IMG/VR virus record: IMGVR_UViG_3300042892_000963
Span: 1-57,591 of that record
Direction: 5' to 3' (one strand)
DNA from: a virus
Length of the DNA: 57,591 nucleotides
Shown one piece after another: positions 1 to 57,591 of the stretch (the stretch's first letter is position 1; each line of letters starts with the position of its first letter). The translations under genes and the position numbers were made by a program. The notes beneath the pieces were generated by a model that was not told the DNA's origin, made no database searches, and saw nothing but the letters and a program-made list of their open reading frames with translations.

Positions 1-2
1 GG

Positions 3-83
3 CATACCAACGCTGCTGTGCAAAAGGCCTACGAGCAATATTCGATCATGCTGAACCTTGCAGGGTATCAAAGAAAAATATGA
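3..83 (+). CDS. C-terminal end of an upstream gene (partial)
   Basis: An open frame runs from the left edge to a TGA that overlaps the ATG of the next gene (ATGA), the junction type used by most genes here. Only about 26 residues are visible, ending in LAGYQRKI. They are too few to assign a family. The tight coupling to the CMP-Kdo synthetase gene suggests co-translation and possibly a role in sugar metabolism, but that is inference. Confidence 0.6.
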   Translation, partial: HTNAAVQKAYEQYSIMLNLAGYQRKI

Positions 84-739
84 AAACTGCTGTTGTCATT
101 CCAGCAAGACTAGATAGTTCACGGTTTCCAAACAAGATGCTGTGCGATGTTGGAGGTCAGACTCTAATACGCAGAGTATACGAACAATGTTTGAAAACAG
201 GATTTGATGTCTATGTGGCCACAGACAGCAAAGAAATCGCCGATCAGGTAGACAATGCGATCTTTGCCTACGACTGTGAAAATGGAACTGCTCGTATTGC
301 AGAAGCATATAAACAGATGCCGCACTATGATTGCATCATCAATGTTCAGGGTGATATGGTTGTTGTTCCTGTAGAAGATGTTCTCAAACTACCGGCATTG
401 TTAGACATGCACGATGTTGCTACACTTAAACACCCAATGCAGCCGGACCAGCAACACGATCCAAACACTGTTAAGGTAATTTCCAGCAACGGAGAAGCAC
501 ATTGGTTCTGTCGTGCGCCGCTGAAGTATGGAGATTGGCATTATGGAATCTATGCCTATCGAACCCCTGCATTGAAATGCTATAGAAGTTTAACTGTTTA
601 TCCAGAAGAGTCAATAGAAAGCCTTGAACAACTGCGTTGGATACAAAATGGATACACCATAGGCATCACCGATGCTGGAGTGGCTGCTGAAATTAATACA
701 CCTGAAGATTTGGAATCGTTCAAAAAACAAACATATTGA
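80..739 (+). CDS. kdsB: 3-deoxy-manno-octulosonate cytidylyltransferase (CMP-Kdo synthetase)
   Basis: This 219-residue protein belongs to the nucleotide-sugar cytidylyltransferase family that activates Kdo with CTP to give CMP-Kdo, the donor for LPS core or capsule. The N-terminal signature VIPARLDSSRFPNKML contains the P-loop-like R-x-SSR-x-P-x-K motif. INVQGDMVVV resembles the QGDEP metal-binding region, and HYGIYAY and INTPEDL near the C-terminus are also typical of KdsB. It is slightly shorter than bacterial KdsB (about 245 residues), and the QGD-x-P motif is degenerate (QGDMVVV). kdsA lies 7 kb downstream, so the phage carries two steps of the Kdo pathway. Activity in bacterial cytoplasm is expected. 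Confidence 0.85.
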   Translation: MKTAVVIPARLDSSRFPNKMLCDVGGQTLIRRVYEQCLKTGFDVYVATDSKEIADQVDNAIFAYDCENGTARIAEAYKQMPHYDCIINVQGDMVVVPVEDVLKLPALLDMHDVATLKHPMQPDQQHDPNTVKVISSNGEAHWFCRAPLKYGDWHYGIYAYRTPALKCYRSLTVYPEESIESLEQLRWIQNGYTIGITDAGVAAEINTPEDLESFKKQTY

Positions 740-764
740 CAGGTTTTCTAAAAGATAGTATAAT
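736..764 (+). promoter_or_regulatory. Consensus sigma-70 promoter
   Basis: TTGACA at 736-741, a 17-nt spacer and TATAAT at 759-764 give a perfect consensus host promoter. The -35 box overlaps the stop codon of kdsB. The expected start near 771 leaves a short leader with an AAGGA ribosome site before the ATG at 800. It would drive the unknown early block 800-3017. Confidence 0.85.
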
Positions 765-799
765 TAACTTGTTCGGCAGAATAATCTTAAGGAATAAAA

Positions 800-1633
800 A
801 TGCGTAGTCATTATTGGACATGTTCAAAATTTGCAGATTGGCTTCGTGGTTCGCCAAAACTCAAGTGTGGCACCAGTGAAGAATGGGATGCTTGGTATGC
901 CAGTTCAGCTAAAGCGCATCCTGTCCGTTATTGGGTCGCTGAAGAAGGCCTCGATCATCTCCAAAAATTTGTCTATTACATACCAGATAAACTAAATGAC
1001 GTTCGCTATTATATTAATAATCGCTGGGTTACTCGCAGTCATGCCCTTACTGCCCATCCCCGAGATATTAAACCGGGCACTTGGCGTGATGTGGGCAATC
1101 GCTTTCTTCCTTGTCTTTTCAACGAGCTTGTGGATTTTGTTGAAATAGAACAAGCATGGCATCACTGCATTTGGAGTGATGATGCTAAGACTAAATTTGA
1201 AACTCCGTGGTGGCGCAAGGGCTGGCTGCGTTGGAGAGCTTGGCGCTGTCCAGAAGCAGGTATGGAATACCTGCGTTGGGCTGAAACATTGACTAACGCT
1301 GAGTTTTTAGAAGAAGGTGAAAAGCATCTAGCTGAACCCACATATCAAGCCAAAGCCGCTAAAGAAATCATCGAGCTTTACACCTGGTGGACTGTTACCT
1401 ATCGCAATCGTCCAGACCCTATGGAAGCAAGTGGATGGTCAGCTCACTGTGATGCTATGCGTGTCAAGTATCCTGGCAGTTTCTTCTCTAGTCTAAATTC
1501 AAAAGATCCCGAAGACCGTAAAGCCAGCAACAAGGCTCATAAGCTGCTTAGTAAAATTGAAAAAGCCTATGAAAAGGAAGATGAAGAAATGATGATTCGC
1601 CTTATCAAGATTCGCGAAAGCCTGTGGACATAA
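800..1633 (+). CDS. Conserved phage protein of unknown function, Trp-rich
   Basis: The 277-residue protein is not recognised as a known enzyme family. It is soluble (no membrane segment) and strikingly rich in tryptophan, for example WWRKGWLRWRAWR near residue 130 and ELYTWWTVTYRNR near 195. The C-terminal 50 residues are charged and helical. TTAAGGAATAAAA upstream provides a ribosome site for the ATG. It is the first gene after the perfect sigma-70 promoter at 736, so it should be expressed early, when host-takeover proteins are made. Function unknown. Confidence 0.8.
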   Translation: MRSHYWTCSKFADWLRGSPKLKCGTSEEWDAWYASSAKAHPVRYWVAEEGLDHLQKFVYYIPDKLNDVRYYINNRWVTRSHALTAHPRDIKPGTWRDVGNRFLPCLFNELVDFVEIEQAWHHCIWSDDAKTKFETPWWRKGWLRWRAWRCPEAGMEYLRWAETLTNAEFLEEGEKHLAEPTYQAKAAKEIIELYTWWTVTYRNRPDPMEASGWSAHCDAMRVKYPGSFFSSLNSKDPEDRKASNKAHKLLSKIEKAYEKEDEEMMIRLIKIRESLWT

Positions 1634-1634
1634 C

Positions 1635-1856
1635 ATGAGCATACCAGATAACAATTCTCACAGTATTGAAGATCTCTATGCTAAGTATCTGCAGTTCACC
1701 GGAATCATGTTAGAAGAATATAAAGATATTGAGATAGCGGGTATTATGATCACACAAGCTCTCAGCATGTATAAAACTGTGTTAGCAGAAGAAGATTATC
1801 AACGAATGGTAAAAAGCATATATGAAAGAAGAAACGATGTCAAAACCTTCAACTGA
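1635..1856 (+). CDS. Small hypothetical protein
   Basis: A 73-residue acidic, helical protein with no recognised domain. Its ATG lies 1 nt after the stop of the previous gene, and its 3' end overlaps the next gene by 20 nt, which fits a translationally coupled early operon. Its reality is supported mainly by position, coding continuity and the lack of a better alternative. Confidence 0.65.
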   Translation: MSIPDNNSHSIEDLYAKYLQFTGIMLEEYKDIEIAGIMITQALSMYKTVLAEEDYQRMVKSIYERRNDVKTFN

Positions 1857-2235
1857 ACTTACACCTCAGACTCCTGCACAAGGAATCCTCAAACGTAATA
1901 GTTGGGGAGATGCCATCACCTATCAAGTCACTTGTGAATGTCAAGATGCCAATCACGATCACAATGTTTGGGTCGAAGCTGATGATCATCGTGTGACTGT
2001 TACTACCTATACCACACAAAAGTCTCAATGGTGGAGTCTCAATCGTTGGCAGACCATTTGGCGATTGCTGACCAAAGGATATGTTGAGTACGAAGCTAAC
2101 ATCATTATGACTGAGCAACAGGCTCTTAATTATGCAGAAACACTGAAGAAAGCAATCAAAGATGTTAGTGCATTCAAACAACCAAAAGAGAATAGCGCAG
2201 CCGTTAAGGCAGCATCTGAACAAGACTGTGTATGA
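1837..2235 (+). CDS. Hypothetical protein
   Basis: About 132 residues, with an N-terminal Pro/Thr-rich tail (STELTPQTPAQG) followed by a compact domain containing CECQDANHDHNVWVE and a Trp-rich stretch (SQWWSLNRWQTIWRLL). The Cys/His residues could bind metal, but no standard zinc motif is complete. An in-frame ATG at 1822 is the alternative start. I prefer 1837 because the purine-rich AAAGAAGAAACG lies just upstream. It overlaps both neighbours slightly, consistent with the operon. No function can be assigned. Confidence 0.65.
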   Translation: MSKPSTELTPQTPAQGILKRNSWGDAITYQVTCECQDANHDHNVWVEADDHRVTVTTYTTQKSQWWSLNRWQTIWRLLTKGYVEYEANIIMTEQQALNYAETLKKAIKDVSAFKQPKENSAAVKAASEQDCV

Positions 2236-2804
2236 CCAAAGTATCAAAAAGTCCCCAACGACATTCCTTCCAAAAAGAAGGATATGTTAACCGTCAGACA
2301 GAAAAAAACGAACCCATCAACGACGATTATCTCGACCTGTTTGATAAGATTCTGGACGAACACAAGCATAAGTTTGATGACCCGCAACGCCGTATAAACA
2401 ATATGGAATACGATCTACTGACCACTGATTGGATTCTAGACAAAGTTCGTGCTGAAGAATCATACGCTCAAAACATGTATGCGGCAATGTGCAATAACGA
2501 CTTCATCAAATTAGAAGTTATTCCTATCCTTAGACAAGATCCAGACAAAGACTATTGGTCAGCTTCCTGGCGCAGTGCCGGGGGCATCGTTGCAGACATG
2601 CGTGAACAAGGCGACTATATTGATTGGTACTGCTCAGGAATGGGCGGGCTTAGTGGGTATGACAAGGATAGTGAAACATATGAAGAGTGGCAAGCTCGTA
2701 CTAAGTATGTTCCTGAAGGGTTAGTAACCGACGAGATCCGGAATGATCTCCAACGTCTTGGCTGGGCAATAGTGCCTGGTGGAGATTGGGAAAAATTTAC
2801 TTAA
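2232..2804 (+). CDS. Hypothetical protein
   Basis: A 190-residue soluble protein with no recognised family. The N-terminal 40 residues are charged and probably disordered. The remainder contains WSASWRSAGGIVADM and YCSGMGGLSGYD and ends WAIVPGGDWEKF. Start and previous stop overlap (ATGA). It belongs to the same early operon as 800-3017. Confidence 0.75.
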   Translation: MTKVSKSPQRHSFQKEGYVNRQTEKNEPINDDYLDLFDKILDEHKHKFDDPQRRINNMEYDLLTTDWILDKVRAEESYAQNMYAAMCNNDFIKLEVIPILRQDPDKDYWSASWRSAGGIVADMREQGDYIDWYCSGMGGLSGYDKDSETYEEWQARTKYVPEGLVTDEIRNDLQRLGWAIVPGGDWEKFT

Positions 2805-2822
2805 GGAGATTGTGTTAGTATC

Positions 2823-3017
2823 ATGAACTTTGAACTATACGAAGTTTGGGCGGTGGATGAAGCCGGTCACGAAGAATTGGTAGAAACCACCAGCAGTAGA
2901 AAAGAAGCGTTGGAGATAGCAGAAGCTAATCTCGGATTGGGTGTTATGGAAGCTGTGGTTTATCAAGAAGATGAAAACGGTGACCTACATGAAATCAAAC
3001 GATTTAATCATGGTTGA
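2823..3017 (+). CDS. Small hypothetical protein
   Basis: A 64-residue acidic protein of unknown function, preceded by a good TAAGGAG ribosome site. The sequence (YEVWAVDEAGHEELVE) suggests a small alpha/beta fold. Its stop codon overlaps the -35 box of the next sigma-70 promoter, so the early operon ends here. Confidence 0.7.
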   Translation: MNFELYEVWAVDEAGHEELVETTSSRKEALEIAEANLGLGVMEAVVYQEDENGDLHEIKRFNHG

Positions 3018-3042
3018 CAACCTCGCCGTTTGGTGCTATAAT
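3014..3042 (+). promoter_or_regulatory. Consensus sigma-70 promoter
   Basis: TTGACA (3014-3019), 17-nt spacer, TATAAT (3037-3042): a second perfect consensus promoter, again overlapping the stop codon of the gene before it. The predicted start near 3049 gives a roughly 25-nt leader with CAGGAG before the ATG at 3074. It forms a single-gene transcription unit with the terminator at 4267-4292. Confidence 0.85.
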
Positions 3043-3073
3043 ATATGTATTGTTTAACAACAGGAGTGACTAA

Positions 3074-4249
3074 ATGGTAACCAAACTAAAAAAAGCATCT
3101 ATTGCGATCCGCCAAAACAAAGGGCGTGATCTAAGTCCAAAATGGGACGATCACGAGACCATGACTGCTGATGAATTTAGTCGACACTTCCGGATGGCCA
3201 TGAGTTATTATCGTTTGGAAACCAGCGGCAAAGAACTCAAACCCAAAGTTATTAATTGGATGAGCAGCCAGAACTATCCAAAAGATGTTATTAAAGCGTT
3301 TAAAGATACCAAAGACAATCGCTGTGGCACAACCGTAGGTGCTATTGCTGCTAATCTGTTGCGTGGTATGCCGGCAATTCGTGCAGACTTCAACGAAGGT
3401 CGCAACACCGCAGAATGGTTGAGTAAATCTATTGCTAAAATTATCGAAGAAGGCAAACATGATGAGACTGAGTCCGAAGAAGGCGCAGTAGAAATCAAGC
3501 CAGCAGTTTACACTCCGTCTATTCAAGAGAGACTTCGTGAAGTTGCATTGGGCATGACTGAAGAGATCGAAGATGCCATTGAGTCATTCCAAACAGATCC
3601 AGATGCATTTGATCCAAAAGCATTTAAACTGTTAAATCTTCTGCGTGGTCGTCAAGCCAAAGCTGCTCACGCTCGTATTATTAAAGACTTGTACACCCGT
3701 AACTATGAAGAATTGGTAGAAGCAGCCACTACCAAAGACGAACAGTTAAAAGAAGGGTATTCTCATTTGAGCAAGGCCAACTTGAAAAAGATCACGCTGT
3801 TCTACAGCGAAATCCTTTCAGCCTGCGATATGCTGGCTCAAGAAGCCAAGGTCAATAAAAAGCCTCGTGCCAAGAAGCCTACTGATAAAGCCAAGGTTGT
3901 GGCCAAGATGAAGTATCTCAAACAGGACGAGACACTTAAATTAGTTTCTATTAATCCGCAGGACATCATCGGTGCTAAAGAACTGTGGATCTACAATGTT
4001 AAGACACGTAAATTGGGCAAGTATGTGGCTGCGGAATTCAACGATCTCGGAGTTAAAGGCACCACAATTACTGGATCTGATCCAATGAAAAGTGTTCAGA
4101 AAACCCTGCGCAAGCCAGAAGAGCAGCTTAAAGAGTTCAAAGCAGCTGGCAAAGTGCAGTTACGCAAGTTCTTAGACGATATCAAAGCTGTGGATATCAA
4201 ACTCAACGGCAGGATCAACGAGGATACTGTGCTACTCAAAGTACAATAA
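3074..4249 (+). CDS. Early-expressed protein of unknown function
   Basis: A 391-residue, lysine-rich, largely helical protein. The first 30 residues are basic (TKLKKASIAIRQNKGRDL), and there is a second basic patch near residue 265 (VNKKPRAKKPTDKAK) that could contact nucleic acid. No catalytic motif is seen. It has its own consensus sigma-70 promoter, a strong AGGAG ribosome site and its own terminator, so it should be made early and abundantly. Similar proteins are probably shared among T4-like aquatic phages, but I cannot assign a role. Confidence 0.85.
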   Translation: MVTKLKKASIAIRQNKGRDLSPKWDDHETMTADEFSRHFRMAMSYYRLETSGKELKPKVINWMSSQNYPKDVIKAFKDTKDNRCGTTVGAIAANLLRGMPAIRADFNEGRNTAEWLSKSIAKIIEEGKHDETESEEGAVEIKPAVYTPSIQERLREVALGMTEEIEDAIESFQTDPDAFDPKAFKLLNLLRGRQAKAAHARIIKDLYTRNYEELVEAATTKDEQLKEGYSHLSKANLKKITLFYSEILSACDMLAQEAKVNKKPRAKKPTDKAKVVAKMKYLKQDETLKLVSINPQDIIGAKELWIYNVKTRKLGKYVAAEFNDLGVKGTTITGSDPMKSVQKTLRKPEEQLKEFKAAGKVQLRKFLDDIKAVDIKLNGRINEDTVLLKVQ

Positions 4250-4266
4250 CAAAGTAAATTCTCAGT

Positions 4267-4292
4267 AAAAAGCGGGCTTCGGTCCGCTTTTT
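4267..4292 (+). terminator. Rho-independent terminator
   Basis: A nine-base-pair stem (AAAAAGCGG with CCGCTTTTT), a GC-rich base around a CTTCGG loop, and a terminal T run, placed 17 nt after the stop codon of 3074-4249. It separates the early block from the late fibre genes. Confidence 0.85.
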
Positions 4293-4300
4293 CGTTGGCG

Positions 4301-4308
4301 GATAAATA
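4301..4308 (+). promoter_or_regulatory. T4-type late promoter box
   Basis: GATAAATA matches the T4 late promoter consensus TATAAATA at 7 of 8 positions. It lies just after the terminator and only 7 nt before the ATG at 4316, in the right place to start late transcription of the two fibre genes. Confidence 0.6.
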
Positions 4309-4315
4309 CATTACT

Positions 4316-5410
4316 ATGAGCAATGTCAATAATTTATTAGCCGCACTAGGCGATGAGATCAACGCAATCGCACAAACCGCTGCCCCAGATGTCAAAGAAA
4401 TCGCAAGGAAAATGCCGTTTCGATCCCTTTCAGGAGATCACATTTCCGGAGGCAAAATACAAAACTTTGCCAGCACTGGTATCACAGATACCGCTGTAAA
4501 AACTCAGCTTACTGTAAGCAACGACGGTGTAACTGTTAAGAATCTATTTGTAGAAAACATAGATAATCTCACAGTCGCAGGCACGTTAAAAACCAAGATT
4601 CTAGAAGTTGATGAGATACGTGCTGACATCAAGTTTGAAAAAGATGTGCCTATCACGTTTTCAGGAGATACCTTAGATGGCAAAGGACTGCTGTGGGCTG
4701 GACAAGGTAACACCAAACAGCTGATATTCAATTCAAACCCTGACAGGTTTTTTATATCAGAACACATTGATCTAGCACGTGGTAAATCGATTTCTGTCAA
4801 CAACATTAAAATAATAGATGAGTTAGAGTTAGGTCCTACTATAACTAAAAGTAATCTTAGAGAAGTTGGACGTCTAAAGGGTTTGATAGTAGACGGTGGG
4901 TTTAATGTTGGCCAGTACATGGTGTTTGATGCTAACACCAGTCGATTAGGATTAGGCACAGAAAACCCCAATGCCGCTCTGAGCATTGTAGACGATGGTG
5001 TAGAATTAGTGTTAGGCGCCAAGGATACTGTAAAAGCATTTATTGGCACATATGCCAGCAATAATTTAGAATTAGGCACAGACAATACTGCAAGAATAAT
5101 TATTTCATCTAGCGGCAACATAACACTAGGCAATCCGACAATTGCACCAGTTCAGGTCAGTGTGCATGGGAAACTGTCAGTGCGAGTATCAACTCCAGAT
5201 CCAGAAGTTGATCTTCATGTCAACGGTGCGGTGAGATTCAACAACAGACTGCAAAAATATGACAGTACGTATCCCACATCTGGATCGTACAACGAAGGCG
5301 ACATCATATGGAACATACAACCAAGAATGAACTCCTACGTGGGTTGGGTTTGTATTCAAACCGGAGCACCCGGTCTGTGGTCTCCGTTTGGTAAAATTGG
5401 AAATTCATAA
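4316..5410 (+). CDS. Tail fibre / virion adhesin protein, paralogue A
   Basis: A 364-residue structural protein. After an N-terminal helical tail (about residues 1-90) comes a beta-rich repeated core (VDGGFNVGQYMVFD, RLGLGTENPNAAL) and a C-terminal module (GDIIWN...YVGWVCIQTGAPGLWSPFG). That module is typical of aquatic T4-like phage fibre tips. The core and tip are closely similar to the next gene (for example KGLIVDGGF and LGLGT in both), so the two arose by duplication. The ATG follows a late promoter box, and an upstream in-frame TTG at 4295 is less likely. It presumably forms trimers and binds the host surface. Confidence 0.8.
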   Translation: MSNVNNLLAALGDEINAIAQTAAPDVKEIARKMPFRSLSGDHISGGKIQNFASTGITDTAVKTQLTVSNDGVTVKNLFVENIDNLTVAGTLKTKILEVDEIRADIKFEKDVPITFSGDTLDGKGLLWAGQGNTKQLIFNSNPDRFFISEHIDLARGKSISVNNIKIIDELELGPTITKSNLREVGRLKGLIVDGGFNVGQYMVFDANTSRLGLGTENPNAALSIVDDGVELVLGAKDTVKAFIGTYASNNLELGTDNTARIIISSSGNITLGNPTIAPVQVSVHGKLSVRVSTPDPEVDLHVNGAVRFNNRLQKYDSTYPTSGSYNEGDIIWNIQPRMNSYVGWVCIQTGAPGLWSPFGKIGNS

Positions 5411-5411
5411 T

Positions 5412-6254
5412 ATGGCAAGTCAAGAAAAATTAAATGCCCTAACAACCTTGTTGCAAGAAGTACTTCAGGAAGGTCAAGACATCAACTCTGCTGAATTTCC
5501 TTACATAGTTATCAAAGGTGATATCAATGGCAAAGGCATACTGTGGAGTGGGCAAGGACATAATAAACAATTTTTGTTTAACACTGACCCTGATAGATTT
5601 TTTGTTTCCGAAAGTATCGATTTAGCAAAAAATAAAAACCTATCTATCAATAACATCAAAATACTAGACGAAAAAGAACTAGGAGCTACCGTAACAAAAA
5701 GCAGTCTCCGAGAAGTTGGACATCTCAAAGGATTGATAGTAGACGGTGGGTTTAGTGTAAATCAGTATTTGATCTATGACTCCAACACTGATCGCCTAGG
5801 GTTAGGCACAGATCAACCCAAAGCCGCTGTTAACATTATAGATCAAAATGTAGACATTGTTATAGGTGCATCATCGCCAAACACTGCTATGATTGGCACT
5901 TACAATTACACAGATTTAGACATCGGCACTGACCACACTGCACGGATTTCTATCAAGGCCGGTGGCAACGTAGTTATAGGAAACCCTGCGACAGGGGATA
6001 CTAAAGTTGCTATCATAGGTTCTCTAGCTATCAATGTCAGCAGTGCTGATCCACGCAGCAGTCTGCATGTTAACGGAGCATTAAAGTTCAATGACAAACT
6101 GCACCTTGGAGGCAACGAACCGCCTGTCAGTGGCGGGTTCAACGAAGGTGATGTAGTATGGAACAATTATCCGACCCCTGGAAAATTTGTGGGTTGGGTA
6201 TGTACCAAATCAGGCAGTCCTGGCATATGGAACGGATTCGGCAGAATTGAATAA
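5412..6254 (+). CDS. Tail fibre / virion adhesin protein, paralogue B
   Basis: A 280-residue paralogue of the preceding protein. It has a shorter N-terminal tail (about 35 residues instead of 120) but the same beta-rich core (GKGILWSGQGHNKQFLFN, KGLIVDGGFSVNQYLIYD) and C-terminal tip (GDVVWNNYP...FVGWVCTKSGSPGIWNGFG). The start at 5412 lies one base after the previous stop. The different N-termini suggest different attachment points or lengths around the same receptor-facing fold. Confidence 0.8.
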   Translation: MASQEKLNALTTLLQEVLQEGQDINSAEFPYIVIKGDINGKGILWSGQGHNKQFLFNTDPDRFFVSESIDLAKNKNLSINNIKILDEKELGATVTKSSLREVGHLKGLIVDGGFSVNQYLIYDSNTDRLGLGTDQPKAAVNIIDQNVDIVIGASSPNTAMIGTYNYTDLDIGTDHTARISIKAGGNVVIGNPATGDTKVAIIGSLAINVSSADPRSSLHVNGALKFNDKLHLGGNEPPVSGGFNEGDVVWNNYPTPGKFVGWVCTKSGSPGIWNGFGRIE

Positions 6255-6847
6255 TGCCACAAGCATTGGTAATCGGCAATGGCGAAAGTAGACGTCATGT
6301 TGATGTTAGTACATACACTCAACATATACTCATAGGCTGCAATGCCATACACAGAGATCTCAATGTCGATCATTTGATCTGTTGTGATCGTAGAATGGCA
6401 GAAGAAGCTGTAAATAATCCCAATACCAAAGACACAGAAATCTATGTACGTGATCATTGGCATCACTACTTTAGAAAAATAAGAAAAAACAAAAACATCA
6501 ATCTGTTACCCGAGGTACCAACTACAGGCGAAGCAAAAGTCAACCAAGCTGAACATTGGGGCAGTGGTGGATACGCTGTGTTATTGGCGGCTGCATTAGG
6601 TCATCAAGAAGTCACTATGATTGGTTTTGATCTGTATCCAATTGATCATGCGGTGAACAACATCTACAAAGGCACTGTGAATTATGCCAGAGCTGGATCG
6701 CAGGCAGTGGATCCCAGCTATTGGGTTTATCAGATTGCATCAGTATTCACACATTATCCCGATACCACGTTTGTGATCTATAATAGACAGGGGTGGACAA
6801 TGCCATCAGAATGGAGAAAAAATAATGTGGAATTCATTGCATTATAA
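6254..6847 (+). CDS. Sialyltransferase-like (CST-I/DUF115-type) glycan-modifying protein
   Basis: A 197-residue soluble protein. The N-terminal ALVIGNGESRRHVD resembles the nucleotide-sugar binding GNGPS motif of GT42 sialyltransferases. The central GSGGYAVLLAAALGHQEVTM followed by IGFDLY matches the SG-x-Y...A-x-ALG-x-KE-I...G-I-D-x-Y segment of that fold. DUF115/MptE-like proteins share this Rossmann core, so substrate cannot be read from sequence. Because CMP-Kdo synthetase is encoded nearby, a CMP-linked donor (CMP-Kdo or CMP-sialate) is plausible by inference. The ATG overlaps the fibre gene stop (TAATG). Confidence 0.6.
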   Translation: MPQALVIGNGESRRHVDVSTYTQHILIGCNAIHRDLNVDHLICCDRRMAEEAVNNPNTKDTEIYVRDHWHHYFRKIRKNKNINLLPEVPTTGEAKVNQAEHWGSGGYAVLLAAALGHQEVTMIGFDLYPIDHAVNNIYKGTVNYARAGSQAVDPSYWVYQIASVFTHYPDTTFVIYNRQGWTMPSEWRKNNVEFIAL

Positions 6848-6871
6848 ATAGAAATGTAATATAATATTACA
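6837..6871 (+). promoter_or_regulatory. Compound promoter region with palindrome
   Basis: A perfect T4 late box TATAAATA (6843-6850) overlaps the stop codon of the preceding gene. Within 10 nt lies a sigma-70-like TATAAT (6860-6865), 17 nt after a weak TTGCAT. The TATAAT is centred in a perfect 17-nt palindrome, TGTAATAT-A-ATATTACA (6855-6871). This suggests transcription by both polymerase forms and possibly operator control of the queD/kdsA operon. Confidence 0.55.
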
Positions 6872-6893
6872 ATACACACACAAAGAGGACTCT

Positions 6894-7022
6894 ATGGCAT
6901 CATCCCTCTCTAAACACTCTGCAGTCATCAAACTTGCTACCTATATAAAGGAGACTAGAGATGGCAAAATATCTTTCAACAAAAACTTACGGCAACGACC
7001 GCGGACTTTCATGCTGTTTTAG
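6894..7022 (+). CDS. Possible short leader ORF upstream of and overlapping queD
   Basis: ATG at 6894 is preceded by a good GAGGA ribosome site and opens a 42-residue frame (MASSLSKHSAVIKLATYIKE...) that runs past the queD start in another frame. It may be a leader peptide or simply chance; queD has its own AAGGAG site. Low confidence. Confidence 0.25.
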   Translation: MASSLSKHSAVIKLATYIKETRDGKISFNKNLRQRPRTFMLF

Positions 7023-7485
7023 ACAGTGGAGAAGTACACATAGTCACTGCTCATTACTACACGGATACTCAATCGGTATCAAATTAATTTTCGAATCAGA
7101 AACCTTAGACGACCGCAATTGGGTCATGGATTTCGGCGGCCTCAAAGCGTTTAAAGAGTGGTCAGAGTGGCAGTTTGATCATACTACTGTAATGGGCAGT
7201 GATGATCCTCATCTAGAAAAGTTCAAAGAACTGGCTAAGTTAGGCAAGCAAGCAGAAGGCGGTGTACTGGATCTACGTATTGTAGAAGCAGTAGGTTGCG
7301 AAAAGTTTGCTGAGTTGGCTTATCGAACTATGAACGAAATCCTAGAAGCATACAAAGAAGGTCGAGGTTGGACACATCCAGACGGTCGTGTGTTTGAAGC
7401 ACGTTATCCTGTTGGTCAAGGTGTCAACCTTCGCAGTGCTGAAGTATTTGAACACGCTGGCAACTCGGCAATTTATGAGGCCTAA
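6961..7485 (+). CDS. queD: QueD-like 6-carboxy-tetrahydropterin synthase
   Basis: A 174-residue T-fold enzyme. QueD converts 7,8-dihydroneopterin triphosphate, the product of FolE, to 6-carboxytetrahydropterin, the second step to preQ0 and other 7-deazaguanines. Visible residues include the zinc histidines in STHSHCSLLHGYSIG, the catalytic-type Cys pair in LSCCF, the substrate loop WVMDFGGLK, FDHTTV, and the C-terminal Glu in EVFEHAGN. Long insertions are typical of phage forms. An AAAGGAG ribosome site precedes the ATG. Together with folE (57308) and the DpdA-like gene (52391) it indicates guanine modification of phage DNA. Confidence 0.85.
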   Translation: MAKYLSTKTYGNDRGLSCCFRQWRSTHSHCSLLHGYSIGIKLIFESETLDDRNWVMDFGGLKAFKEWSEWQFDHTTVMGSDDPHLEKFKELAKLGKQAEGGVLDLRIVEAVGCEKFAELAYRTMNEILEAYKEGRGWTHPDGRVFEARYPVGQGVNLRSAEVFEHAGNSAIYEA

Positions 7486-7643
7486 TGAAAAGGCTTTGGC
7501 GTTTATGGGCTAAAGCACTAGGTGAAAAATCAGGTGCTACTGATCGAGAAGCTGATTCAGTAGCACTTGTTCGTACAGTTATCATACTGACCTATATTAT
7601 TACAAACCTGTTTATTATCGCTGGTGTCATTAGACATTGGTAA
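7485..7643 (+). CDS. Small membrane protein
   Basis: A 52-residue protein with a basic N-terminus ([17 protein letters not shown]) and one hydrophobic segment (about residues 31-49, [19 protein letters not shown]), so a single-pass inner-membrane protein with the N-terminus probably cytoplasmic. The start overlaps the queD stop (TAATG). Similar short Trp/Lys N-terminus membrane proteins are known in T4-like cyanophages. Function unknown. Confidence 0.75.
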
Positions 7644-7651
7644 ATAATAAT

Positions 7652-8479
7652 ATGCGTACATTTAATATCAACCAACTTACTATCAGTAATAACTTACCGT
7701 TTGTTCTTATTGCTGGTCCGTGTCAAATAGAAAGTCAGGCCCATGCAGAAGACACCTGTGCCAGACTTATTGCTATCACAGCATTGCTGGGCATTCCTCT
7801 AATCTACAAAAGTAGTTTTGACAAAGCTAATCGTTCTAGTATTAGCACTAAACGAGGTGTTGGCATTGAAGAAGGATTACAGATTCTCAATACCATCAAG
7901 CACACTTTTGGAGTGCCTGTTTTAACAGATATTCACGAAAGTTATCAAGCACGAGAATGTGCTGATGCAGGTATTGATATATTACAAATACCTGCGTTCT
8001 TATGTAGACAAACTGATCTATTGTTAGCAGCTGGAGAAACTGGCTGTGCAATCAATGTCAAGAAGGGACAGTTCCTTGCTCCCCACGATATGAAAAACGT
8101 TGCTGCAAAAATTGCGTCAACTGGCAATGAACGCATTATGCTATGCGAAAGAGGATACACTCATGGATACAATAATCTTGTGGTTGACATGCGCAGTCTA
8201 CCTATTATGGCAAGCACTGGCTATCCAGTGGTCTTTGATGCCACTCATTCTGTTCAACAGCCTGGGGGAATGGGAGAAAGATCTGGAGGAGATAGGACCA
8301 TGGTCCCGTACTTGGCGAGAGCTGCTGTAGCCACAGGATGTGTGTCTACACTGTTTATGGAATGTCACGAAGATCCAGATCGCGCTCCTAGCGATGGACC
8401 CAACATGATCAAGCTAGACGACCTCAGCGATATTTTAAAAGACCTGGTAGCCATAGATGAAATTGTCAAAAGAAGATAG
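7652..8479 (+). CDS. kdsA: 3-deoxy-8-phosphooctulonate synthase (Kdo-8-phosphate synthase)
   Basis: A 275-residue TIM-barrel enzyme that condenses phosphoenolpyruvate with arabinose 5-phosphate to Kdo-8-phosphate. Family motifs in order: [87 protein letters not shown], and [17 protein letters not shown]. The FDATHS and MECHEDP residues match metal/substrate ligands. Length equals bacterial KdsA (about 280). An upstream in-frame TTG at 7637 is rejected in favour of the ATG. With kdsB it could raise CMP-Kdo supply for LPS remodelling during infection. Confidence 0.92.
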
Positions 8480-9281
8480 AGCTGGTTGGTCTAAAGAACA
8501 AAGACGGTTTTATAAAGCAAATGGGTATCCCATGCCGTCTGCAGTAATCGGTGAATCGCCACCCGCCGATCATGATCCTAACACAAAAATTACAGTTCTC
8601 TGCGTGAGATTCGGCAACAAGTACGGCCGTGAATATGTAGAGCGTCTGCGTAATATGGTTGCAAGGCATCTCACAGTTCCTTATGAATTTGCCTGCCTCA
8701 CTGACGATCAACATGATATCGCCGGAGTACGCAAGATATATCAACCCAATGCCAACTATGCCAGAGGATGGTGGCACAAGGTTCACATGTTTGATTCTGC
8801 CTTACCTCTCAGAGGAAGAATACTCTATCTCGATCTCGATGTGGTCATTCATGCCAATATGAACAAGCTCACAGGATATCATCCCAACAGCTTTATAGGT
8901 ATTCACGATTTCAACAGAAAATTTTTCCCCAGTTGGAACTATCTCAACAGCTCAGTGTTAGCATGGACTCACGGAACTCAAAGCCATATCTTTAATCAGT
9001 TCAAACTCAACCCATCAGAAGCTCAACGGCTGCAAGGAGATCAAGATTGGATTTGGAAAATAGCTAAAGATAGAATGACGTTTTGGCCTAGAGATTGGAT
9101 TATGAGTTACAAATGGGAGATTCGAAGCAGAGACGAGCTCACTATGGCTAACGGCAGAAGGCAGTTCAAAACGGTAAGACACGATGTTAGCCCTCCCTCG
9201 AATTGTAGTATTGCGGTATTTCACGGTGAACCAAATCCGCAGGATGTTCAGGATAGATTTGTAGTTGACAACTGGCGGTAA
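8457..9281 (+). CDS. Glycosyltransferase, GT8-like GT-A fold
   Basis: A 274-residue protein. [15 protein letters not shown] starts a nucleotide-sugar binding Rossmann-like fold. [11 protein letters not shown] contains the metal-binding D-x-D of GT-A enzymes. [11 protein letters not shown] and GDQDWIW correspond to later acceptor and donor-site motifs of GT8-type enzymes, and AVFHG near the C-terminus fits the second metal histidine. It overlaps the kdsA end by 23 nt, so the two are co-expressed. It probably transfers a sugar to a surface glycan or virion component; donor unknown. Confidence 0.75.
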
Positions 9282-9293
9282 TGATGTTATACT
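9265..9293 (+). promoter_or_regulatory. Sigma-70 promoter directing a leaderless transcript
   Basis: TTGACA (9265-9270), 17-nt spacer, TATACT (9288-9293). Exactly 6 nt separate the -10 box from the ATG at 9300, so the predicted transcription start falls on the start codon. The same geometry occurs upstream of the DnaJ-like gene (38619-38647). Confidence 0.75.
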
Positions 9294-9299
9294 TGTAGT

Positions 9300-9530
9300 A
9301 TGAAAATTACTACACATCAGAGTCAAATTCGCACAATCAAACGAGACGATCCCCGTTTTCGTATCGTTGACAAATTTGTAACCTGTGGTAGAGCAGGATT
9401 TGAAATTTCAAAACAATGCCCACGTGAGTACGGATTGATTTTATCTGAATGTATCGATCGAGGATGGATTCAACCTGTGGCTTATATGACAGAACGTGAA
9501 CTTCTTATTTCGGGATTATCTAATGATTAA
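9300..9530 (+). CDS. Small hypothetical protein (probable leaderless mRNA)
   Basis: A 76-residue mixed-charge protein (KITTHQSQIRTIKRDDPRF at the start) with a Cys in FVTCGRAGF and another in ISKQCPREYG. No family recognised. No ribosome site fits between promoter and ATG, so translation should start on a leaderless message. Its end overlaps uvdE by 8 nt, which suggests it is translationally coupled to DNA repair. Confidence 0.7.
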   Translation: MKITTHQSQIRTIKRDDPRFRIVDKFVTCGRAGFEISKQCPREYGLILSECIDRGWIQPVAYMTERELLISGLSND

Positions 9531-10587
9531 ACGCATAGGCTTTGCCTGCAAATGGATTGACGGTCCTAGTCAGATCAACGGTGTCAAACAAAAAGACAAC
9601 TGCAAACAGTACAACACTGGCAGTACCACAGTAGCATGGTTGAAGCGCCAAGAACCCAAAGTAGCAGAACAGAAGCTGTGGGATCTAATGGTCCAGAATA
9701 TTGAATCAATTCGTAAACTTGTAGAGAAAGTGGGTGATCTAGATGACGAACTTCGTATGGTACGTCTCGGCAGCGATATTCTGCCTGTATACACTGAGCG
9801 CAATTACAGCTGGTTTTGGCGTCAAGCTGATGTGGTCAAATATGCCGAAACACATTTTGCCGAGGTGGGGCGTATTGCTAGAGATCGTAACGTTCGTCTT
9901 AGTTTTCATCCTGGCCAGTTCACTGTTCTTGCAAGTGATAATCCCGATATTGTTGATCGTAGCGTAGAGGAGTTTGAATATCATGTGGACATGGCTCGCT
10001 GGATGGGATATGGTAAAACGTTTCAAGACTTTAAGATCAATGTGCATATCGCTGGCCGACAAGGCCCATCCGGTATCCGTAGTGCTTTGGCACGGATGAG
10101 CCCAGAGGCGCGAAACTGTCTTACTATCGAAAACGATGAGATGACATGGGGTATTGAACACAGCATCGAATTGGTCAAAGACTGTGCATTGGTCTTAGAC
10201 ATTCATCATCACTGGATTAAAACTGGAGAATATATTGACCCGAATGACGACCGTGTTAAGCGGATTATTGATAGTTGGCGTGGTGTGCGCCCTGTGTTAC
10301 ATTATAGTGTATCACGGGAAGACTGCCTTGATGCTCATCCCGGACACATCCGTCCCGATCTTTCGACCCTCTTAGAATCCGGACATAAGAAAGCAAAACT
10401 CAGAGCTCATTCAAACTTCTACTGGAATACAGCAGTGAATGAATGGGCACTGAGCTTTAGAGACCATTTCGACATCATGTGCGAAAGCAAGGCCAAAAAC
10501 TTGGCCTCATTTGCTCTACACGATCAAGACAAAACTGTTAAACAGGTTTTGGCTTGCGAGGAGCCTTTGGCGCTGGTGCTTTCTTAA
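9523..10587 (+). CDS. uvdE: UV damage endonuclease
   Basis: A 354-residue TIM-barrel endonuclease of the UVDE family. It nicks DNA 5' of cyclobutane dimers and 6-4 photoproducts using metal ions. Motifs: IGFACKWI at the N-terminus, RLSFHPGQFTVLAS, INVHIAG, LTIENDE, LVLDIHHHWI, LHYSVSRED, and RAHSNFYWN with metal-binding His, Glu and Asp. The start at 9523 begins the conserved IKRIGFACK, and the frame extends to an upstream alternative at 9496. The 3' end overlaps an opposite-strand gene by 50 nt. A light-exposed aquatic niche is consistent with this gene. Confidence 0.9.
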   Translation: MIKRIGFACKWIDGPSQINGVKQKDNCKQYNTGSTTVAWLKRQEPKVAEQKLWDLMVQNIESIRKLVEKVGDLDDELRMVRLGSDILPVYTERNYSWFWRQADVVKYAETHFAEVGRIARDRNVRLSFHPGQFTVLASDNPDIVDRSVEEFEYHVDMARWMGYGKTFQDFKINVHIAGRQGPSGIRSALARMSPEARNCLTIENDEMTWGIEHSIELVKDCALVLDIHHHWIKTGEYIDPNDDRVKRIIDSWRGVRPVLHYSVSREDCLDAHPGHIRPDLSTLLESGHKKAKLRAHSNFYWNTAVNEWALSFRDHFDIMCESKAKNLASFALHDQDKTVKQVLACEEPLALVLS

Positions 10588-10810
10588 CTGGTGCTTTCTT
10601 AACTGGTGCTTTCTTGGCAGGTGCCTGCTTAGCCTTAGCTACCGCTACTGCTTTGTTTTGGGCAGTGACTTCTGCTGCTGGTGTAGTTTCAACTACCAAT
10701 GGAATTGGTGTAACGGCGGCTGGCTCAGGTACCTTGTAAGGTGCTGATTCTACTGCCGGGGCTACTTCAGCTGGCTTGACTCCGAACATTTTTTTCAATA
10801 ATCCTAGCAT
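10538..10810 (-). CDS. Lys/Ala/Pro-rich basic protein, histone H1-tail-like
   Basis: A 90-residue protein reading leftward from ATG at 10808-10810, with a strong AAGGAG ribosome site upstream on the minus strand. The N-terminus MLGLLKKMFGVKP is amphipathic, and the middle is Pro/Val/Glu-rich. The last 35 residues contain tandem KKAPV repeats (KKAPVKKAPVKKAPAPKAP) encoded by a 15-bp direct repeat. Such tails bind DNA electrostatically (histone H1-like, AlgP-like). It converges on uvdE with 50 nt overlap. It could be a DNA-packing or virion-internal protein; function inferred from composition only. Confidence 0.7.
   Translation of the reverse strand: MLGLLKKMFGVKPAEVAPAVESAPYKVPEPAAVTPIPLVVETTPAAEVTAQNKAVAVAKAKQAPAKKAPVKKAPVKKAPAPKAPRKPKPV
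10574..10617. repeat. 15-bp tandem repeat encoding KKAPV
   Basis: About three copies of TGGTGCTTTCTTAAC (one strand) in direct tandem. They encode the KKAPV repeats of the basic protein on the minus strand, and the first copy overlaps the stop region of uvdE on the plus strand. Copy number could vary by slippage. Confidence 0.75.
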
Positions 10811-10839
10811 ATTAAAAATCTCCTTGTAGGTTATTTAGC

Positions 10840-10847
10840 GGTAAATA
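10840..10847 (+). promoter_or_regulatory. Late promoter-like box before the SOD gene
   Basis: GGTAAATA, 6 of 8 matches to TATAAATA, sits 5 nt before the ATG at 10853. No ribosome site fits between them, but AGGTTATTT lies upstream. It suggests late expression of SOD-iscU-iscA. Confidence 0.45.
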
Positions 10848-10852
10848 CAAGC

Positions 10853-11410
10853 ATGGCATACAATTTTATACAAAAATTCATAGTTGAAGGTCGCAAGGAC
10901 AAACTAATCCAGCTGACTCTGCCCTATGCCGATGATGAGCTTGCGCCAGTAAAAAGCAAAGCGACTATAGATTATCACTACGGAACACTCTACAAAGCCT
11001 ATGTTGATCGATATAACAAAGGAGAAGGTGATGATGATTTCAACGAAGCTGGGGCTTTTTTACATAATATCTACTTTGGTCAATTAAAATCACCCGAAGG
11101 TTCTAATAGACCCTATGATGCTATTTTACAGTTTATAGAAAAACATTTCAAAACTTTTGATCTATTCAAAAGTGAGTTTGAAAAGCAAGCTATGAAGATA
11201 CAGGGCAGCGGATGGGTGTATTTGGCTAAAGACGGTGAAATTAAAACCATTGTTAATCACGAAGTTAGGAACGATATTGTACTATTGATAGATTGGTGGG
11301 AACACGCTTGGGCGTTGGACTATCAGGCAGATAAAAAAAGCTATCTATCCAACGCATGGAAGATAATCGATTGGAGGATAATAAATGGCGTACTCGGACA
11401 AAGTAATTGA
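10853..11410 (+). CDS. Fe/Mn-type superoxide dismutase with capsid-targeting-like N-terminus
   Basis: A 185-residue protein of the iron/manganese SOD family, which disproportionates superoxide to oxygen and peroxide. All four metal ligands can be placed: His42 in DYHYG, His71 in FLHNIYFG, and Asp147 and His151 in IDWWEHAW. Supporting motifs are LPYADDELAP, GSGWVYL and the C-terminal NAWKIIDW. The loop between the first two ligands is about 18 residues shorter than in E. coli SodB. About 20 extra N-terminal residues contain FIQKFIVE followed by G, resembling a T4 prohead-protease site. It overlaps iscU by 26 nt. Fe versus Mn preference cannot be read. Confidence 0.82.
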   Translation: MAYNFIQKFIVEGRKDKLIQLTLPYADDELAPVKSKATIDYHYGTLYKAYVDRYNKGEGDDDFNEAGAFLHNIYFGQLKSPEGSNRPYDAILQFIEKHFKTFDLFKSEFEKQAMKIQGSGWVYLAKDGEIKTIVNHEVRNDIVLLIDWWEHAWALDYQADKKSYLSNAWKIIDWRIINGVLGQSN

Positions 11411-11771
11411 CCATTACGAAAATCCACGCAATGTAGGGTCGTTTGCTAAAGATGACCCAACAGTAGGCACAGGTATGGTAGGTGCTCCAGCGTGTGGTGA
11501 TGTAATGAAACTACAGATAAAGGTAGACGATGATACAGGTATTATTACAGATGCAAAATTTAAAACGTATGGCTGCGGATCGGCTATCGCGAGCTCGAGC
11601 CTCGTTACAGAGTGGCTCAAAGGAAAAACCCTCGACGAAGCAGGAACAATCAAAAACTCCAAAATCGCCGAAGAGTTAGCCCTACCCCCAGTTAAGATAC
11701 ATTGTTCAATTCTAGCAGAAGATGCTATCACCGCAGCCGTAAATGATTATCGTAACCGACACAGCAGCTAA
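11385..11771 (+). CDS. iscU: Fe-S cluster scaffold protein IscU
   Basis: A 128-residue full-length IscU. The three cluster-ligand cysteines are in APACGDVM (about 37), YGCGSAIASSS (about 63) and the C-terminal KIHCSILAEDA (about 107). The LPPVK segment just before the last Cys is the HscA-chaperone recognition motif, so the protein should be able to use the host HscA/HscB machinery. A strong GGAGGAT ribosome site precedes the ATG inside the SOD 3' end. It is followed by iscA with 29 nt overlap. No IscS desulfurase is seen, so sulfur must come from the host. Confidence 0.93.
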   Translation: MAYSDKVIDHYENPRNVGSFAKDDPTVGTGMVGAPACGDVMKLQIKVDDDTGIITDAKFKTYGCGSAIASSSLVTEWLKGKTLDEAGTIKNSKIAEELALPPVKIHCSILAEDAITAAVNDYRNRHSS

Positions 11772-12069
11772 GAAAGTTAAGCAAAATTTAGAGCGACGCG
11801 GTAAAGGTGTGGGCATTCGATTGGGTGTAAAAACTACAGGATGCAGCGGATTAGCCTATACTATAGAATACGTTGACGAGTACACCACCGAAGAGGGAGT
11901 TACTAATTTTGCTCAAAAAGACTTTGTGGTATTAGTAGATGCCAAAAGTTTGGCATATCTTAATGGCTTAACAATGGATTGGGTTCGCAATGGACTCAAC
12001 GAAGGATTCGATTTCGTCAATCCGAATGAACGCGATCGCTGTGGCTGTGGTGAATCATTTAGAATTTAG
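11743..12069 (+). CDS. iscA: A-type Fe-S carrier protein IscA
   Basis: A 108-residue HesB/IscA-family protein. The three conserved cysteines are in TTGCSGLAY (about 34) and the C-terminal DRCGCGESF. The A-type carrier receives clusters from IscU and passes them to apoproteins. It is translationally coupled to iscU. A second A-type carrier is encoded at 45908, so the phage has two, probably for different clients. Confidence 0.93.
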   Translation: MIIVTDTAAKKVKQNLERRGKGVGIRLGVKTTGCSGLAYTIEYVDEYTTEEGVTNFAQKDFVVLVDAKSLAYLNGLTMDWVRNGLNEGFDFVNPNERDRCGCGESFRI

Positions 12070-12346
12070 ACACAGGTAAGTCCACACTGGCAGGCATATT
12101 CCATATCTGCTTCTGCTCTACTCCTGTTCTTTGAGCAAACCTTTTGGCATCACAATCCCCGCAACAATGAAAAAAATTGTTGCTGAGTCGTTTCTTATCC
12201 ATGTGTTTGAGATCTCTTTCAAACACCGAATCACAAGCATCACATCTCAGCACTGCTATAGTCTTTTTTCTCTTATATAAATGTTCAACCCCGCATTTAC
12301 TGAGTCTAGAGTATTGATTTTGTTGAGTTTTGATTGTGAGAAACAT
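12059..12346 (-). CDS. Small zinc-finger protein
   Basis: A 95-residue basic protein on the minus strand. LRCDACDSVFERD and HCCGDCDAKRFAQ form a C-x2-C ... C-x2-C pattern typical of a structural zinc ribbon, similar to the metal-binding part of some phage HNH nucleases, but no HNH core is present. Its stop overlaps the iscA stop by 11 nt (convergent). It diverges from the giant fibre gene, leaving 72 nt between them. It might bind DNA; function unknown. Confidence 0.65.
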   Translation of the reverse strand: MFLTIKTQQNQYSRLSKCGVEHLYKRKKTIAVLRCDACDSVFERDLKHMDKKRLSNNFFHCCGDCDAKRFAQRTGVEQKQIWNMPASVDLPVSKF

Positions 12347-12378
12347 CTAGTATTTACATCCGGCTTATAAAACTTTGG

Positions 12379-12386
12379 GCTAAATA
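12379..12386 (+). promoter_or_regulatory. Late promoter-like box before the giant fibre gene
   Basis: GCTAAATA (6 of 8 to TATAAATA; the CTAAATA form is reported for T4-like cyanophage late promoters) lies 32 nt before the ATG at 12419, followed by CTAGGA as a ribosome site. Confidence 0.5.
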
Positions 12387-12418
12387 TTAGAGCATTTGCT
12401 CAATCTAGGATTCCAACC

Positions 12419-15400
12419 ATGGCAAGAAAGACTATTGATATTGGTGTTGTCGGTAATGACGGCACCGGAGACAGTATAAGAGATTCATTCCGTAAAGTCA
12501 ATGACAACTTTAGAGAACTTTACAGCTCACTAGGGCTCGGCGAAAGATTAAAATTCACCGGGCTTGAAGACGCCCCAGCTACCTATGTAGGGCAAAATGA
12601 TCCAGCTACTGGAAATACCCCAGTAGTCACTGTGAACAACACTGAGTCAGGGCTGGCATTTAAAAAACTTATCGCTGGTTCTGGTATCAGTATTGATTTT
12701 ACCACTAACCCCAACGAAATATCTATCAACGCAGACTTTGCTGAAATTGTAGCAGACACTACTCCCCAATTAGGTGGTGACTTATCAATGCGTTCCGGGG
12801 GAAATCAATATCGTATATTTGATGCTGGAACTGCAATTACTCCGCTGGAACCTATATTTTCAACAGAATTAGTCAACAAAAACTATGCCGATTCTAAAAT
12901 TTCCAGAGCGGGGGTTAATGCTATTGATCCTGCCACAGGAACAGTAGACGTTAGTTTCGGACGCATGAGCGGACCGTTGATCTTATCAAGAAGTCCAGAA
13001 CCAGATGATGACGAGTTGTACGGAGGCTTGATTGCAGCCACAAAACAATACGTAGACAGTTCAGCGTTCGGCAGCAGTGTGAATCTTTATGTAGCACTAA
13101 GTGGTGAGGATGATCGTCCTGGTGTGTCACCAGCTCTACAAGGTAGAGCGTTGGCCTATGCCTATCGCACACTTGAAGCGGCGCTGAAACGTGCTGAAGA
13201 ATTAGTGTTAGATTCACGACCAATTATCGGTCCTTATGAAAAGACCCTAACGTTTAATAATGGTGTATCAGAATGCTCACTGGCTGCTGTGGATACCTCT
13301 CCTATATCAGGTACAGGATTTGCAGGAACTGTGCGGATGAGCGTAGACACCGCAACGTTGGTCAGTGTTGGCACAAACTATTATGCTGGAGATATATTAC
13401 AAATTGCAGGCGGTACAGTAGCATCGGGCGGTAGTGCTTGTTTTATTGAAGTATTATCAACACTAACTACTCCTGGAGCTATTGTAACATTTAGAATTAT
13501 ATCAACTGGGGTGTATTCTGCACTGCCCGGTGCAACCGCTGTGTCGACCACAATCAGCACCAGTGCTGCACCAGTAGGTATTGGTGCGATCGGTGCTGGT
13601 GCTACATTCAATCTTACCTACAAGGTCGGTTCAGTTTCTATATCTAACGGAGGCACAGGATACAGTTTGGTGTCTGTGAGAATAACCGGTGGTGGTGGCA
13701 CAGGAGCATTTGGTACAGCAGTTGTTACCGCAGGTGTTATCACCAGTGTGACTATCACAGATAAAGGAGCGGGCTTCGTCAGCTTACCTACCTTTATAGT
13801 TGATCTTCCTAGATTCTTGATATTCACTAATGGTCTGCGCACAGACTTTACCGGTGATGTTTCAACATCAACTCCAGAAGCTATTAGAGGACGAGACATC
13901 AGAGAAGGACTGTTCCTACGCGGTAAGACCAGTGGAGCATTGGCACAGATCCTCGACCATTCTGGTGCATTAGATAGCGGTGGAAATGAGATATTCGATG
14001 TGGATATCATCTACGGCACGTTTCAAATCGGTGAAAGCATAACCTACGGTGACATCGCAAGAAATATACAGATTAGTATATTAGTAGAAAGCGGCGAATA
14101 CTATGAAAACTATCCATTAAGAGTTCCGCCTAACGTCAGCGTGGTAGGAGATGAATTCCGCCGAGTGATATTTAGACCTCGACCAGGAACCTCAGCCAGT
14201 CCATGGGCTTTCCAAAAGTTCCGCAGAGATAGAACTATCGGTAATCAGGATACCATACGTCAGGTCTACAATGACACAACTGGTAATTGGGGTCCGCAGA
14301 ATGTGGTCCCTGATCAGTTAACTCTTGCACAGGTAGAGTACGGATATCATTATCTACAAGATATCACAGAACCAGTTTATCCCAAGATACAAAACAAAGG
14401 AGCATACGAATCTGCTGCTGATTTAATAAGATTGAATAGAACGTTTCTTCAAGAAGAAATTGTTGCAAGAATAGATTTCAACAAAATCAATAGCGTATCC
14501 CCGTTCAGTCCAACTTTCACATACAACAGGAATTTTTATAAACGCAGTATTGGACAATTAGTTGATGATTTAACTTTCGATCTCGACCGTGGCGGATATA
14601 ATAGAACCATTTCTAATGCGCTGAAATATTATCAAAACGATGTTGGAACACTTGTGATAACCACACAGCTGTCACAGTATCTGGCCGTGATAGATCTGTT
14701 CAATACCCTAGTACAGGCCATTATAGATAACACTGCAATCACAGGGTTGAAACAAACTCTGTTTTTCCAAACAATCGATCCTGCATTCCAAGCAGAGGTA
14801 GGTTCAGATGCTGTTATAGTGCTGTTGATTGATGCATTTAAAGATGTTATAGACGGATCTGGTTCAGTAAACTATCCTTTAGAAAACGAAGAAATGGATG
14901 TGTTCTTGGCCAACGACACTGTGCGTTGGCAGGCTATATCAGCTATAGGACACGGCGGGTTCATGGGAGTATTAGATCCCACAGGTCAGATATTGTCCAG
15001 ATCACCTTACTTCCAAGAATGTGCTTCGTTCAGCCGCAGCCAAGATCGTCAGGTGTTTGCAGGTGGTATGTTCACTGACGGCTTTTCGGGCAACCTTGAA
15101 TTCAACGTAGATGCAGTGGTCACTCCCACAAGATTGTCTGTTAGTGATCTTGATAGATTTCCAGAACTTCCAGCATCGTTTATTGTTTTTGACAGTGTAT
15201 ATAGAATTAACTATGTCAGAGACTTTGTCTACGATAAAGACGGCAGTACAGCTACATTTATCTTAGACGAAACAACACCATGGCCATTTACAGTATTCAC
15301 ATTCGACTCTTCTGCTTGCAGCAGAGACACTGGGCTGATCCTAGACGGACTAGGTCGAGACATTGTACTGAATACCAACTACTGGACACGCCAGAACGGA

Positions 15401-18400
15401 ATAACATATAGGCTCAGCCAAAGCGGAGTGGTGTTGCAGAGCCAAAGAGCTATTACCATAGAAGCCATTGAGTTTGTGCATGACACAGTTAATGATCTAA
15501 TCACTGCGTATCCTGACATTCAAGATACTGTGGATCTCAGTAACATATCGATAGCAGATGTTCTTTCACGTGGATTAGCCGCTGTCCCGACACTCAGCTT
15601 CACTTTACCTGCCAGTGTATCTGTTGATGTAACCAGCGCATACAATTTGCTATTGAACAATAGAGACTACGCAGTGGCTGAGATACTGGGGTGGATTGCT
15701 AATGAAATATCAACTCCTACTGCGCCATTTACATCTCTTGATATTTTTATAGCAGGCGAAATTGAATTCCAGGCTCGACAAGCTGTAGAAGCTGTGATAC
15801 ATGATGTTATCTACGGTGGTAATGTGGCCACACGTACAAGAGCACTGAAATTCTATAACAATCTCACAGGAGCAGTGATCACTGACTCCGGTCTTTCACA
15901 GGCTAAAACTGCTGCATGGCACACCTATCTAAATTATCTATTAGGTCAGGTTGTACAAAATTTAAATCCTGCTACCAGTTATTCTGGAGTGAGCCGATCT
16001 ACTGGTACTGCTGCGACAGCTACAGAAGCTGCCACAATCAATACCCTGATGACTGCTATGAGTTCAATCATCGGTGCAGCTGATTTTACAGCAGCACAGG
16101 CAGTGGTTGCTATTACAGAACCCAGTTTCGTGGGATATACTGCTAACAACATTGCTGTAAGAAATATTATTCAAACCAATCGAGCTACTTTGCAGACTTC
16201 AACAGTGGCATTTGTGGAGTTCAATGGTAATAGATACGAACTGTTGATGCCTGGTAATAGAAGTATGTTGTGTAACGACTTCACACAGATCAACGATCTA
16301 GGCTACGGAATAGTTGTGGCCAACGGTGGTCTTACAGAAGCTGTTTCAATGTTTACCTACTACTGTCATATTGCCTACTACTCAGTGACAGGCGGACAAA
16401 TTCGTTCAGTAGCAGGTTCTAACGCACATGGAAACTTTGCTCTGGTGGCAGAAGGTGCAGACCCACTAGAGGTTCCAACGCCGTCTACTATATATGAAGA
16501 ATTCAGTCAACGTATAGACTGTTATTTCCCCAGCGGTTCATTTGCCAACGTAGCCGGCGGCCTGTTGATATTTGTAACCAATTATGAATATACTCCATTA
16601 GGTGGTTCAGAGCTAGAAGTATTGCATCCTACAACTAACAGCATATATCGATATCCTGTAACTTCGGTAACTACAACTGATCTACCTGTAGGGGTCGCAA
16701 GATTGAATCTCTCCACAGGCACAGGATCAGCCACTGAAGGATTGTTTGCTGTAGTTGCCGATGGAACAAAAATGACACTGAGACTGTCGAGTGTTATACT
16801 GCTTACCGGTGGATTAGAAAATGTTGCAGTAAGACCTTCCACTGGTCTTAAATTACGTGAGACGCTGGATACAGTATATCGTGTATTAGAATTCAACTCT
16901 TATGTTGACTCAAACGGGCCTTACGAAGTATTATTCAACACAGCTACTCCGACACGTTTCCAAGTATTAGTGACCATTACGACTATTGCGTCTAATGTAT
17001 GTACTACCAGTGGTAACCACAAACTGAGAATAGGTGACAGGATCATTCCTACCAGCACCGCTAATAATTTTGTCAGTGGCACTACTTATTATGTAAGAAC
17101 ACAGCCTACATATAATACATTCACAGTATCCACCAGTCCTAGCGGAAGCACATTTACATTAGCCGACGGCAGTGGATTGACTATCAAGGCTGCGAAATCA
17201 CACAAACTGTTAGAAGCTTACACTGTGAATTTCAGTGTATCAGATGGCGGCGCACTGCCTGCTCCATTTACAGCAGGACAAATATACTATGTGTTGCCCA
17301 ACAATCTCACTGAAACTGAGTTCAGCGTTGGTACACAATTGAACGGTACAGCAGTGAGCATAACCACAGCAGGTAGTGGCACTCATAGATACAACATCGC
17401 GGGACTAACGCTTACTCAGACTAGAGAAAACTACAACTACATAGACATAACCGTGATCCAGCCCGGAGAATTTGTAACGTCAACTCCGACTGGCACTACC
17501 TGTACTATCAGTATAGCCAACCCAGCTGAGGTCACTCTGAACAGCCATGGATTTGTGGCCGGCGATGTGATTAAATTCACAACCACTGGTGCTTTGCCTA
17601 CAGGCGTAAGCATGTTGAACAGATACTTTGTGTTGTCTGCTGGTCTAGGTGTAAACAGTTTTAGAATCTCAGCTCAACTAGGTGGTGATGCTGTAGAGAC
17701 CACTGGCACACAGAGTGGTGTGCAAAAAGTTGGTAAGGTCACTGGAAGTGCAGGTGATACTATATTTGCTGTGGTAGCTATTTCTCAGACAGAAATATCA
17801 AGAACACAAGGCAGCAAATTTGTGTATCTGGGTGAAGAATACATCATAAACACGTATCAACCAGAAGCAGTAACCAACGGTCCGTTTGGTAGAGTTATTC
17901 TTAATAGACCGTTGGTTAACGGTATAAACAATCTAGACAGCGCATACACTATTAAATCAGCTGTTCCTATACGCAGCAGTGGTAGTCTTGGTACACTGAC
18001 CATACGTATTTCACTGACTCGGGTTACAGGACACGATCTACTGGAAATTGGTACAGGATCGTATGCCGATACTAACTATCCCAAAGAAATATATGGGGCC
18101 AGTGTTAACCCTTTGAATCCGGCAAACGAAGTACAAGAACGTGACGTGGGACGCTGTTTTTATGTGACCACTGACCAATTTGGTAATTTCTCAGTAGGCC
18201 CATACTTCCGAGTTGACCAAGGTACGGGTCAGGTAACATTCTCTAGTTCCATTGCACTGAGCAATCTCGATGGTATTGGATTTAAACGAGGTGTTCCTGT
18301 CAGTGAATTCTCTACAGATAGTGGTTTCATAGATAATGCTATCGACACGGTGCCAACTGAAAATGCTACTCGTATCTATCTAGAACGTCGATTAGGATTA

Positions 18401-19960
18401 ACTCATGACGGTGCTGTTGTTGGTGTAGGTCAATTAATACCTACTGTCACTGGCGGTTACATGGCCCTTGATGGGCAGTTGGGCATGAAAGCATCAATGA
18501 ATCTTAACAACAATAAGATCACTAATGTTACAGACGCAACTGATCCGCAGGATGCTCTCAATCTTAGAAGTTTTACTTTAAGTAATTTCCAAAACTGGGC
18601 TGGTGGCAATGTGCAGGGCGGTCAGTTCATGGTGTTCACAGGTGTTGGCAATACTGTGATCAACGCCAGCGTAACTGGTGATTTAACTTTTGATCTACGC
18701 ACAGGCACAGACTCTACACTGAACAATGTAGACGTGCAGTTGAATGCGGGCGTGGTTAACAATGCAGAAGTGAATGCTGCCGCGGCTATTGCTCAGAGCA
18801 AGTTGAACATGACTATCGCTGCTACTCAGTCAGCGGCACCGACAGGAACAGCTGCCGTGATACAGGCAGCTAATGGACTCAGCAGTTTCAACAGTGCAGA
18901 TTTCGTAGTTACCAACGGATACGTGACACTCAAGGCCAACTCGGTACAGTTAGCTGATCTTGAGCAGATGGCCCCTGACACACTGATAGGTAACAGTGGC
19001 ATAAGCACAGCTAATGCCGCCGCAGTGGCATTTACCACTGTGGTCGACGAAGGCTTGGCTATCAAGAAATCGCAGTACAGCAGTGCAGGATTCTTGCGTA
19101 GAACAGGTGCAGCGACAGCGTCGGATGCCAATTATGTCATGGTGGCGGGATCTTCTGGATCAAGTTCAAGTACTGGTAATGGCGAAGTCATCGTTAGAGA
19201 CGGCAGTGGAGATTTTGGCGGAAGAACCATAGACGTTCAAAACATCAAGATAGACGCTAACTTGGCCATAGATACTGTTAGTACCACAGCCACAGACGGA
19301 TACATTAGATATTACGGTTTTGATTCAGCTGGTGGTATATTAATACAAACTGCTTCGGCTACTCCAGCTAATAGAAAAACCGCATACTGGAATAACTTCC
19401 ATGAATTCAAAACGCAGAACGGTGTATCTGATGCACCTATAACCTGCTCTACAGTAACAGCGACTTCTATACAGGTTCAAGCTATTACCACAGGTGGCAA
19501 TACCACAGCAGGAACTATTACAGGTCGTTGGACATTAACTGGCACATCGCCAAACGAATCAAGACTACAGGCCACATACTCCGCTGACCTTGCAGAATAC
19601 TACGAAGGTGACAAAGAGTACGAAGTGGGGACTGTATTGGTGTTTGGCGGCGACAAAGAAGTCACTGTGACTAACACACAGGGCGACAACCGTGTGGCTG
19701 GTGTTGTTTCTAATACTGCTGCGTTTGCCATGTACGAAGGGTGTCCAGGACTCAAGAACCTAGTAGCCCTACAAGGTCGTGTGCCATGCCGGGTAGTAGG
19801 AAAAATACGCAAAGGAGAAATGCTTGTGACTTCAAAGATTCCAGGCGTTGCTGTAGCAGGTGGAAAAGATATCAAGGTCGGAACTGTGGTAGGTAAAGCA
19901 CTGGTAGACTATGACAGTGATCACATTGGCACAATTGAAATAGCTGTGGGGAGAACATAA
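12419..19960 (+). CDS. Giant virion fibre/adhesin protein (2513 residues)
   Basis: The largest gene of the window. Residues 1-45 carry an N-terminal module (TIDIGVVGNDGTGDSIRDSF, then KVNDNF) shared with other fibre genes here. Residues 215-260 (VNLYVALSGEDDRPG...AYAYRTLEAAL) resemble a segment of cyanophage fibres. Residues about 1525-1770 hold three related ~75-residue beta modules with a GHxLxxGDxI...YYV...F-x-VS pattern. The C-terminal ~130 residues (YSADLAEYYEGD...GDNRVAGVVSN...LQGRVPCRVVGKIRKGEMLVT) resemble the intramolecular-chaperone/peptidase-G2-type end of trimeric phage fibres. It should form a long trimeric fibre that meets the host. Confidence 0.85.
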   Translation: MARKTIDIGVVGNDGTGDSIRDSFRKVNDNFRELYSSLGLGERLKFTGLEDAPATYVGQNDPATGNTPVVTVNNTESGLAFKKLIAGSGISIDFTTNPNEISINADFAEIVADTTPQLGGDLSMRSGGNQYRIFDAGTAITPLEPIFSTELVNKNYADSKISRAGVNAIDPATGTVDVSFGRMSGPLILSRSPEPDDDELYGGLIAATKQYVDSSAFGSSVNLYVALSGEDDRPGVSPALQGRALAYAYRTLEAALKRAEELVLDSRPIIGPYEKTLTFNNGVSECSLAAVDTSPISGTGFAGTVRMSVDTATLVSVGTNYYAGDILQIAGGTVASGGSACFIEVLSTLTTPGAIVTFRIISTGVYSALPGATAVSTTISTSAAPVGIGAIGAGATFNLTYKVGSVSISNGGTGYSLVSVRITGGGGTGAFGTAVVTAGVITSVTITDKGAGFVSLPTFIVDLPRFLIFTNGLRTDFTGDVSTSTPEAIRGRDIREGLFLRGKTSGALAQILDHSGALDSGGNEIFDVDIIYGTFQIGESITYGDIARNIQISILVESGEYYENYPLRVPPNVSVVGDEFRRVIFRPRPGTSASPWAFQKFRRDRTIGNQDTIRQVYNDTTGNWGPQNVVPDQLTLAQVEYGYHYLQDITEPVYPKIQNKGAYESAADLIRLNRTFLQEEIVARIDFNKINSVSPFSPTFTYNRNFYKRSIGQLVDDLTFDLDRGGYNRTISNALKYYQNDVGTLVITTQLSQYLAVIDLFNTLVQAIIDNTAITGLKQTLFFQTIDPAFQAEVGSDAVIVLLIDAFKDVIDGSGSVNYPLENEEMDVFLANDTVRWQAISAIGHGGFMGVLDPTGQILSRSPYFQECASFSRSQDRQVFAGGMFTDGFSGNLEFNVDAVVTPTRLSVSDLDRFPELPASFIVFDSVYRINYVRDFVYDKDGSTATFILDETTPWPFTVFTFDSSACSRDTGLILDGLGRDIVLNTNYWTRQNGITYRLSQSGVVLQSQRAITIEAIEFVHDTVNDLITAYPDIQDTVDLSNISIADVLSRGLAAVPTLSFTLPASVSVDVTSAYNLLLNNRDYAVAEILGWIANEISTPTAPFTSLDIFIAGEIEFQARQAVEAVIHDVIYGGNVATRTRALKFYNNLTGAVITDSGLSQAKTAAWHTYLNYLLGQVVQNLNPATSYSGVSRSTGTAATATEAATINTLMTAMSSIIGAADFTAAQAVVAITEPSFVGYTANNIAVRNIIQTNRATLQTSTVAFVEFNGNRYELLMPGNRSMLCNDFTQINDLGYGIVVANGGLTEAVSMFTYYCHIAYYSVTGGQIRSVAGSNAHGNFALVAEGADPLEVPTPSTIYEEFSQRIDCYFPSGSFANVAGGLLIFVTNYEYTPLGGSELEVLHPTTNSIYRYPVTSVTTTDLPVGVARLNLSTGTGSATEGLFAVVADGTKMTLRLSSVILLTGGLENVAVRPSTGLKLRETLDTVYRVLEFNSYVDSNGPYEVLFNTATPTRFQVLVTITTIASNVCTTSGNHKLRIGDRIIPTSTANNFVSGTTYYVRTQPTYNTFTVSTSPSGSTFTLADGSGLTIKAAKSHKLLEAYTVNFSVSDGGALPAPFTAGQIYYVLPNNLTETEFSVGTQLNGTAVSITTAGSGTHRYNIAGLTLTQTRENYNYIDITVIQPGEFVTSTPTGTTCTISIANPAEVTLNSHGFVAGDVIKFTTTGALPTGVSMLNRYFVLSAGLGVNSFRISAQLGGDAVETTGTQSGVQKVGKVTGSAGDTIFAVVAISQTEISRTQGSKFVYLGEEYIINTYQPEAVTNGPFGRVILNRPLVNGINNLDSAYTIKSAVPIRSSGSLGTLTIRISLTRVTGHDLLEIGTGSYADTNYPKEIYGASVNPLNPANEVQERDVGRCFYVTTDQFGNFSVGPYFRVDQGTGQVTFSSSIALSNLDGIGFKRGVPVSEFSTDSGFIDNAIDTVPTENATRIYLERRLGLTHDGAVVGVGQLIPTVTGGYMALDGQLGMKASMNLNNNKITNVTDATDPQDALNLRSFTLSNFQNWAGGNVQGGQFMVFTGVGNTVINASVTGDLTFDLRTGTDSTLNNVDVQLNAGVVNNAEVNAAAAIAQSKLNMTIAATQSAAPTGTAAVIQAANGLSSFNSADFVVTNGYVTLKANSVQLADLEQMAPDTLIGNSGISTANAAAVAFTTVVDEGLAIKKSQYSSAGFLRRTGAATASDANYVMVAGSSGSSSSTGNGEVIVRDGSGDFGGRTIDVQNIKIDANLAIDTVSTTATDGYIRYYGFDSAGGILIQTASATPANRKTAYWNNFHEFKTQNGVSDAPITCSTVTATSIQVQAITTGGNTTAGTITGRWTLTGTSPNESRLQATYSADLAEYYEGDKEYEVGTVLVFGGDKEVTVTNTQGDNRVAGVVSNTAAFAMYEGCPGLKNLVALQGRVPCRVVGKIRKGEMLVTSKIPGVAVAGGKDIKVGTVVGKALVDYDSDHIGTIEIAVGRT

Positions 19961-21681
19961 TGCCTTTTAATACAAATATAATTCCAGGTCGTCCTCCTAT
20001 ATTGTGGAGTGAAGTTAACGATGCGTTTGTTAAAGTAAATGAAAATTTTGATATACTTGTAGCAACCATTGGCAATGGCAGTGGTCTAACTCCTATAGAC
20101 TTTACTTCGTTAGATACCAATGTAACTCCTACTACAGATAATTTACGCAGTCTTGGTGATACCACACACAGATGGCAATCAGTGTTTACTTCAGAGCACA
20201 CTACTTCTAATCCGTTAAATGGTTTATGGGCTGGTAATGCACAAGTTAAAGGTGTAGGATATACTGTTAATCTACCAGAAAATTCCACTGTTGGTGGAGA
20301 TCCGCTTACTGGCATTGGTACCAGTTTAATCATAGATCCCGACAAAACATTCTTTAAAGAAATACAGGTTAATAATGATCTGTCTGTGGTAGCAACAACA
20401 TTCGGCGACACTGTGAATTTCTTGCCAGGCGCAGGCGTTGGTCTTGCTGTGAGTTCAGGGGCTGACTCGATTACATTCTCAAACACAGGCATACTAAGTG
20501 TATCAGCTGGTACTGGTATTACAACTGCCACAGCAAGTGGAGTGGCCACAGTGACTAATGCCGGTGTTCGCAGTCTACAGAGTACAACTGCATTGCCCTC
20601 AGGCAGAACCACAGGTGCAGGTATTAACATTACTGGGTCAGTCGGCGACAATCTAAGAATTACCAACGCAGGCGTGATTAGTATTTCATCTGGTGTGGGT
20701 ATCACCGTATCCGCTGATGCTGCCACAGGCGATGTAACTATCACAAACTCAGCTCCTGCTGTTAATGCATTTACACAAATTCAAGTTGACGGTGACACCA
20801 TAAACAGATTACAAGCTGACGCTGTCAGTGACGTACTTAATATCAACGGTGGGCAGGGTATTACATTATCTAAGACTGTTGGAACAGATACGCTGACAAT
20901 TGCAGTTAATCCAGTGTTTGATTTGAAAGGTTCAGTGTTCGGAGATGATTCAACTAAAATCATTGACGCTGTAGAAAACAAAGTCTACGGTGGAATATTT
21001 GCAACAACTTTAAGAACAGAAGAAACTAAAATTGCTCTTGGTGCAAGTGCTGGCAGTATTACTCAAGGCAATAATGCCACCGCAGTTGGATGGCTGGCGG
21101 GTTACAACAATCAAGGCACAGCCGCTGTGGCATTTGGACGAGAGTCTGGAGAAATTAATCAAGGACAATATGCTGTTGCTGTTGGGCCAGGAGCTGGTTA
21201 TACCGGGCAAGGTGCGGATGCTATAGCCATTGGTTATAATGCTGGTGCAACTTCACAAGGCGCATCTGCAGTGGCAATTGGTTCTCTTGCTGGCCAAACC
21301 AGCCAGTCTGCGAATAGCATTGTTATTAATGCCAGCGGGGTTGCACTCAACGGCGCAGCAGCTGGATTCTATGTTAATCCTGTTAGATCAACTACAAGTT
21401 CAGCAAGGCCGGTTGTTTATGATACTACAACCAAAGAACTATTCTACACATCAACACTGGAATTTATCAACAGCACTATCAGCACCAGCGACTCCAGCGG
21501 ATTGACTGTGGATGTGCAAACAACATTCAACACCGACGTTACTGTTGAAAATGATTTAAATGTTACACAGCGATTGCGAGTACAAGGCAGTAGAGTTATT
21601 AATATAACAGAATTACAAGCTATATCAGCGGCAAGCACAAGTTTCAGTGACTTCCAGTCAAGAATAGCAGCATTGGTATAA
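19960..21681 (+). CDS. Fibre protein with YadA-head-like repeats
   Basis: A 573-residue protein. The N-terminal WSEVNDAFVKVNENFDIL is a variant of the attachment motif in neighbouring fibres. Residues about 150-280 are repetitive Thr/Gly/Ser beta strands. Residues about 358-460 contain about six repeats of the form A-x-A-V/I-G-x-x-A-G-x-x-x-Q-G, the left-handed beta-roll pattern of trimeric autotransporter (YadA/Hia) head domains. The C-terminus (VTQRLRVQGSRV... SFSDFQSRIAAL) probably ends in a coiled coil. The ATG overlaps the previous stop. Probably a trimeric adhesin. Confidence 0.8.
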   Translation: MPFNTNIIPGRPPILWSEVNDAFVKVNENFDILVATIGNGSGLTPIDFTSLDTNVTPTTDNLRSLGDTTHRWQSVFTSEHTTSNPLNGLWAGNAQVKGVGYTVNLPENSTVGGDPLTGIGTSLIIDPDKTFFKEIQVNNDLSVVATTFGDTVNFLPGAGVGLAVSSGADSITFSNTGILSVSAGTGITTATASGVATVTNAGVRSLQSTTALPSGRTTGAGINITGSVGDNLRITNAGVISISSGVGITVSADAATGDVTITNSAPAVNAFTQIQVDGDTINRLQADAVSDVLNINGGQGITLSKTVGTDTLTIAVNPVFDLKGSVFGDDSTKIIDAVENKVYGGIFATTLRTEETKIALGASAGSITQGNNATAVGWLAGYNNQGTAAVAFGRESGEINQGQYAVAVGPGAGYTGQGADAIAIGYNAGATSQGASAVAIGSLAGQTSQSANSIVINASGVALNGAAAGFYVNPVRSTTSSARPVVYDTTTKELFYTSTLEFINSTISTSDSSGLTVDVQTTFNTDVTVENDLNVTQRLRVQGSRVINITELQAISAASTSFSDFQSRIAALV

Positions 21682-21692
21682 CGGAGCGATAA

Positions 21693-23351
21693 ATGGCAAA
21701 ACAGAATATTAATGTAGGCACAACAGCTAACGATAAAAAAGGCGATAGCCTACGAGCTGCCTTCCAAAAAGTCAATGCCAACTTCACAGAACTCTACACT
21801 GAGCTGGGATTGGTTGTTGATGCAAACTTAAACCTAGGGGCATTTGAATTTGCGGGCAGCACATTAAGCACCACAGACAGTTCGGCAATCACTATTGATC
21901 AAGCTACTACTATTACCAGCGACCTAACTGTAGGTGGTGATATTGTTCCTTCAATAGCTAATGGCAGTAACTTAGGTAGTATTTCTAAACCTTGGCGTAG
22001 CCTGTATGTCAGCAACAACACTATCTACATTGGCGGCACAGCAGTAGGAGTAGATGCCAATGGTAATTTAACAGTCAATGGCAGTCAAATTGCAGGTGGC
22101 GGTGGCGGAAGCACATTGGTCAACGGTGCTAACACAGTAAGCCTTGGTTCAGATGGTGTGTTAACATTGCCTGGTGGTCGTACCCGTATTGGCGCATCAC
22201 TAGACTCAGATGCTATTATAGCCAACGAGGACGAAGCATTTGCTGTTGTAGCACAAGGAACAAATGGCGCAGTTCAAATAGTGTGGATAGAAGATCTAGA
22301 AAACGCTGAGACCAGCAACCTAGCGGCTGTATATGTAAATTCTGGAAATTTGGGAAGTGTTAGAATAGCAACAGGTGCCAATGGCGGCCCTGGACCCAAT
22401 TACTGGGAGTTTAACAACAGTGGTGCATTAACATTCCCCCAAGGCACCACGATTGCCACCGCTGACGGAACAGATGCATTTCTCATAGACGGTGCTGTTG
22501 ACAAAGATGTTCAAATATATACCTACAGTGGTGAGACTGCTCGCGGATGGACCTTTGGCACAGATGGTAGTTTAACATTCCCAGGTGATATCAAGAGCAA
22601 CGGTAATATCAACATTGACATCAACCTTGCAGACTCAACACTACGCAGATGGAGTTTTGGTGAAGATGGTGATTTAGTATTTCCAGATGGCACCAATCAA
22701 ACCACAGCCTGGACAGGTAGCACAACAGTATCAAGCCTAGTCAACGGTAGTAAAACAGTTAGCCTTGATAGCTCCCTTGGCAATTTGACATTCACCAACG
22801 GCGAACAAATTAGAACTAATGTTGGCGGAATACAACTATACCAATCAGATGACAACACTATTACAATCTTGCCCGGTGAGGTAAGGATTAAGGCGTATGG
22901 CGGTGGAGGCGGTGCAAAATACGAATGGGACTTTGACTCAACTGGCAGGACAACATTCCCTAACGGAACTGTGCCGGAACACAGCTATGGTGCTGCCGGA
23001 GATCTAGAAGGCATGGTGGTATTCACCGACCCTTACATTTATTACTGTAAAAGTGATTTTAGACCGTTGGTTACTTACACTGCGGCTGTTTCTCAAACCG
23101 GTGGAAGCACATTTGAAGTATATCAAACTGCGGGAACACCCTTAATCAACGATCATCTTTATGGATATGGGGTTGTCGGCGAAGGATTAATTACTAATGT
23201 TCAAGCAAGTACAGAAGGTGGGCAACCAACTTGGCTACTGACTGTTAATCAGATTGGAGGAACCAGCATTGGGTTAACAGCCAATCAGCCTTGTACTATT
23301 GGTACACCTGACATTTGGGTCCGTGTAGCGTGGACCGGTACTAACTGGTAA
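21693..23351 (+). CDS. Fibre protein with repeated W-x-F-LTFP motifs
   Basis: A 552-residue protein beginning INVGTTANDKKGDSLRAAFQ then KVNANF, the clearest copy of the shared N-terminal fibre module. The middle has at least four copies of a W-x-F-x3-G-x-LTFP-x-G motif (WEFNNSGALTFPQG, WTFGTDGSLTFPG, WSFGEDGDLVFPDG, WDFDSTGRTTFPNG), each about 40-100 residues apart, suggesting stacked beta modules. The C-terminal ~110 residues (YYCKSDFRPLVTYT... PDIWVRVAW) form a different domain, probably the tip. The start codon overlaps GATAAATG. The gene sits between fibre genes. Confidence 0.8.
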   Translation: MAKQNINVGTTANDKKGDSLRAAFQKVNANFTELYTELGLVVDANLNLGAFEFAGSTLSTTDSSAITIDQATTITSDLTVGGDIVPSIANGSNLGSISKPWRSLYVSNNTIYIGGTAVGVDANGNLTVNGSQIAGGGGGSTLVNGANTVSLGSDGVLTLPGGRTRIGASLDSDAIIANEDEAFAVVAQGTNGAVQIVWIEDLENAETSNLAAVYVNSGNLGSVRIATGANGGPGPNYWEFNNSGALTFPQGTTIATADGTDAFLIDGAVDKDVQIYTYSGETARGWTFGTDGSLTFPGDIKSNGNINIDINLADSTLRRWSFGEDGDLVFPDGTNQTTAWTGSTTVSSLVNGSKTVSLDSSLGNLTFTNGEQIRTNVGGIQLYQSDDNTITILPGEVRIKAYGGGGGAKYEWDFDSTGRTTFPNGTVPEHSYGAAGDLEGMVVFTDPYIYYCKSDFRPLVTYTAAVSQTGGSTFEVYQTAGTPLINDHLYGYGVVGEGLITNVQASTEGGQPTWLLTVNQIGGTSIGLTANQPCTIGTPDIWVRVAWTGTNW

Positions 23352-23362
23352 GAGAGAATACA

Positions 23363-23548
23363 GTGACTATTAAAAAACTAGAACTCAACGACTTGCATCC
23401 TGCTAATCCATTAGTTGAAGTTATTAATACGGTCAATGAAAACTTTGAGAATCCTATGACATTTAAGAAATTAGAACTAAATGATTTACATCCTGCTAAT
23501 CCCCTAGTTGATGTTATTAATACTGTCAATGAAAACTTTGACACACTA
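23363..23548 (+). repeat. Tandem duplication of the N-terminal fibre module
   Basis: Two 93-nt units (23363-23455 and 23456-23548) encode K-K/K-LELNDLHPANPLV followed by VNENF twice. The units differ mainly at synonymous positions, which indicates an older duplication maintained under protein-level selection. Confidence 0.85.
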
Positions 23549-24442
23549 CACGAGTCTTTACAAAATACAGATAGCGATGTTGTAAGTAACGAAACTATAT
23601 TAAATTATTATGACACGCTGGGCATTAGTGATCGAACAACATTAACTGCTTCACTACGCACAACCGAGTTGGCGATTATAGCACGTGAAAAGGCCGCACT
23701 TAAAGCACGTAATCTAGCACTGGGATTACACACTGGATTGACTAGAGACGAATACAGCACCAGTGCTTGGCAGATTAAACAAGATTATCCAGACAGTGAA
23801 GATGGTGTGTACTGGATTCGCAATGATGACTTCAACAATGGCGACCCTGTACAAGTCTACTGTGACATGACTACACTGGGTGGTGGATGGACATTGATCG
23901 TACAAAATTCTATTAGTAGCTGGACAGAAGAACAAGTGTTTAGTCGCAACGCTACCACTTGCCCTACTCAACTGGCCGCATACAACAATCGTTCAGTTGA
24001 ACAAAACTACAGCATCTTAAGTTGGGCTAATAAGATTAAACGAGCAGACTCAGGATTTGATTTTATGATCACTGCTCGTGAACACGCTTCACTGGGTGGT
24101 GCGTGGACTGCCAACGAAGCATACTCATTTACTCAAACTAACGAAAGTGCTGACATGGGTGATGAACAGTTGGGCACACCCGGCTGGCGCAAGAACATTA
24201 CAGAATTAGCACGGTTTGGCAACAATGACACTGGTCAAACGTGGGATTATCATTACGATGCCATGGAAGCACGTATGCCTTGGGTCGGTATTGGCATCAA
24301 CCACGGTTGGTTAACCACAGACGGATTCCGCGGCGGTTGGTGGGGGACATTGATAGCGTGTAGCGGATGGGAACCAGCACCGTGGTTGGCCACAATCCAA
24401 GATGGTGGTAGCCCTGGCGTTATTTGGTATTGGGTAAGATAA
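23363..24442 (+). CDS. Fibre protein with fibrinogen-like C-terminal domain
   Basis: A 359-residue protein starting at GTG. The N-terminal module (KKLELNDLHPANPLVEVINT then VNENF) is present twice in tandem. After a helical linker, residues about 130-359 form a fibrinogen-C-terminal-like domain: DGVYWIRND, VQVYCDMTTLGGGWTLIVQN, and a Trp-rich end (WWGTLIACSGW, VIWYWVR). In lectins such as ficolins this fold binds acetylated sugars, so a glycan-binding tip is a reasonable inference. An internal ATG at 23456 (second copy) could be an alternative start. Confidence 0.8.
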   Translation: MTIKKLELNDLHPANPLVEVINTVNENFENPMTFKKLELNDLHPANPLVDVINTVNENFDTLHESLQNTDSDVVSNETILNYYDTLGISDRTTLTASLRTTELAIIAREKAALKARNLALGLHTGLTRDEYSTSAWQIKQDYPDSEDGVYWIRNDDFNNGDPVQVYCDMTTLGGGWTLIVQNSISSWTEEQVFSRNATTCPTQLAAYNNRSVEQNYSILSWANKIKRADSGFDFMITAREHASLGGAWTANEAYSFTQTNESADMGDEQLGTPGWRKNITELARFGNNDTGQTWDYHYDAMEARMPWVGIGINHGWLTTDGFRGGWWGTLIACSGWEPAPWLATIQDGGSPGVIWYWVR

Positions 24443-24448
24443 TTTAAC

Positions 24449-24456
24449 GGTAAATA
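24449..24456 (+). promoter_or_regulatory. Late promoter-like box
   Basis: GGTAAATA lies 19 nt before the ATG at 24475, followed by an AAAGAGAG ribosome site. 6 of 8 matches to the T4 late consensus. Confidence 0.4.
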
Positions 24457-24474
24457 TACTAAAGAGAGCGCATC

Positions 24475-25050
24475 ATGAGCATACAAACAATTAATATCGG
24501 AAATGTAGTAAACGACGGCCTAGGCGATGATCTACGCACCGCGTTCCAAAAGGTAAATGCTAATTTTAGTGATCTCAGCACTCAGCTAACGATCACTGCC
24601 ACTAACGTCGGCGCAACAGGTGTGGGTGTTTTCAAAGAAAAAGTAGGCGCTGATTTAAAATTTAAAAAATTAGTGTCTGGCACAAAGATGCTGTTAAATG
24701 AAAACACCGACACTATCACTGTTAACAACACTGCTCCAGATGCTTTTATCAGAATAGACACAGATGCCGGGGTCATGCTGGCCAGTACATATCAACAGAT
24801 CACCATGGCAGGAGTAGCTGCTCCGGGGTCAACAACCAGTAGAAAAGACATCGAAGTCACTGCATTTGGATCTACTATAAGTTTTAAAACTATCGTTCCA
24901 GTTACAGACATACTAACTTCCTATGATTTCGGAACTATCACTGGTTCATACACCAATGCCATGCAGGTAGCTCTACAATCTGCAAACATAGACTTTGGCA
25001 CTGTTCTACTGCCTGGACGAATAGATATAGACTGTGGCACAATTGTTTAA
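24475..25050 (+). CDS. Short fibre-associated protein with the shared N-terminal module
   Basis: A 191-residue protein. Residues 1-36 (TINIGNVVNDGLGDDLRTAF then QKVNANF) are the shared module seen at 12419 and 21693. The rest (VGVFKEKVGADLKFKKLVSG, TITVNNT) resembles the second module of the giant fibre (residues about 70-110), followed by a beta-rich C-terminus. It may act as an adaptor or decoration on the same attachment site. Confidence 0.75.
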   Translation: MSIQTINIGNVVNDGLGDDLRTAFQKVNANFSDLSTQLTITATNVGATGVGVFKEKVGADLKFKKLVSGTKMLLNENTDTITVNNTAPDAFIRIDTDAGVMLASTYQQITMAGVAAPGSTTSRKDIEVTAFGSTISFKTIVPVTDILTSYDFGTITGSYTNAMQVALQSANIDFGTVLLPGRIDIDCGTIV

Positions 25051-25061
25051 GGATTGATCGC

Positions 25062-27539
25062 ATGATAACGTGGATCACCCCCGCAGGCAGCTTAGGTTTA
25101 CTTACAGAACGAATATCCATCGATATATCGCTACAGGCCACAACCAATCTCACAGCCACTATCACTTACAGTGTTATCGCAGGCTCATTGCCTCGAGGAC
25201 TTAAACTGATCAACGGTGCGATCAAAGGTTCGCCTACTGAGGTCAAAGTTTACACAGAAAGTAGATTTGTGATTCGTGCCTCCGATGGTGTGGATCTCGA
25301 AGATCGAACTTTCAACCTCGCAGTAGATGGCAGCGACAGACCTATATGGCTTACCCAAGAAGGATTTCTAAATGTTGGGCCAGCAGAAGCGTATTTTGTT
25401 TTAGATAACGCACAGGTAAACTTTCAACTGCAAGCACGTGACACAGATCTCATAGCCGGTGATGTCTTAGAATTTTATCTCATGCCCAATGGCGGGCTAC
25501 TGCCTCCAGGGCTTAGCCTCAGCAAGAGTGGGGTGATATCTGGCTTCACTGATCCTATTTTTGCTGTGGAATACAGTTTAGAAACTTCAGGAGGATATGA
25601 TACTGCTCCGTTAGACGTATTCCCCATAGACTTTGTAGAAGCTCGCAGTAATGGTTACGACACATTTGTGTTTGATAGTTTTACATTTGATTATAACGAA
25701 CCCAGTAGAACTCCAAGGCGACTTAGCAGGATCTACAATTTCATAGTGGCTGTCACTGATGGAGTGTATACAGAAACCAGACTGTTTAAGATATATGTGG
25801 TTACTGAAGAATTCTTGCAGGCAGACAACTCAATCGTACAGGTCGACACCAACATATTCCAAGCAGATTCTAGCAGCGCCCGTGTACCAATTTGGATCAC
25901 TGGCAGCGAGCTAGGCCGCTTCCGTGCCAACAACTATGTGACTATATTCCTAGATGTGTACGATCCACCGACTCTAAGCGGTACTATTACATATTTTTTA
26001 CTGCCTACTAATCCAGATGGTTCACAGAGCGCACTGCCTCCGGGCATGGCGTTGGATACATCTACAGGTGATATTGCTGGATCTGTGCCGTACCAAGCAA
26101 GAATTTCAAGAGATTATAAATTCACAATACGTGCAGTTAATTACCCAGCAGCACTGGCCTATATATCATATGTGTACAAAGGCTCATGGAATAACTTTAC
26201 CAATTATAAAATCAATGATGCTATAGAATTCTTAGGCATTACATACATCTGTGTGCAGGCACATCTCAACAGACTGCCCACAGATGAAACCTATTGGCGA
26301 GCAGGTACATCAAAAACAGAAAAAACATTCACTGTTACTGTAATTGGTGAAATCGAAAGTGCAGTTGAATGGATCACAGACAGTGACCTGGGCACTATCA
26401 AACCCAACACTGCCAGTGAAAAATACATTCAAGCAACCAGTCTGTTGTATGGCGGAAGAATAGCTTATGAATTTGTATCAGGTACACTACCGCCGGGCTT
26501 GACATTTTTGCCTACTGGAATACTTCAAGGCAAGGTCAAACAGTTTGCAGACGATGCTGGCCCCGGCCTAACTAGATTTTTTGAACGATCAGATAGCCTT
26601 GCACCTGCAGAAGACAGTTCCACATTGAGTAGAGATTTTTCTGCAATATTTGACGGTGCTGCTACTACTTTTGATCTTAAATTCACATTCACTATACGAG
26701 CAAGAGACAGTGTGAATTTTGTCACTGTTAATCGCACGTTCAATCTTGCAGTGCGTGTTGAGAACAATCAAACTTTTGCCAACCTCTATGTCAGAGCCTT
26801 CCAATCTAAATCTAAAAGATTAGCATGGTATAATTTTATTACCGATGCGACTATCTTTAAACCTGCTGATCTGTATCGGTATGGTGACTCAAATTTCGGA
26901 GTACAAACAGATCTCCGAGTGTTAATATACGCAGGTATAGAAAGTGTCGCTGCTGTGAAATATGTACAGGCTATGAGCCGTAATCATTATCACAAGCGTT
27001 TAAAATTTGGCAATGTTAAAGTAAGTGAAGCCAAAGATCCTGTAACCCAGGAAGTGGTGTACGAAATTGTGTACATTGATGTCATTGATGATTTAGAAAA
27101 AGATGGTCGCAGCATCAGCCAAACTGTGAATTTGCCCAATAATATCAACAGCAAGGTATTGATCAGCTATGACAGTATCAGAGTAGACAGTGATATTCCA
27201 TTTGTCAGCGACAGTGATCATCAAAGAGTATTCCCTAATTCAATCAAGAACATGCGTAAGCAGATACAAGCAGTAGGAGATCGTGATCGAGAGTTTCTAC
27301 CGCTATGGATGCGCAGCACTCAGACAGAAGCAGCTTTTGAAACCGGATACACAAAGGCGTTGCCGTTGTGCTATTGTATTCCAGGTGCTGCTAAAAATAT
27401 TGCTGCGAGAATTAAAGCCAGCGGATTTGACTTCAAAACCATTGACTTTTTAGCAGATCGTTATATAATAGATATTATAGACGGAGAAATAGAGGATAAA
27501 TACCTTGCATTTCCGCAACGTGGAGAAAAACTACCGTGA
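25062..27539 (+). CDS. Virion protein with repeated putative Ig (He_PIG-like) domains
   Basis: An 825-residue protein. At least four Ig-like repeats are seen, each with the L-P-P/R-G-L...G-x-I-x-G signature of He_PIG/cadherin-like domains: SLPRGLKLINGAIKGSP, LLPPGLSLSKSGVISGF, ALPPGMALDTSTGDIAGS and TLPPGLTFLPTGILQG. The C-terminal ~250 residues are different, with no Ig repeat (LRVLIYAGIES..., FLPLWMRSTQTEAAFETG). They are possibly the portion that docks to the virion. AAGGATT is the ribosome site. Likely a surface-exposed fibre or baseplate-linked adhesin. Confidence 0.8.
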   Translation: MITWITPAGSLGLLTERISIDISLQATTNLTATITYSVIAGSLPRGLKLINGAIKGSPTEVKVYTESRFVIRASDGVDLEDRTFNLAVDGSDRPIWLTQEGFLNVGPAEAYFVLDNAQVNFQLQARDTDLIAGDVLEFYLMPNGGLLPPGLSLSKSGVISGFTDPIFAVEYSLETSGGYDTAPLDVFPIDFVEARSNGYDTFVFDSFTFDYNEPSRTPRRLSRIYNFIVAVTDGVYTETRLFKIYVVTEEFLQADNSIVQVDTNIFQADSSSARVPIWITGSELGRFRANNYVTIFLDVYDPPTLSGTITYFLLPTNPDGSQSALPPGMALDTSTGDIAGSVPYQARISRDYKFTIRAVNYPAALAYISYVYKGSWNNFTNYKINDAIEFLGITYICVQAHLNRLPTDETYWRAGTSKTEKTFTVTVIGEIESAVEWITDSDLGTIKPNTASEKYIQATSLLYGGRIAYEFVSGTLPPGLTFLPTGILQGKVKQFADDAGPGLTRFFERSDSLAPAEDSSTLSRDFSAIFDGAATTFDLKFTFTIRARDSVNFVTVNRTFNLAVRVENNQTFANLYVRAFQSKSKRLAWYNFITDATIFKPADLYRYGDSNFGVQTDLRVLIYAGIESVAAVKYVQAMSRNHYHKRLKFGNVKVSEAKDPVTQEVVYEIVYIDVIDDLEKDGRSISQTVNLPNNINSKVLISYDSIRVDSDIPFVSDSDHQRVFPNSIKNMRKQIQAVGDRDREFLPLWMRSTQTEAAFETGYTKALPLCYCIPGAAKNIAARIKASGFDFKTIDFLADRYIIDIIDGEIEDKYLAFPQRGEKLP

Positions 27540-28117
27540 CAAGCCTTATTAATTTTGCAGCAATAAACGAAAACTTTCCTGTAGCAGGACAGGACAACGA
27601 CACACAGGTGTTTAGAGATAACTTCGGTACTATCAAAGATAACTTTGAAACTGCCAAAACTGAAATCACTGACCTGCAGGACAACGCAGCCCGCACAGAT
27701 GAAGACAATGATTTCTTATATAATGTAGTAGGGTCTCTTACTTTACAAGATGCTTATCTACGTAAAAAAGATTACGGGTCTGCTATTGTTGCAGGCACTC
27801 AGGATATCAGCTTCAAACAGGCTATGTATCATGTAGTGAAGGTCGGAGCAAACACCAGTTTGTCATTCACAGAATTTCCTACCGGAGCGGTAGATCTTAC
27901 AGGCCTTGGACAGATTGGCAAAGCCACACTAGAACTGTACGGAGATGGGTCTGCTAGAACCATAACATTCACAACCACAGGCGGTACCGTGATTAAAAAG
28001 TCTCCAGGATTCCCAGGGTCAGTAACAGTTACATCTGATACAAACCCAGTGATCATCGAAGTTTGGCAACACAGTGCTACTGTAATTTGGATGAATTATT
28101 TAGGATTATACAGCTAA
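27536..28117 (+). CDS. Virion protein, fibre-locus end
   Basis: A 193-residue protein starting at GTG inside the previous stop (GTGA). The N-terminal NFAAINENFPVAGQDNDTQV and FRDNFGTIKDNFETAK carry F-x-x-N-F repeats like the shared fibre module. The C-terminal ~110 residues are a beta-rich domain (QDISFKQAMYHVVKVGANTS) typical of small phage fibre tips. It closes the adhesin locus. Confidence 0.7.
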   Translation: MTSLINFAAINENFPVAGQDNDTQVFRDNFGTIKDNFETAKTEITDLQDNAARTDEDNDFLYNVVGSLTLQDAYLRKKDYGSAIVAGTQDISFKQAMYHVVKVGANTSLSFTEFPTGAVDLTGLGQIGKATLELYGDGSARTITFTTTGGTVIKKSPGFPGSVTVTSDTNPVIIEVWQHSATVIWMNYLGLYS

Positions 28118-28347
28118 TGTTCCATCCCCTGAGCGGCGATCTGTCAGAGTATAAAGATCAAGATATTGAAAATCGCCTCATCGAATTGAATAAGAAATAT
28201 TATGCTGCCGCAAGAATGGGCAGTAGAGATCTCTTGACACAGCTATCTACTTTTGTTACAATATATAGAGAAGAACTCGCAAAGAGACATGCTCAAAAAT
28301 TGAAACAGGCAGATGGTGATTTAGGTCAATTGATTAATGTGGACTAA
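28117..28347 (+). CDS. Small conserved hypothetical protein
   Basis: A 76-residue, charged, helical protein (LIELNKKYYAAARMGSRDLL). It starts at a TAATG junction with the previous gene; an in-frame upstream ATG at 28063 would overlap the fibre gene by 55 nt and is less likely. Small proteins of this type follow fibre genes in T4-like cyanophages. Unknown function. Confidence 0.7.
   Translation: MFHPLSGDLSEYKDQDIENRLIELNKKYYAAARMGSRDLLTQLSTFVTIYREELAKRHAQKLKQADGDLGQLINVD
28234..28262 (+). promoter_or_regulatory. Candidate intragenic sigma-70 promoter
   Basis: TTGACA (28234-28239), 17-nt spacer, TACAAT (28257-28262) lies inside the small gene above. It could drive the downstream block (DnaE-like fragment, GroES, MazG) separately from the late fibre genes. 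Confidence 0.5.
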
Positions 28348-28798
28348 TACAACTCAACAACTTATCCAAGGTGTAATGCAGCATGGTCCAGACATACTGG
28401 AACATTGTCAGACCTCTGATGATCTTTCACAGTATGTGAACAGATTGCATCAAGAGCATTTAAACTATCCAATTCCTCCCAATGGCGTAGACTGCACTGA
28501 ATGGTTCATTCCCAAAGAATATCAATGCATGGACATAGAAGAATTTTTAGTAAGTCAGTGTCCAAAACAGAATTATGATAGATTAATACAAGAACTTGAT
28601 CTATATAGGAAACACGATCTGCTGCCTGTACTGAGAGCAATGAAATATATGGTAGATACATTAAGAAACAACCGGATAGTATGGGGAGTAGGTAGAGGCA
28701 GTTCTGTAGCCAGTTATGTGCTATTCATAATTGGCGTACATAAAATAGACAGTGTTAAATACAAGCTACCGATTAACGAATTCTTTAAAGGAGAATAA
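28337..28798 (+). CDS. DNA polymerase III alpha-subunit-like fragment (GRGS motif)
   Basis: A 153-residue protein. The C-terminal WGVGRGSSVASYVLFIIGVH matches the G-x-GRGS-x-x-S-L/Y motif of bacterial replicative C-family polymerases (DnaE/PolC). It is followed by an I-D...Y-x-L-P...F-F segment aligning to D-P-x-x-Y-x-L-x-F-x-R-F-L-N. The polymerase active-site aspartates, PHP domain and beta-binding region are absent, so it cannot be a polymerase by itself. It starts 11 nt before the previous stop. It could be a decoy or partner-binding remnant that acts on host replication; inference. Confidence 0.7.
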   Translation: MWTNTTQQLIQGVMQHGPDILEHCQTSDDLSQYVNRLHQEHLNYPIPPNGVDCTEWFIPKEYQCMDIEEFLVSQCPKQNYDRLIQELDLYRKHDLLPVLRAMKYMVDTLRNNRIVWGVGRGSSVASYVLFIIGVHKIDSVKYKLPINEFFKGE

Positions 28799-28799
28799 A

Positions 28800-29030
28800 A
28801 TGGGAAGAACTTATACCTCTATGAGAGGCAAAGAAATTGACATGGAAAAGATGAGCTTGAGATTTGAAAAAACTCCAGCTGTAGGTAATATGAAAGTCAA
28901 CGCTCGCGGTGACGAAATCGGCGAGGGCGGCAGAGTAGTACGCACACGCGAACAAGTGTTAGCAGATTACTATGCACAGAATCCCAATGCCTTACATGAA
29001 GAAGTAGCTGCTCGCAGCAACAAGAAATAA
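28800..29030 (+). CDS. Small conserved hypothetical protein
   Basis: A 76-residue charged protein (GRTYTSMRGKEIDMEKMSLR, AVGNMKVNARGDEIGEGG). AAAGGAGAATAAA gives a strong ribosome site for ATG at 28800, so an upstream in-frame start at 28752 is rejected. Similar short proteins next to phage structural genes are common in T4-like marine phages; function unknown. Confidence 0.75.
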   Translation: MGRTYTSMRGKEIDMEKMSLRFEKTPAVGNMKVNARGDEIGEGGRVVRTREQVLADYYAQNPNALHEEVAARSNKK

Positions 29031-29037
29031 GGTAACT

Positions 29038-29457
29038 ATGTTTAATTTCGAAGCACGACACATGAAAGTTCGTCCTTTGTCAAAGGACCTTCTTGTCATT
29101 GGAATGGACATGGGCGAAATGAAAACCGCGGGTGGCATTGTTATCCAAAGCGATGACGGTAAGGCACACGGTGTTAAACCTCGATGGGCACAGGTCTATA
29201 AGGTTGGAACTGAATGCGAGATCAATGTTAAACCGGGTCAGTGGATTTTAATTGAACACGGTCGCTGGACTCGTAAGATCAAAATCAACGACGGTGACGG
29301 CGAGAAAGAATTTCAAAAAGTTGAAATAAAGGCTGTTATAGCAATTGCCGACGAAAGACCTAATGACTTCTATATTGGGCAAGAGTTTTCAAACGGATCA
29401 AGTATGAATATTAATCCTGAAGACTTTATGCCGGGTAACATGTCTAAGATCAGCTAA
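29038..29457 (+). CDS. GroES-like co-chaperonin (gp31 analogue)
   Basis: A 139-residue protein of the GroES fold. VRPLSKDLLVIG at the start, the mobile-loop-like MGEMKTAGGIVIQSDDGK, AQVYKVGTE and VKPGQWILIEHG follow the GroES order, with an IVI hydrophobic tripeptide that would contact GroEL. T4 gp31 replaces host GroES to fold the major capsid protein. A C-terminal extension of about 40 residues is not in GroES. In-frame ATG at 29062 is an alternative start. Confidence 0.8.
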   Translation: MFNFEARHMKVRPLSKDLLVIGMDMGEMKTAGGIVIQSDDGKAHGVKPRWAQVYKVGTECEINVKPGQWILIEHGRWTRKIKINDGDGEKEFQKVEIKAVIAIADERPNDFYIGQEFSNGSSMNINPEDFMPGNMSKIS

Positions 29458-29696
29458 TGGGTTTTAAGAAAAACTGGGAAGTGGGTGATATCACTTCCCA
29501 GGTACACAGTCTTGCCAGAGAAATCTCTAGTCCGTACAACGACGGTTTCACACAATGGAATTGCAAGCAAGACCTCTATCAGATCAAACAACTTGTAGAT
29601 CAAGCACTGTCTAAGTCTCCACATTTCGGAGAATTGGAACAGCAGTGGTTGACAGAACAAGAAAAAAAGCACATAATTAAGATACTAAAATCTTAA
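29457..29696 (+). CDS. Small hypothetical protein
   Basis: A 79-residue protein starting at a TAATG overlap with the GroES-like gene. The N-terminus GFKKNWEVGDITSQVHSLAR and C-terminus EKKHIIKIL are helical. No family recognised. Coupled translation is the main support. Confidence 0.65.
   Translation: MGFKKNWEVGDITSQVHSLAREISSPYNDGFTQWNCKQDLYQIKQLVDQALSKSPHFGELEQQWLTEQEKKHIIKILKS
29649..29677 (+). promoter_or_regulatory. Candidate sigma-70 promoter for the mazG operon
   Basis: TTGACA (29649-29654), 17-nt spacer, CATAAT (29672-29677). Predicted start near 29684, leading to the AAGAGG ribosome site and ATG at 29706. It lies in the end of the previous gene. Confidence 0.55.
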
Positions 29697-29705
29697 GAGG
29701 TGTGT

Positions 29706-30077
29706 ATGACTAATCCGTTTCGGGATCAAGAAAAATTTATGCGGGCCTGCGATCAAGCAGTAGACTCCGCAAACACAGATCAATTCAACATGTATCTTGG
29801 ATTGATTGAAGAAGAAGCCGAAGAACTCAATCAAGCTATCATCAACAAGGATCGTGTAGAAATTCTAGATGCGCTCGTTGACATGCTGGTTGTGACCATA
29901 GGTGCTATTCACTCAGCCGGATTTGATGCTGAAGGTGCATGGAAAGAAGTTATGAATACAAACTTTGCCAAGATTGATAAAAAGACCGGTAAAGTAATCA
30001 AACGTGAAGATGGCAAAGTGCTCAAGCCTGACGGGTGGACTCCGCCTAATTTAAAACCGTTTTTGAGTAGAAAATGA
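29706..30077 (+). CDS. mazG: MazG-like nucleotide pyrophosphohydrolase
   Basis: A 123-residue alpha-helical NTP-PPase. The metal-binding helix LIEEEAEELNQAI carries the E-x-x-E-E motif, and LDALVDMLVV provides the second metal Asp. MazG enzymes hydrolyse NTPs to NMPs, and in cyanophages are linked to (p)ppGpp or nucleotide-pool control. The ATG at 29706 with AAGAGG is preferred over GTG at 29700. Its stop overlaps the next ATG. Confidence 0.8.
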   Translation: MTNPFRDQEKFMRACDQAVDSANTDQFNMYLGLIEEEAEELNQAIINKDRVEILDALVDMLVVTIGAIHSAGFDAEGAWKEVMNTNFAKIDKKTGKVIKREDGKVLKPDGWTPPNLKPFLSRK

Positions 30078-30520
30078 AAACCGGATTTACCTGCTCAACG
30101 TTTGACCTGTTTCACGCAGGTCACATTATGATGCTCAAAGAAGCAAAAACACAATGCGATCATTTGATTGTAGGGTTACAAACTGATCCTACTATTGATC
30201 GGCCCGGTATTAAAAACAAACCAGTTCAAAGTGTGTTTGAACGCTACGAACAACTCAAGGCCTGTAAGTACATTGACGAAATCCTTGTCTATGAAACAGA
30301 AGACGACCTTGTAAACATCTTGCTTTCTTATCCTATTAATGTTAGAATACTAGGACAGGAATATGAAAACGAAGATTTCACAGGACGACGGGAATGTGTA
30401 GATCGCAGAATTGAATTTTATTTCAATAAACGTGAACATAACTTTTCAACCAGCGAACTACGACAACGTGTAATTGCTGCCGAAATTAATAAAGGACTAA
30501 CTAATGGAAGTTCAACCTAA
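30074..30520 (+). CDS. Cytidylyltransferase-like (TagD/HldE-type) protein
   Basis: A 148-residue nucleotidylyltransferase. TCSTFDLFHAGHIMMLKEAK has the H-x-G-H active-site motif. RYEQLKACKYIDEIL and the C-terminal FSTSELRQRV (comparable to the R-T-x-G-I-S-T-S loop) fit glycerol-3-phosphate cytidylyltransferase or the ADP-heptose enzyme HldE C-terminal domain. It might activate an alcohol phosphate or sugar for glycan modification. Exact substrate unclear. Confidence 0.75.
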   Translation: MKTGFTCSTFDLFHAGHIMMLKEAKTQCDHLIVGLQTDPTIDRPGIKNKPVQSVFERYEQLKACKYIDEILVYETEDDLVNILLSYPINVRILGQEYENEDFTGRRECVDRRIEFYFNKREHNFSTSELRQRVIAAEINKGLTNGSST

Positions 30521-30671
30521 AGATACAAGCAAGGGACATTTTTATGTCAGCATTGTAAAGAGTGCTGTTCGCATTGTAGCGGGTGGCTGTTTGATCACAG
30601 GCAATTTGCTGATGGCAGGTGTTTGTTTTATAATGGCAGAAGTATTAGGCATCATTGAGGAGCTGGTATGA
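30504..30671 (+). CDS. Small membrane protein
   Basis: A 55-residue frame from ATG 30504. A polar N-terminus (MEVQPKDTSKGHFYV) is followed by a hydrophobic stretch (residues about 22-49, rich in Gly/Ile/Leu/Ala, e.g. CLITGNLLMAGVCFIM). Its stop overlaps the ATG of the next gene (ATGA), which supports its being real. Unknown function. Confidence 0.65.
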   Translation: MEVQPKDTSKGHFYVSIVKSAVRIVAGGCLITGNLLMAGVCFIMAEVLGIIEELV

Positions 30672-30859
30672 GGAATATTGCATTAGTCGATGCGGTAATC
30701 GCATTGCACGACATCGCACGAACTGTTGCTGAAGAAGTCGGACAGGGACAACTGCACGACGACATACGTAAGTGTGCTGATCGGTTACATGAGTTCTCGC
30801 TTATCGACAGTAAAAATAGTACAATAACACAAGACATTATCACAAAGGCAAAAGAATGA
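30668..30859 (+). CDS. Small hypothetical protein
   Basis: A 63-residue helical protein (ALVDAVIALHDIARTVAEEV, then CADRLHEFSLIDS). ATGA junctions at both ends tie it to the previous small membrane protein and to gp44. Function unknown. Confidence 0.7.
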   Translation: MRNIALVDAVIALHDIARTVAEEVGQGQLHDDIRKCADRLHEFSLIDSKNSTITQDIITKAKE

Positions 30860-31779
30860 AAGAACTATGGGTTGAGAAGTACCGTCCTAAAAAGATGGAA
30901 GGGTATGTATGGCGCGATTCTGCGCAACGGAAACAGGTCGAAACATGGATTAAAGAAAAAAGTATTCCGCATCTGCTGTTGAGTGGTCCGCCAGGTATTG
31001 GTAAAACCACTATGGCTAAAATTTTAGTTAACGAAATTGAAATTGAAGATGCTGATGTACTAGAAGTAAACGCCAGTCGAGAAACAGGTATTGATTTCAT
31101 CCGTAACAAGATAGTTCCATTTATCAGCAGTATTGCTTGGGGTTCATTCAAGGTAGTACTGTTAGATGAAGCAGATCGTCTGAGTCCGCAGGCACAGGAT
31201 TCTTTGAAAGGTATCATAGAAGAATATTCAAACTACGCTAGATTTGTTCTAACCTGTAATAACCCTAATATGATTGTGCCCGCTCTGCACAGTCGCTGCC
31301 AGCAATGGCATTTCTCAAAACTTGATCAAACAGAGTTTACCGCTAGAGCAGCTACAGTGTTAGTTGAAGAAAACATTGAATTTGATTTAGAGACATTAGA
31401 TATGTATGTGTCGACTACATATCCGGATCTGCGTAAATGTTTGAATCTACTGCAACAGAATACCAACGATGCAAAACTACATAGTGCTACTAAGGAAGAT
31501 GCAGGATCTGCGGAGTGGAAATTTGACATGGTAGAGCTGTTCAGAGCAGGCAAAATACAAGAAGCACGTAAGATGCTATGTGGCAAGCTACGTTCAGAAG
31601 AGATGCAAGAAGTGTATGTGTGGCTCTACAACCATTTAGATATCTTTGGCTCAGAAGAAAATCAAGACAAAGCTCTGCATGTCATCAAGCAGGCTCTAGT
31701 AGATCACACATTGATTATTGATCCAGAAATTAATTTAGCATCTACTCTGGTGAAATTATCAAAGATTAATGCCGGATAA
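30856..31779 (+). CDS. 44: DNA polymerase clamp-loader large subunit gp44
   Basis: A 307-residue AAA+ ATPase of the RFC/clamp-loader family. Walker A SGPPGIGKTTMAK (about 42), Walker B KVVLLDEADRLS (about 100), sensor-1 VLTCNN, and the SRC arginine-finger motif in LHSRCQQW (about 145). T4 gp44 forms a 4:1 complex with gp62 and loads clamp gp45, encoded here at 51302. gp62 is not seen in this window, so it must lie elsewhere. ATGA overlap with the previous gene. Confidence 0.9.
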   Translation: MKELWVEKYRPKKMEGYVWRDSAQRKQVETWIKEKSIPHLLLSGPPGIGKTTMAKILVNEIEIEDADVLEVNASRETGIDFIRNKIVPFISSIAWGSFKVVLLDEADRLSPQAQDSLKGIIEEYSNYARFVLTCNNPNMIVPALHSRCQQWHFSKLDQTEFTARAATVLVEENIEFDLETLDMYVSTTYPDLRKCLNLLQQNTNDAKLHSATKEDAGSAEWKFDMVELFRAGKIQEARKMLCGKLRSEEMQEVYVWLYNHLDIFGSEENQDKALHVIKQALVDHTLIIDPEINLASTLVKLSKINAG

Positions 31780-32248
31780 AAAATCTAATCTTGCTAAAGG
31801 CAGAAATAGTTTTGATGCTGAAATAGACGGCACACTGATACCGTTCTTTAATAGGAACGTATCAGAGTATCCCACGGAAGCAGGCGGTGTTAAGTTTGAT
31901 CTAGTTCCTGTTACCAAACAAAAAGATCTAATGATCAATCATGCTAGGATGTATGCCCAGCAAGAATACGATCGTATCATGGAATTAGTCGCTGTGTTGG
32001 AAGGGCAAGCACAGGCTATTAAACGTAGATTAGAAATCACAGACGCTGTTCACGCTGCGGTATATCAGTTTCAACCAGTAATGGGCAACGTCTATTGGTT
32101 GGCGTGGGACAAAAGAAAGCAGCACACATTATTAACTCAGAATGGGCCCAACGATTGGTCCAGCAGTGCTCCGGAAGATTATGAATACCAAGCTCAGGTA
32201 AAGTATATGGGCGACCACACCTGGATGGAAATCATCGATGAATCCTAA
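31769..32248 (+). CDS. DUF2452-like conserved protein
   Basis: A 159-residue protein. The long N-terminal helical region ends with YAQQEYDRIMELVAVLEGQA. The C-terminal half (YQFQPVMGNVYWLAW, LTQNGPNDW and a final GDHTWMEII) follows the F-x-PV-x-G-x-x-Y pattern of DUF2452 proteins, found in bacteria and T4-like phages. Function unknown. Overlaps gp44 by 11 nt. Confidence 0.7.
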   Translation: MPDKKSNLAKGRNSFDAEIDGTLIPFFNRNVSEYPTEAGGVKFDLVPVTKQKDLMINHARMYAQQEYDRIMELVAVLEGQAQAIKRRLEITDAVHAAVYQFQPVMGNVYWLAWDKRKQHTLLTQNGPNDWSSSAPEDYEYQAQVKYMGDHTWMEIIDES

Positions 32249-33425
32249 GTATTGGATTATAAAACAGATTTTAGATCGCAAAGGTCCGGGATTTTGTTTA
32301 GAAAAATGGGGGACCAGTACTTTACATCTTAGCACAGGCCAAGAACACGGCTGTCACCATTGCGGTCCTGTAAAAATCGATCCTTCCGAATTAGAAAACC
32401 CAGCAGCGTTATTTAATCACAGCCATAAACAAACAGTTCGACAAGAAATGTTAGATGGCAAGATTCCACAAGAGTGTTCTTATTGTCATTTGTCAACAGG
32501 CATTCAGGATAGGATCATACAAAGTGGTTACACCTATAATTGGTTTAATCCGCATGCTAATTCAACCGTAAGTCATCCCCGATCATTAGAGGTTAGTTTT
32601 TCTACAGTGTGCAATCTTGCGTGTTCTTATTGCGGACCAACATTCAGTAGTAAGTGGCAATCAGAGATAGAAGTACAAGGGGAATATCCCAACGGCTATA
32701 ATAAAATACATATTAAGCCTATATTAGAAAGAGAACACAATCCGTATACAGAAGCGTTTTGGAAATACTGGAAAATTATTCATCCTAGTCTTAAACAACT
32801 TAGAATTACCGGAGGCGAGCCGCTGTTAAGTAAACATACGTTTACACTGATAGAAGAGGCTAAAAATATTCCGTTAACTATTAACACTAATTTAGCAGTT
32901 GATGATCATTTCATTGATAGATTCATCGATACTATACGGCATAAAAGAAATATCACAGTTGCGACCAGTGGAGAGGCACAAGGAAGTAAAGCTGAATATT
33001 CGAGGCACGGTCTTAAGTATAATCAATTCTTACGTAACCTTGCAAGGTTAAAAGAAGAATGCCCGCATGTAAAGTTACATATTATGAGCACCTATAATGT
33101 TTTATGTGTCAGCAGCTTTACTGATTTTTTAAAAGATGCAAAACAAGTTGATAATAAAATCTCGTTACATGTATCAAGACTAACACAGCCTAGCTTTCTT
33201 ACACACAAATTAATAACAGATTATAAAAAAGAAAGTTTAGAATATATTAAAAAAAACTTTTCAACAAACACCGTAAAAAGATTCGAGAATGTATTTTTTG
33301 ATGATACATATACTGATATGGTAAGTGAAAGAGATAAATTTAAATCATTTATCGCAGAATACGATAAACGAAGAGGATTAGATTTTTCAACAGTATTTCC
33401 AGAATATAAATTTTTAATTGAGTAA
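32238..33425 (+). CDS. Radical SAM protein with twitch/SPASM-like region
   Basis: A 395-residue radical S-adenosylmethionine enzyme. The 4Fe-4S motif C-x3-C-x2-C is in STVCNLACSYCGP (about 130), and the SAM-binding GGEP motif is in LRITGGEPLLSK (about 195). The N-terminal region has extra cysteines (HGCHHCGP, ECSYCHLS) that could hold auxiliary iron or zinc. Phage twitch-type radical SAM proteins are known but largely uncharacterised. Codon use is more AT-rich toward the 3' end than in neighbours. IscU/IscA/ErpA from this phage could supply its clusters. Confidence 0.85.
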   Translation: MNPKYWIIKQILDRKGPGFCLEKWGTSTLHLSTGQEHGCHHCGPVKIDPSELENPAALFNHSHKQTVRQEMLDGKIPQECSYCHLSTGIQDRIIQSGYTYNWFNPHANSTVSHPRSLEVSFSTVCNLACSYCGPTFSSKWQSEIEVQGEYPNGYNKIHIKPILEREHNPYTEAFWKYWKIIHPSLKQLRITGGEPLLSKHTFTLIEEAKNIPLTINTNLAVDDHFIDRFIDTIRHKRNITVATSGEAQGSKAEYSRHGLKYNQFLRNLARLKEECPHVKLHIMSTYNVLCVSSFTDFLKDAKQVDNKISLHVSRLTQPSFLTHKLITDYKKESLEYIKKNFSTNTVKRFENVFFDDTYTDMVSERDKFKSFIAEYDKRRGLDFSTVFPEYKFLIE

Positions 33426-33429
33426 AATT

Positions 33430-33672
33430 ATGACAGCTAGATATATGCTTGTGAGTTATGTTCAAAAGCCAAACGGTAAATGGGATGAGCTAACTGAATT
33501 TAGAAATAATGTTAGAATGAAACACCTTCAGACCGCAAAGGTCGTTTTAGATTTTAAAGAGAAAAAATGTGTCAAGAATGGTCTTAATCCGGAAGCCGGA
33601 TTTGACGATATGTTAGAATTTTATAAAAGAGTACTAGGGGATCAACTGACCCCCTACCTCCCTAAAGATTAA
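33430..33672 (+). CDS. Small conserved hypothetical protein
   Basis: An 80-residue protein (MLVSYVQKPNGKWDELTEFR, VVLDFKEKKCVK). The ATG at 33430 is preferred to TTG at 33418, which overlaps the radical SAM stop. Its 3' end meets the opposite-strand phoH with 4 nt overlap. Homologues lie near phoH in T4-like cyanophages. Function unknown. Confidence 0.7.
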   Translation: MTARYMLVSYVQKPNGKWDELTEFRNNVRMKHLQTAKVVLDFKEKKCVKNGLNPEAGFDDMLEFYKRVLGDQLTPYLPKD

Positions 33673-34409
33673 TCGTCGCCGTAGATTGCTAATATCTCCT
33701 TAACAGCTTCGTGACGTTCAACATCCTGCACATCAAATTTTACTAGATCCACATATCTGTGGCCCTGGAAGTTATTATACAATCCCAAAAATTCTAGTAA
33801 GCCATTGTTGCTAGGACGATCAGCCTGTTGTAGGTCTCCTGTAACTACCATCTTGCTGTTCTGTCCTAATCGTGTCAGCAGCATCTTCATCTGACTAGGT
33901 GTAGCATTCTGCATCTCATCAGCTACAACCACTGCGTTTTTAAAAGTTCTACCTCGCATATATGCCAAAGGACTGGTTTCTATCACTCCTTCTTTGATAA
34001 AATTTTCTATCTCTCTGGCGTTGAAATTTTCTGCGATTACATCAAATATTGGCTTGGTCCAAGGGGCCATTTTTTCATTTAGGTCCCCGGGCAAGAATCC
34101 GTGTTCTTCATCAACACTCACAGCAGGTCGAGTAATTATGATTTTATCTGCAGATCCGTACTTGAGTTGATCTATAGCCCACTGAACCGCCAGCATGGTT
34201 TTACCCGTACCGGCTGGACCGATAGCGAATACAATCATTTTATTGGGATCGTTTAGTTTAAGTAGATAAGTCTCTTGGCTTAGACTCTTGGGATAAATCT
34301 GTACTCTTCTGCGTTTTTCATTTAACCTATGATCAATATTTATTACGTTAGTTGGGAATCGTGGATCATATTGCTCTTTTTGCTGAACTTGCGCTCTTTT
34401 TCGCTTCAT
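33669..34409 (-). CDS. phoH: PhoH-like ATPase
   Basis: A 246-residue P-loop ATPase on the minus strand. Walker A IGPAGTGKTMLAVQWA, ITRPAVSVDEEHGFLPGD and VVADEMQNATPSQMKMLLTR are classic PhoH motifs, and MVVTGDLQQAD holds the sensor region. The basic N-terminus (MKRKRAQVQQKEQYD) precedes the ATPase. It is common in marine phages and in some hosts is phosphate-starvation-induced; the biochemical role is still debated. A strong CAGGAGG ribosome site lies upstream on its strand. Confidence 0.9.
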   Translation of the reverse strand: MKRKRAQVQQKEQYDPRFPTNVINIDHRLNEKRRRVQIYPKSLSQETYLLKLNDPNKMIVFAIGPAGTGKTMLAVQWAIDQLKYGSADKIIITRPAVSVDEEHGFLPGDLNEKMAPWTKPIFDVIAENFNAREIENFIKEGVIETSPLAYMRGRTFKNAVVVADEMQNATPSQMKMLLTRLGQNSKMVVTGDLQQADRPSNNGLLEFLGLYNNFQGHRYVDLVKFDVQDVERHEAVKEILAIYGDD

Positions 34410-34549
34410 ATAAGGTTAGCCCTCCTGTAAGTGTTAGGCACGGACCTCAAACCGTAGTGTCCGTGTCCGAACACATGTGTATTTAACCCCTGGCTCTAAA
34501 AGTTATGTGTTATGTTTGTATTTTGACGATAAATACAAAGGGAGATAAT
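34410..34549. promoter_or_regulatory. Divergent intergenic region between phoH and 34550
   Basis: A 140-nt non-coding stretch separates the leftward phoH from the rightward gene. It holds the phoH ribosome site, a 7-bp inverted repeat (CACGGAC at 34439-34445, GTCCGTG at 34459-34465), a minus-strand TTAAATAC box near 34480 and a plus-strand late box at 34528-34535. No tRNA or other RNA is evident. Confidence 0.55.
34528..34535 (+). promoter_or_regulatory. T4-type late promoter box
   Basis: GATAAATA (7 of 8 to TATAAATA), 14 nt before the ATG at 34550, with a GGGAGA ribosome site between. Confidence 0.6.
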
Positions 34550-35089
34550 ATGGCAGACATTAAAGATATCATCAGCAATATTGAACAGATCTACGGGTCT
34601 AACAACAGTCTACAACTGCTCAAAGACTTTGAGCGTGTGTTGGACGAATTAGATGTGTATGTGTTTGATAGTTGGATCGACGGCGAGCTTGTAGAAGGAC
34701 CAAAAGAAAGCAGATACTATGTGGAATGCACATTTATGTGGCCGCAAGATCAGCTTCCGGAACCTGCAGGCGGAAAAAGACTGCTAGAATACGGCTGTAG
34801 GGTACAGGTAGCAGAAAGTAAAATCGCTACAGTTCGAAAGATTAAAACTCCCGATGATATACGACCCGGCACACGTAAGGGTAAAATTGATCACAAAGAC
34901 ATATGGATGATCAAGATCAGCATGCCTAAGAAACTGATGAGCGACATCAACAGAGGCTACACAGAATTAGATAAAAACAAGATTGAAGACATCGTTAATG
35001 CTAATATCATTAATGGTTCGATTGATCCAGCAGAACAACAAGCACAGGATATGGCAAATGCACAACCAGCAGAACAACCAGCAGCTTAA
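34550..35089 (+). CDS. Late, probably structural protein of unknown function
   Basis: A 179-residue acidic protein. ADIKDIISNIEQIYGSNNSL at the N-terminus, a central mixed domain (YYVECTFMWPQDQLPEPAGG) and a Gln/Ala/Pro-rich tail (PAEQQAQDMANAQPAEQPAA). Late promoter and ribosome site place it with virion genes. The start at 34550 is chosen over 34505. Related proteins occur in T4-like aquatic phages, but I cannot assign a role. Confidence 0.7.
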   Translation: MADIKDIISNIEQIYGSNNSLQLLKDFERVLDELDVYVFDSWIDGELVEGPKESRYYVECTFMWPQDQLPEPAGGKRLLEYGCRVQVAESKIATVRKIKTPDDIRPGTRKGKIDHKDIWMIKISMPKKLMSDINRGYTELDKNKIEDIVNANIINGSIDPAEQQAQDMANAQPAEQPAA

Positions 35090-35810
35090 CGAAGGGCTAA
35101 GAGCCACTGACCTAAAAGAGATGGTCCATGATGTATTTGAAGTTGATTCATTTAGATCAAAAATGGGCGAAGATCAAGATGTCTGCGTGGTCAGCTTCAA
35201 GGTCAAAGATCGATCTCCTGCAAAGGATCTCATGGAGTTCATCGAAAAGGGCTATGAGTTTGTACTAGATGCAGATGTCAGCAGTGGTGAGGACAACAAC
35301 GGCGAATATTCTGTATTTGTGGAAATTAGTAGAACACCTAAACTGGCTGAACACATCCAGGAACTAACCTATGGTGTTAAGAGACTCACAGGACTAGATG
35401 ACTTTAAATTCAAATACTACAAACAAACTCATGTGCATGAAGCCAACACAGACAACCTCAAGGCCAAGATTCCTTCAAGTGTTAATGAATACAAAGAGTT
35501 TGTAAATCGAAACAGAACTGAGGATGTGAAAAAGTTCTTCAGCAAGACATTAATGGATGATCTTAGTCTTGACGGCAACGTGATAACTATAGTTAAGCCG
35601 TTCGGTTCTCAAGTGCGATTAGAAATCGTTAAAGACGGTAACACAGAATCTATCTTAGAAGGCATCACAGATGGATACAGTGTGGATCAAGCAGCTACCA
35701 GCGAAGCATTTTGGCTCACAAAGGTGCTAGGAGACTACACTATAAACAAAGTAGGTGACACATTCGTGTTCAACAACGGCGAACGTTCGATGTTATTAAA
35801 AAGGATCTGA
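35058..35810 (+). CDS. Hypothetical protein, probably late
   Basis: A 250-residue protein starting at ATG 35058, inside the previous gene's end (32-nt overlap), with AGGAT upstream. The frame extends upstream to 34983, but that would overlap more. Regions: LKEMVHDVFEVDSF, FVLDADVSSGEDNNGEYSVF, and a C-terminal beta domain (VGDTFVFNNGERSMLLKRI). No known family. It precedes the lysis cassette. Confidence 0.7.
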   Translation: MHNQQNNQQLNEGLRATDLKEMVHDVFEVDSFRSKMGEDQDVCVVSFKVKDRSPAKDLMEFIEKGYEFVLDADVSSGEDNNGEYSVFVEISRTPKLAEHIQELTYGVKRLTGLDDFKFKYYKQTHVHEANTDNLKAKIPSSVNEYKEFVNRNRTEDVKKFFSKTLMDDLSLDGNVITIVKPFGSQVRLEIVKDGNTESILEGITDGYSVDQAATSEAFWLTKVLGDYTINKVGDTFVFNNGERSMLLKRI

Positions 35811-35812
35811 TA

Positions 35813-36442
35813 ATGAGCTTTACATTTGATTTTACCAAAGCGCAGCTAAAAGAAATGCTGCCAAAGAATCCATATCTACAGAACTGGTATGATGCACTAG
35901 ATGCTATACTTCCAGAATATGATATCAATACACCGCAACGTGTAGCGGCCTTCTTGGCACAGTGCGCTCACGAAAGTGGTGGATTCGTGTTCCTTAAAGA
36001 AAATTTAAACTATAAAGCGGCCAGTCTTAGAAAAGTATTTCCCAAATACTTTCCAGACGATGCTATCGCAGCTGCCTACGCTAACAAGCCTGAAAAAATT
36101 GCCAACAGAGTTTATGCTAATCGTATGGGCAATGGCGCAGAAGAGTCGGGTGACGGATTTAAATACTGCGGTCGTGGACTTATCCAGTTAACTGGTAAAG
36201 ACAATTACACATTCTTTGCAGCCAGTATAGATGTGCCTGTTGAGGAAGCATCAGAATATCTGCAGACATTCGAAGGTGCTGTGCAAAGCGCCTGCTTCTT
36301 CTGGGATCAAAATAATCTCAACCAATGGGCAGATAAAGGTGACATTCTCACTCTAACTAAACGCATCAACGGTGGCACCATCGGCCTTGAGGATAGAATC
36401 AAACATTACGAACATGCTCTGCATATATTCGGAGCACACTAA
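35813..36442 (+). CDS. Endolysin, glycoside hydrolase family 19 (chitinase-like)
   Basis: A 209-residue lysozyme of the GH19 type that cleaves peptidoglycan glycan strands. Motifs: QRVAAFLAQCAHESGGFVFL with the catalytic Glu after AHE-SGGF, KYCGRGLIQLTGKDNY (the GRG-x-x-QLTG signature), and LTKRINGGTIGLEDR (NGG-x-x-G). No signal peptide, so it depends on a holin to reach the wall. It is the first gene of the lysis cassette. Confidence 0.9.
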   Translation: MSFTFDFTKAQLKEMLPKNPYLQNWYDALDAILPEYDINTPQRVAAFLAQCAHESGGFVFLKENLNYKAASLRKVFPKYFPDDAIAAAYANKPEKIANRVYANRMGNGAEESGDGFKYCGRGLIQLTGKDNYTFFAASIDVPVEEASEYLQTFEGAVQSACFFWDQNNLNQWADKGDILTLTKRINGGTIGLEDRIKHYEHALHIFGAH

Positions 36443-36444
36443 CG

Positions 36445-37065
36445 ATGTGGCAGATTCAATGGATCTTGTCACTGATTCCAGATAGTTTCTTCCTTTGGAT
36501 TACGTATATTCTGATAGCCATAGGAGTTGGTCTATACGTAGTCAGCAAATTAGTTACATGGCTTCCGTTAATAGCTCAGTACAAGCTGCCTGCCGAGCTG
36601 TCGGGTGTGTTGCTGTTGGTAATAGGTAGTTTTTTATTCGGCAGTTATGGAACAGAGATGGCGTGGAGAGAACGTGTAGCTGAACTAGAAGCAAAAGTTA
36701 AAGTTGCTGAAGAAAAAAGTCAGCAGGTCAACACAGTGATACAAGAAAAAATAGTTACGAAAATTAAAGTCGTAAAGGAAAATGTTTATGTCAACAGAGA
36801 AATTATCAAAGAAGTTGCGGGCAAGCAACTTGATGCTCAGTGTACTTTGCCTAAGTCTACTGTCAGCTTGCACGACAGCGCCAGTCGTAATGAAGTGGCC
36901 GGAGGTGCCGAGTCAACTGATGGAGCCCCCAGCGGCATTGAAGCCAGTAGGCTCCTCGACCGAGTCGTCGAAAACTACGGAAGCTGCCACGAAAACGCAG
37001 AAAAATTAAAGATGTGGCAAGAGTGGTATAGAGAGCAGAAGAAAATCTTCGAAAGCGTTAAATAA
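36445..37065 (+). CDS. Inner-membrane spanin (Rz-like)
   Basis: A 206-residue protein. It has N-terminal hydrophobic segments at about 14-34 (FFLWITYILIAIGVGLYVVS) and 50-68 (AELSGVLLLVIGSFLFG). A periplasmic coiled-coil region follows (RVAELEAKVKVAEEKSQQVN, then IVTKIKVVKENVYVN), and the C-terminus is charged. The layout fits a Gram-negative i-spanin, with the outer-membrane partner encoded in another frame inside it (36788-37009). Two hydrophobic segments instead of one is unusual. It would fuse inner and outer membranes in the last lysis step. Confidence 0.75.
   Translation: MWQIQWILSLIPDSFFLWITYILIAIGVGLYVVSKLVTWLPLIAQYKLPAELSGVLLLVIGSFLFGSYGTEMAWRERVAELEAKVKVAEEKSQQVNTVIQEKIVTKIKVVKENVYVNREIIKEVAGKQLDAQCTLPKSTVSLHDSASRNEVAGGAESTDGAPSGIEASRLLDRVVENYGSCHENAEKLKMWQEWYREQKKIFESVK
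36788..37009 (+). CDS. Outer-membrane spanin lipoprotein (Rz1-like), nested in the i-spanin gene
   Basis: A 73-residue protein entirely inside the i-spanin gene in the +1 frame. The basic start (MSTEKLSKKLRASNLM) and hydrophobic core LSVLCLSLLSAC form a lipoprotein signal with lipobox L-S-A-C. The mature part is short and Pro-rich (APVVMKWPEVPSQLMEPPA), the usual signature of Rz1. ATG at 36782 gives two more residues and is the alternative start. Mature protein starts at Cys, about residue 28. Confidence 0.8.
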   Translation: MSTEKLSKKLRASNLMLSVLCLSLLSACTTAPVVMKWPEVPSQLMEPPAALKPVGSSTESSKTTEAATKTQKN

Positions 37066-37089
37066 TAGGACATTAAGTAGGAGCGAGAA

Positions 37090-37653
37090 ATGGCATTGAT
37101 AGATTCAGTTTTAAATTTAATAAACAAACAACCCAAAGATCCGGACGCCCCTAAGCCTCCGGTGGGTTCACGTTCAGAGCGTGAAGCAAAATTAAAAGAC
37201 AAAGCGGGTATGGTTATTTCTATCTTTGCTTTGTTATTGGCAGTAAACGCATGGTACGGCGGCAAACTATCCAGCACAGTATTAAACAATACGCTAGGTG
37301 CTAACAATACATGGGCACAGTATCAAGCCAAAGCAGGTCGTGGTGTTAGCTACGAGATTGCGGCTAAGACCACTGCTGATCCAAAAGTCAAAGCAGAGTT
37401 CTTGGCTGAGAAAGAGCGCATGGATGTTGACAAGAAAGAAATTGCCGTTAAAGCAAGAGAAATGGAAGCCGCTCGTGAAGAAGCTAAAAAGTCTAGTCCA
37501 TGGATCGGTTATGCAAGTACAGCATATCAGTTAGCAATTGTTGTTCTATCTGCAAGTATTTTAGCAGTTAGTATGGCTATGTTCTGGGGAAGTTTTGCAG
37601 TAGCAGGATTTGGAATACTATTAAGTCTAAACGGCTTATTCTTGTGGTTCTAA
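37090..37653 (+). CDS. DUF4337-like membrane protein in the lysis cassette
   Basis: A 187-residue protein. A Pro/Asp-rich cytoplasmic N-terminus, a first membrane segment (AGMVISIFALLLAVNAWYGG, about 40-58), a central alpha-helical charged stretch (AEFLAEKERMDVDKKEIAVK) and two C-terminal membrane segments (about 140-187) match the DUF4337 architecture. It lies between spanin and holin, so a role in lysis or membrane remodelling is possible. The GGAGCGAG ribosome site is strong. Confidence 0.7.
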   Translation: MALIDSVLNLINKQPKDPDAPKPPVGSRSEREAKLKDKAGMVISIFALLLAVNAWYGGKLSSTVLNNTLGANNTWAQYQAKAGRGVSYEIAAKTTADPKVKAEFLAEKERMDVDKKEIAVKAREMEAAREEAKKSSPWIGYASTAYQLAIVVLSASILAVSMAMFWGSFAVAGFGILLSLNGLFLWF

Positions 37654-37679
37654 AATAAAGACAAATAGGAGCGAAAACT

Positions 37680-38183
37680 ATGTCAGAAGAAGTTAAAAGC
37701 GCAAGCGAATCAAAAAAAGAAGATTGGATGAATAGTAAATGGCGTCCAATGATGGGATGGATGTACATGTTAGTCTGTATGTTTGACATGATTGTGTTTC
37801 CGGTGCTGTGGAGTCTATTACAGACCATGACACAGACTCCTATCACACAATGGAATCCGCTAACACTACAAGGTGCTGGACTATTCCACATCGCGATGGG
37901 CGCGGTACTTGGTATTGCAGCATTTGGTCGTACACAAGAAAAAATGGCAGGAGCAAACAATGGCGGAGCACAAACATCAACACCCACACCAGCGTTTAGC
38001 CCTGCACCAGCAGCACCGATTACAACAGGCTTTGGTAGTAATTCAGCAACTGGAACAGGAACGTTTGCAGCACCGGCAACAGGATTTGGTGCCAACAGCT
38101 TTGCCAGCGCACCTAAACCAACAACCGCAGTAAGTAGCTCAGGCAAACCAATGCCTATGCAACCAGACCAACCAGAACTATAA
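37680..38183 (+). CDS. Holin-like protein (GTA-holin/3TM type)
   Basis: A 167-residue protein. An acidic N-terminal tail (about 20 residues) precedes KWRPMMGWMYMLVCMFDMIV, a hydrophobic hairpin (about 30-55), then LTLQGAGLFHIAMGAVLGIA (about 65-85) and GRTQEK. This order matches the GTA-type holin family. A long C-terminal Ala/Pro/Thr/Gly-rich tail (about residues 95-167) is unusual and probably disordered. It would control timing of endolysin access. Preceded by AGGAGCG. Confidence 0.7.
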   Translation: MSEEVKSASESKKEDWMNSKWRPMMGWMYMLVCMFDMIVFPVLWSLLQTMTQTPITQWNPLTLQGAGLFHIAMGAVLGIAAFGRTQEKMAGANNGGAQTSTPTPAFSPAPAAPITTGFGSNSATGTGTFAAPATGFGANSFASAPKPTTAVSSSGKPMPMQPDQPEL

Positions 38184-38195
38184 AAGGAGCAGGAT

Positions 38196-38318
38196 ATGTT
38201 AGATACATTATTTTGGGTAGCAGTAGGAGCATTCGTAGGATGGAATTTTCCGCAGCCTTTCTGGGCAAAGATTATTCAAGAAAAAATTCAGGCTATGATA
38301 GCTAAGAAAGGAGCATAA
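38196..38318 (+). CDS. Very small membrane protein in the lysis cassette
   Basis: A 40-residue protein from ATG 38196, with an AAAGGAGCAGGAT ribosome site. N-terminal hydrophobic segment (LDTLFWVAVGAFVGW) and basic C-terminus (IQAMIAKKGA). Its size and location are consistent with an antiholin or accessory lysis peptide. Function inferred from context. Confidence 0.65.
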   Translation: MLDTLFWVAVGAFVGWNFPQPFWAKIIQEKIQAMIAKKGA

Positions 38319-38319
38319 T

Positions 38320-38583
38320 ATGAAATTATTAACAACAGCAATTTTCGCAGGCATGATGGTTATTAGTACAGCAGCCTGTGCCAAAGAAGAACCAAAAAAA
38401 GCAACTCCGGTAGTAGCGGCTGAAGCCGATAAACCAAAGACTAAAAAAGTCTGTGTGGATCAGCAGGGCAAAGATGGCAAGCCTGTGATGGATGCCAAGA
38501 CCAAAAAACCGAAACAAAACTGCAAAGAAGTCAAAGTGCGTGAAAAGCATGAAGGTACCGCAGTACCTGAAAAGAAAAAATAA
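38320..38583 (+). CDS. Small Lys-rich lipoprotein
   Basis: An 87-residue protein. Signal peptide MKLLTTAIFAGMMVISTAAC ends in a lipobox-like STAAC, so Cys20 would be lipidated. The mature region is very lysine-rich (KTKKVCVDQQGKDGKPVMD) with two further Cys that could form a disulfide. It is last in the lysis cassette, before a terminator, and starts one base after the previous stop. It could be an additional outer-membrane or superinfection-related lipoprotein. Confidence 0.75.
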   Translation: MKLLTTAIFAGMMVISTAACAKEEPKKATPVVAAEADKPKTKKVCVDQQGKDGKPVMDAKTKKPKQNCKEVKVREKHEGTAVPEKKK

Positions 38584-38607
38584 AGCTCAGTAAATTTCTA
38601 ATTAAAT

Positions 38608-38637
38608 AAAAGGACTGCTTGACACAGTCCTTTTTTT
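38608..38637 (+). terminator. Rho-independent terminator overlapping a promoter
   Basis: Stem AAAAGGACTG (38608-38617) with CAGTCCTTTT (38625-38634), 7-nt loop CTTGACA, then more T. It ends the lysis operon. The loop contains the -35 hexamer of the following promoter. Confidence 0.85.
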
Positions 38638-38647
38638 ATCATATACT
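38619..38647 (+). promoter_or_regulatory. Sigma-70 promoter directing a leaderless dnaJ-like transcript
   Basis: TTGACA (38619-38624, in the terminator loop), 17-nt spacer through the T run, TATACT (38642-38647). The ATG at 38654 follows after 6 nt, so transcription should start at the ATG. This is identical geometry to 9265-9293. Confidence 0.8.
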
Positions 38648-38653
38648 ATATAC

Positions 38654-39493
38654 ATGGACTACTACGCAACCTTAGGAATACAAAGAAACGCCAGCGATGC
38701 CGAAATAAAAAAGGCATATCGAAGCATGGCCATGAAGTATCACCCGGATCGAGGAGGTGATGAAAAGAAATTCAAAGAAATTTCTCAGGCATACGAATAT
38801 CTCAGCGATCCCCAGAAAAAACAAATCATAGACCTCGGAGGTGATCCCAATGCACAACAAGGTGCAGGAGGATTTGGTCAGAGCCCATTTGAGTTCCATT
38901 TCAACTCAGGAAATATGAATGACATATTTGGTAATTTTGGGTTTGGTGGGTTTGGTCGACAGCCGCAGCGCAGAAATAGATCACTCAACGTTAATGTAGA
39001 AATTACATTAGAAGATGTGCTTAATGGCAAGGATTTCACTGCGGAAGTTTCTATACCCGGCAGAAACAAAATGATCAACATTCAGATACCCCCGGGCATA
39101 GAACACGGTCAGCAGATTAGATATGAAGGAATGGGCGATGACTCAATACCTAGTCTCAAGCCAGGAGATCTGTTAGTAAACATCGTGGTCAGAGAACACA
39201 GCAGGTATCGTCGTGAAGGCACATCGCTGATTATAGATCGAGAAGTCAATGTATGGGATGCCATACTAGGCGCCAGCATTGATATTCAGACATTAGACAA
39301 TAAAACACTATCCATAAAATTACCGCCGGGTACACAGCCAGACACAGTACTCAGCTGCAAAGGTGAAGGCTTGCCTAACATGCGCACACGGCAGCGAGGT
39401 AATATGTTAATACGGATAAAAGTATCAATACCAAAGATACTAAATCCTGAACAAATTAATTTAATACAACAGATCAAACAAGGAAATATCTAA
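38654..39493 (+). CDS. DnaJ/CbpA-like J-domain co-chaperone
   Basis: A 279-residue type-II Hsp40. The J domain (residues 2-65, DYYATLGIQRNASDAEIKKA) carries the HPD tripeptide at 30-32 in YHPDRGGD. A Gly/Phe region follows (QGAGGFGQSPFEFHFNSG), then two beta C-terminal substrate-binding domains (VEITLEDVLNG, IQIPPGIEHGQQIRYEGMGD). There is no Cys-rich zinc domain, so it is CbpA-like. It would stimulate host DnaK. Its start cannot be later because the J domain begins at residue 2. Overlaps clpA by one base (TAATG). Confidence 0.9.
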   Translation: MDYYATLGIQRNASDAEIKKAYRSMAMKYHPDRGGDEKKFKEISQAYEYLSDPQKKQIIDLGGDPNAQQGAGGFGQSPFEFHFNSGNMNDIFGNFGFGGFGRQPQRRNRSLNVNVEITLEDVLNGKDFTAEVSIPGRNKMINIQIPPGIEHGQQIRYEGMGDDSIPSLKPGDLLVNIVVREHSRYRREGTSLIIDREVNVWDAILGASIDIQTLDNKTLSIKLPPGTQPDTVLSCKGEGLPNMRTRQRGNMLIRIKVSIPKILNPEQINLIQQIKQGNI

Positions 39494-41847
39494 TGATTGA
39501 ACCCAGCAAGAGTCTACAAGAAATCTTTGAAAAATCTATAGAGATGGCCAAGACTCTCAACCATGAATACATAACCATTGAACACATCATATATGGCATC
39601 ATGGAGGATGAAGATTCTTATAAACTGTTAGAAAGTTTTGGCGCTGATGCTAAATTCGTCAAAACAAATATCGAACACTATTTAAAAAACAATCTCAACG
39701 ATATTAAAACCACTAACGCTAATGCGAAACCAAAAAAGACCAACAGTGTTGAGCGGGTGTTGAATCGCTGCTTTACACAGGTCTTGTTCAGCGGCAGACA
39801 GCGTATGGAAATTGCAGATATCATTATCAGTGTGCTGTCAGAAAAAAACAGTTTCGGTTACTACTTTCTTACCAAAGCTGGAGTGACTAAAGAAAAATTT
39901 GTAAAATATTTCCAAGAAAATGTACAGGTAACTGAAGACGCAGAAGTAGAAACCCGCATAGTCAACACCACCCAGATAGATCGCATACTGAATCAATTCT
40001 GTACTAATCTCAGCCTCAAGGCCAAGCAGCGAAAACTTGATCCTGTAATAGGTCGTGATGATGAGATAGAAAAAATACAGTTGGTGCTGGCTCGTCGTAA
40101 CAAAGCCAACGTATTAATGGTAGGTGATCCCGGAGTAGGTAAAACTGCCATTGCCGAAGGCATTGCCCGCAAGATCCATGAGGGCAAGGTTCCTAAATTT
40201 ATCAAAGACCATCAAGTCTACACCTTAGATATCAGTGCCCTACTTGCAGGATCTAAGTATCGTGGTGACTTTGAAGAACGAGTCAAAGCTGTATTGGCTG
40301 CGTTAGAAAAGAAAGGCAAGATCATCTTGTTCATTGATGAAGCACATATGATGAACGGTGCAGGTGCTGCTAATGGCAGTTCAAACGACATGGCTAACAT
40401 GTTGAAACCTATACTTACTAAGGGTGTTCTCAAGCTGATAGCATCTACAACATGGGAAGAATATCGCAAGCACTTCGAAAGCGATCGTGCGTTGATGAGA
40501 CGATTCCAGCGTGTGACCATTGAGGAACCGGCACCAGACATGGCAGTGAAGATTCTTAAAGGTCTAAAGAAATACTACGAATCTCATCATAATGTTAAAA
40601 TCAGCGATGCAGCCATCGAGCAAGCAGTTAAACTCAGCGTTAAGTACATGGCAGATAAAAAACTGCCCGACAAGGCCATCGACATCATTGACTGCGCCTG
40701 CGCTAGATATAAACTAAAAGATGACGAGGGCATGGAAGGAGTAGCACAGATCGTTGACATAGAACAGGTCACCTATGAACTCAGCAAGATGATCAACATG
40801 CCTTTGGAAACAGTAGCTCAGAAAGAAAGTAAGAATCTTGCTGACCTTGACACACAAATGAAAGGTGTGGTTTACGGACAAGACGGTGCTGTAGATACAT
40901 TGTTAGATAAAATCTTTGTAAGTCAAGCTGGCATGAAGGCACCTAACAAGCCCATTGGATCGTTTCTATTCCTTGGACCTACCGGTTGCGGCAAAACAGA
41001 AACTGCTAAACAATTGTCAGATAAGATGGGCATGCAACTAATACGTTTTGATATGGGCGAGTATCAGGAAAAGCACTCTGTGGCAAGATTGATCGGTGCT
41101 CCGCCGGGCTATGTAGGCTACGAAGATAATGCCGGTATGTTGATTACCAAGTTACAAGAAACACCTAATGCTATCTTACTGTTAGACGAAGTCGAAAAAG
41201 CTCATCCAGATGTTATGAATATTCTTCTAGCATTCATGGACAACGGTTTTATCACAGGATCCAATGGTAAAGTAGCTGATGGTCGCAACACCATACTGAT
41301 CATGACCAGTAATCTTGGAGCAGCAGACAATGAACTCAACACTATCGGGTTTGGTGAGCTGGAACGAAATGGCGAAGATGACAAAGCTATTAAGAAACAT
41401 TTCAGTCCAGAATTCCGTAATAGACTAGATGCTGTGATCAAGTTCTCAAAACTCAGCGGCGACACTGTTATCCAGATTGTTAAAAAGTTTGTAGCTGATC
41501 TCAATAGTCAATTAAAAGACAAAGGCATAGAGATTGTAGTCAATGCCAAAGCCACACGTTGGTTAGCTGATCGAGGCTACGACAAGAAGATGGGAGCAAG
41601 ACCGTTGGCAAGGATCATCGACAACGAGATCAAGAGCCCACTGAGTCGTAGAGTGTTGTTTGGTGATCTAGTAAACGGTGGCAGAGTGACTGTTGATATA
41701 GTTGATGACAAACTAGATTTTACTGTTGTAGAAATTCCTAAACCGCTGACTAAGGAAGAAAGAAAAGCTCTTAGAGCGCAAAAACTTGCAGAAGCTGCTA
41801 AGGTAGAAGATAATGTTATCGCAGAAGACCAAACTAACGAATCGTAA
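39493..41847 (+). CDS. ClpA-like AAA+ unfoldase
   Basis: A 784-residue two-domain Clp/Hsp100 ATPase. Clp-N repeats (residues 1-145, SLQEIFEKSIEMAKTLNHEY), D1 with Walker A GDPGVGKTAIAEG (about 210) and Walker B IILFIDEAH, and D2 with Walker A GPTGCGKTETAK (about 495) and ILLLDEVEKAHPDV. No M-domain, so it is ClpA-like rather than ClpB-like. An IGF tripeptide in LNTIGFGEL (about 617) sits where ClpA/ClpX dock to ClpP. It probably works with host ClpP. Its cotranscription with the J protein suggests a proteostasis module. Confidence 0.92.
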   Translation: MIEPSKSLQEIFEKSIEMAKTLNHEYITIEHIIYGIMEDEDSYKLLESFGADAKFVKTNIEHYLKNNLNDIKTTNANAKPKKTNSVERVLNRCFTQVLFSGRQRMEIADIIISVLSEKNSFGYYFLTKAGVTKEKFVKYFQENVQVTEDAEVETRIVNTTQIDRILNQFCTNLSLKAKQRKLDPVIGRDDEIEKIQLVLARRNKANVLMVGDPGVGKTAIAEGIARKIHEGKVPKFIKDHQVYTLDISALLAGSKYRGDFEERVKAVLAALEKKGKIILFIDEAHMMNGAGAANGSSNDMANMLKPILTKGVLKLIASTTWEEYRKHFESDRALMRRFQRVTIEEPAPDMAVKILKGLKKYYESHHNVKISDAAIEQAVKLSVKYMADKKLPDKAIDIIDCACARYKLKDDEGMEGVAQIVDIEQVTYELSKMINMPLETVAQKESKNLADLDTQMKGVVYGQDGAVDTLLDKIFVSQAGMKAPNKPIGSFLFLGPTGCGKTETAKQLSDKMGMQLIRFDMGEYQEKHSVARLIGAPPGYVGYEDNAGMLITKLQETPNAILLLDEVEKAHPDVMNILLAFMDNGFITGSNGKVADGRNTILIMTSNLGAADNELNTIGFGELERNGEDDKAIKKHFSPEFRNRLDAVIKFSKLSGDTVIQIVKKFVADLNSQLKDKGIEIVVNAKATRWLADRGYDKKMGARPLARIIDNEIKSPLSRRVLFGDLVNGGRVTVDIVDDKLDFTVVEIPKPLTKEERKALRAQKLAEAAKVEDNVIAEDQTNES

Positions 41848-42496
41848 GTTCTACGGTAAATGGTTGTACAAAGTCAGTCTGTCGTTGGACGGCTGTGTGA
41901 TGTTACGAACATATGCTGTAGAAGACATTCCAGAAATGCTAAATCATTACAACGAAGATAAATCTGCATATTTTGTAAGTCACCGTAAAGCCGTGGCTAA
42001 CAAAGAGGCTATTATTAATCTCTGTGAGTTTTTAGCAGCATACGACAAAGACACGTATTCTCTTAGAATTGAACGCAGCCGACTAGACATCTATACAAAT
42101 GATGTAGATTTTTATGAAACATTATCTATACAGTGTCAACTAGAATTAGTACATCGATTTCAACCTAGTGCAGCGAATGTAGAAATTCTTAAAGATTCAC
42201 AGAACTCTATTACTGTAGATAAGCTACCCAAAGGCAAATATCAGTATCGTGTGTATCTATTGCCTCACAAAATGTCTAAAGATCGTGAAGGCAAACAGAG
42301 GTACTTGAACTGGTTGAAATCTCAGTCCCCTAGAATAACCTGTACTCCTGCTATCGAACGTTGGTTTTTAGTCACAGATTGGAATTGGGACCGTAGATAT
42401 GTATTGGTTGAAGACGAATCCACACTATTAATGATGAAACTGCGTGGTGCTGACGTTGTGGGTAGAGTATATAACTTTATAGTATGCGATAAATAG
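41813..42496 (+). CDS. Conserved hypothetical protein
   Basis: A 227-residue protein overlapping the clpA end by 35 nt. It has beta/alpha character and several Tyr/Arg-rich segments (KGKYQYRVYLLPHKM, DREGKQRYLNWLKSQSP, RWFLVTDWNWDRRYVLVED). No family recognised. Its stop codon lies inside the late promoter box before the next gene. Confidence 0.7.
   Translation: MLSQKTKLTNRKFYGKWLYKVSLSLDGCVMLRTYAVEDIPEMLNHYNEDKSAYFVSHRKAVANKEAIINLCEFLAAYDKDTYSLRIERSRLDIYTNDVDFYETLSIQCQLELVHRFQPSAANVEILKDSQNSITVDKLPKGKYQYRVYLLPHKMSKDREGKQRYLNWLKSQSPRITCTPAIERWFLVTDWNWDRRYVLVEDESTLLMMKLRGADVVGRVYNFIVCDK
42488..42495 (+). promoter_or_regulatory. T4-type late promoter box inside a stop codon
   Basis: GATAAATA ends in the TAG stop of the preceding gene and lies 4 nt before the ATG at 42500. 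Confidence 0.5.
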
Positions 42497-42499
42497 TTG

Positions 42500-42865
42500 A
42501 TGAGCAGAGAAACCATAGTATTATTATCAAATATTACCGACGACAGTCAGCCCTCTACATGGCAGTACGGCGAAAAACACATAGGTGCAGGCTACTACAA
42601 AAACGGTAACGGTGTGCATACTATGACCTTTGAACTGAATAATTTCAAGGGCAGTATCAAAGTACAGGCCACTCTAGACCTAAATCCTGGCATTAACGAC
42701 TGGTTTGATGTGGTTCTTGACAGCTCAGACACTGTGTTAACTGCTATAGACAGCACACCTGTCACTTCCAACGCTGCCTGCACATTTACTGGTAAATTTG
42801 TGTTTATACGTGTGGCTTATCAGTTGGAACAGGGCACAATCACCGAAATCCGATATAATCACTAA
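42500..42865 (+). CDS. Hypothetical beta-rich protein, probably late structural
   Basis: A 121-residue protein (RETIVLLSNITDDSQPSTWQ, CTFTGKFVFIRVAYQ). It is beta-rich and acidic, with the compact appearance of a virion decoration or baseplate subunit, but no family is recognised. The ATG at 42500 is preferred over TTG at 42497. Confidence 0.65.
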   Translation: MSRETIVLLSNITDDSQPSTWQYGEKHIGAGYYKNGNGVHTMTFELNNFKGSIKVQATLDLNPGINDWFDVVLDSSDTVLTAIDSTPVTSNAACTFTGKFVFIRVAYQLEQGTITEIRYNH

Positions 42866-42877
42866 ACTGTTTGAGAC

Positions 42878-42885
42878 GATAAATA
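42878..42885 (+). promoter_or_regulatory. T4-type late promoter box
   Basis: GATAAATA lies 24 nt before ATG 42910, with CCGAGGAATA as ribosome site. It would start the internal-protein cluster. Confidence 0.6.
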
Positions 42886-42909
42886 TAGTATGACCTCCCG
42901 AGGAATACT

Positions 42910-43866
42910 ATGAGAGACTTGTTATCTAAGTTAGACGCTATCGTAAGCGAAACAGAATTAAAAAATCCTGAAGACCTTCAGGCTAAACGCAAAGCCCTTC
43001 AGGATTTGCAAATGGATCCCGTTGCTTCTCAAGATCCAGAAATCAAACAAGCAATTATACAGCGCAAATCCGATCTTGAAAAAGAGGCCAAAGCCAAAGG
43101 ATTTTCGGAATCATTTCAGATAGGTGATGCATTTGGCATTAGTTTTTCTGAAGATCACGAAATTGCCACAGAAATCGTAGACATTCTAGAAGATGGAATT
43201 GTAATCGAATTAGATGACACTGCATTAGATATGCTGACCAATGAAGGGCTAGAGTTCTTAGAAGGCGAATTAGTAGAAGACAAACAAAAAGGTGTTGATG
43301 GCAAGGCCTGTTGGAAAGGCTACAAGCGCATGGGCACCAAACAGAAAGGCGGCAAGACTGTAGATAACTGTGTTAAGATGGAAGACCACGGTCCTGAAGA
43401 TCCGAATGCACCTGTAAACTACGGCGAATATGATCGCGAAGGCGACATGGCCAAAGATGATTTGCGCACCATTGACAGTGCTGCTGAAGAACTGTACAGC
43501 ATTTTACAAGCAGACGACAATCTTCCAGAATGGGTACAAAGCAAGATCACCAAAGCTGTGGACTACATAGATACAGCTCGTGATTACATGAAAGCACAGA
43601 ATTACGAGGAAGATACACAAACTGACGAAGCCAAATATCAAGGTCGTGAAGTGCCATTAGGTAAAAAGATGGCCGGCGATGTTAAAAAATCCAAAGTATA
43701 TGTACGTAAGCCTAATGGTAACATTGTCAAGGTAAACTTTGGCGATAAGAAAATGCGTATTAAGAAAAGTAATCCTGCTCGTAGAAAGAGTTTCCGTGCT
43801 AGACATAATTGTGCGAATCCAGGACCTCGTCATAAAGCCAGATACTGGTCTTGTAGGAGCTGGTAA
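42910..43866 (+). CDS. Lysine-rich virion/core protein of unknown function
   Basis: A 318-residue protein. A helical N-terminal region (RDLLSKLDAIVSETELKNPE), an acidic middle, a Cys-containing motif (KACWKGYKRMGTKQKGGKTV) and a basic C-terminal domain (GREVPLGKKMAGDVKKSKVY, RARHNCANPGPRHKARYW). The C-terminal motif recurs in T4-like marine phage structural proteins. It probably associates with prohead core or DNA. A possible protease site (AIVSE before T) lies near residue 14. Confidence 0.7.
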   Translation: MRDLLSKLDAIVSETELKNPEDLQAKRKALQDLQMDPVASQDPEIKQAIIQRKSDLEKEAKAKGFSESFQIGDAFGISFSEDHEIATEIVDILEDGIVIELDDTALDMLTNEGLEFLEGELVEDKQKGVDGKACWKGYKRMGTKQKGGKTVDNCVKMEDHGPEDPNAPVNYGEYDREGDMAKDDLRTIDSAAEELYSILQADDNLPEWVQSKITKAVDYIDTARDYMKAQNYEEDTQTDEAKYQGREVPLGKKMAGDVKKSKVYVRKPNGNIVKVNFGDKKMRIKKSNPARRKSFRARHNCANPGPRHKARYWSCRSW

Positions 43867-44201
43867 TGCTGTTAAGAGAAATGTTTTCGCCTATTGGCGC
43901 ACCCAAAGACGACCAGCAAGAAATTGATTACTTAGACGATCTAAAATTTTTCATCGACAACGATTCAAAAATGTTAGATCAATATTTCTTTCCTGCTGTG
44001 AAACGCCATCGTGAACACCGCGGCAATCCCAATGTGTTCAAAGTTTATATCCGCCCACTAGAACAATGCATGAGTCACTATTGTGATCAATTCGACATAG
44101 ACGATGCAGATAAGAAATTCCCCAAAGATAAACTCATAGACTTAGCCAAACGCATTGCTGAAGAGCAAGAACGTCACATTGAAAAAGGCGACTACGACTG
44201 A
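43866..44201 (+). CDS. Conserved hypothetical phage protein
   Basis: A 111-residue acidic helical protein (MLLREMFSPIGAPKDDQQEI, DDLKFFIDNDSKMLDQYFFP, RPLEQCMSHYCDQFDIDD). Start and previous stop overlap (TAATG). Homologues accompany structural genes in T4-like cyanophages. The N-terminal hydrophobic/acidic peptide is similar in style to the next gene (MLLKQLFEDG). Function unknown. Confidence 0.75.
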   Translation: MLLREMFSPIGAPKDDQQEIDYLDDLKFFIDNDSKMLDQYFFPAVKRHREHRGNPNVFKVYIRPLEQCMSHYCDQFDIDDADKKFPKDKLIDLAKRIAEEQERHIEKGDYD

Positions 44202-45517
44202 TGCTGTTAAAACAACTGTTCGAAGACGGAACCAAGCATGTGACATTCTGTTTTGGCAGAATGAATCCTCCTACGATTGGTCACAAGCAGGTATTAGATA
44301 CTATGAAAAGCCAAGGTGGCGAAATGAAGATTTTTGTCAGTCAAAGTCAAGACAAAAAGAAAAATCCCCTGGACTATGTGACTAAGATCAAATTCATTAA
44401 GGAAATGTTTCCTCAGTACGCCAAGGATGTAGTAGACAATGCAGGACTAAACACCATTGGTAAAGTAGCCAGCTATCTGCACGAACAGGGATACAACGCT
44501 GTGACATTTGTAGCAGGGTCGGATCGTTTAGAAGATATGAAAAGTCTTCTTACACAGTACAACGGTGTAGAAGGCAAGGCGCACGGGTTCTATAAATTTG
44601 ATGTTATTGATTTTGCCAGCAGTGGAGACCGTGAAGACGGAGCCGAAGGTGTAGCAGGTGTCAGTGCCAGCGGTGCAAGAGCAGCCGCTGCGAATAATGA
44701 TTTCGAAGGATTTCAAGAAGCCACTGGCGCAGGAGAGTTGGCCAAACCGTTGTTCACTGCTGTGAGAAATGGTATGGGCATTAAGGAAGAAGTAGAAGAA
44801 GGGTGGAAAAGTAAAATTGCAGGTGCTGCATTAGCAGGTGCTGCTGCACTAGGTGGCGGTGGGGCTTACGCTCAAAGTTCAGGCGAAGACTTTCTTCCAG
44901 ATATTGTTGCACACGTTACGTTTAAAGTTGACGGTAAAGAAATAACCAAAGATATTAATTTAGGAACAACATATAAGTCTCCAGGAGAAGCTTCAGAAGC
45001 TCTTGAAAAGTTTTTAAAATCTAAAGGTATAAAATATTACGATTTTAATCTTGAACGTGTAAAACCTAAAGACAATGACTATTTAGATAAAACTCCTGCT
45101 AAGAATTCACCAGACCTAAGTAATTTTAGTACATCGTATCTGCAAAAAGTTGCAGCAGGCGAGCATCCGAGACCTATGGTCGATAAAGACGATGCTAAAA
45201 AAGAATTAGCTAAAAGACGTAATGAAAGTGTTTCAGAAGCACCTATCGAGATGGATCCAGCAGATCCAATGGATCCAATGATTCACAGTCATGATAAAGC
45301 CAATCCTGCTAAATTAAAGTATCGCATGCTACGTGCGGCCGGACAACTAAAAGATCTAGCCAGTCGAGCTGAGAATGCCAGTCCGGGCGAGTGGCAACTA
45401 ATGGCTCGTCAGTTTGACGAACTAAAAATGAATATGGAACAGATTCGCCACGCTCTAGAAGAACTAGGTAAAATAAAAAGCAAAGGTGGCATTAGGTCAA
45501 GAGGTATCACTGTATGA
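44201..45517 (+). CDS. NMN adenylyltransferase-like domain fused to a phage structural-type C-terminus
   Basis: A 438-residue protein. Residues 15-190 form a nucleotidylyltransferase fold: VTFCFGRMNPPTIGHKQVLD holds the H-x-G-H-like motif (TIGH), VTFVAGSDRLEDM the central strand, and GVSASGARAAAANNDFEGF matches the I-S-x-T-x-x-R loop in simplified form. This suggests NAD precursor adenylylation. Residues 205-240 are Ala/Gly-rich and hydrophobic (KIAGAALAGAAALGGGGAYA). The C-terminal ~200 residues have a charged coil region and no enzyme match. The start peptide MLLKQLFED could be a prohead-protease site. Confidence 0.7.
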   Translation: MLLKQLFEDGTKHVTFCFGRMNPPTIGHKQVLDTMKSQGGEMKIFVSQSQDKKKNPLDYVTKIKFIKEMFPQYAKDVVDNAGLNTIGKVASYLHEQGYNAVTFVAGSDRLEDMKSLLTQYNGVEGKAHGFYKFDVIDFASSGDREDGAEGVAGVSASGARAAAANNDFEGFQEATGAGELAKPLFTAVRNGMGIKEEVEEGWKSKIAGAALAGAAALGGGGAYAQSSGEDFLPDIVAHVTFKVDGKEITKDINLGTTYKSPGEASEALEKFLKSKGIKYYDFNLERVKPKDNDYLDKTPAKNSPDLSNFSTSYLQKVAAGEHPRPMVDKDDAKKELAKRRNESVSEAPIEMDPADPMDPMIHSHDKANPAKLKYRMLRAAGQLKDLASRAENASPGEWQLMARQFDELKMNMEQIRHALEELGKIKSKGGIRSRGITV

Positions 45518-45690
45518 GAGCAAAAGATTTTGTACCGCCTAGTAAACCTCGTAATTTTGTAGCCAAGAATCAAAAGACTGCAGGTGCTGGCGCACACAAA
45601 GATAAAAAACGTGCAGAGAAACAAGGCAATGTCAAGCACAAGCAGAAACAGTTTGAAGAAGATGTAGAGCAAGATACTAATTCAAAATAA
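45514..45690 (+). CDS. Small basic protein of the internal-protein cluster
   Basis: A 58-residue protein beginning MRAKDFVPPSKPRNFVAKNQ, with a Lys/Gln-rich end (DKKRAEKQGNVKHKQKQFEE). It overlaps the previous stop (ATGA). Proteins starting with MRA-x-E/D-F are repeated in this region (see 46440), which suggests a shared address signal. No enzymatic features. Confidence 0.75.
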   Translation: MRAKDFVPPSKPRNFVAKNQKTAGAGAHKDKKRAEKQGNVKHKQKQFEEDVEQDTNSK

Positions 45691-45698
45691 AAAATATC

Positions 45699-45905
45699 AT
45701 GGACGAATTAGACGAAATTAAAAAACTTGCAGGTATTAACGAATTTCGAGGCTATCAGCCGTATGGTGGCAGCAACATAAGTATTACCGGAAATGAAAAA
45801 GGTGAACTTATGAAAAAACATAATATTAAACCAGGCACTGATGAATGGTTTCAACTGTGGTTTAGTAAACCATACTTAACTGGTGAAAAACCTGTAGGAA
45901 AGTAA
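45699..45905 (+). CDS. Small phage protein
   Basis: A 68-residue protein ([38 protein letters not shown]). The N-terminal L-A-G-I helix is common to small T4-like virion-associated proteins. No known function. It lies just before the second A-type Fe-S carrier. Confidence 0.65.
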
Positions 45906-45907
45906 AA

Positions 45908-46234
45908 ATGGTCGAGATAACAGAATCAGCAAAATCTAAAATAATGGATCTATTGCTAGAAGAGAATAATCCCAAGCTGGCATTACGCACATTTGTACAA
46001 GGTGGCGGGTGCAGTGGTTTCAGCTATGGCTTTACCTTCGACGAAACAAAGAACGAAGACGATTTTGAATTTCCTATCAACGAACAATACAATGTGTTTG
46101 TCGATGCAATGAGCATGCAGTATCTACAAGGTGCTGTTATTGATTACAAAGAAGAAGCAATGGGCAGTCAGTTTGTTATTACTAATCCTAATGCACAATC
46201 AACCTGCGGCTGCGGCAGTAGCTTTTCAGTATGA
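45908..46234 (+). CDS. erpA: A-type Fe-S carrier protein (ErpA-like)
   Basis: A 108-residue HesB/ErpA-family protein. Cysteines are in [15 protein letters not shown] (about 36) and the C-terminal [11 protein letters not shown]. It differs from the IscA at 11743 (ErpA-like GGGCSGFSY...[12 protein letters not shown]), so the phage has two distinct carriers. ErpA typically delivers 4Fe-4S clusters to essential enzymes. The nearest radical SAM protein here is a possible client. The next small ORF overlaps its stop. Confidence 0.9.
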
Positions 46235-46273
46235 ACCCAAACAATTACCCAGTATATCCAGAGGACGACGGTT

Positions 46274-46453
46274 ATGACACTCCAAAAAACCCTTACAGCC
46301 CTGTGTAATAAATTTATCACAGGTTTGGCCATTTATGGCATCAGCATGAGCCTAGCCTATGCTGGTTACATCGGACAAGACATTAATCCACAATATGATT
46401 GGTGTGACCCGAGGTTCTGTTGTCCTCCAGGAAATTTAGATGAGAGCAAGTGA
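46274..46453 (+). CDS. Small secreted cysteine-rich protein
   Basis: A 59-residue frame with GAGGACGACGG as ribosome site. The N-terminus (TLQKTLTALCNKFITGLAIY then GISMSLAYA) is a signal peptide with an AYA-G cleavage site. The mature part is about 29 residues with three cysteines (DWCDPRFCCPPG). It overlaps the next gene by 14 nt. It could be a small periplasmic or envelope peptide; function unknown. Confidence 0.6.
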   Translation: MTLQKTLTALCNKFITGLAIYGISMSLAYAGYIGQDINPQYDWCDPRFCCPPGNLDESK

Positions 46454-46781
46454 ATTTGTTGTAGAAAAACGCCGCAAGCGTAAGCCTCGGTGGGCTGCTT
46501 ATGGCCCAGGGCCGTATGGCGGTTACGGGTATGCTACTGGATACAGTGGCGATGGCGGCAGCAGTGGTGGTGACGGAGGCGGTGGTGAGAGCATCGAGCA
46601 TGAAAACTTTGCAGATGGTAAAAAGCCTGGTCGTAAAGGACTTGCTAAACGCAGTGGAGTCAATACCAAAGCCAGTGTTAGCAGCCTAAGAAAAACAGCT
46701 AAAAATTCATCAGGTGAAAAAGCTCGCATGGCGCACTGGCTGGCTAACATGAAAGCAGGCCGTGCTAAGAAGAATAAATAA
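46440..46781 (+). CDS. Small basic protein with capsid-targeting-like N-terminus
   Basis: A 113-residue protein. MRASEFVVEKRRKRKPRWAA has an F-V-V-E then K junction like T4 internal-protein targeting peptides (M-K-T-Y-Q-E-F-I-A-E). A Gly/Tyr/Ser-rich middle (YGPGPYGGYGYATGYSGDGG) and a basic C-terminus (KPGRKGLAKRSGVNTKASVS, ...AGRAKKNK) follow. It could be a DNA-associated protein packaged in the head. The last codons overlap a late promoter box. Confidence 0.65.
   Translation: MRASEFVVEKRRKRKPRWAAYGPGPYGGYGYATGYSGDGGSSGGDGGGGESIEHENFADGKKPGRKGLAKRSGVNTKASVSSLRKTAKNSSGEKARMAHWLANMKAGRAKKNK
46773..46780 (+). promoter_or_regulatory. Late promoter-like box
   Basis: AATAAATA overlaps the stop codon of the preceding gene (TAA at 46779-46781) and lies 5 nt before the ATG at 46786. 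Confidence 0.45.
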
Positions 46782-46785
46782 CAGT

Positions 46786-46971
46786 ATGAAAATATCAGAA
46801 ATTTTAGAATCAGCAACAGCAGGCGCTACCAGTGCTGGTAACGTAGCTATAGGTGCTGTATACAAAAATAAACCCGGAAAAACGGCAAAAAACAAAGACG
46901 GAACTGCCAAAAACGCATTAGATCTTAAAGGAACTAATCTGTTAACTGGTGGGTCTTTGGTAAAAAGATAA
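46786..46971 (+). CDS. Small basic protein with targeting-like N-terminus
   Basis: A 61-residue protein. MKISEILESATAGATSAGNV has the same M-K/R-x-x-E-I/F-x-x-E start as 46440, with an I-L-E then S junction. The rest is Lys/Gly/Asn-rich (NKPGKTAKNKDGTAKNALDL). The ATG at 46786 is preferred over 46762. Candidate internal virion protein; no enzyme motif. Confidence 0.65.
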   Translation: MKISEILESATAGATSAGNVAIGAVYKNKPGKTAKNKDGTAKNALDLKGTNLLTGGSLVKR

Positions 46972-46974
46972 ATA
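46967..46974 (+). promoter_or_regulatory. T4-type late promoter box
   Basis: GATAAATA (7 of 8) overlaps the stop codon of 46786-46971, 26 nt before ATG 47001 with TTAGGAA as ribosome site. Confidence 0.6.
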
Positions 46975-47000
46975 CATAATACACTTTTAGGAATGTGAAC

Positions 47001-47867
47001 ATGGACTTCAAATCGTTAATCAGCAAAATAGAAAGCATCGACGGCAAAATCGATACTCCAAAAGCACCACAGCTACCCAAGTCTGTGCAATTGAATGAAG
47101 ACGCACAACTGCGTGTTCTAAGCGGCCGTACTACTTACGTTGCTGAAGCTAAAAAGAAAGCTGAAGAAGACGTTAAAGAAGCCGACGACATGAAAGTAGG
47201 CGATAAGAAAAACATCGCTACTGGCACTGTTGAAAAAACAAAAACAGGCATTGTTCACAAGAGCAGCAAGGCCTATGGCGGCAGTGAAGAAAAAGAAGCT
47301 GATGAAGATGACAAGCCAAAGAAAAAAGCCAAGAAAGAAAGTGTAGAACCTCAGTTTAAAAGCAAGTTCATGAAAATGGTCGAAGCCAAGAAAGAAGAAG
47401 CTGCTGATAAGAAAAAGAAAATGGCTAAGAAAGAAAAGATGGCAGAAGGATCTAAGCCAGACTTCTTAGACGTTGACAAAGACGGCGACAAGAAAGAGCC
47501 AATGAAAAAAGCTGCTGCTGACAAAGGCGATGACAAGCCAGCTGGCAAGAAAGGCATGAGCGACAAGCAGGCCAAATATTTTGGTAAGAAAACTGAAAGC
47601 GCAATGATGCCTAAAGGCAAAAAGCGTCCAGTTAAAGAAAGTGTAGAAACAAAATTATCTTTCAAACAAATGGTACAGTTGGTACAAGAAAGTGGTGGTC
47701 AACAACAGATTGATCCTGTAGACAAAGCTCTGTTTACCTGGGCCGAGCGTGTGGCCAAGAACAAACTAGGCGAAGGTATGAAAGCTGATCTGTACGCAGG
47801 TCTAGTATACGAACGCAACGGCGGTGTATTTGAAATGTACGATGTACTATCAGAAGACCAAAAATAA
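47001..47867 (+). CDS. Lysine-rich core/internal virion protein
   Basis: A 288-residue very Lys/Glu-rich protein, more than one third charged. Helical N-terminus (DFKSLISKIESIDGKIDTPK), low-complexity K/E/A middle (KKKKMAKKEKMAEGSK), an EF-hand-like D-x-D-x-D loop (SKPDFLDVDKDGDKKEPMKK, about 157), and a compact C-terminus (DPVDKALFTWAERVAKNKLG). Possible prohead-protease sites include YVAE before A and QLNE before D. ATG 47001 is preferred over GTG 46995. It ends at a strong terminator. Likely a prohead-core or packaged protein. Confidence 0.7.
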   Translation: MDFKSLISKIESIDGKIDTPKAPQLPKSVQLNEDAQLRVLSGRTTYVAEAKKKAEEDVKEADDMKVGDKKNIATGTVEKTKTGIVHKSSKAYGGSEEKEADEDDKPKKKAKKESVEPQFKSKFMKMVEAKKEEAADKKKKMAKKEKMAEGSKPDFLDVDKDGDKKEPMKKAAADKGDDKPAGKKGMSDKQAKYFGKKTESAMMPKGKKRPVKESVETKLSFKQMVQLVQESGGQQQIDPVDKALFTWAERVAKNKLGEGMKADLYAGLVYERNGGVFEMYDVLSEDQK

Positions 47868-47884
47868 TTTTTAGTTTGGTAAAC

Positions 47885-47916
47885 AAAAGCCAGTCATAGG
47901 TTGACTGGCTTTTTTT
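47885..47916 (+). terminator. Rho-independent terminator overlapping a promoter
   Basis: A perfect 12-bp stem, AAAAGCCAGTCA (47885-47896) with TGACTGGCTTTT (47902-47913), 5-nt loop and T run. It closes the internal-protein cluster. Confidence 0.9.
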
Positions 47917-47929
47917 ATGACTATATAAT
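47901..47929 (+). promoter_or_regulatory. Sigma-70 promoter nested in the terminator
   Basis: TTGACT (47901-47906) in the 3' arm of the terminator, 17-nt spacer, TATAAT (47924-47929). AGGAGAG lies at 47938-47944 before ATG 47950. Likely the promoter for the replication block. Confidence 0.75.
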
Positions 47930-47949
47930 AGTTGTATAGGAGAGAACAA

Positions 47950-48210
47950 ATGACAAAAATGTACGGGCCAGAAGAAAAAGCCAAATTAGAAAGATTGATC
48001 AATGAAGGATCAAATGTTCTACGAGAAGTCGAAGACCTGCAAGAGGGTCTCAAAGAAACTGTGAATGCTGTTGCAGAAGAATTACAGATCAAACCCAGTT
48101 GGATCAACAAAGCAATACGCATTGCACACAAAGACAATTGGAAAGATCACGAAGCTGAATGGAACGAGATCGAAATGATCCTCGGCGTAACAAAAAAACT
48201 GCCTGAATGA
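47950..48210 (+). CDS. dsbA: DsbA-like double-stranded DNA-binding protein (late-transcription type)
   Basis: An 86-residue charged helical protein. The C-terminal half, VAEELQIKPSWINKAIRIAH followed by KDNWKDHEAE, resembles T4 DsbA, a small DNA-binding protein implicated in late transcription (AKDELGV...ALYHKDN...EAE). The N-terminal helical part (GPEEKAKLERLINEGSNVLR) is divergent. Not to be confused with the disulfide oxidoreductase DsbA. Location just before the polymerase gene fits an early/middle regulator. The upstream alternative start at 47932 lacks a suitable ribosome site. Confidence 0.6.
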   Translation: MTKMYGPEEKAKLERLINEGSNVLREVEDLQEGLKETVNAVAEELQIKPSWINKAIRIAHKDNWKDHEAEWNEIEMILGVTKKLPE

Positions 48211-48497
48211 ATGAACTATTAAAACCTACGTTTGATTGGATTAGGGATGATTGGAATTCTCATCCCTTACGGTTTTTTATTGAGTTACTCGCTTGGGCTA
48301 TTAGTATTGGTTGTTCAATCACTATGGCTGTCACGGTTCCCAATCCGCCATTACTTGCTCTATATCCTGTTTGGATCGCTGGCTGTGCCATGTATGCTTG
48401 GGCTGCTTATACTCGGAAATCATTTGGCATGCTGGCTAACTATATCTTGCTAACCGCAATTGATACGTTTGGCCTAGCAAGAATGCTAATTAATTAA
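48207..48497 (+). CDS. Membrane protein of unknown function
   Basis: A 96-residue protein. After a short polar N-terminus (NELLKPTFDWIRDDWNSHP) come three hydrophobic segments (about 23-46, 50-67 and 72-92; e.g. FFIELLAWAISIGCSITMAV). The ATGA junction with the previous gene supports coupling. Proteins of this kind lie next to gp43 in some T4-like cyanophages. Role unknown. Confidence 0.75.
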   Translation: MNELLKPTFDWIRDDWNSHPLRFFIELLAWAISIGCSITMAVTVPNPPLLALYPVWIAGCAMYAWAAYTRKSFGMLANYILLTAIDTFGLARMLIN

Positions 48498-48571
48498 ATA
48501 ATGTGAGAAGGTAGGCGGGCCATAAACCGCACATTGGTATTTGCAAGCCTAAAATTGCATAGGAGAAAAAA

Positions 48572-51241
48572 ATGAGTTTCGTGGACGCATACTACGATCG
48601 CGACAATGACACTATCCGTGTCGTTGAACGTGACGACAAAGGGCAGAGGCATTTCAAAGACTATCCTGCCAGACATATATTCTATTACAACGATCCCAAA
48701 GGCAAGTTCCAATCTATCAAAGGTGAACCCCTTAGTCGAGTAAGTTCAAAGAATGTTAAAGAACATCGCAAAGAACTTGCTATACATTCAAACAAAAGAC
48801 TCTACGAGTCAGACATTAATCCTATCTATAGATGTCTTGAAGACCATTATCTCAATCAAGATGCTCCAAAACTAAATGTAGCATTTTTCGACATTGAGGT
48901 AGACTTCGATCCAGAACGTGGTTATGCATCACCAGACGATGCGTTCATGCCAATCACCGCCATTGCTGTGTATCTACAATGGATGGAGACCATGGTATGT
49001 TTGGCTATTCCCCCTAAGACTCTGAATATGGAAGAAGCAACTAAAGCAGTCGCAGAATTCCCCAACGTCATGCTGTTTGACAACGAAGCAGACATGTTGA
49101 ATACTTTCTTGGATCTAATACAGGAGGCGGATGTGCTGAGTGGCTGGAATTCGGAAGGCTTTGATATTCCGTATACCGTTAATCGTGTTACTAAGGTTCT
49201 CAGCAAAGAAGATACCAAACGATTTTGTCTATGGAACTGTTTGCCTAAGAAACGCGAATATGAAAAGTTCGGTAAAACTGCCACCACATATGACTTCATC
49301 GGTCGTGTGCATATAGACAGTCTTGAGCTGTATCGCAAGTACACTTATGAAGAACGCCATACATATCGATTAGATGCCATTGCTGAATATGAACTAGGTC
49401 AAAGAAAGACCCAATACGAAGGCACACTAGATCAATTGTACAACAACGATTTTAAAACATTCATTGAATACAACATCAATGACTGTAAACTGTTGGATGA
49501 TCTAGATAAGAAACTGAAATTCATCGATTTGGCTAATACAATTGCACACGAAAACACAGTGTTGTTAGCAACCACTATGGGTGCAGTGGCTGTGACTGAA
49601 CAAGCTATTATCAACGAAGCTCACCGCAGAGGTATGATAGTTCCTAATCGTAAAAAGATGGAAGAGCACGGAGACACACAGGCTGCTGGTGCTTACGTTG
49701 CATATCCTAAGAAAGGCATTCATGAGTGGATCGGTTCGCTGGATATTAACTCACTGTATCCTTCAGCGATTCGTGCGTTGAACATGGGTCCGGAAACCAT
49801 TGTAGGGCAGTTGCGACAAGATGGAACCAAGGATTTTATTGCAGCAGAAATGTCCAAAGGCAAATCTTTTGCGTCAGCTTGGGAAGGTATATTTGGTAGT
49901 CTCGAGTATTCCGCAGTTATGAACAAAGAAGTAGGTAGAGAAATCAACATCGACTGGGAAGGCGGCGGTTCTGACACTTTAAGTGCGGCACAGGCCTATG
50001 ATCTTATATTTGACAGCAACCAACCTTGGATGATCTCAGCTAATGGCACTATCTTCACATATGAAACAGAGGGAGTGATTTCAGGACTGCTGGCTCGTTG
50101 GTACAAAGAACGTAAGGAAATGCAGGCCAAGCTGAGAGAATGTATCCAAGCTGGCAACAAGATTGAAGAAGAATACTGGGACAAGCGACAGTTGGTCAAG
50201 AAGATTCTGTTAAACAGTCTATATGGTGCGATTTTAAATCCGGGCTGTAGATTCTTTGATAACAGAATTGGTCAGTCAACTACACTAACTGGTCGACAAA
50301 TTGCCAAACACATGGCATCAAAAGTTAACGAAATTATCACCGGAGAGTATGACCACGTAGGCAAAGCGGTCATATACGGTGACACAGACTCTTGTTATTT
50401 TTCAGCGTATGCTACACTGAAAAAAGACATTGAGAAAGGCCTGATTCCTTGGAACAGAGAATCAGTTGTTGAACTTTATGATACCATAGGAGATACAGTC
50501 AATGGCACATTTGTCAAATTCATGCAAGATGCATTCCACGTCCCCCGAGCTAGAGCCGAGGTCATCAAAGCAGGTCGCGAAATTGTTGCAAGCAAGGGAC
50601 TGTTCATTACCAAAAAACGATATGCAGTGCTCTACTACGACAAAGAAGGCAAACGAGCAGACACAGAAGGCAAACCAGGAAAAATTAAAGCGATGGGGCT
50701 TGATCTCAAGCGTTCAGATACCCCGGTTGTTATACAAGACTTCTTAAGTGAAGTGTTGACTAAGACACTAACTGGCGTGACCAAAGAAGAGATCCTGCAG
50801 TATATCACTGATTTCCGCACAGAGTTTAAAACTCGACCGGGTTGGGAGAAAGGTAGTCCCAAACGTGCTAACAATATTACAGAATACGCTGCCAAAGAAA
50901 AGAAGGCAGGCAAGACTAACATGCCCGGACATGTCAGAGCTTCATTAAATTGGAACACGTTGAAGCGAATGATGGACGACAAGTACTCAATGCAGGTAGT
51001 AGATGGCATGAAAGTGATTGTGTGCAAGATCAAAGACAATCCTATGGGGTATACTTCTGTGGCCTATCCTGTGGACGAACTGAGATTACCGCAGTGGTTC
51101 AAAGATCTGCCTTTCAACGATGCTGAAATGGAAACCACAGTGATCGATGAAAAGTTAGGAAACCTTATTGGTGTATTGGAATGGGACATCAGTTCAACAA
51201 GGTCGGATAATACATTTAACAAATTGTTTGATTTTGAGTAA
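48572..51241 (+). CDS. 43: Replicative DNA polymerase, family B (gp43)
   Basis: An 889-residue single-polypeptide polymerase (T4 gp43 is 898). Exonuclease motifs FFDIEVDFDPE (about 106), LSGWNSEGFDIPY and YNINDCKLLDDL. Polymerase motif A GSLDINSLYPSAIRALNMG (about 389), motif B KKILLNSLYGAILNP and motif C IYGDTDSCYFS (about 602). The C-terminal tail (NTFNKLFDFE) resembles the clamp-binding peptide of T4 gp43. An AGGAG ribosome site precedes the ATG. It should work with gp44 and gp45 of this phage. Confidence 0.97.
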   Translation: MSFVDAYYDRDNDTIRVVERDDKGQRHFKDYPARHIFYYNDPKGKFQSIKGEPLSRVSSKNVKEHRKELAIHSNKRLYESDINPIYRCLEDHYLNQDAPKLNVAFFDIEVDFDPERGYASPDDAFMPITAIAVYLQWMETMVCLAIPPKTLNMEEATKAVAEFPNVMLFDNEADMLNTFLDLIQEADVLSGWNSEGFDIPYTVNRVTKVLSKEDTKRFCLWNCLPKKREYEKFGKTATTYDFIGRVHIDSLELYRKYTYEERHTYRLDAIAEYELGQRKTQYEGTLDQLYNNDFKTFIEYNINDCKLLDDLDKKLKFIDLANTIAHENTVLLATTMGAVAVTEQAIINEAHRRGMIVPNRKKMEEHGDTQAAGAYVAYPKKGIHEWIGSLDINSLYPSAIRALNMGPETIVGQLRQDGTKDFIAAEMSKGKSFASAWEGIFGSLEYSAVMNKEVGREINIDWEGGGSDTLSAAQAYDLIFDSNQPWMISANGTIFTYETEGVISGLLARWYKERKEMQAKLRECIQAGNKIEEEYWDKRQLVKKILLNSLYGAILNPGCRFFDNRIGQSTTLTGRQIAKHMASKVNEIITGEYDHVGKAVIYGDTDSCYFSAYATLKKDIEKGLIPWNRESVVELYDTIGDTVNGTFVKFMQDAFHVPRARAEVIKAGREIVASKGLFITKKRYAVLYYDKEGKRADTEGKPGKIKAMGLDLKRSDTPVVIQDFLSEVLTKTLTGVTKEEILQYITDFRTEFKTRPGWEKGSPKRANNITEYAAKEKKAGKTNMPGHVRASLNWNTLKRMMDDKYSMQVVDGMKVIVCKIKDNPMGYTSVAYPVDELRLPQWFKDLPFNDAEMETTVIDEKLGNLIGVLEWDISSTRSDNTFNKLFDFE

Positions 51242-51249
51242 TTTCTAGG

Positions 51250-51278
51250 TTGCTTTTTACTCAAGATCTAAATATAAT
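51250..51278 (+). promoter_or_regulatory. Sigma-70-like promoter for the clamp gene
   Basis: TTGCTT (51250-51255), 17-nt spacer, TATAAT (51273-51278), overlapping a late-box-like TCTAAATA (51267-51274). Start near 51285; CAGGAGAA precedes ATG 51302. Two promoter types may allow expression through infection. Confidence 0.55.
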
Positions 51279-51301
51279 CTTAATATACAGGAGAATTCTC
51301 A

Positions 51302-52039
51302 ATGAAAGATATTTTACAAGACATCGTTAGCCATACGCAGAATCTAGGCTTCTTGACCACAGTCAAGGTAACAGGCACAGATAAAGGCACAACTGTTAAC
51401 TCAATGGCCGATGACCGTTCAGTTATCATGGAGGCAGAAACTGCTAATCCATACCCAGATATGATCGGTGTGTTTGGTATGCCGCAACTCAACAAGTTGA
51501 AATATCTCTTGGAAGGTGCAGAGTACAAAGAAGGGGCAAAGATCAGTATTACCACAGCAGAACGCAATGGTGAAACTTTGCCAGTGGGTCTACACTTTGA
51601 AAACAAAGACGGCGACTTTAAAAACGACTATCGCTTTATGAATCAAGAAATCATCAATGAAAAGATGAAGACTGTGAAGTTTCGTGGCGTTAAGTGGGAT
51701 GTTGAAATTGAGCCGTCAGTGACCTCTGTGCTTCGCTTTAACTTCCAAGCAGGTGCTAACTCTGAGCATCCTACATTCCTTGCCAAGACAGAAGGCGGCA
51801 ATCTTAAATTTACGTTCGGTGATGCATCAACACACGGCGGCGAGTTTGTATTTGCACAGAACGTTGCAGGTAAACTTGATCGTGGTTGGACTTGGCCTGT
51901 GTTGCCAATCTTGAGCATTCTTAAGATTGCAGATACCAACACCACAAAGATGTCGTTGAGCAATGAAGGTGCTATTCAGATCACTCTAGATAGCGGACTT
52001 GCTACTTACAAATATATCATCCCAGCACAAGCTGCCTAA
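51302..52039 (+). CDS. 45: DNA polymerase sliding clamp gp45
   Basis: A 245-residue clamp subunit (T4 gp45 is 228 residues and forms a trimeric ring). LTTVKVTGTDKGTTVNSMAD, VFGMPQLNKLKYLLEG and the C-terminal LATYKYIIPAQA are recognisable gp45 segments. It tethers gp43 to DNA and, in T4, also activates late transcription with gp33 and gp55. It is loaded by gp44/gp62. An AGGAGAA ribosome site precedes the ATG. Confidence 0.92.
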   Translation: MKDILQDIVSHTQNLGFLTTVKVTGTDKGTTVNSMADDRSVIMEAETANPYPDMIGVFGMPQLNKLKYLLEGAEYKEGAKISITTAERNGETLPVGLHFENKDGDFKNDYRFMNQEIINEKMKTVKFRGVKWDVEIEPSVTSVLRFNFQAGANSEHPTFLAKTEGGNLKFTFGDASTHGGEFVFAQNVAGKLDRGWTWPVLPILSILKIADTNTTKMSLSNEGAIQITLDSGLATYKYIIPAQAA

Positions 52040-52041
52040 AT

Positions 52042-52407
52042 ATGATCAAAGGTTTACAAGGCGTAACAGGCATTACGGTTGGTGGCGGAAATACCGCCCT
52101 ACCATATGTCGGTCCAAACTCAAGCAACCCAATGACTGGGATGATGCGTATCCACAACACCGAACTAGAAGTGTTTAACGGATCAAATTGGCAAATGCTA
52201 TCTACCAGCTATGCCACAGTAGGCCTAGATCAAGATGTGCTAGACATTATACAATGGGCTCGTAAAAAACGCCAAGAAGAAAATGATTGGTACAAACTTG
52301 CTTCATCTAATGAAGCAGTTCGTATCGCATTAGAACAACTAGAACAGGCAAAAACAAGATTAGAACTTACAGCAATTTTATCGAGAGAATATGAAACAAC
52401 CAATTGA
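52042..52407 (+). CDS. Small structural-type protein
   Basis: A 121-residue protein. The N-terminus (GLQGVTGITVGGGNTALPYV) and MTGMMRIHNTELEVFNGSNW are typical of small virion-associated proteins in T4-like aquatic phages. The C-terminal half is a long charged helix (WARKKRQEENDWYKLASSNE). It lies 2 nt after gp45 and overlaps the dpdA start by 17 nt. Confidence 0.75.
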   Translation: MIKGLQGVTGITVGGGNTALPYVGPNSSNPMTGMMRIHNTELEVFNGSNWQMLSTSYATVGLDQDVLDIIQWARKKRQEENDWYKLASSNEAVRIALEQLEQAKTRLELTAILSREYETTN

Positions 52408-54001
52408 CCTAACACCTTTACAGAAAGACTATGCTGTGTATTTGCCAGCTATCAGTTCTTTCTATTCAACTTATGTTGCAAAACAACGACTAGAAGAATT
52501 TGTTTCTAAAGATCGAATTCCTGCGGGATTTGATCGTGGCATTGAAGGCATGAACTTCTTAAATGCTGATCAAGGATACTTTACCTACAAGTATGCTCTG
52601 TATTCAGCAGGTCACGCACAGTTAGATCTTGAAAAGTCAATGACTCAAGAATCAATGATACAAGACCGTGATCGACCTAATACAATGATTTTAGGTGATT
52701 CAGGTGGATATCAGATTGGTAAAGGTGTTCTTAAGTTTGATTGGTTGAACTTTGAAGGGCCAGAAGCTACTAAGACTCGTCAAAAGATTCTTGAGTGGCT
52801 TGAACTTACTGCTGACTGGTCAATGATGTTAGACGTTCCAACATGGGCATGTGATCATATTCATTCACCAAAGACTGGATTGAAAACATTCGAAGACTGT
52901 CTAGAAAAGACTCGCTACAATAACGATTACTTCTTAATGAATCGGTTAGGTCAAACCAAATGGCTTAATGTTCTGCAAGGCGGAGACTGGGATACTGCTG
53001 AGAAATGGTATGCTGGCGTTAAAGAGTTTAGCGACCCCAAAGGCAAGTATGCCGGACGTGAAGCTGAAGGTTGGGCATTTGGTGGTGCTAATATGTGCAA
53101 GATGGATATCACCCTCAAACGTCTAATGACTATGCGTGACGAAGGTATGCTAGACGGCAAGAACTGGATTCACTTCTTGGGTACTGCACAGCTAGACTGG
53201 TCATGCTATCTAACACAGATTCAAAGACAAATACGTAAACATATCAATCCAGAACTTACTATCAGTTTTGACTGTGCAAGTCCGTTCATTGCCACTGCTC
53301 ACGGACTTGTCTATACAAATGCACAGCATACCAACAAGCGTTGGTCAGTGATCATGGATAAGGCTCCGGATAATAAAGCACTTGCTGGGCGTCACGACAT
53401 TCCGTTTCCTTTTGAAAGTGAGTTTGCAAGTCGATTGACTATGGGTGATATTGCCTATTACGATTACGGTGTTCGTAAGACTGATCAAGAATTAGCGGGT
53501 AAGAAATTTGATCATCTAAATCCAGAACACTATCATACTGTGCCCAAACTAAACAAGTTAGGCAAGATTCCGAACAAGACCAGTTGGGATAGTTTCAGCT
53601 ATGCATTAATGATGGGGCATAATGTTGAATGTCATATCAAGGCAGTACAACGTGCTCAACAGTTAATGGACATTGAATGTGCAAGATTTAAACCAGACTG
53701 GAGAATGAAAAGTATTGAAGGCAAAAAAGAAATTGAATTCAGTGATTGGGTTCCAAACAAAATTCTTTACTTTGGCACATTCGTTGAAGAACTATTCAAT
53801 ACTAGAACTAAAGCAGAAGCATTTGACATGATTGAGACTGCTGGACTATTCTTGAAATCGTTAGAAGGTGCTCGACTACAAGGAGGGCCTGCTGCAAATA
53901 CTTTTGGTAGTTTGTTTGAGTTTGATGATGGTAAAAAAGCTGGAGAAATTGATTTTGCAAATCCAGATGACGATGACCTAAATAGTCTTGTAGCCGAATA
54001 A
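52391..54001 (+). CDS. dpdA: DpdA-like tRNA-guanine transglycosylase family protein
   Basis: A 536-residue protein of the TGT superfamily, similar to phage DpdA proteins that insert 7-deazaguanines into DNA. Conserved elements: ILGDSGGYQIGKG (Asp103, the first catalytic Asp), MMLDVPTWA, LNVLQGGDW, GWAFGG, IHFLGT, and SFDCASPF with Asp294 at the position of the TGT nucleophile. The zinc-ligand pattern of bacterial TGT is not evident, and the protein is about 160 residues longer. FolE and QueD encoded here would supply precursors. The start overlaps the previous gene. Confidence 0.8.
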   Translation: MKQPIDLTPLQKDYAVYLPAISSFYSTYVAKQRLEEFVSKDRIPAGFDRGIEGMNFLNADQGYFTYKYALYSAGHAQLDLEKSMTQESMIQDRDRPNTMILGDSGGYQIGKGVLKFDWLNFEGPEATKTRQKILEWLELTADWSMMLDVPTWACDHIHSPKTGLKTFEDCLEKTRYNNDYFLMNRLGQTKWLNVLQGGDWDTAEKWYAGVKEFSDPKGKYAGREAEGWAFGGANMCKMDITLKRLMTMRDEGMLDGKNWIHFLGTAQLDWSCYLTQIQRQIRKHINPELTISFDCASPFIATAHGLVYTNAQHTNKRWSVIMDKAPDNKALAGRHDIPFPFESEFASRLTMGDIAYYDYGVRKTDQELAGKKFDHLNPEHYHTVPKLNKLGKIPNKTSWDSFSYALMMGHNVECHIKAVQRAQQLMDIECARFKPDWRMKSIEGKKEIEFSDWVPNKILYFGTFVEELFNTRTKAEAFDMIETAGLFLKSLEGARLQGGPAANTFGSLFEFDDGKKAGEIDFANPDDDDLNSLVAE

Positions 54002-54010
54002 GGAGTTGAC

Positions 54011-54238
54011 ATGTATCAAAATAGAATAAAGCATCTAGAAGAAGCGCATCGTGCTTTGGACAAACAGATAGACAGTATGGAAAAAACTGGCATCTATGAT
54101 GATCTAAAAATAGAAGAATTGAAGAAACAGAGGTTGCGTTTAAAGGACGATATTGTTATACTTAAACACAAGCACGAAGCAGTGATGCAAGAAGCACAGG
54201 CAGAACAAGAAGCAAAAAGAAACGGACTAGAACTATGA
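54011..54238 (+). CDS. Small coiled-coil protein (DUF465/SlyX-like)
   Basis: A 75-residue protein that is one long coiled coil (HLEEAHRALDKQIDSMEKTG, LKIEELKKQRLRLKDDIVIL). The L-x-x-x-H-x-x-L-D...LKK-x-RL-x-LKD-x-I pattern matches DUF465-type bacterial proteins. AGGAG precedes the ATG. Function unknown. Confidence 0.75.
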   Translation: MYQNRIKHLEEAHRALDKQIDSMEKTGIYDDLKIEELKKQRLRLKDDIVILKHKHEAVMQEAQAEQEAKRNGLEL

Positions 54239-54381
54239 AATGTAATACATGCGGTCAAGAGGTTTCAACCAACTGCGATTGGCAACAAGGTCGTTGCCCG
54301 CATCGAATTCCATTCTTAAATGATTATCATTTTCGATATCTCAACTTAATTAACTCAATCAAAAACTGGTTTAAACGATGA
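54235..54381 (+). CDS. Small zinc-ribbon protein
   Basis: A 48-residue protein with C-x2-C (KCNTCGQEV) and C-x7-C (NCDWQQGRCPHR), a compact zinc-binding unit. ATGA junctions tie it to both neighbours. Similar short CxxC proteins with CDWxQGRCPH are common in T4-like phages. Function unknown. Confidence 0.75.
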   Translation: MKCNTCGQEVSTNCDWQQGRCPHRIPFLNDYHFRYLNLINSIKNWFKR

Positions 54382-54911
54382 AAAGAAATTACGAGTCAGG
54401 TGTTACTGATGCTATCACTTTCTTCACTGGGATAGAAATCGAACATACACCTGCATACGGAATGAAAACGCTGTTTGTTGTCGGGGAACATGATCCGTAT
54501 GTAATCATGGAACTGGCGAGAAATCATAAATGCGAACATATCTACTTCGGAGCTAATCAAAGTTTCAAAACGCTAGGCGTCAATGATTCAGCAACGTGGC
54601 GTCCTTGGGAGAATATGATTTATGTATGTCTCGATGCTGAAGATGGATTTTGGTGTACCTTAGACTTTGATGTTAAAGAAACAGAAGGACTGCTTGAAAG
54701 CGGTCTTACAGAAAAGCGTAGATTTATTCCGCAGATCAGTGTAAAATTACCTTATCTAAATCAACTGGGCTATAATGCTACATTAAAGATAGATGACAAA
54801 GATTTTAACGCAAGCAATCCTGGGGTGTGGTGCCATAACCTGCAGGACCTATTAGGAAGAGATCGCTTCACTAATTGGGATCAATATGGCAAAGATGAGA
54901 TTATCAAATGA
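54378..54911 (+). CDS. Conserved hypothetical protein of the dpdA region
   Basis: A 177-residue protein (KRNYESGVTDAITFFTGIEI, EHTPAYGMKTLFVVGEHDPY, HIYFGANQSF). Alpha/beta, with no membrane segment. Its conserved location next to dpdA-type genes suggests a link to DNA modification, but no catalytic motif is recognised. Coupled to both neighbours by ATGA overlaps. Confidence 0.75.
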   Translation: MKRNYESGVTDAITFFTGIEIEHTPAYGMKTLFVVGEHDPYVIMELARNHKCEHIYFGANQSFKTLGVNDSATWRPWENMIYVCLDAEDGFWCTLDFDVKETEGLLESGLTEKRRFIPQISVKLPYLNQLGYNATLKIDDKDFNASNPGVWCHNLQDLLGRDRFTNWDQYGKDEIIK

Positions 54912-55297
54912 GTGGTGGATACGCCGTAGCATCAACTGCAAAGGTTCCAAGAAGGATTCCAAGGATTACTGGTGCTAATACAGTTAAACGTGCAAGACAA
55001 TACGTAGAAGAAAGACCTATGAAACTAACATTTAAACAAAGAATTCGCAACTGGCTAATGAACGACAACGACGATGCTGAGTACGGTAATTCTATCAGCG
55101 TTGACGAAGAAGGCCCGAATATTCAAACACAGTCATTTAGATTAAATGTCTACAGTGCCGGTGGCGGAACTATTATCGAAACTACCAAATATGATCGTCA
55201 AAGAGACGACCACCGTCACAGCCTGCATATAGTCACCGACGACAAAGACCTTGGTGAAGAATTATCCAAAATTATCACCATGGAGAGTCTAAGATGA
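54908..55297 (+). CDS. Conserved hypothetical protein
   Basis: A 129-residue protein. A basic N-terminal extension (about 37 residues) precedes a typical phage segment MKLTFKQRIRNWLMNDNDDA. The C-terminal beta/alpha domain (VYSAGGGTIIETTKYDRQRD, HIVTDDKDLGEELSKIITME) is conserved in T4-like cyanophages. An internal ATG at 55019 could be an alternative start giving the conserved core only. Confidence 0.75.
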   Translation: MSGGYAVASTAKVPRRIPRITGANTVKRARQYVEERPMKLTFKQRIRNWLMNDNDDAEYGNSISVDEEGPNIQTQSFRLNVYSAGGGTIIETTKYDRQRDDHRHSLHIVTDDKDLGEELSKIITMESLR

Positions 55298-55542
55298 ACA
55301 CACAAATTCAAGAAATTCTAAATAAGTCAACAGAAGATATTATGGGTGTTCCTGTCGTCAATCAAGAACTATTTGCTAGACTTCTTATAGAAGAATGTGC
55401 TAAAATATGTTTTGAACTTAGATTTACCACAGAAGGTCCTGCAGAAGGTGCATCATATCAACGCACACTCTGCGGAACTGCAATTAAAGAAAACTTTGGA
55501 CTTCAAGGCAAAGGCCCAATAACTGCAAAGAACGTAAAATGA
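55294..55542 (+). CDS. Small conserved phage protein
   Basis: An 82-residue protein (QEILNKSTEDIMGVPVVNQE, RLLIEECAKICFELRF, YQRTLCGTAIKENFGL). The F-A-x-L-I-x-E-E-C-A-x-I-C motif occurs in many phage small proteins of unknown function. ATGA overlaps at both ends. Confidence 0.75.
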   Translation: MNTQIQEILNKSTEDIMGVPVVNQELFARLLIEECAKICFELRFTTEGPAEGASYQRTLCGTAIKENFGLQGKGPITAKNVK

Positions 55543-55928
55543 TTATTAGACAAGACCAAAGACCTAACAAAATGATTTGGGTTACCTTCCGCAAAGAAGG
55601 TATTCACAAATATCCGGCCGCACTTACAGATGCCAACCTTGCTACAGGTGATGAGTATGATGTAAGTTTTCTAGGATATCCACATCGTCACATCTTCCAC
55701 TTTAAAGTTTGGATTGGTGTTACGCACGATGACCGCGATATCGAGTTCATTCAGTTTAAACGCTGGTTGGAAAAACTGTACGCAGAAGGTACACTCCAAC
55801 TAGACTACAAGAGTTGCGAGATGATGTCAGGCGATTTGTTTGACGCTATCTCCAATAAGTATCCAGGTCGCGAGATTTGGATTGAGGTCTCCGAAGACGG
55901 AGAAAATGGTTCATTCATCAAATACTAA
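55539..55928 (+). CDS. Possible T-fold protein related to QueD
   Basis: A 129-residue protein. YPHRHIFHFKVWIGV followed by DRDIEFIQFKRWLEKLY resembles the HGH-x-Y-x-V...D-F-x-x-L-K segment of T-fold enzymes (QueD, PTPS). LQLDYKSCEMMSGDLFDAIS and EIWIEVSEDGENG parallel the later LDH...PT-x-E-N-x-A...V-x-V-x-E segment. Exact metal ligands are not all conserved, so activity is uncertain. Its location between dpdA and folE fits a pathway role. Alternatively it is an unrelated conserved phage protein. Confidence 0.6.
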   Translation: MIIRQDQRPNKMIWVTFRKEGIHKYPAALTDANLATGDEYDVSFLGYPHRHIFHFKVWIGVTHDDRDIEFIQFKRWLEKLYAEGTLQLDYKSCEMMSGDLFDAISNKYPGREIWIEVSEDGENGSFIKY

Positions 55929-55939
55929 AAGGAACATCG

Positions 55940-56164
55940 ATGAAAAACTACAAGGACTACAGGTACTTTGAAAATCGTCCTGACGTTGTGAAAGTGTGGG
56001 AAGACCTTGAGGCCTACCACGATTGGTGCAGATTTCAACTCTGCGATTTCAACCCTGCAGATCTCTATCGTAGAGATTCTCAAAACTATGGATCGTATCT
56101 TGCCAGTAAGCGGCCAAGACGTCCATATCAAGGCAACAGACCAAACTTTCAAAAGAGAGGTTAA
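55940..56164 (+). CDS. Small conserved phage protein
   Basis: A 74-residue protein (MKNYKDYRYFENRPDVVKVW, CRFQLCDFNPADLYRRDSQN). Basic C-terminus (KRPRRPYQGNRPNFQKRG). Found in T4-like cyanophages; function unknown. AAAGGAACATCG is the ribosome site. Confidence 0.75.
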   Translation: MKNYKDYRYFENRPDVVKVWEDLEAYHDWCRFQLCDFNPADLYRRDSQNYGSYLASKRPRRPYQGNRPNFQKRG

Positions 56165-56167
56165 AAA

Positions 56168-57265
56168 ATGGCACGAGTTTTTCTTATTGATCTAGAAGCA
56201 GTTGAGACACGTTACACAGGTCAGTGGAAAACTCATGTGCCTGCGTTACTTAAAAAGGCAGGACACAATGTTCAAATTATATCTGGGCCTGAAGATATTC
56301 CTTCAGCCACTACTCCTGGTGCTTTTCTTAATTTTGGTGGCACCAATATATACAAGTCTAGTCAAGTTGAGCAGATGGGCCGGTTATTTTGTAACGGAGC
56401 CGTTCATCCCGGCGATCACTTTATCTTTACTGATGCTTGGCATCCTGGTATCATAAACTTAAAGTACATGAGTGAGTTGTTGGGTATTCCCGTAACTACA
56501 CATGGCTTATGGCATGCTGGCAGTTATGATCCACAGGACTTCTTAGGACGTCTTGTTGGAGATAAACCCTGGGTACGTCATGCAGAGAAGAGTTTCTACC
56601 ACGCTTTTGATCACAACTACTTTGCCACAGACTTTCACATTCATATGTTTTACGAGAATTTGATTCAACCTGATCCGGATCGTAAAGTAAGTATGTACAA
56701 GACTGTATTTGATGATACTTTATTCACCGACAAGGTTGTTCGCACAGGATGGCCCATGGAGTATATGACTGATACTCTACTCATGTACAAGAATATGCCC
56801 AAGCGTGATCTTATCTTGTTCCCGCATCGTATTGCTCCTGAGAAGCAGGTCGAAATCTTTCGTGACCTAAAACATCATTTGCCTCAATATGAGTTTGTTG
56901 TTTGTCAAGATCAACAACTAACAAAAAATGAATACCATAATTTACTAGGTGAAGCTAAAATGGTGTTTAGTGCTAACTTACAAGAAACACTAGGCATCAG
57001 TTGGTATGAAGGTGCTATAGTAGATGCTATCCCAATGGTTCCCGATAGACTAAGCTACAGCGAAATGGCGATGGACACATTTAAGTATCCTAGCAAATGG
57101 ACTGAATCGTTTGACGCTTACACTGTACATCGTCCAGACATCTGTAAAACAATTATAGAGCATATGGAAAATTACAGAACTCGTATACCTAGCCTAAATA
57201 AACAGGTAGATATACTAAAAGAAAACTTTTTTAGTTGCAATAAACTATTAGAGATGTTAAAATAA
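56168..57265 (+). CDS. GT-B-fold glycosyltransferase
   Basis: A 365-residue protein. An N-terminal Rossmann domain (ARVFLIDLEAVETRYTGQWK, LLKKAGHNVQIISGPEDIPS), and a C-terminal domain with LILFPHRIAPEKQVEIF and MVFSANLQETLGISWYEGAI followed by PMVPDRLSYSEMA. This is the E-x-x-G-x-x-x-x-E-G/A...P-x-x-P-D-R pattern of GT4-like retaining enzymes. It is encoded between dpdA and folE, so a DNA-base, nucleotide or deazaguanine acceptor is possible by context; a cell-surface acceptor is the alternative. Confidence 0.7.
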   Translation: MARVFLIDLEAVETRYTGQWKTHVPALLKKAGHNVQIISGPEDIPSATTPGAFLNFGGTNIYKSSQVEQMGRLFCNGAVHPGDHFIFTDAWHPGIINLKYMSELLGIPVTTHGLWHAGSYDPQDFLGRLVGDKPWVRHAEKSFYHAFDHNYFATDFHIHMFYENLIQPDPDRKVSMYKTVFDDTLFTDKVVRTGWPMEYMTDTLLMYKNMPKRDLILFPHRIAPEKQVEIFRDLKHHLPQYEFVVCQDQQLTKNEYHNLLGEAKMVFSANLQETLGISWYEGAIVDAIPMVPDRLSYSEMAMDTFKYPSKWTESFDAYTVHRPDICKTIIEHMENYRTRIPSLNKQVDILKENFFSCNKLLEMLK

Positions 57266-57307
57266 TATAATATATGTCATCCACGACATTAACTCGGAGA
57301 AACTCAA

Positions 57308-57591
57308 TTGACAGATAAAAAAGAAACAGGCCTAGACGCAATGGCAGGCGATGGCGGATATCAAGAAGCATACCTAGGCGATCACATCCGCTTTAAAATG
57401 AAACGTGAGGGCAAACGTTTCTGGGCAGGTGACAACATTAGTGATTACCTGCACGAAGGCGACATAGAAAAACTAATCGACGAAGCAACTCCTGCATTTG
57501 AACAAGTGCTAGATAGTTTGCTTATTGATCGTGAAAACGATCCCAACAGTAAAGGTACTGCAAGACGACTTGCCAAGATGTACTTTAATGA
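57308..57591 (+). CDS. folE: GTP cyclohydrolase I, N-terminal part (cut by the window edge)
   Basis: The frame starts at TTG 57308 with CGGAGAA upstream and runs off the end. GDNISDYLHEGDIEKLIDEA and NDPNSKGTARRLAKMYFN match the N-terminal helices of FolE (D-x-x-R-E-G-x-x-x-T-P-x-R-V-A-K-M-Y). FolE makes 7,8-dihydroneopterin triphosphate from GTP, the first step of 7-deazaguanine synthesis. The catalytic residues lie beyond the window. TATAAT at 57266-57271 may be a promoter -10. Confidence 0.8.
   Translation, partial: MTDKKETGLDAMAGDGGYQEAYLGDHIRFKMKREGKRFWAGDNISDYLHEGDIEKLIDEATPAFEQVLDSLLIDRENDPNSKGTARRLAKMYFN

Follow-up and report, generated by a model that had tools for sequence, protein, structure and literature searches.

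A predicted QueC-independent 7-deazaguanine DNA-modification module, with an accompanying glycosyltransferase, in a large uncultured phage

Introduction

Replacement of guanine in DNA by 7-deazaguanine derivatives protects some phages from restriction. In the routes described in the papers we consulted, base synthesis rests on QueC and insertion on known DpdA families, enzymes related to tRNA-guanine transglycosylases (TGT) such as Zymomonas mobilis TGT and human QTRT1. Vibrio phage nt-1, which carries dPreQ0 in its DNA, encodes the TGT-fold enzyme DpdA2 with FolE, QueD, and QueE nearby (PMC6884629). Enterobacteria phage 9g makes dG+ through QueC and an amidotransferase (PMC6884629), and its DpdA, like bacterial DpdA, is proposed to act by base exchange. 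Phages with partial pathways are known, and hosts may contribute the missing steps (PMC6884629). Furthermore, a 7-carboxy-7-deazaguanine (CDG) decarboxylase, DpdL, the transglycosylase DpdA3, and the bases dDG and dCDG in phages have reportedly been described (Cui et al. 2023, NAR gkad657); glycosylation is not known to have been reported there. Glycosyltransferases that act on modified phage DNA bases are exemplified by the T4 alpha- and beta-glucosyltransferases, whose substrate is 5-hydroxymethylcytosine.

Here, we analyzed a 57,591-nucleotide stretch of an uncultured phage (IMG/VR record IMGVR_UViG_3300042892_000963, positions 1 to 57,591; hereafter, the window). The original prediction, made from the sequence alone, was that folE, queD, and a TGT-family protein with both catalytic aspartates cover the entry and exit of the deazaguanine pathway, and that QueE and QueC, not in the window, lie elsewhere or come from the host. 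The genes that it described are present, with the corrections given below, and its interpretation is supported only in part.

Results

The TGT-like gene occupies positions 52391 to 54001 on the plus strand, as do all window features described here, and encodes 536 amino acids. Searches of Pfam (including the TGT family PF01702), PHROGs, and NCBIfam returned no match, and searches of PDB sequences returned no meaningful one, such that homology rests on fold, profile-profile comparison, and motifs. An AlphaFold2 model built with 22 close relatives had a pLDDT of only 47, whereas a model built with 30 diverse relatives had a mean pLDDT of 86.4 and a pTM of 0.87. In a Foldseek search of the PDB, ranks 1 to 24 for this predicted structure were all TGT/QTRT1 (best E value, 3.8e-7; probability, 1.00; TM-score, 0.5 by target length), and the first other fold had an E value of 1.4e-2; a search of a viral structure library also matched nt-1 DpdA2. 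The two catalytic aspartates expected of such an enzyme, a general acid/base and a nucleophile, D103 and D294, are identical in 164 of 164 homologues, none of which has the CxCxxC zinc motif of tRNA TGT. The dN/dS ratio is 0.04 to 0.07, so this is a real gene under purifying selection. In a profile-profile alignment, its motifs fall in register with those of nt-1 DpdA2. However, a shallow profile compared with the single nt-1 DpdA2 sequence gave a negative result, a DpdA2 profile does not find the corresponding enzymes of phages PA5oct, Phosso, or Vibrio phage 2.275.O, and the reverse search was also negative. DpdA is the right functional class by fold, residues, and genomic context, with activity on DNA inferred, but as far as tested, the enzyme belongs to neither sequence family of PMC6884629 and is tied to DpdA2 only by profile-profile comparison and fold.

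Within the window, folE is cut by the contig end. Only the first 94 codons (57308 to 57589, within a feature that runs to 57591) are present, starting at a TTG at 57308 or an ATG 11 codons further, and the fragment is too short to be matched by PF01227. A contig that is 99.94% identical to window positions 45042 to 57591, over 12.5 kb (L003), carries the whole gene (L003:12267-13013; PF01227 E value, 3.8e-40). A search for queE and queC beyond the window had been named beforehand as a check. We found queE on L003 (L003:17540-18403; phrog_2076 E value, 1e-51), 4.5 kb after folE, in keeping with the first of the two predicted possibilities, that it lies elsewhere in the same phage. In contrast, no PF06508 (QueC) match was found in the window record, which is an incomplete genome, in the whole contig of L003, or in the complete genomes of PA5oct, Phosso, ACP17, and BUCT-ZZ01. 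The queD-like gene lies at 6961 to 7485, 45 kb from dpdA, and matches PF01242 (E value, 3.7e-12) and phrog_2389 (E value, 1.1e-32). It is of a divergent type that appears to have lost canonical zinc-site residues, with HGY in place of the usual HGH, and members of the same subfamily sit beside FolE and QueE in ACP17, BUCT-ZZ01, and Cellulophaga phage phiST.

The module is larger than originally described. Of 74 distinct relatives with enough flanking sequence, 71 have folE or queE, and in 71, dpdA is followed by two genes that had been overlooked. One (55539 to 55928; 129 amino acids; phrog_17812, of unknown function) encodes a small protein with an invariant His/His-x-His triad (H23/H49/H51) that is probably a T-fold, QueD-like protein, although this assignment rests on the triad and a weak profile match (probability, 43%). 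An hhalign comparison of this family with FolE was negative, and a PDB hit of its profile to bacterioferritin is judged to be due to chance. The other (56168 to 57265; 365 amino acids) encodes a GT-B (GT4-like) glycosyltransferase with R221-x4-K226 and E273-x7-E281. PF00534 matches 8 of 23 family members (best E value, 4e-6), the window copy alone being below Pfam thresholds, and R221 and K226 are present in 105 of 105 sequences. The PA5oct homologue, EST35_0317, is adjacent to the dpdA of that phage.

Other genes complete the neighborhood. A conserved protein of unknown function (54378 to 54911; 177 amino acids) is present in 66 of the 74 distinct relatives and also in PA5oct and ACP17; a PDB hit of its profile to a capsid protein is judged to be due to chance. 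A small conserved protein of unknown function (55940 to 56164; 74 amino acids) is present in 57 of 74. Upstream of dpdA in 69 of 74 is a gene (51302 to 52039; 245 amino acids; phrog_12062) whose Phosso homologue is annotated as a sliding clamp, and next to the module is a phage DNA polymerase (48572 to 51241; phrog_262 E value, 2e-198). No tRNA genes were found in the window. Palindrome avoidance in the window is mild except for CGCG (observed/expected, 0.43), and we place no interpretation on it.

The association extends to other phages. The T-fold and glycosyltransferase genes occur with FolE, QueE, and DpdA2-type enzymes in ACP17, X1, and BUCT-ZZ01, so the link survives a change of DpdA family. 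Of 11 isolates with the T-fold gene, 9 have no QueC match in the whole record and 2 have weak partial ones (in phage D479, a partial 33-bit match), whereas the two clear QueC phages tested lack the T-fold gene. Six isolates (phiST, RHph_I1_18, Ahp1, Bakedbeans, D479, and MA9V-3) have FolE and the T-fold gene without the glycosyltransferase, phiST also having a TGT-fold protein, and in some T-fold phages no DpdA was detected. Conversely, seven bacterial dpdA homologues have the glycosyltransferase next door without the other genes. A homologue of the transglycosylase in Vibrio phage 2.275.O lies beside annotated QueF, preQ0 transporter, QueC, and FolE. The thymidylate-synthase/hydroxymethylase family is absent from five glycosyltransferase carriers, namely, the complete genomes of ACP17, X1, and BUCT-ZZ01 and the records G001 and G002 (G001 shows no terminal repeat, so its completeness is uncertain), but PA5oct and Phosso have a gene of this family.

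Discussion

Relative to the nt-1 system, with which it shares a phage TGT-fold enzyme and FolE, QueD, and QueE, this module differs in its T-fold and glycosyltransferase genes, neither of which nt-1 has in this form, and in its lack of a clear QueC, which nt-1 has; the transglycosylases are related only at the profile level. With moderate confidence, we favor a model in which the phage makes a 7-deazaguanine base from GTP, inserts it into its own DNA after replication by base exchange, and probably adds a sugar. In this view, FolE and QueD would convert GTP to 6-carboxytetrahydropterin, QueE would convert that to CDG, and the T-fold protein, rather than QueC making preQ0, would process CDG. 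The TGT-fold enzyme would cleave guanine from DNA through D294, forming a covalent intermediate, and install the deazaguanine, and the GT-B enzyme would glycosylate the inserted base or its precursor. The phosphoribosyltransferase found between folE and queE in relatives could recycle the guanine released. Our analysis establishes the genes, the predicted fold, the catalytic residues, the co-occurrence, and the lack of clear QueC and of a hydroxymethylase family in whole genomes with the module. The FolE, QueD, and QueE reactions and base exchange on DNA are inferred from homology, and the reaction of the T-fold protein, glycosylation of the base, guanine recycling, and protection from restriction remain hypotheses without chemical evidence. 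QueC activity is not strictly excluded, given the partial match in D479 and the fact that the records G001, G002, and G014 encode PP-loop proteins with a QueC-like zinc motif. The altered zinc site of the window's QueD, the weak basis of the T-fold assignment, and the T-fold phages that lack the glycosyltransferase or a detected DpdA also count against the model. Furthermore, if the T-fold protein were a CDG decarboxylase, its product would offer no obvious handle for a sugar. A QueC-less route from CDG nonetheless fits the gene content.

The original prediction is supported in holding that the TGT-fold enzyme, FolE, and QueD belong to one deazaguanine pathway aimed at DNA, but its assumption that QueC is merely out of view, and that this is the standard preQ0 route, is not supported. 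The main alternative, which we consider unlikely although the strongest of the rivals, is ordinary dPreQ0 (or dG+) modification in which the phage supplies FolE, QueD, and QueE, the host supplies QueC, DpdA inserts preQ0, and the glycosyltransferase and T-fold protein serve another purpose. Host contributions to partial pathways, the pairing of a homologous DpdA with QueC in Vibrio phage 2.275.O, and the queuosine pathway of Pseudomonas aeruginosa, the host of PA5oct, are consistent with it, yet it does not explain why the T-fold and glycosyltransferase genes follow the pathway across two DpdA families, nor the split between T-fold and QueC. Less likely still is QueC-independent modification without any sugar, in which the T-fold protein makes the final base (for example, 7-deazaguanine by decarboxylation of CDG) and the glycosyltransferase acts on another target. 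The six isolates without the glycosyltransferase fit this reading, as do dDG and dCDG, reported in phages in 2023, but 71 of 74 module copies carry the glycosyltransferase beside dpdA, and the seven bacterial homologues have it next door without the other genes.

We rejected two further readings as very unlikely. A transglycosylase that acts on tRNA to boost queuosine in host tRNA would fit the best PDB fold matches, which are tRNA enzymes, and the base synthesis genes shared between both pathways, but it is disfavored by the missing zinc motif, the link to DpdA2, the position next to the DNA polymerase and the clamp-like gene, and the lack of tRNA genes in the window. Glycosylation of phage-made hydroxymethylated pyrimidines, independent of the deazaguanine genes, has a precedent in T4 and could be accommodated in PA5oct and Phosso, but the required family is absent from the five carriers named above.

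The module is present in hundreds of uncultured phage contigs and in cultured phages such as PA5oct and Paride, where the transglycosylase and most of its partners are annotated as hypothetical, and the model is open to direct test in cultured Pseudomonas, Acidovorax, and Xanthomonas phages. It is possible, though on present evidence somewhat less likely than not, that large phages share a widespread QueC-independent pathway in which a T-fold enzyme converts CDG into a base that a new DpdA subfamily inserts into DNA and a dedicated glycosyltransferase decorates, with a reduced DpdA-glycosyltransferase pair also in some bacterial chromosomes. If our favored reading is right, the module adds a very divergent DpdA subfamily and two enzyme families to the deazaguanine pathway and predicts a glycosylated deazaguanine, not mentioned in the literature we searched, which would point to an undescribed kind of DNA armor against bacterial defenses.

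The 57,591-base window spans one whole IMG/VR record and is a phage fragment, with genes for a phage DNA polymerase (phrog_262, E 2e-198), a clamp loader, PhoH, and tail-fibre or baseplate proteins. In the largest close relative (G001; 281,658 bases), dpdA and queD lie about 55 kb apart, compared with 45 kb here, so most of this phage's genome is probably out of view. The window also encodes UV endonuclease UvdE (PF03851; 9496-10587), Fe/Mn superoxide dismutase (PF02777; 10853-11410), and a cytidylyltransferase (PF02348; 80-739) and a DAHP/KDO-8-P-synthase family protein (PF00793; 7637-8479) that are probably KdsB- and KdsA-like and would make up a CMP-KDO route in the phage. Across the window, CGCG is underrepresented (26 observed, 61 expected), while GATC is not.

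The observation underlying the original prediction, a transglycosylase-family gene with both catalytic aspartates accompanied by folE and queD, is real. Open reading frame (ORF) 52391-54001 had no match in the family libraries searched and no PDB sequence match. However, a structural model built with 30 diverse relatives is good (pLDDT 86.4, pTM 0.87), and its first 24 matches against the PDB are all tRNA-guanine transglycosylases (TGTs; E 3.8e-7 to 5.1e-4), whereas the first other fold has an E value of 1.4e-2. Coverage is partial, with a TM-score of about 0.5 by target length. Among viral models, it matches DpdA2 of Vibrio phage nt-1 and an annotated TGT of Achromobacter phage Motura. A profile of 164 relatives aligns with a DpdA2 profile at E 3.4e-5 (probability 72%) with the catalytic motifs in register: DSGGYQ with DSGGLQ, LQG with QG, HFLG with HMLG, and SFDCAS with SYDSST. 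D103, D148, and D294 are identical in 164 of 164 sequences, none of which has a CxCxxC motif, and dN/dS is 0.04 to 0.07.

The original prediction placed QueE and QueC elsewhere in the genome or in the host. Contig L003, which is 99.94% identical to the last 12,550 bases of the window and runs on past it, completes folE (PF01227, E 3.8e-40) and carries queE 4.5 kb further on (phrog_2076, E 1e-51), so the apparent absence of QueE is an effect of the contig end. The three cluster cysteines of QueE (C32, C36, and C76) are conserved in 58 to 59 of 60 homologues, with an unusually long spacing before the third. The window also encodes IscU-like (PF01592) and A-type carrier-like (PF01521) iron-sulfur assembly proteins (11385-12069), which could serve radical-SAM enzymes of the phage such as QueE, and a radical-SAM protein that is not QueE (PF04055, E 5e-8; 32238-33425). 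No QueC was found in the contig of L003 or in the window.

We next asked which genes accompany this DpdA. Of 74 distinct DpdA proteins of this family with at least 7.5 kb of sequence downstream, 71 are accompanied by both a 129-residue protein (55539-55928 in the window) and a glycosyltransferase (56168-57265), 66 by a 177-residue unknown protein (54378-54911), 55 by a phosphoribosyltransferase, and 71 by folE or queE. The phosphoribosyltransferase (PF00156; L003:14557-15096) is kept between folE and queE in relatives and may recycle guanine released by base exchange; its homologue in phage BUCT-ZZ01 is annotated as xanthine-guanine phosphoribosyltransferase. The cultured Pseudomonas jumbo phage PA5oct has the same DpdA (43% identity), glycosyltransferase, 129-residue protein, phosphoribosyltransferase, and QueE in one stretch, and FolE and two QueD genes elsewhere. 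Phage Phosso has dpdA in one place and the genes for the 129-residue protein, glycosyltransferase, FolE, and QueE in another.

The glycosyltransferase is GT-B of the GT4 type, as 8 of 23 members match PF00534, R221 and K226 are invariant in 105 homologues, and E273-x7-E281 is nearly so. The 129-residue protein has an invariant H...HxH triad in 134 of 134 sequences, as in QueD-type enzymes, and aligns weakly with the QueD profile at its C-terminal end (probability 43%, E 2.4e-4). We refer to it as a probable T-fold protein.

If these two genes belong to the deazaguanine pathway and not merely to one phage lineage, they should stay with it when the DpdA family changes. They do: in phages ACP17, X1, and BUCT-ZZ01, they lie with FolE, QueE, and a DpdA2-type enzyme, and the window-type DpdA profile finds nothing there. 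We also compared the distribution of the T-fold gene with that of QueC. Nine of eleven isolates with the T-fold gene have no PF06508 match in the whole record; of the others, D479 has a 33-bit match to the C-terminal third only and X1 has a 16-bit match. In contrast, phages nt-1 and 2.275.O have clear QueC (172 to 180 bits) and no T-fold gene. The sample is small and was not drawn at random, but the split is clean, and it suggests that the T-fold protein takes over from the product of QueE, 7-carboxy-7-deazaguanine (CDG), where QueC is lacking.

Some features complicate this picture. The QueD of the window belongs to a subfamily with HGY in place of HGH; given that the same subfamily stands beside FolE and QueE in ACP17, BUCT-ZZ01, phiST, and MA9V-3, we think that it works, although this is inferred from context alone. 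The genomes G001, G002, and G014 encode PP-loop proteins with a QueC-like zinc motif in distant clusters. In the two large relatives G001 (145-151 kb and 230-261 kb) and G002 (240-277 kb), 19 and 15 radical-SAM proteins, respectively, occur in clusters next to PP-loop ATPases with this motif (L082 and L083). Furthermore, several phages with the T-fold gene show no DpdA by either the window-type or the DpdA2 profile, although phiST does have a TGT-fold protein.

The DNA glucosyltransferases of T4 act on 5-hydroxymethylcytosine, and a similar target could be considered here. However, the enzyme family behind hydroxymethylpyrimidines (PF00303) is absent from G001, G002, ACP17, X1, and BUCT-ZZ01, all of which have the glycosyltransferase. 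The simplest remaining DNA substrate is the deazaguanine, but whereas the genes, their conservation, and their co-occurrence are observed, this substrate and the exchange of bases in DNA are inferred. A CDG decarboxylase (DpdL), a DpdA3 family, and the bases dDG and dCDG were reportedly described by Cui et al. 2023, and it is possible that the T-fold protein is DpdL or that this enzyme is DpdA3. If the T-fold protein is a decarboxylase, its product offers no obvious place for a sugar, so the two simplest subhypotheses pull against each other.

Homologues of this DpdA also occur in about 60 alpha- and betaproteobacterial genomes (loci L346-L406; Shinella, Novosphingobium, Limnohabitans, Sulfitobacter, and others) without deazaguanine synthesis genes within 8 kb. 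At seven of these loci (L352, L377, L383, L384, L393, L394, and L398), the glycosyltransferase homologue is close by, and, by our reading of the sequences, recombinase-like and helix-turn-helix-like ORFs flank some (L352 and L361). Possibly, this is a chromosomal island that modifies DNA.

Overall, the interpretation in the original prediction, modification of phage DNA with a 7-deazaguanine, is partly supported. Taking our preferred explanation together with the two leading alternatives, and allowing for unknowns, a deazaguanine in the DNA of this phage is very likely. The QueC-independent, glycosylated version is our best explanation and is somewhat more likely than not. The literature searched contains no mention of glycosylated 7-deazaguanine DNA, and the paper on phage Paride does not mention deazaguanine, although papers outside this set may. 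By sequence, the enzyme is not a DpdA2 as tested; it is inferred to work like a DpdA and looks like its own subfamily.
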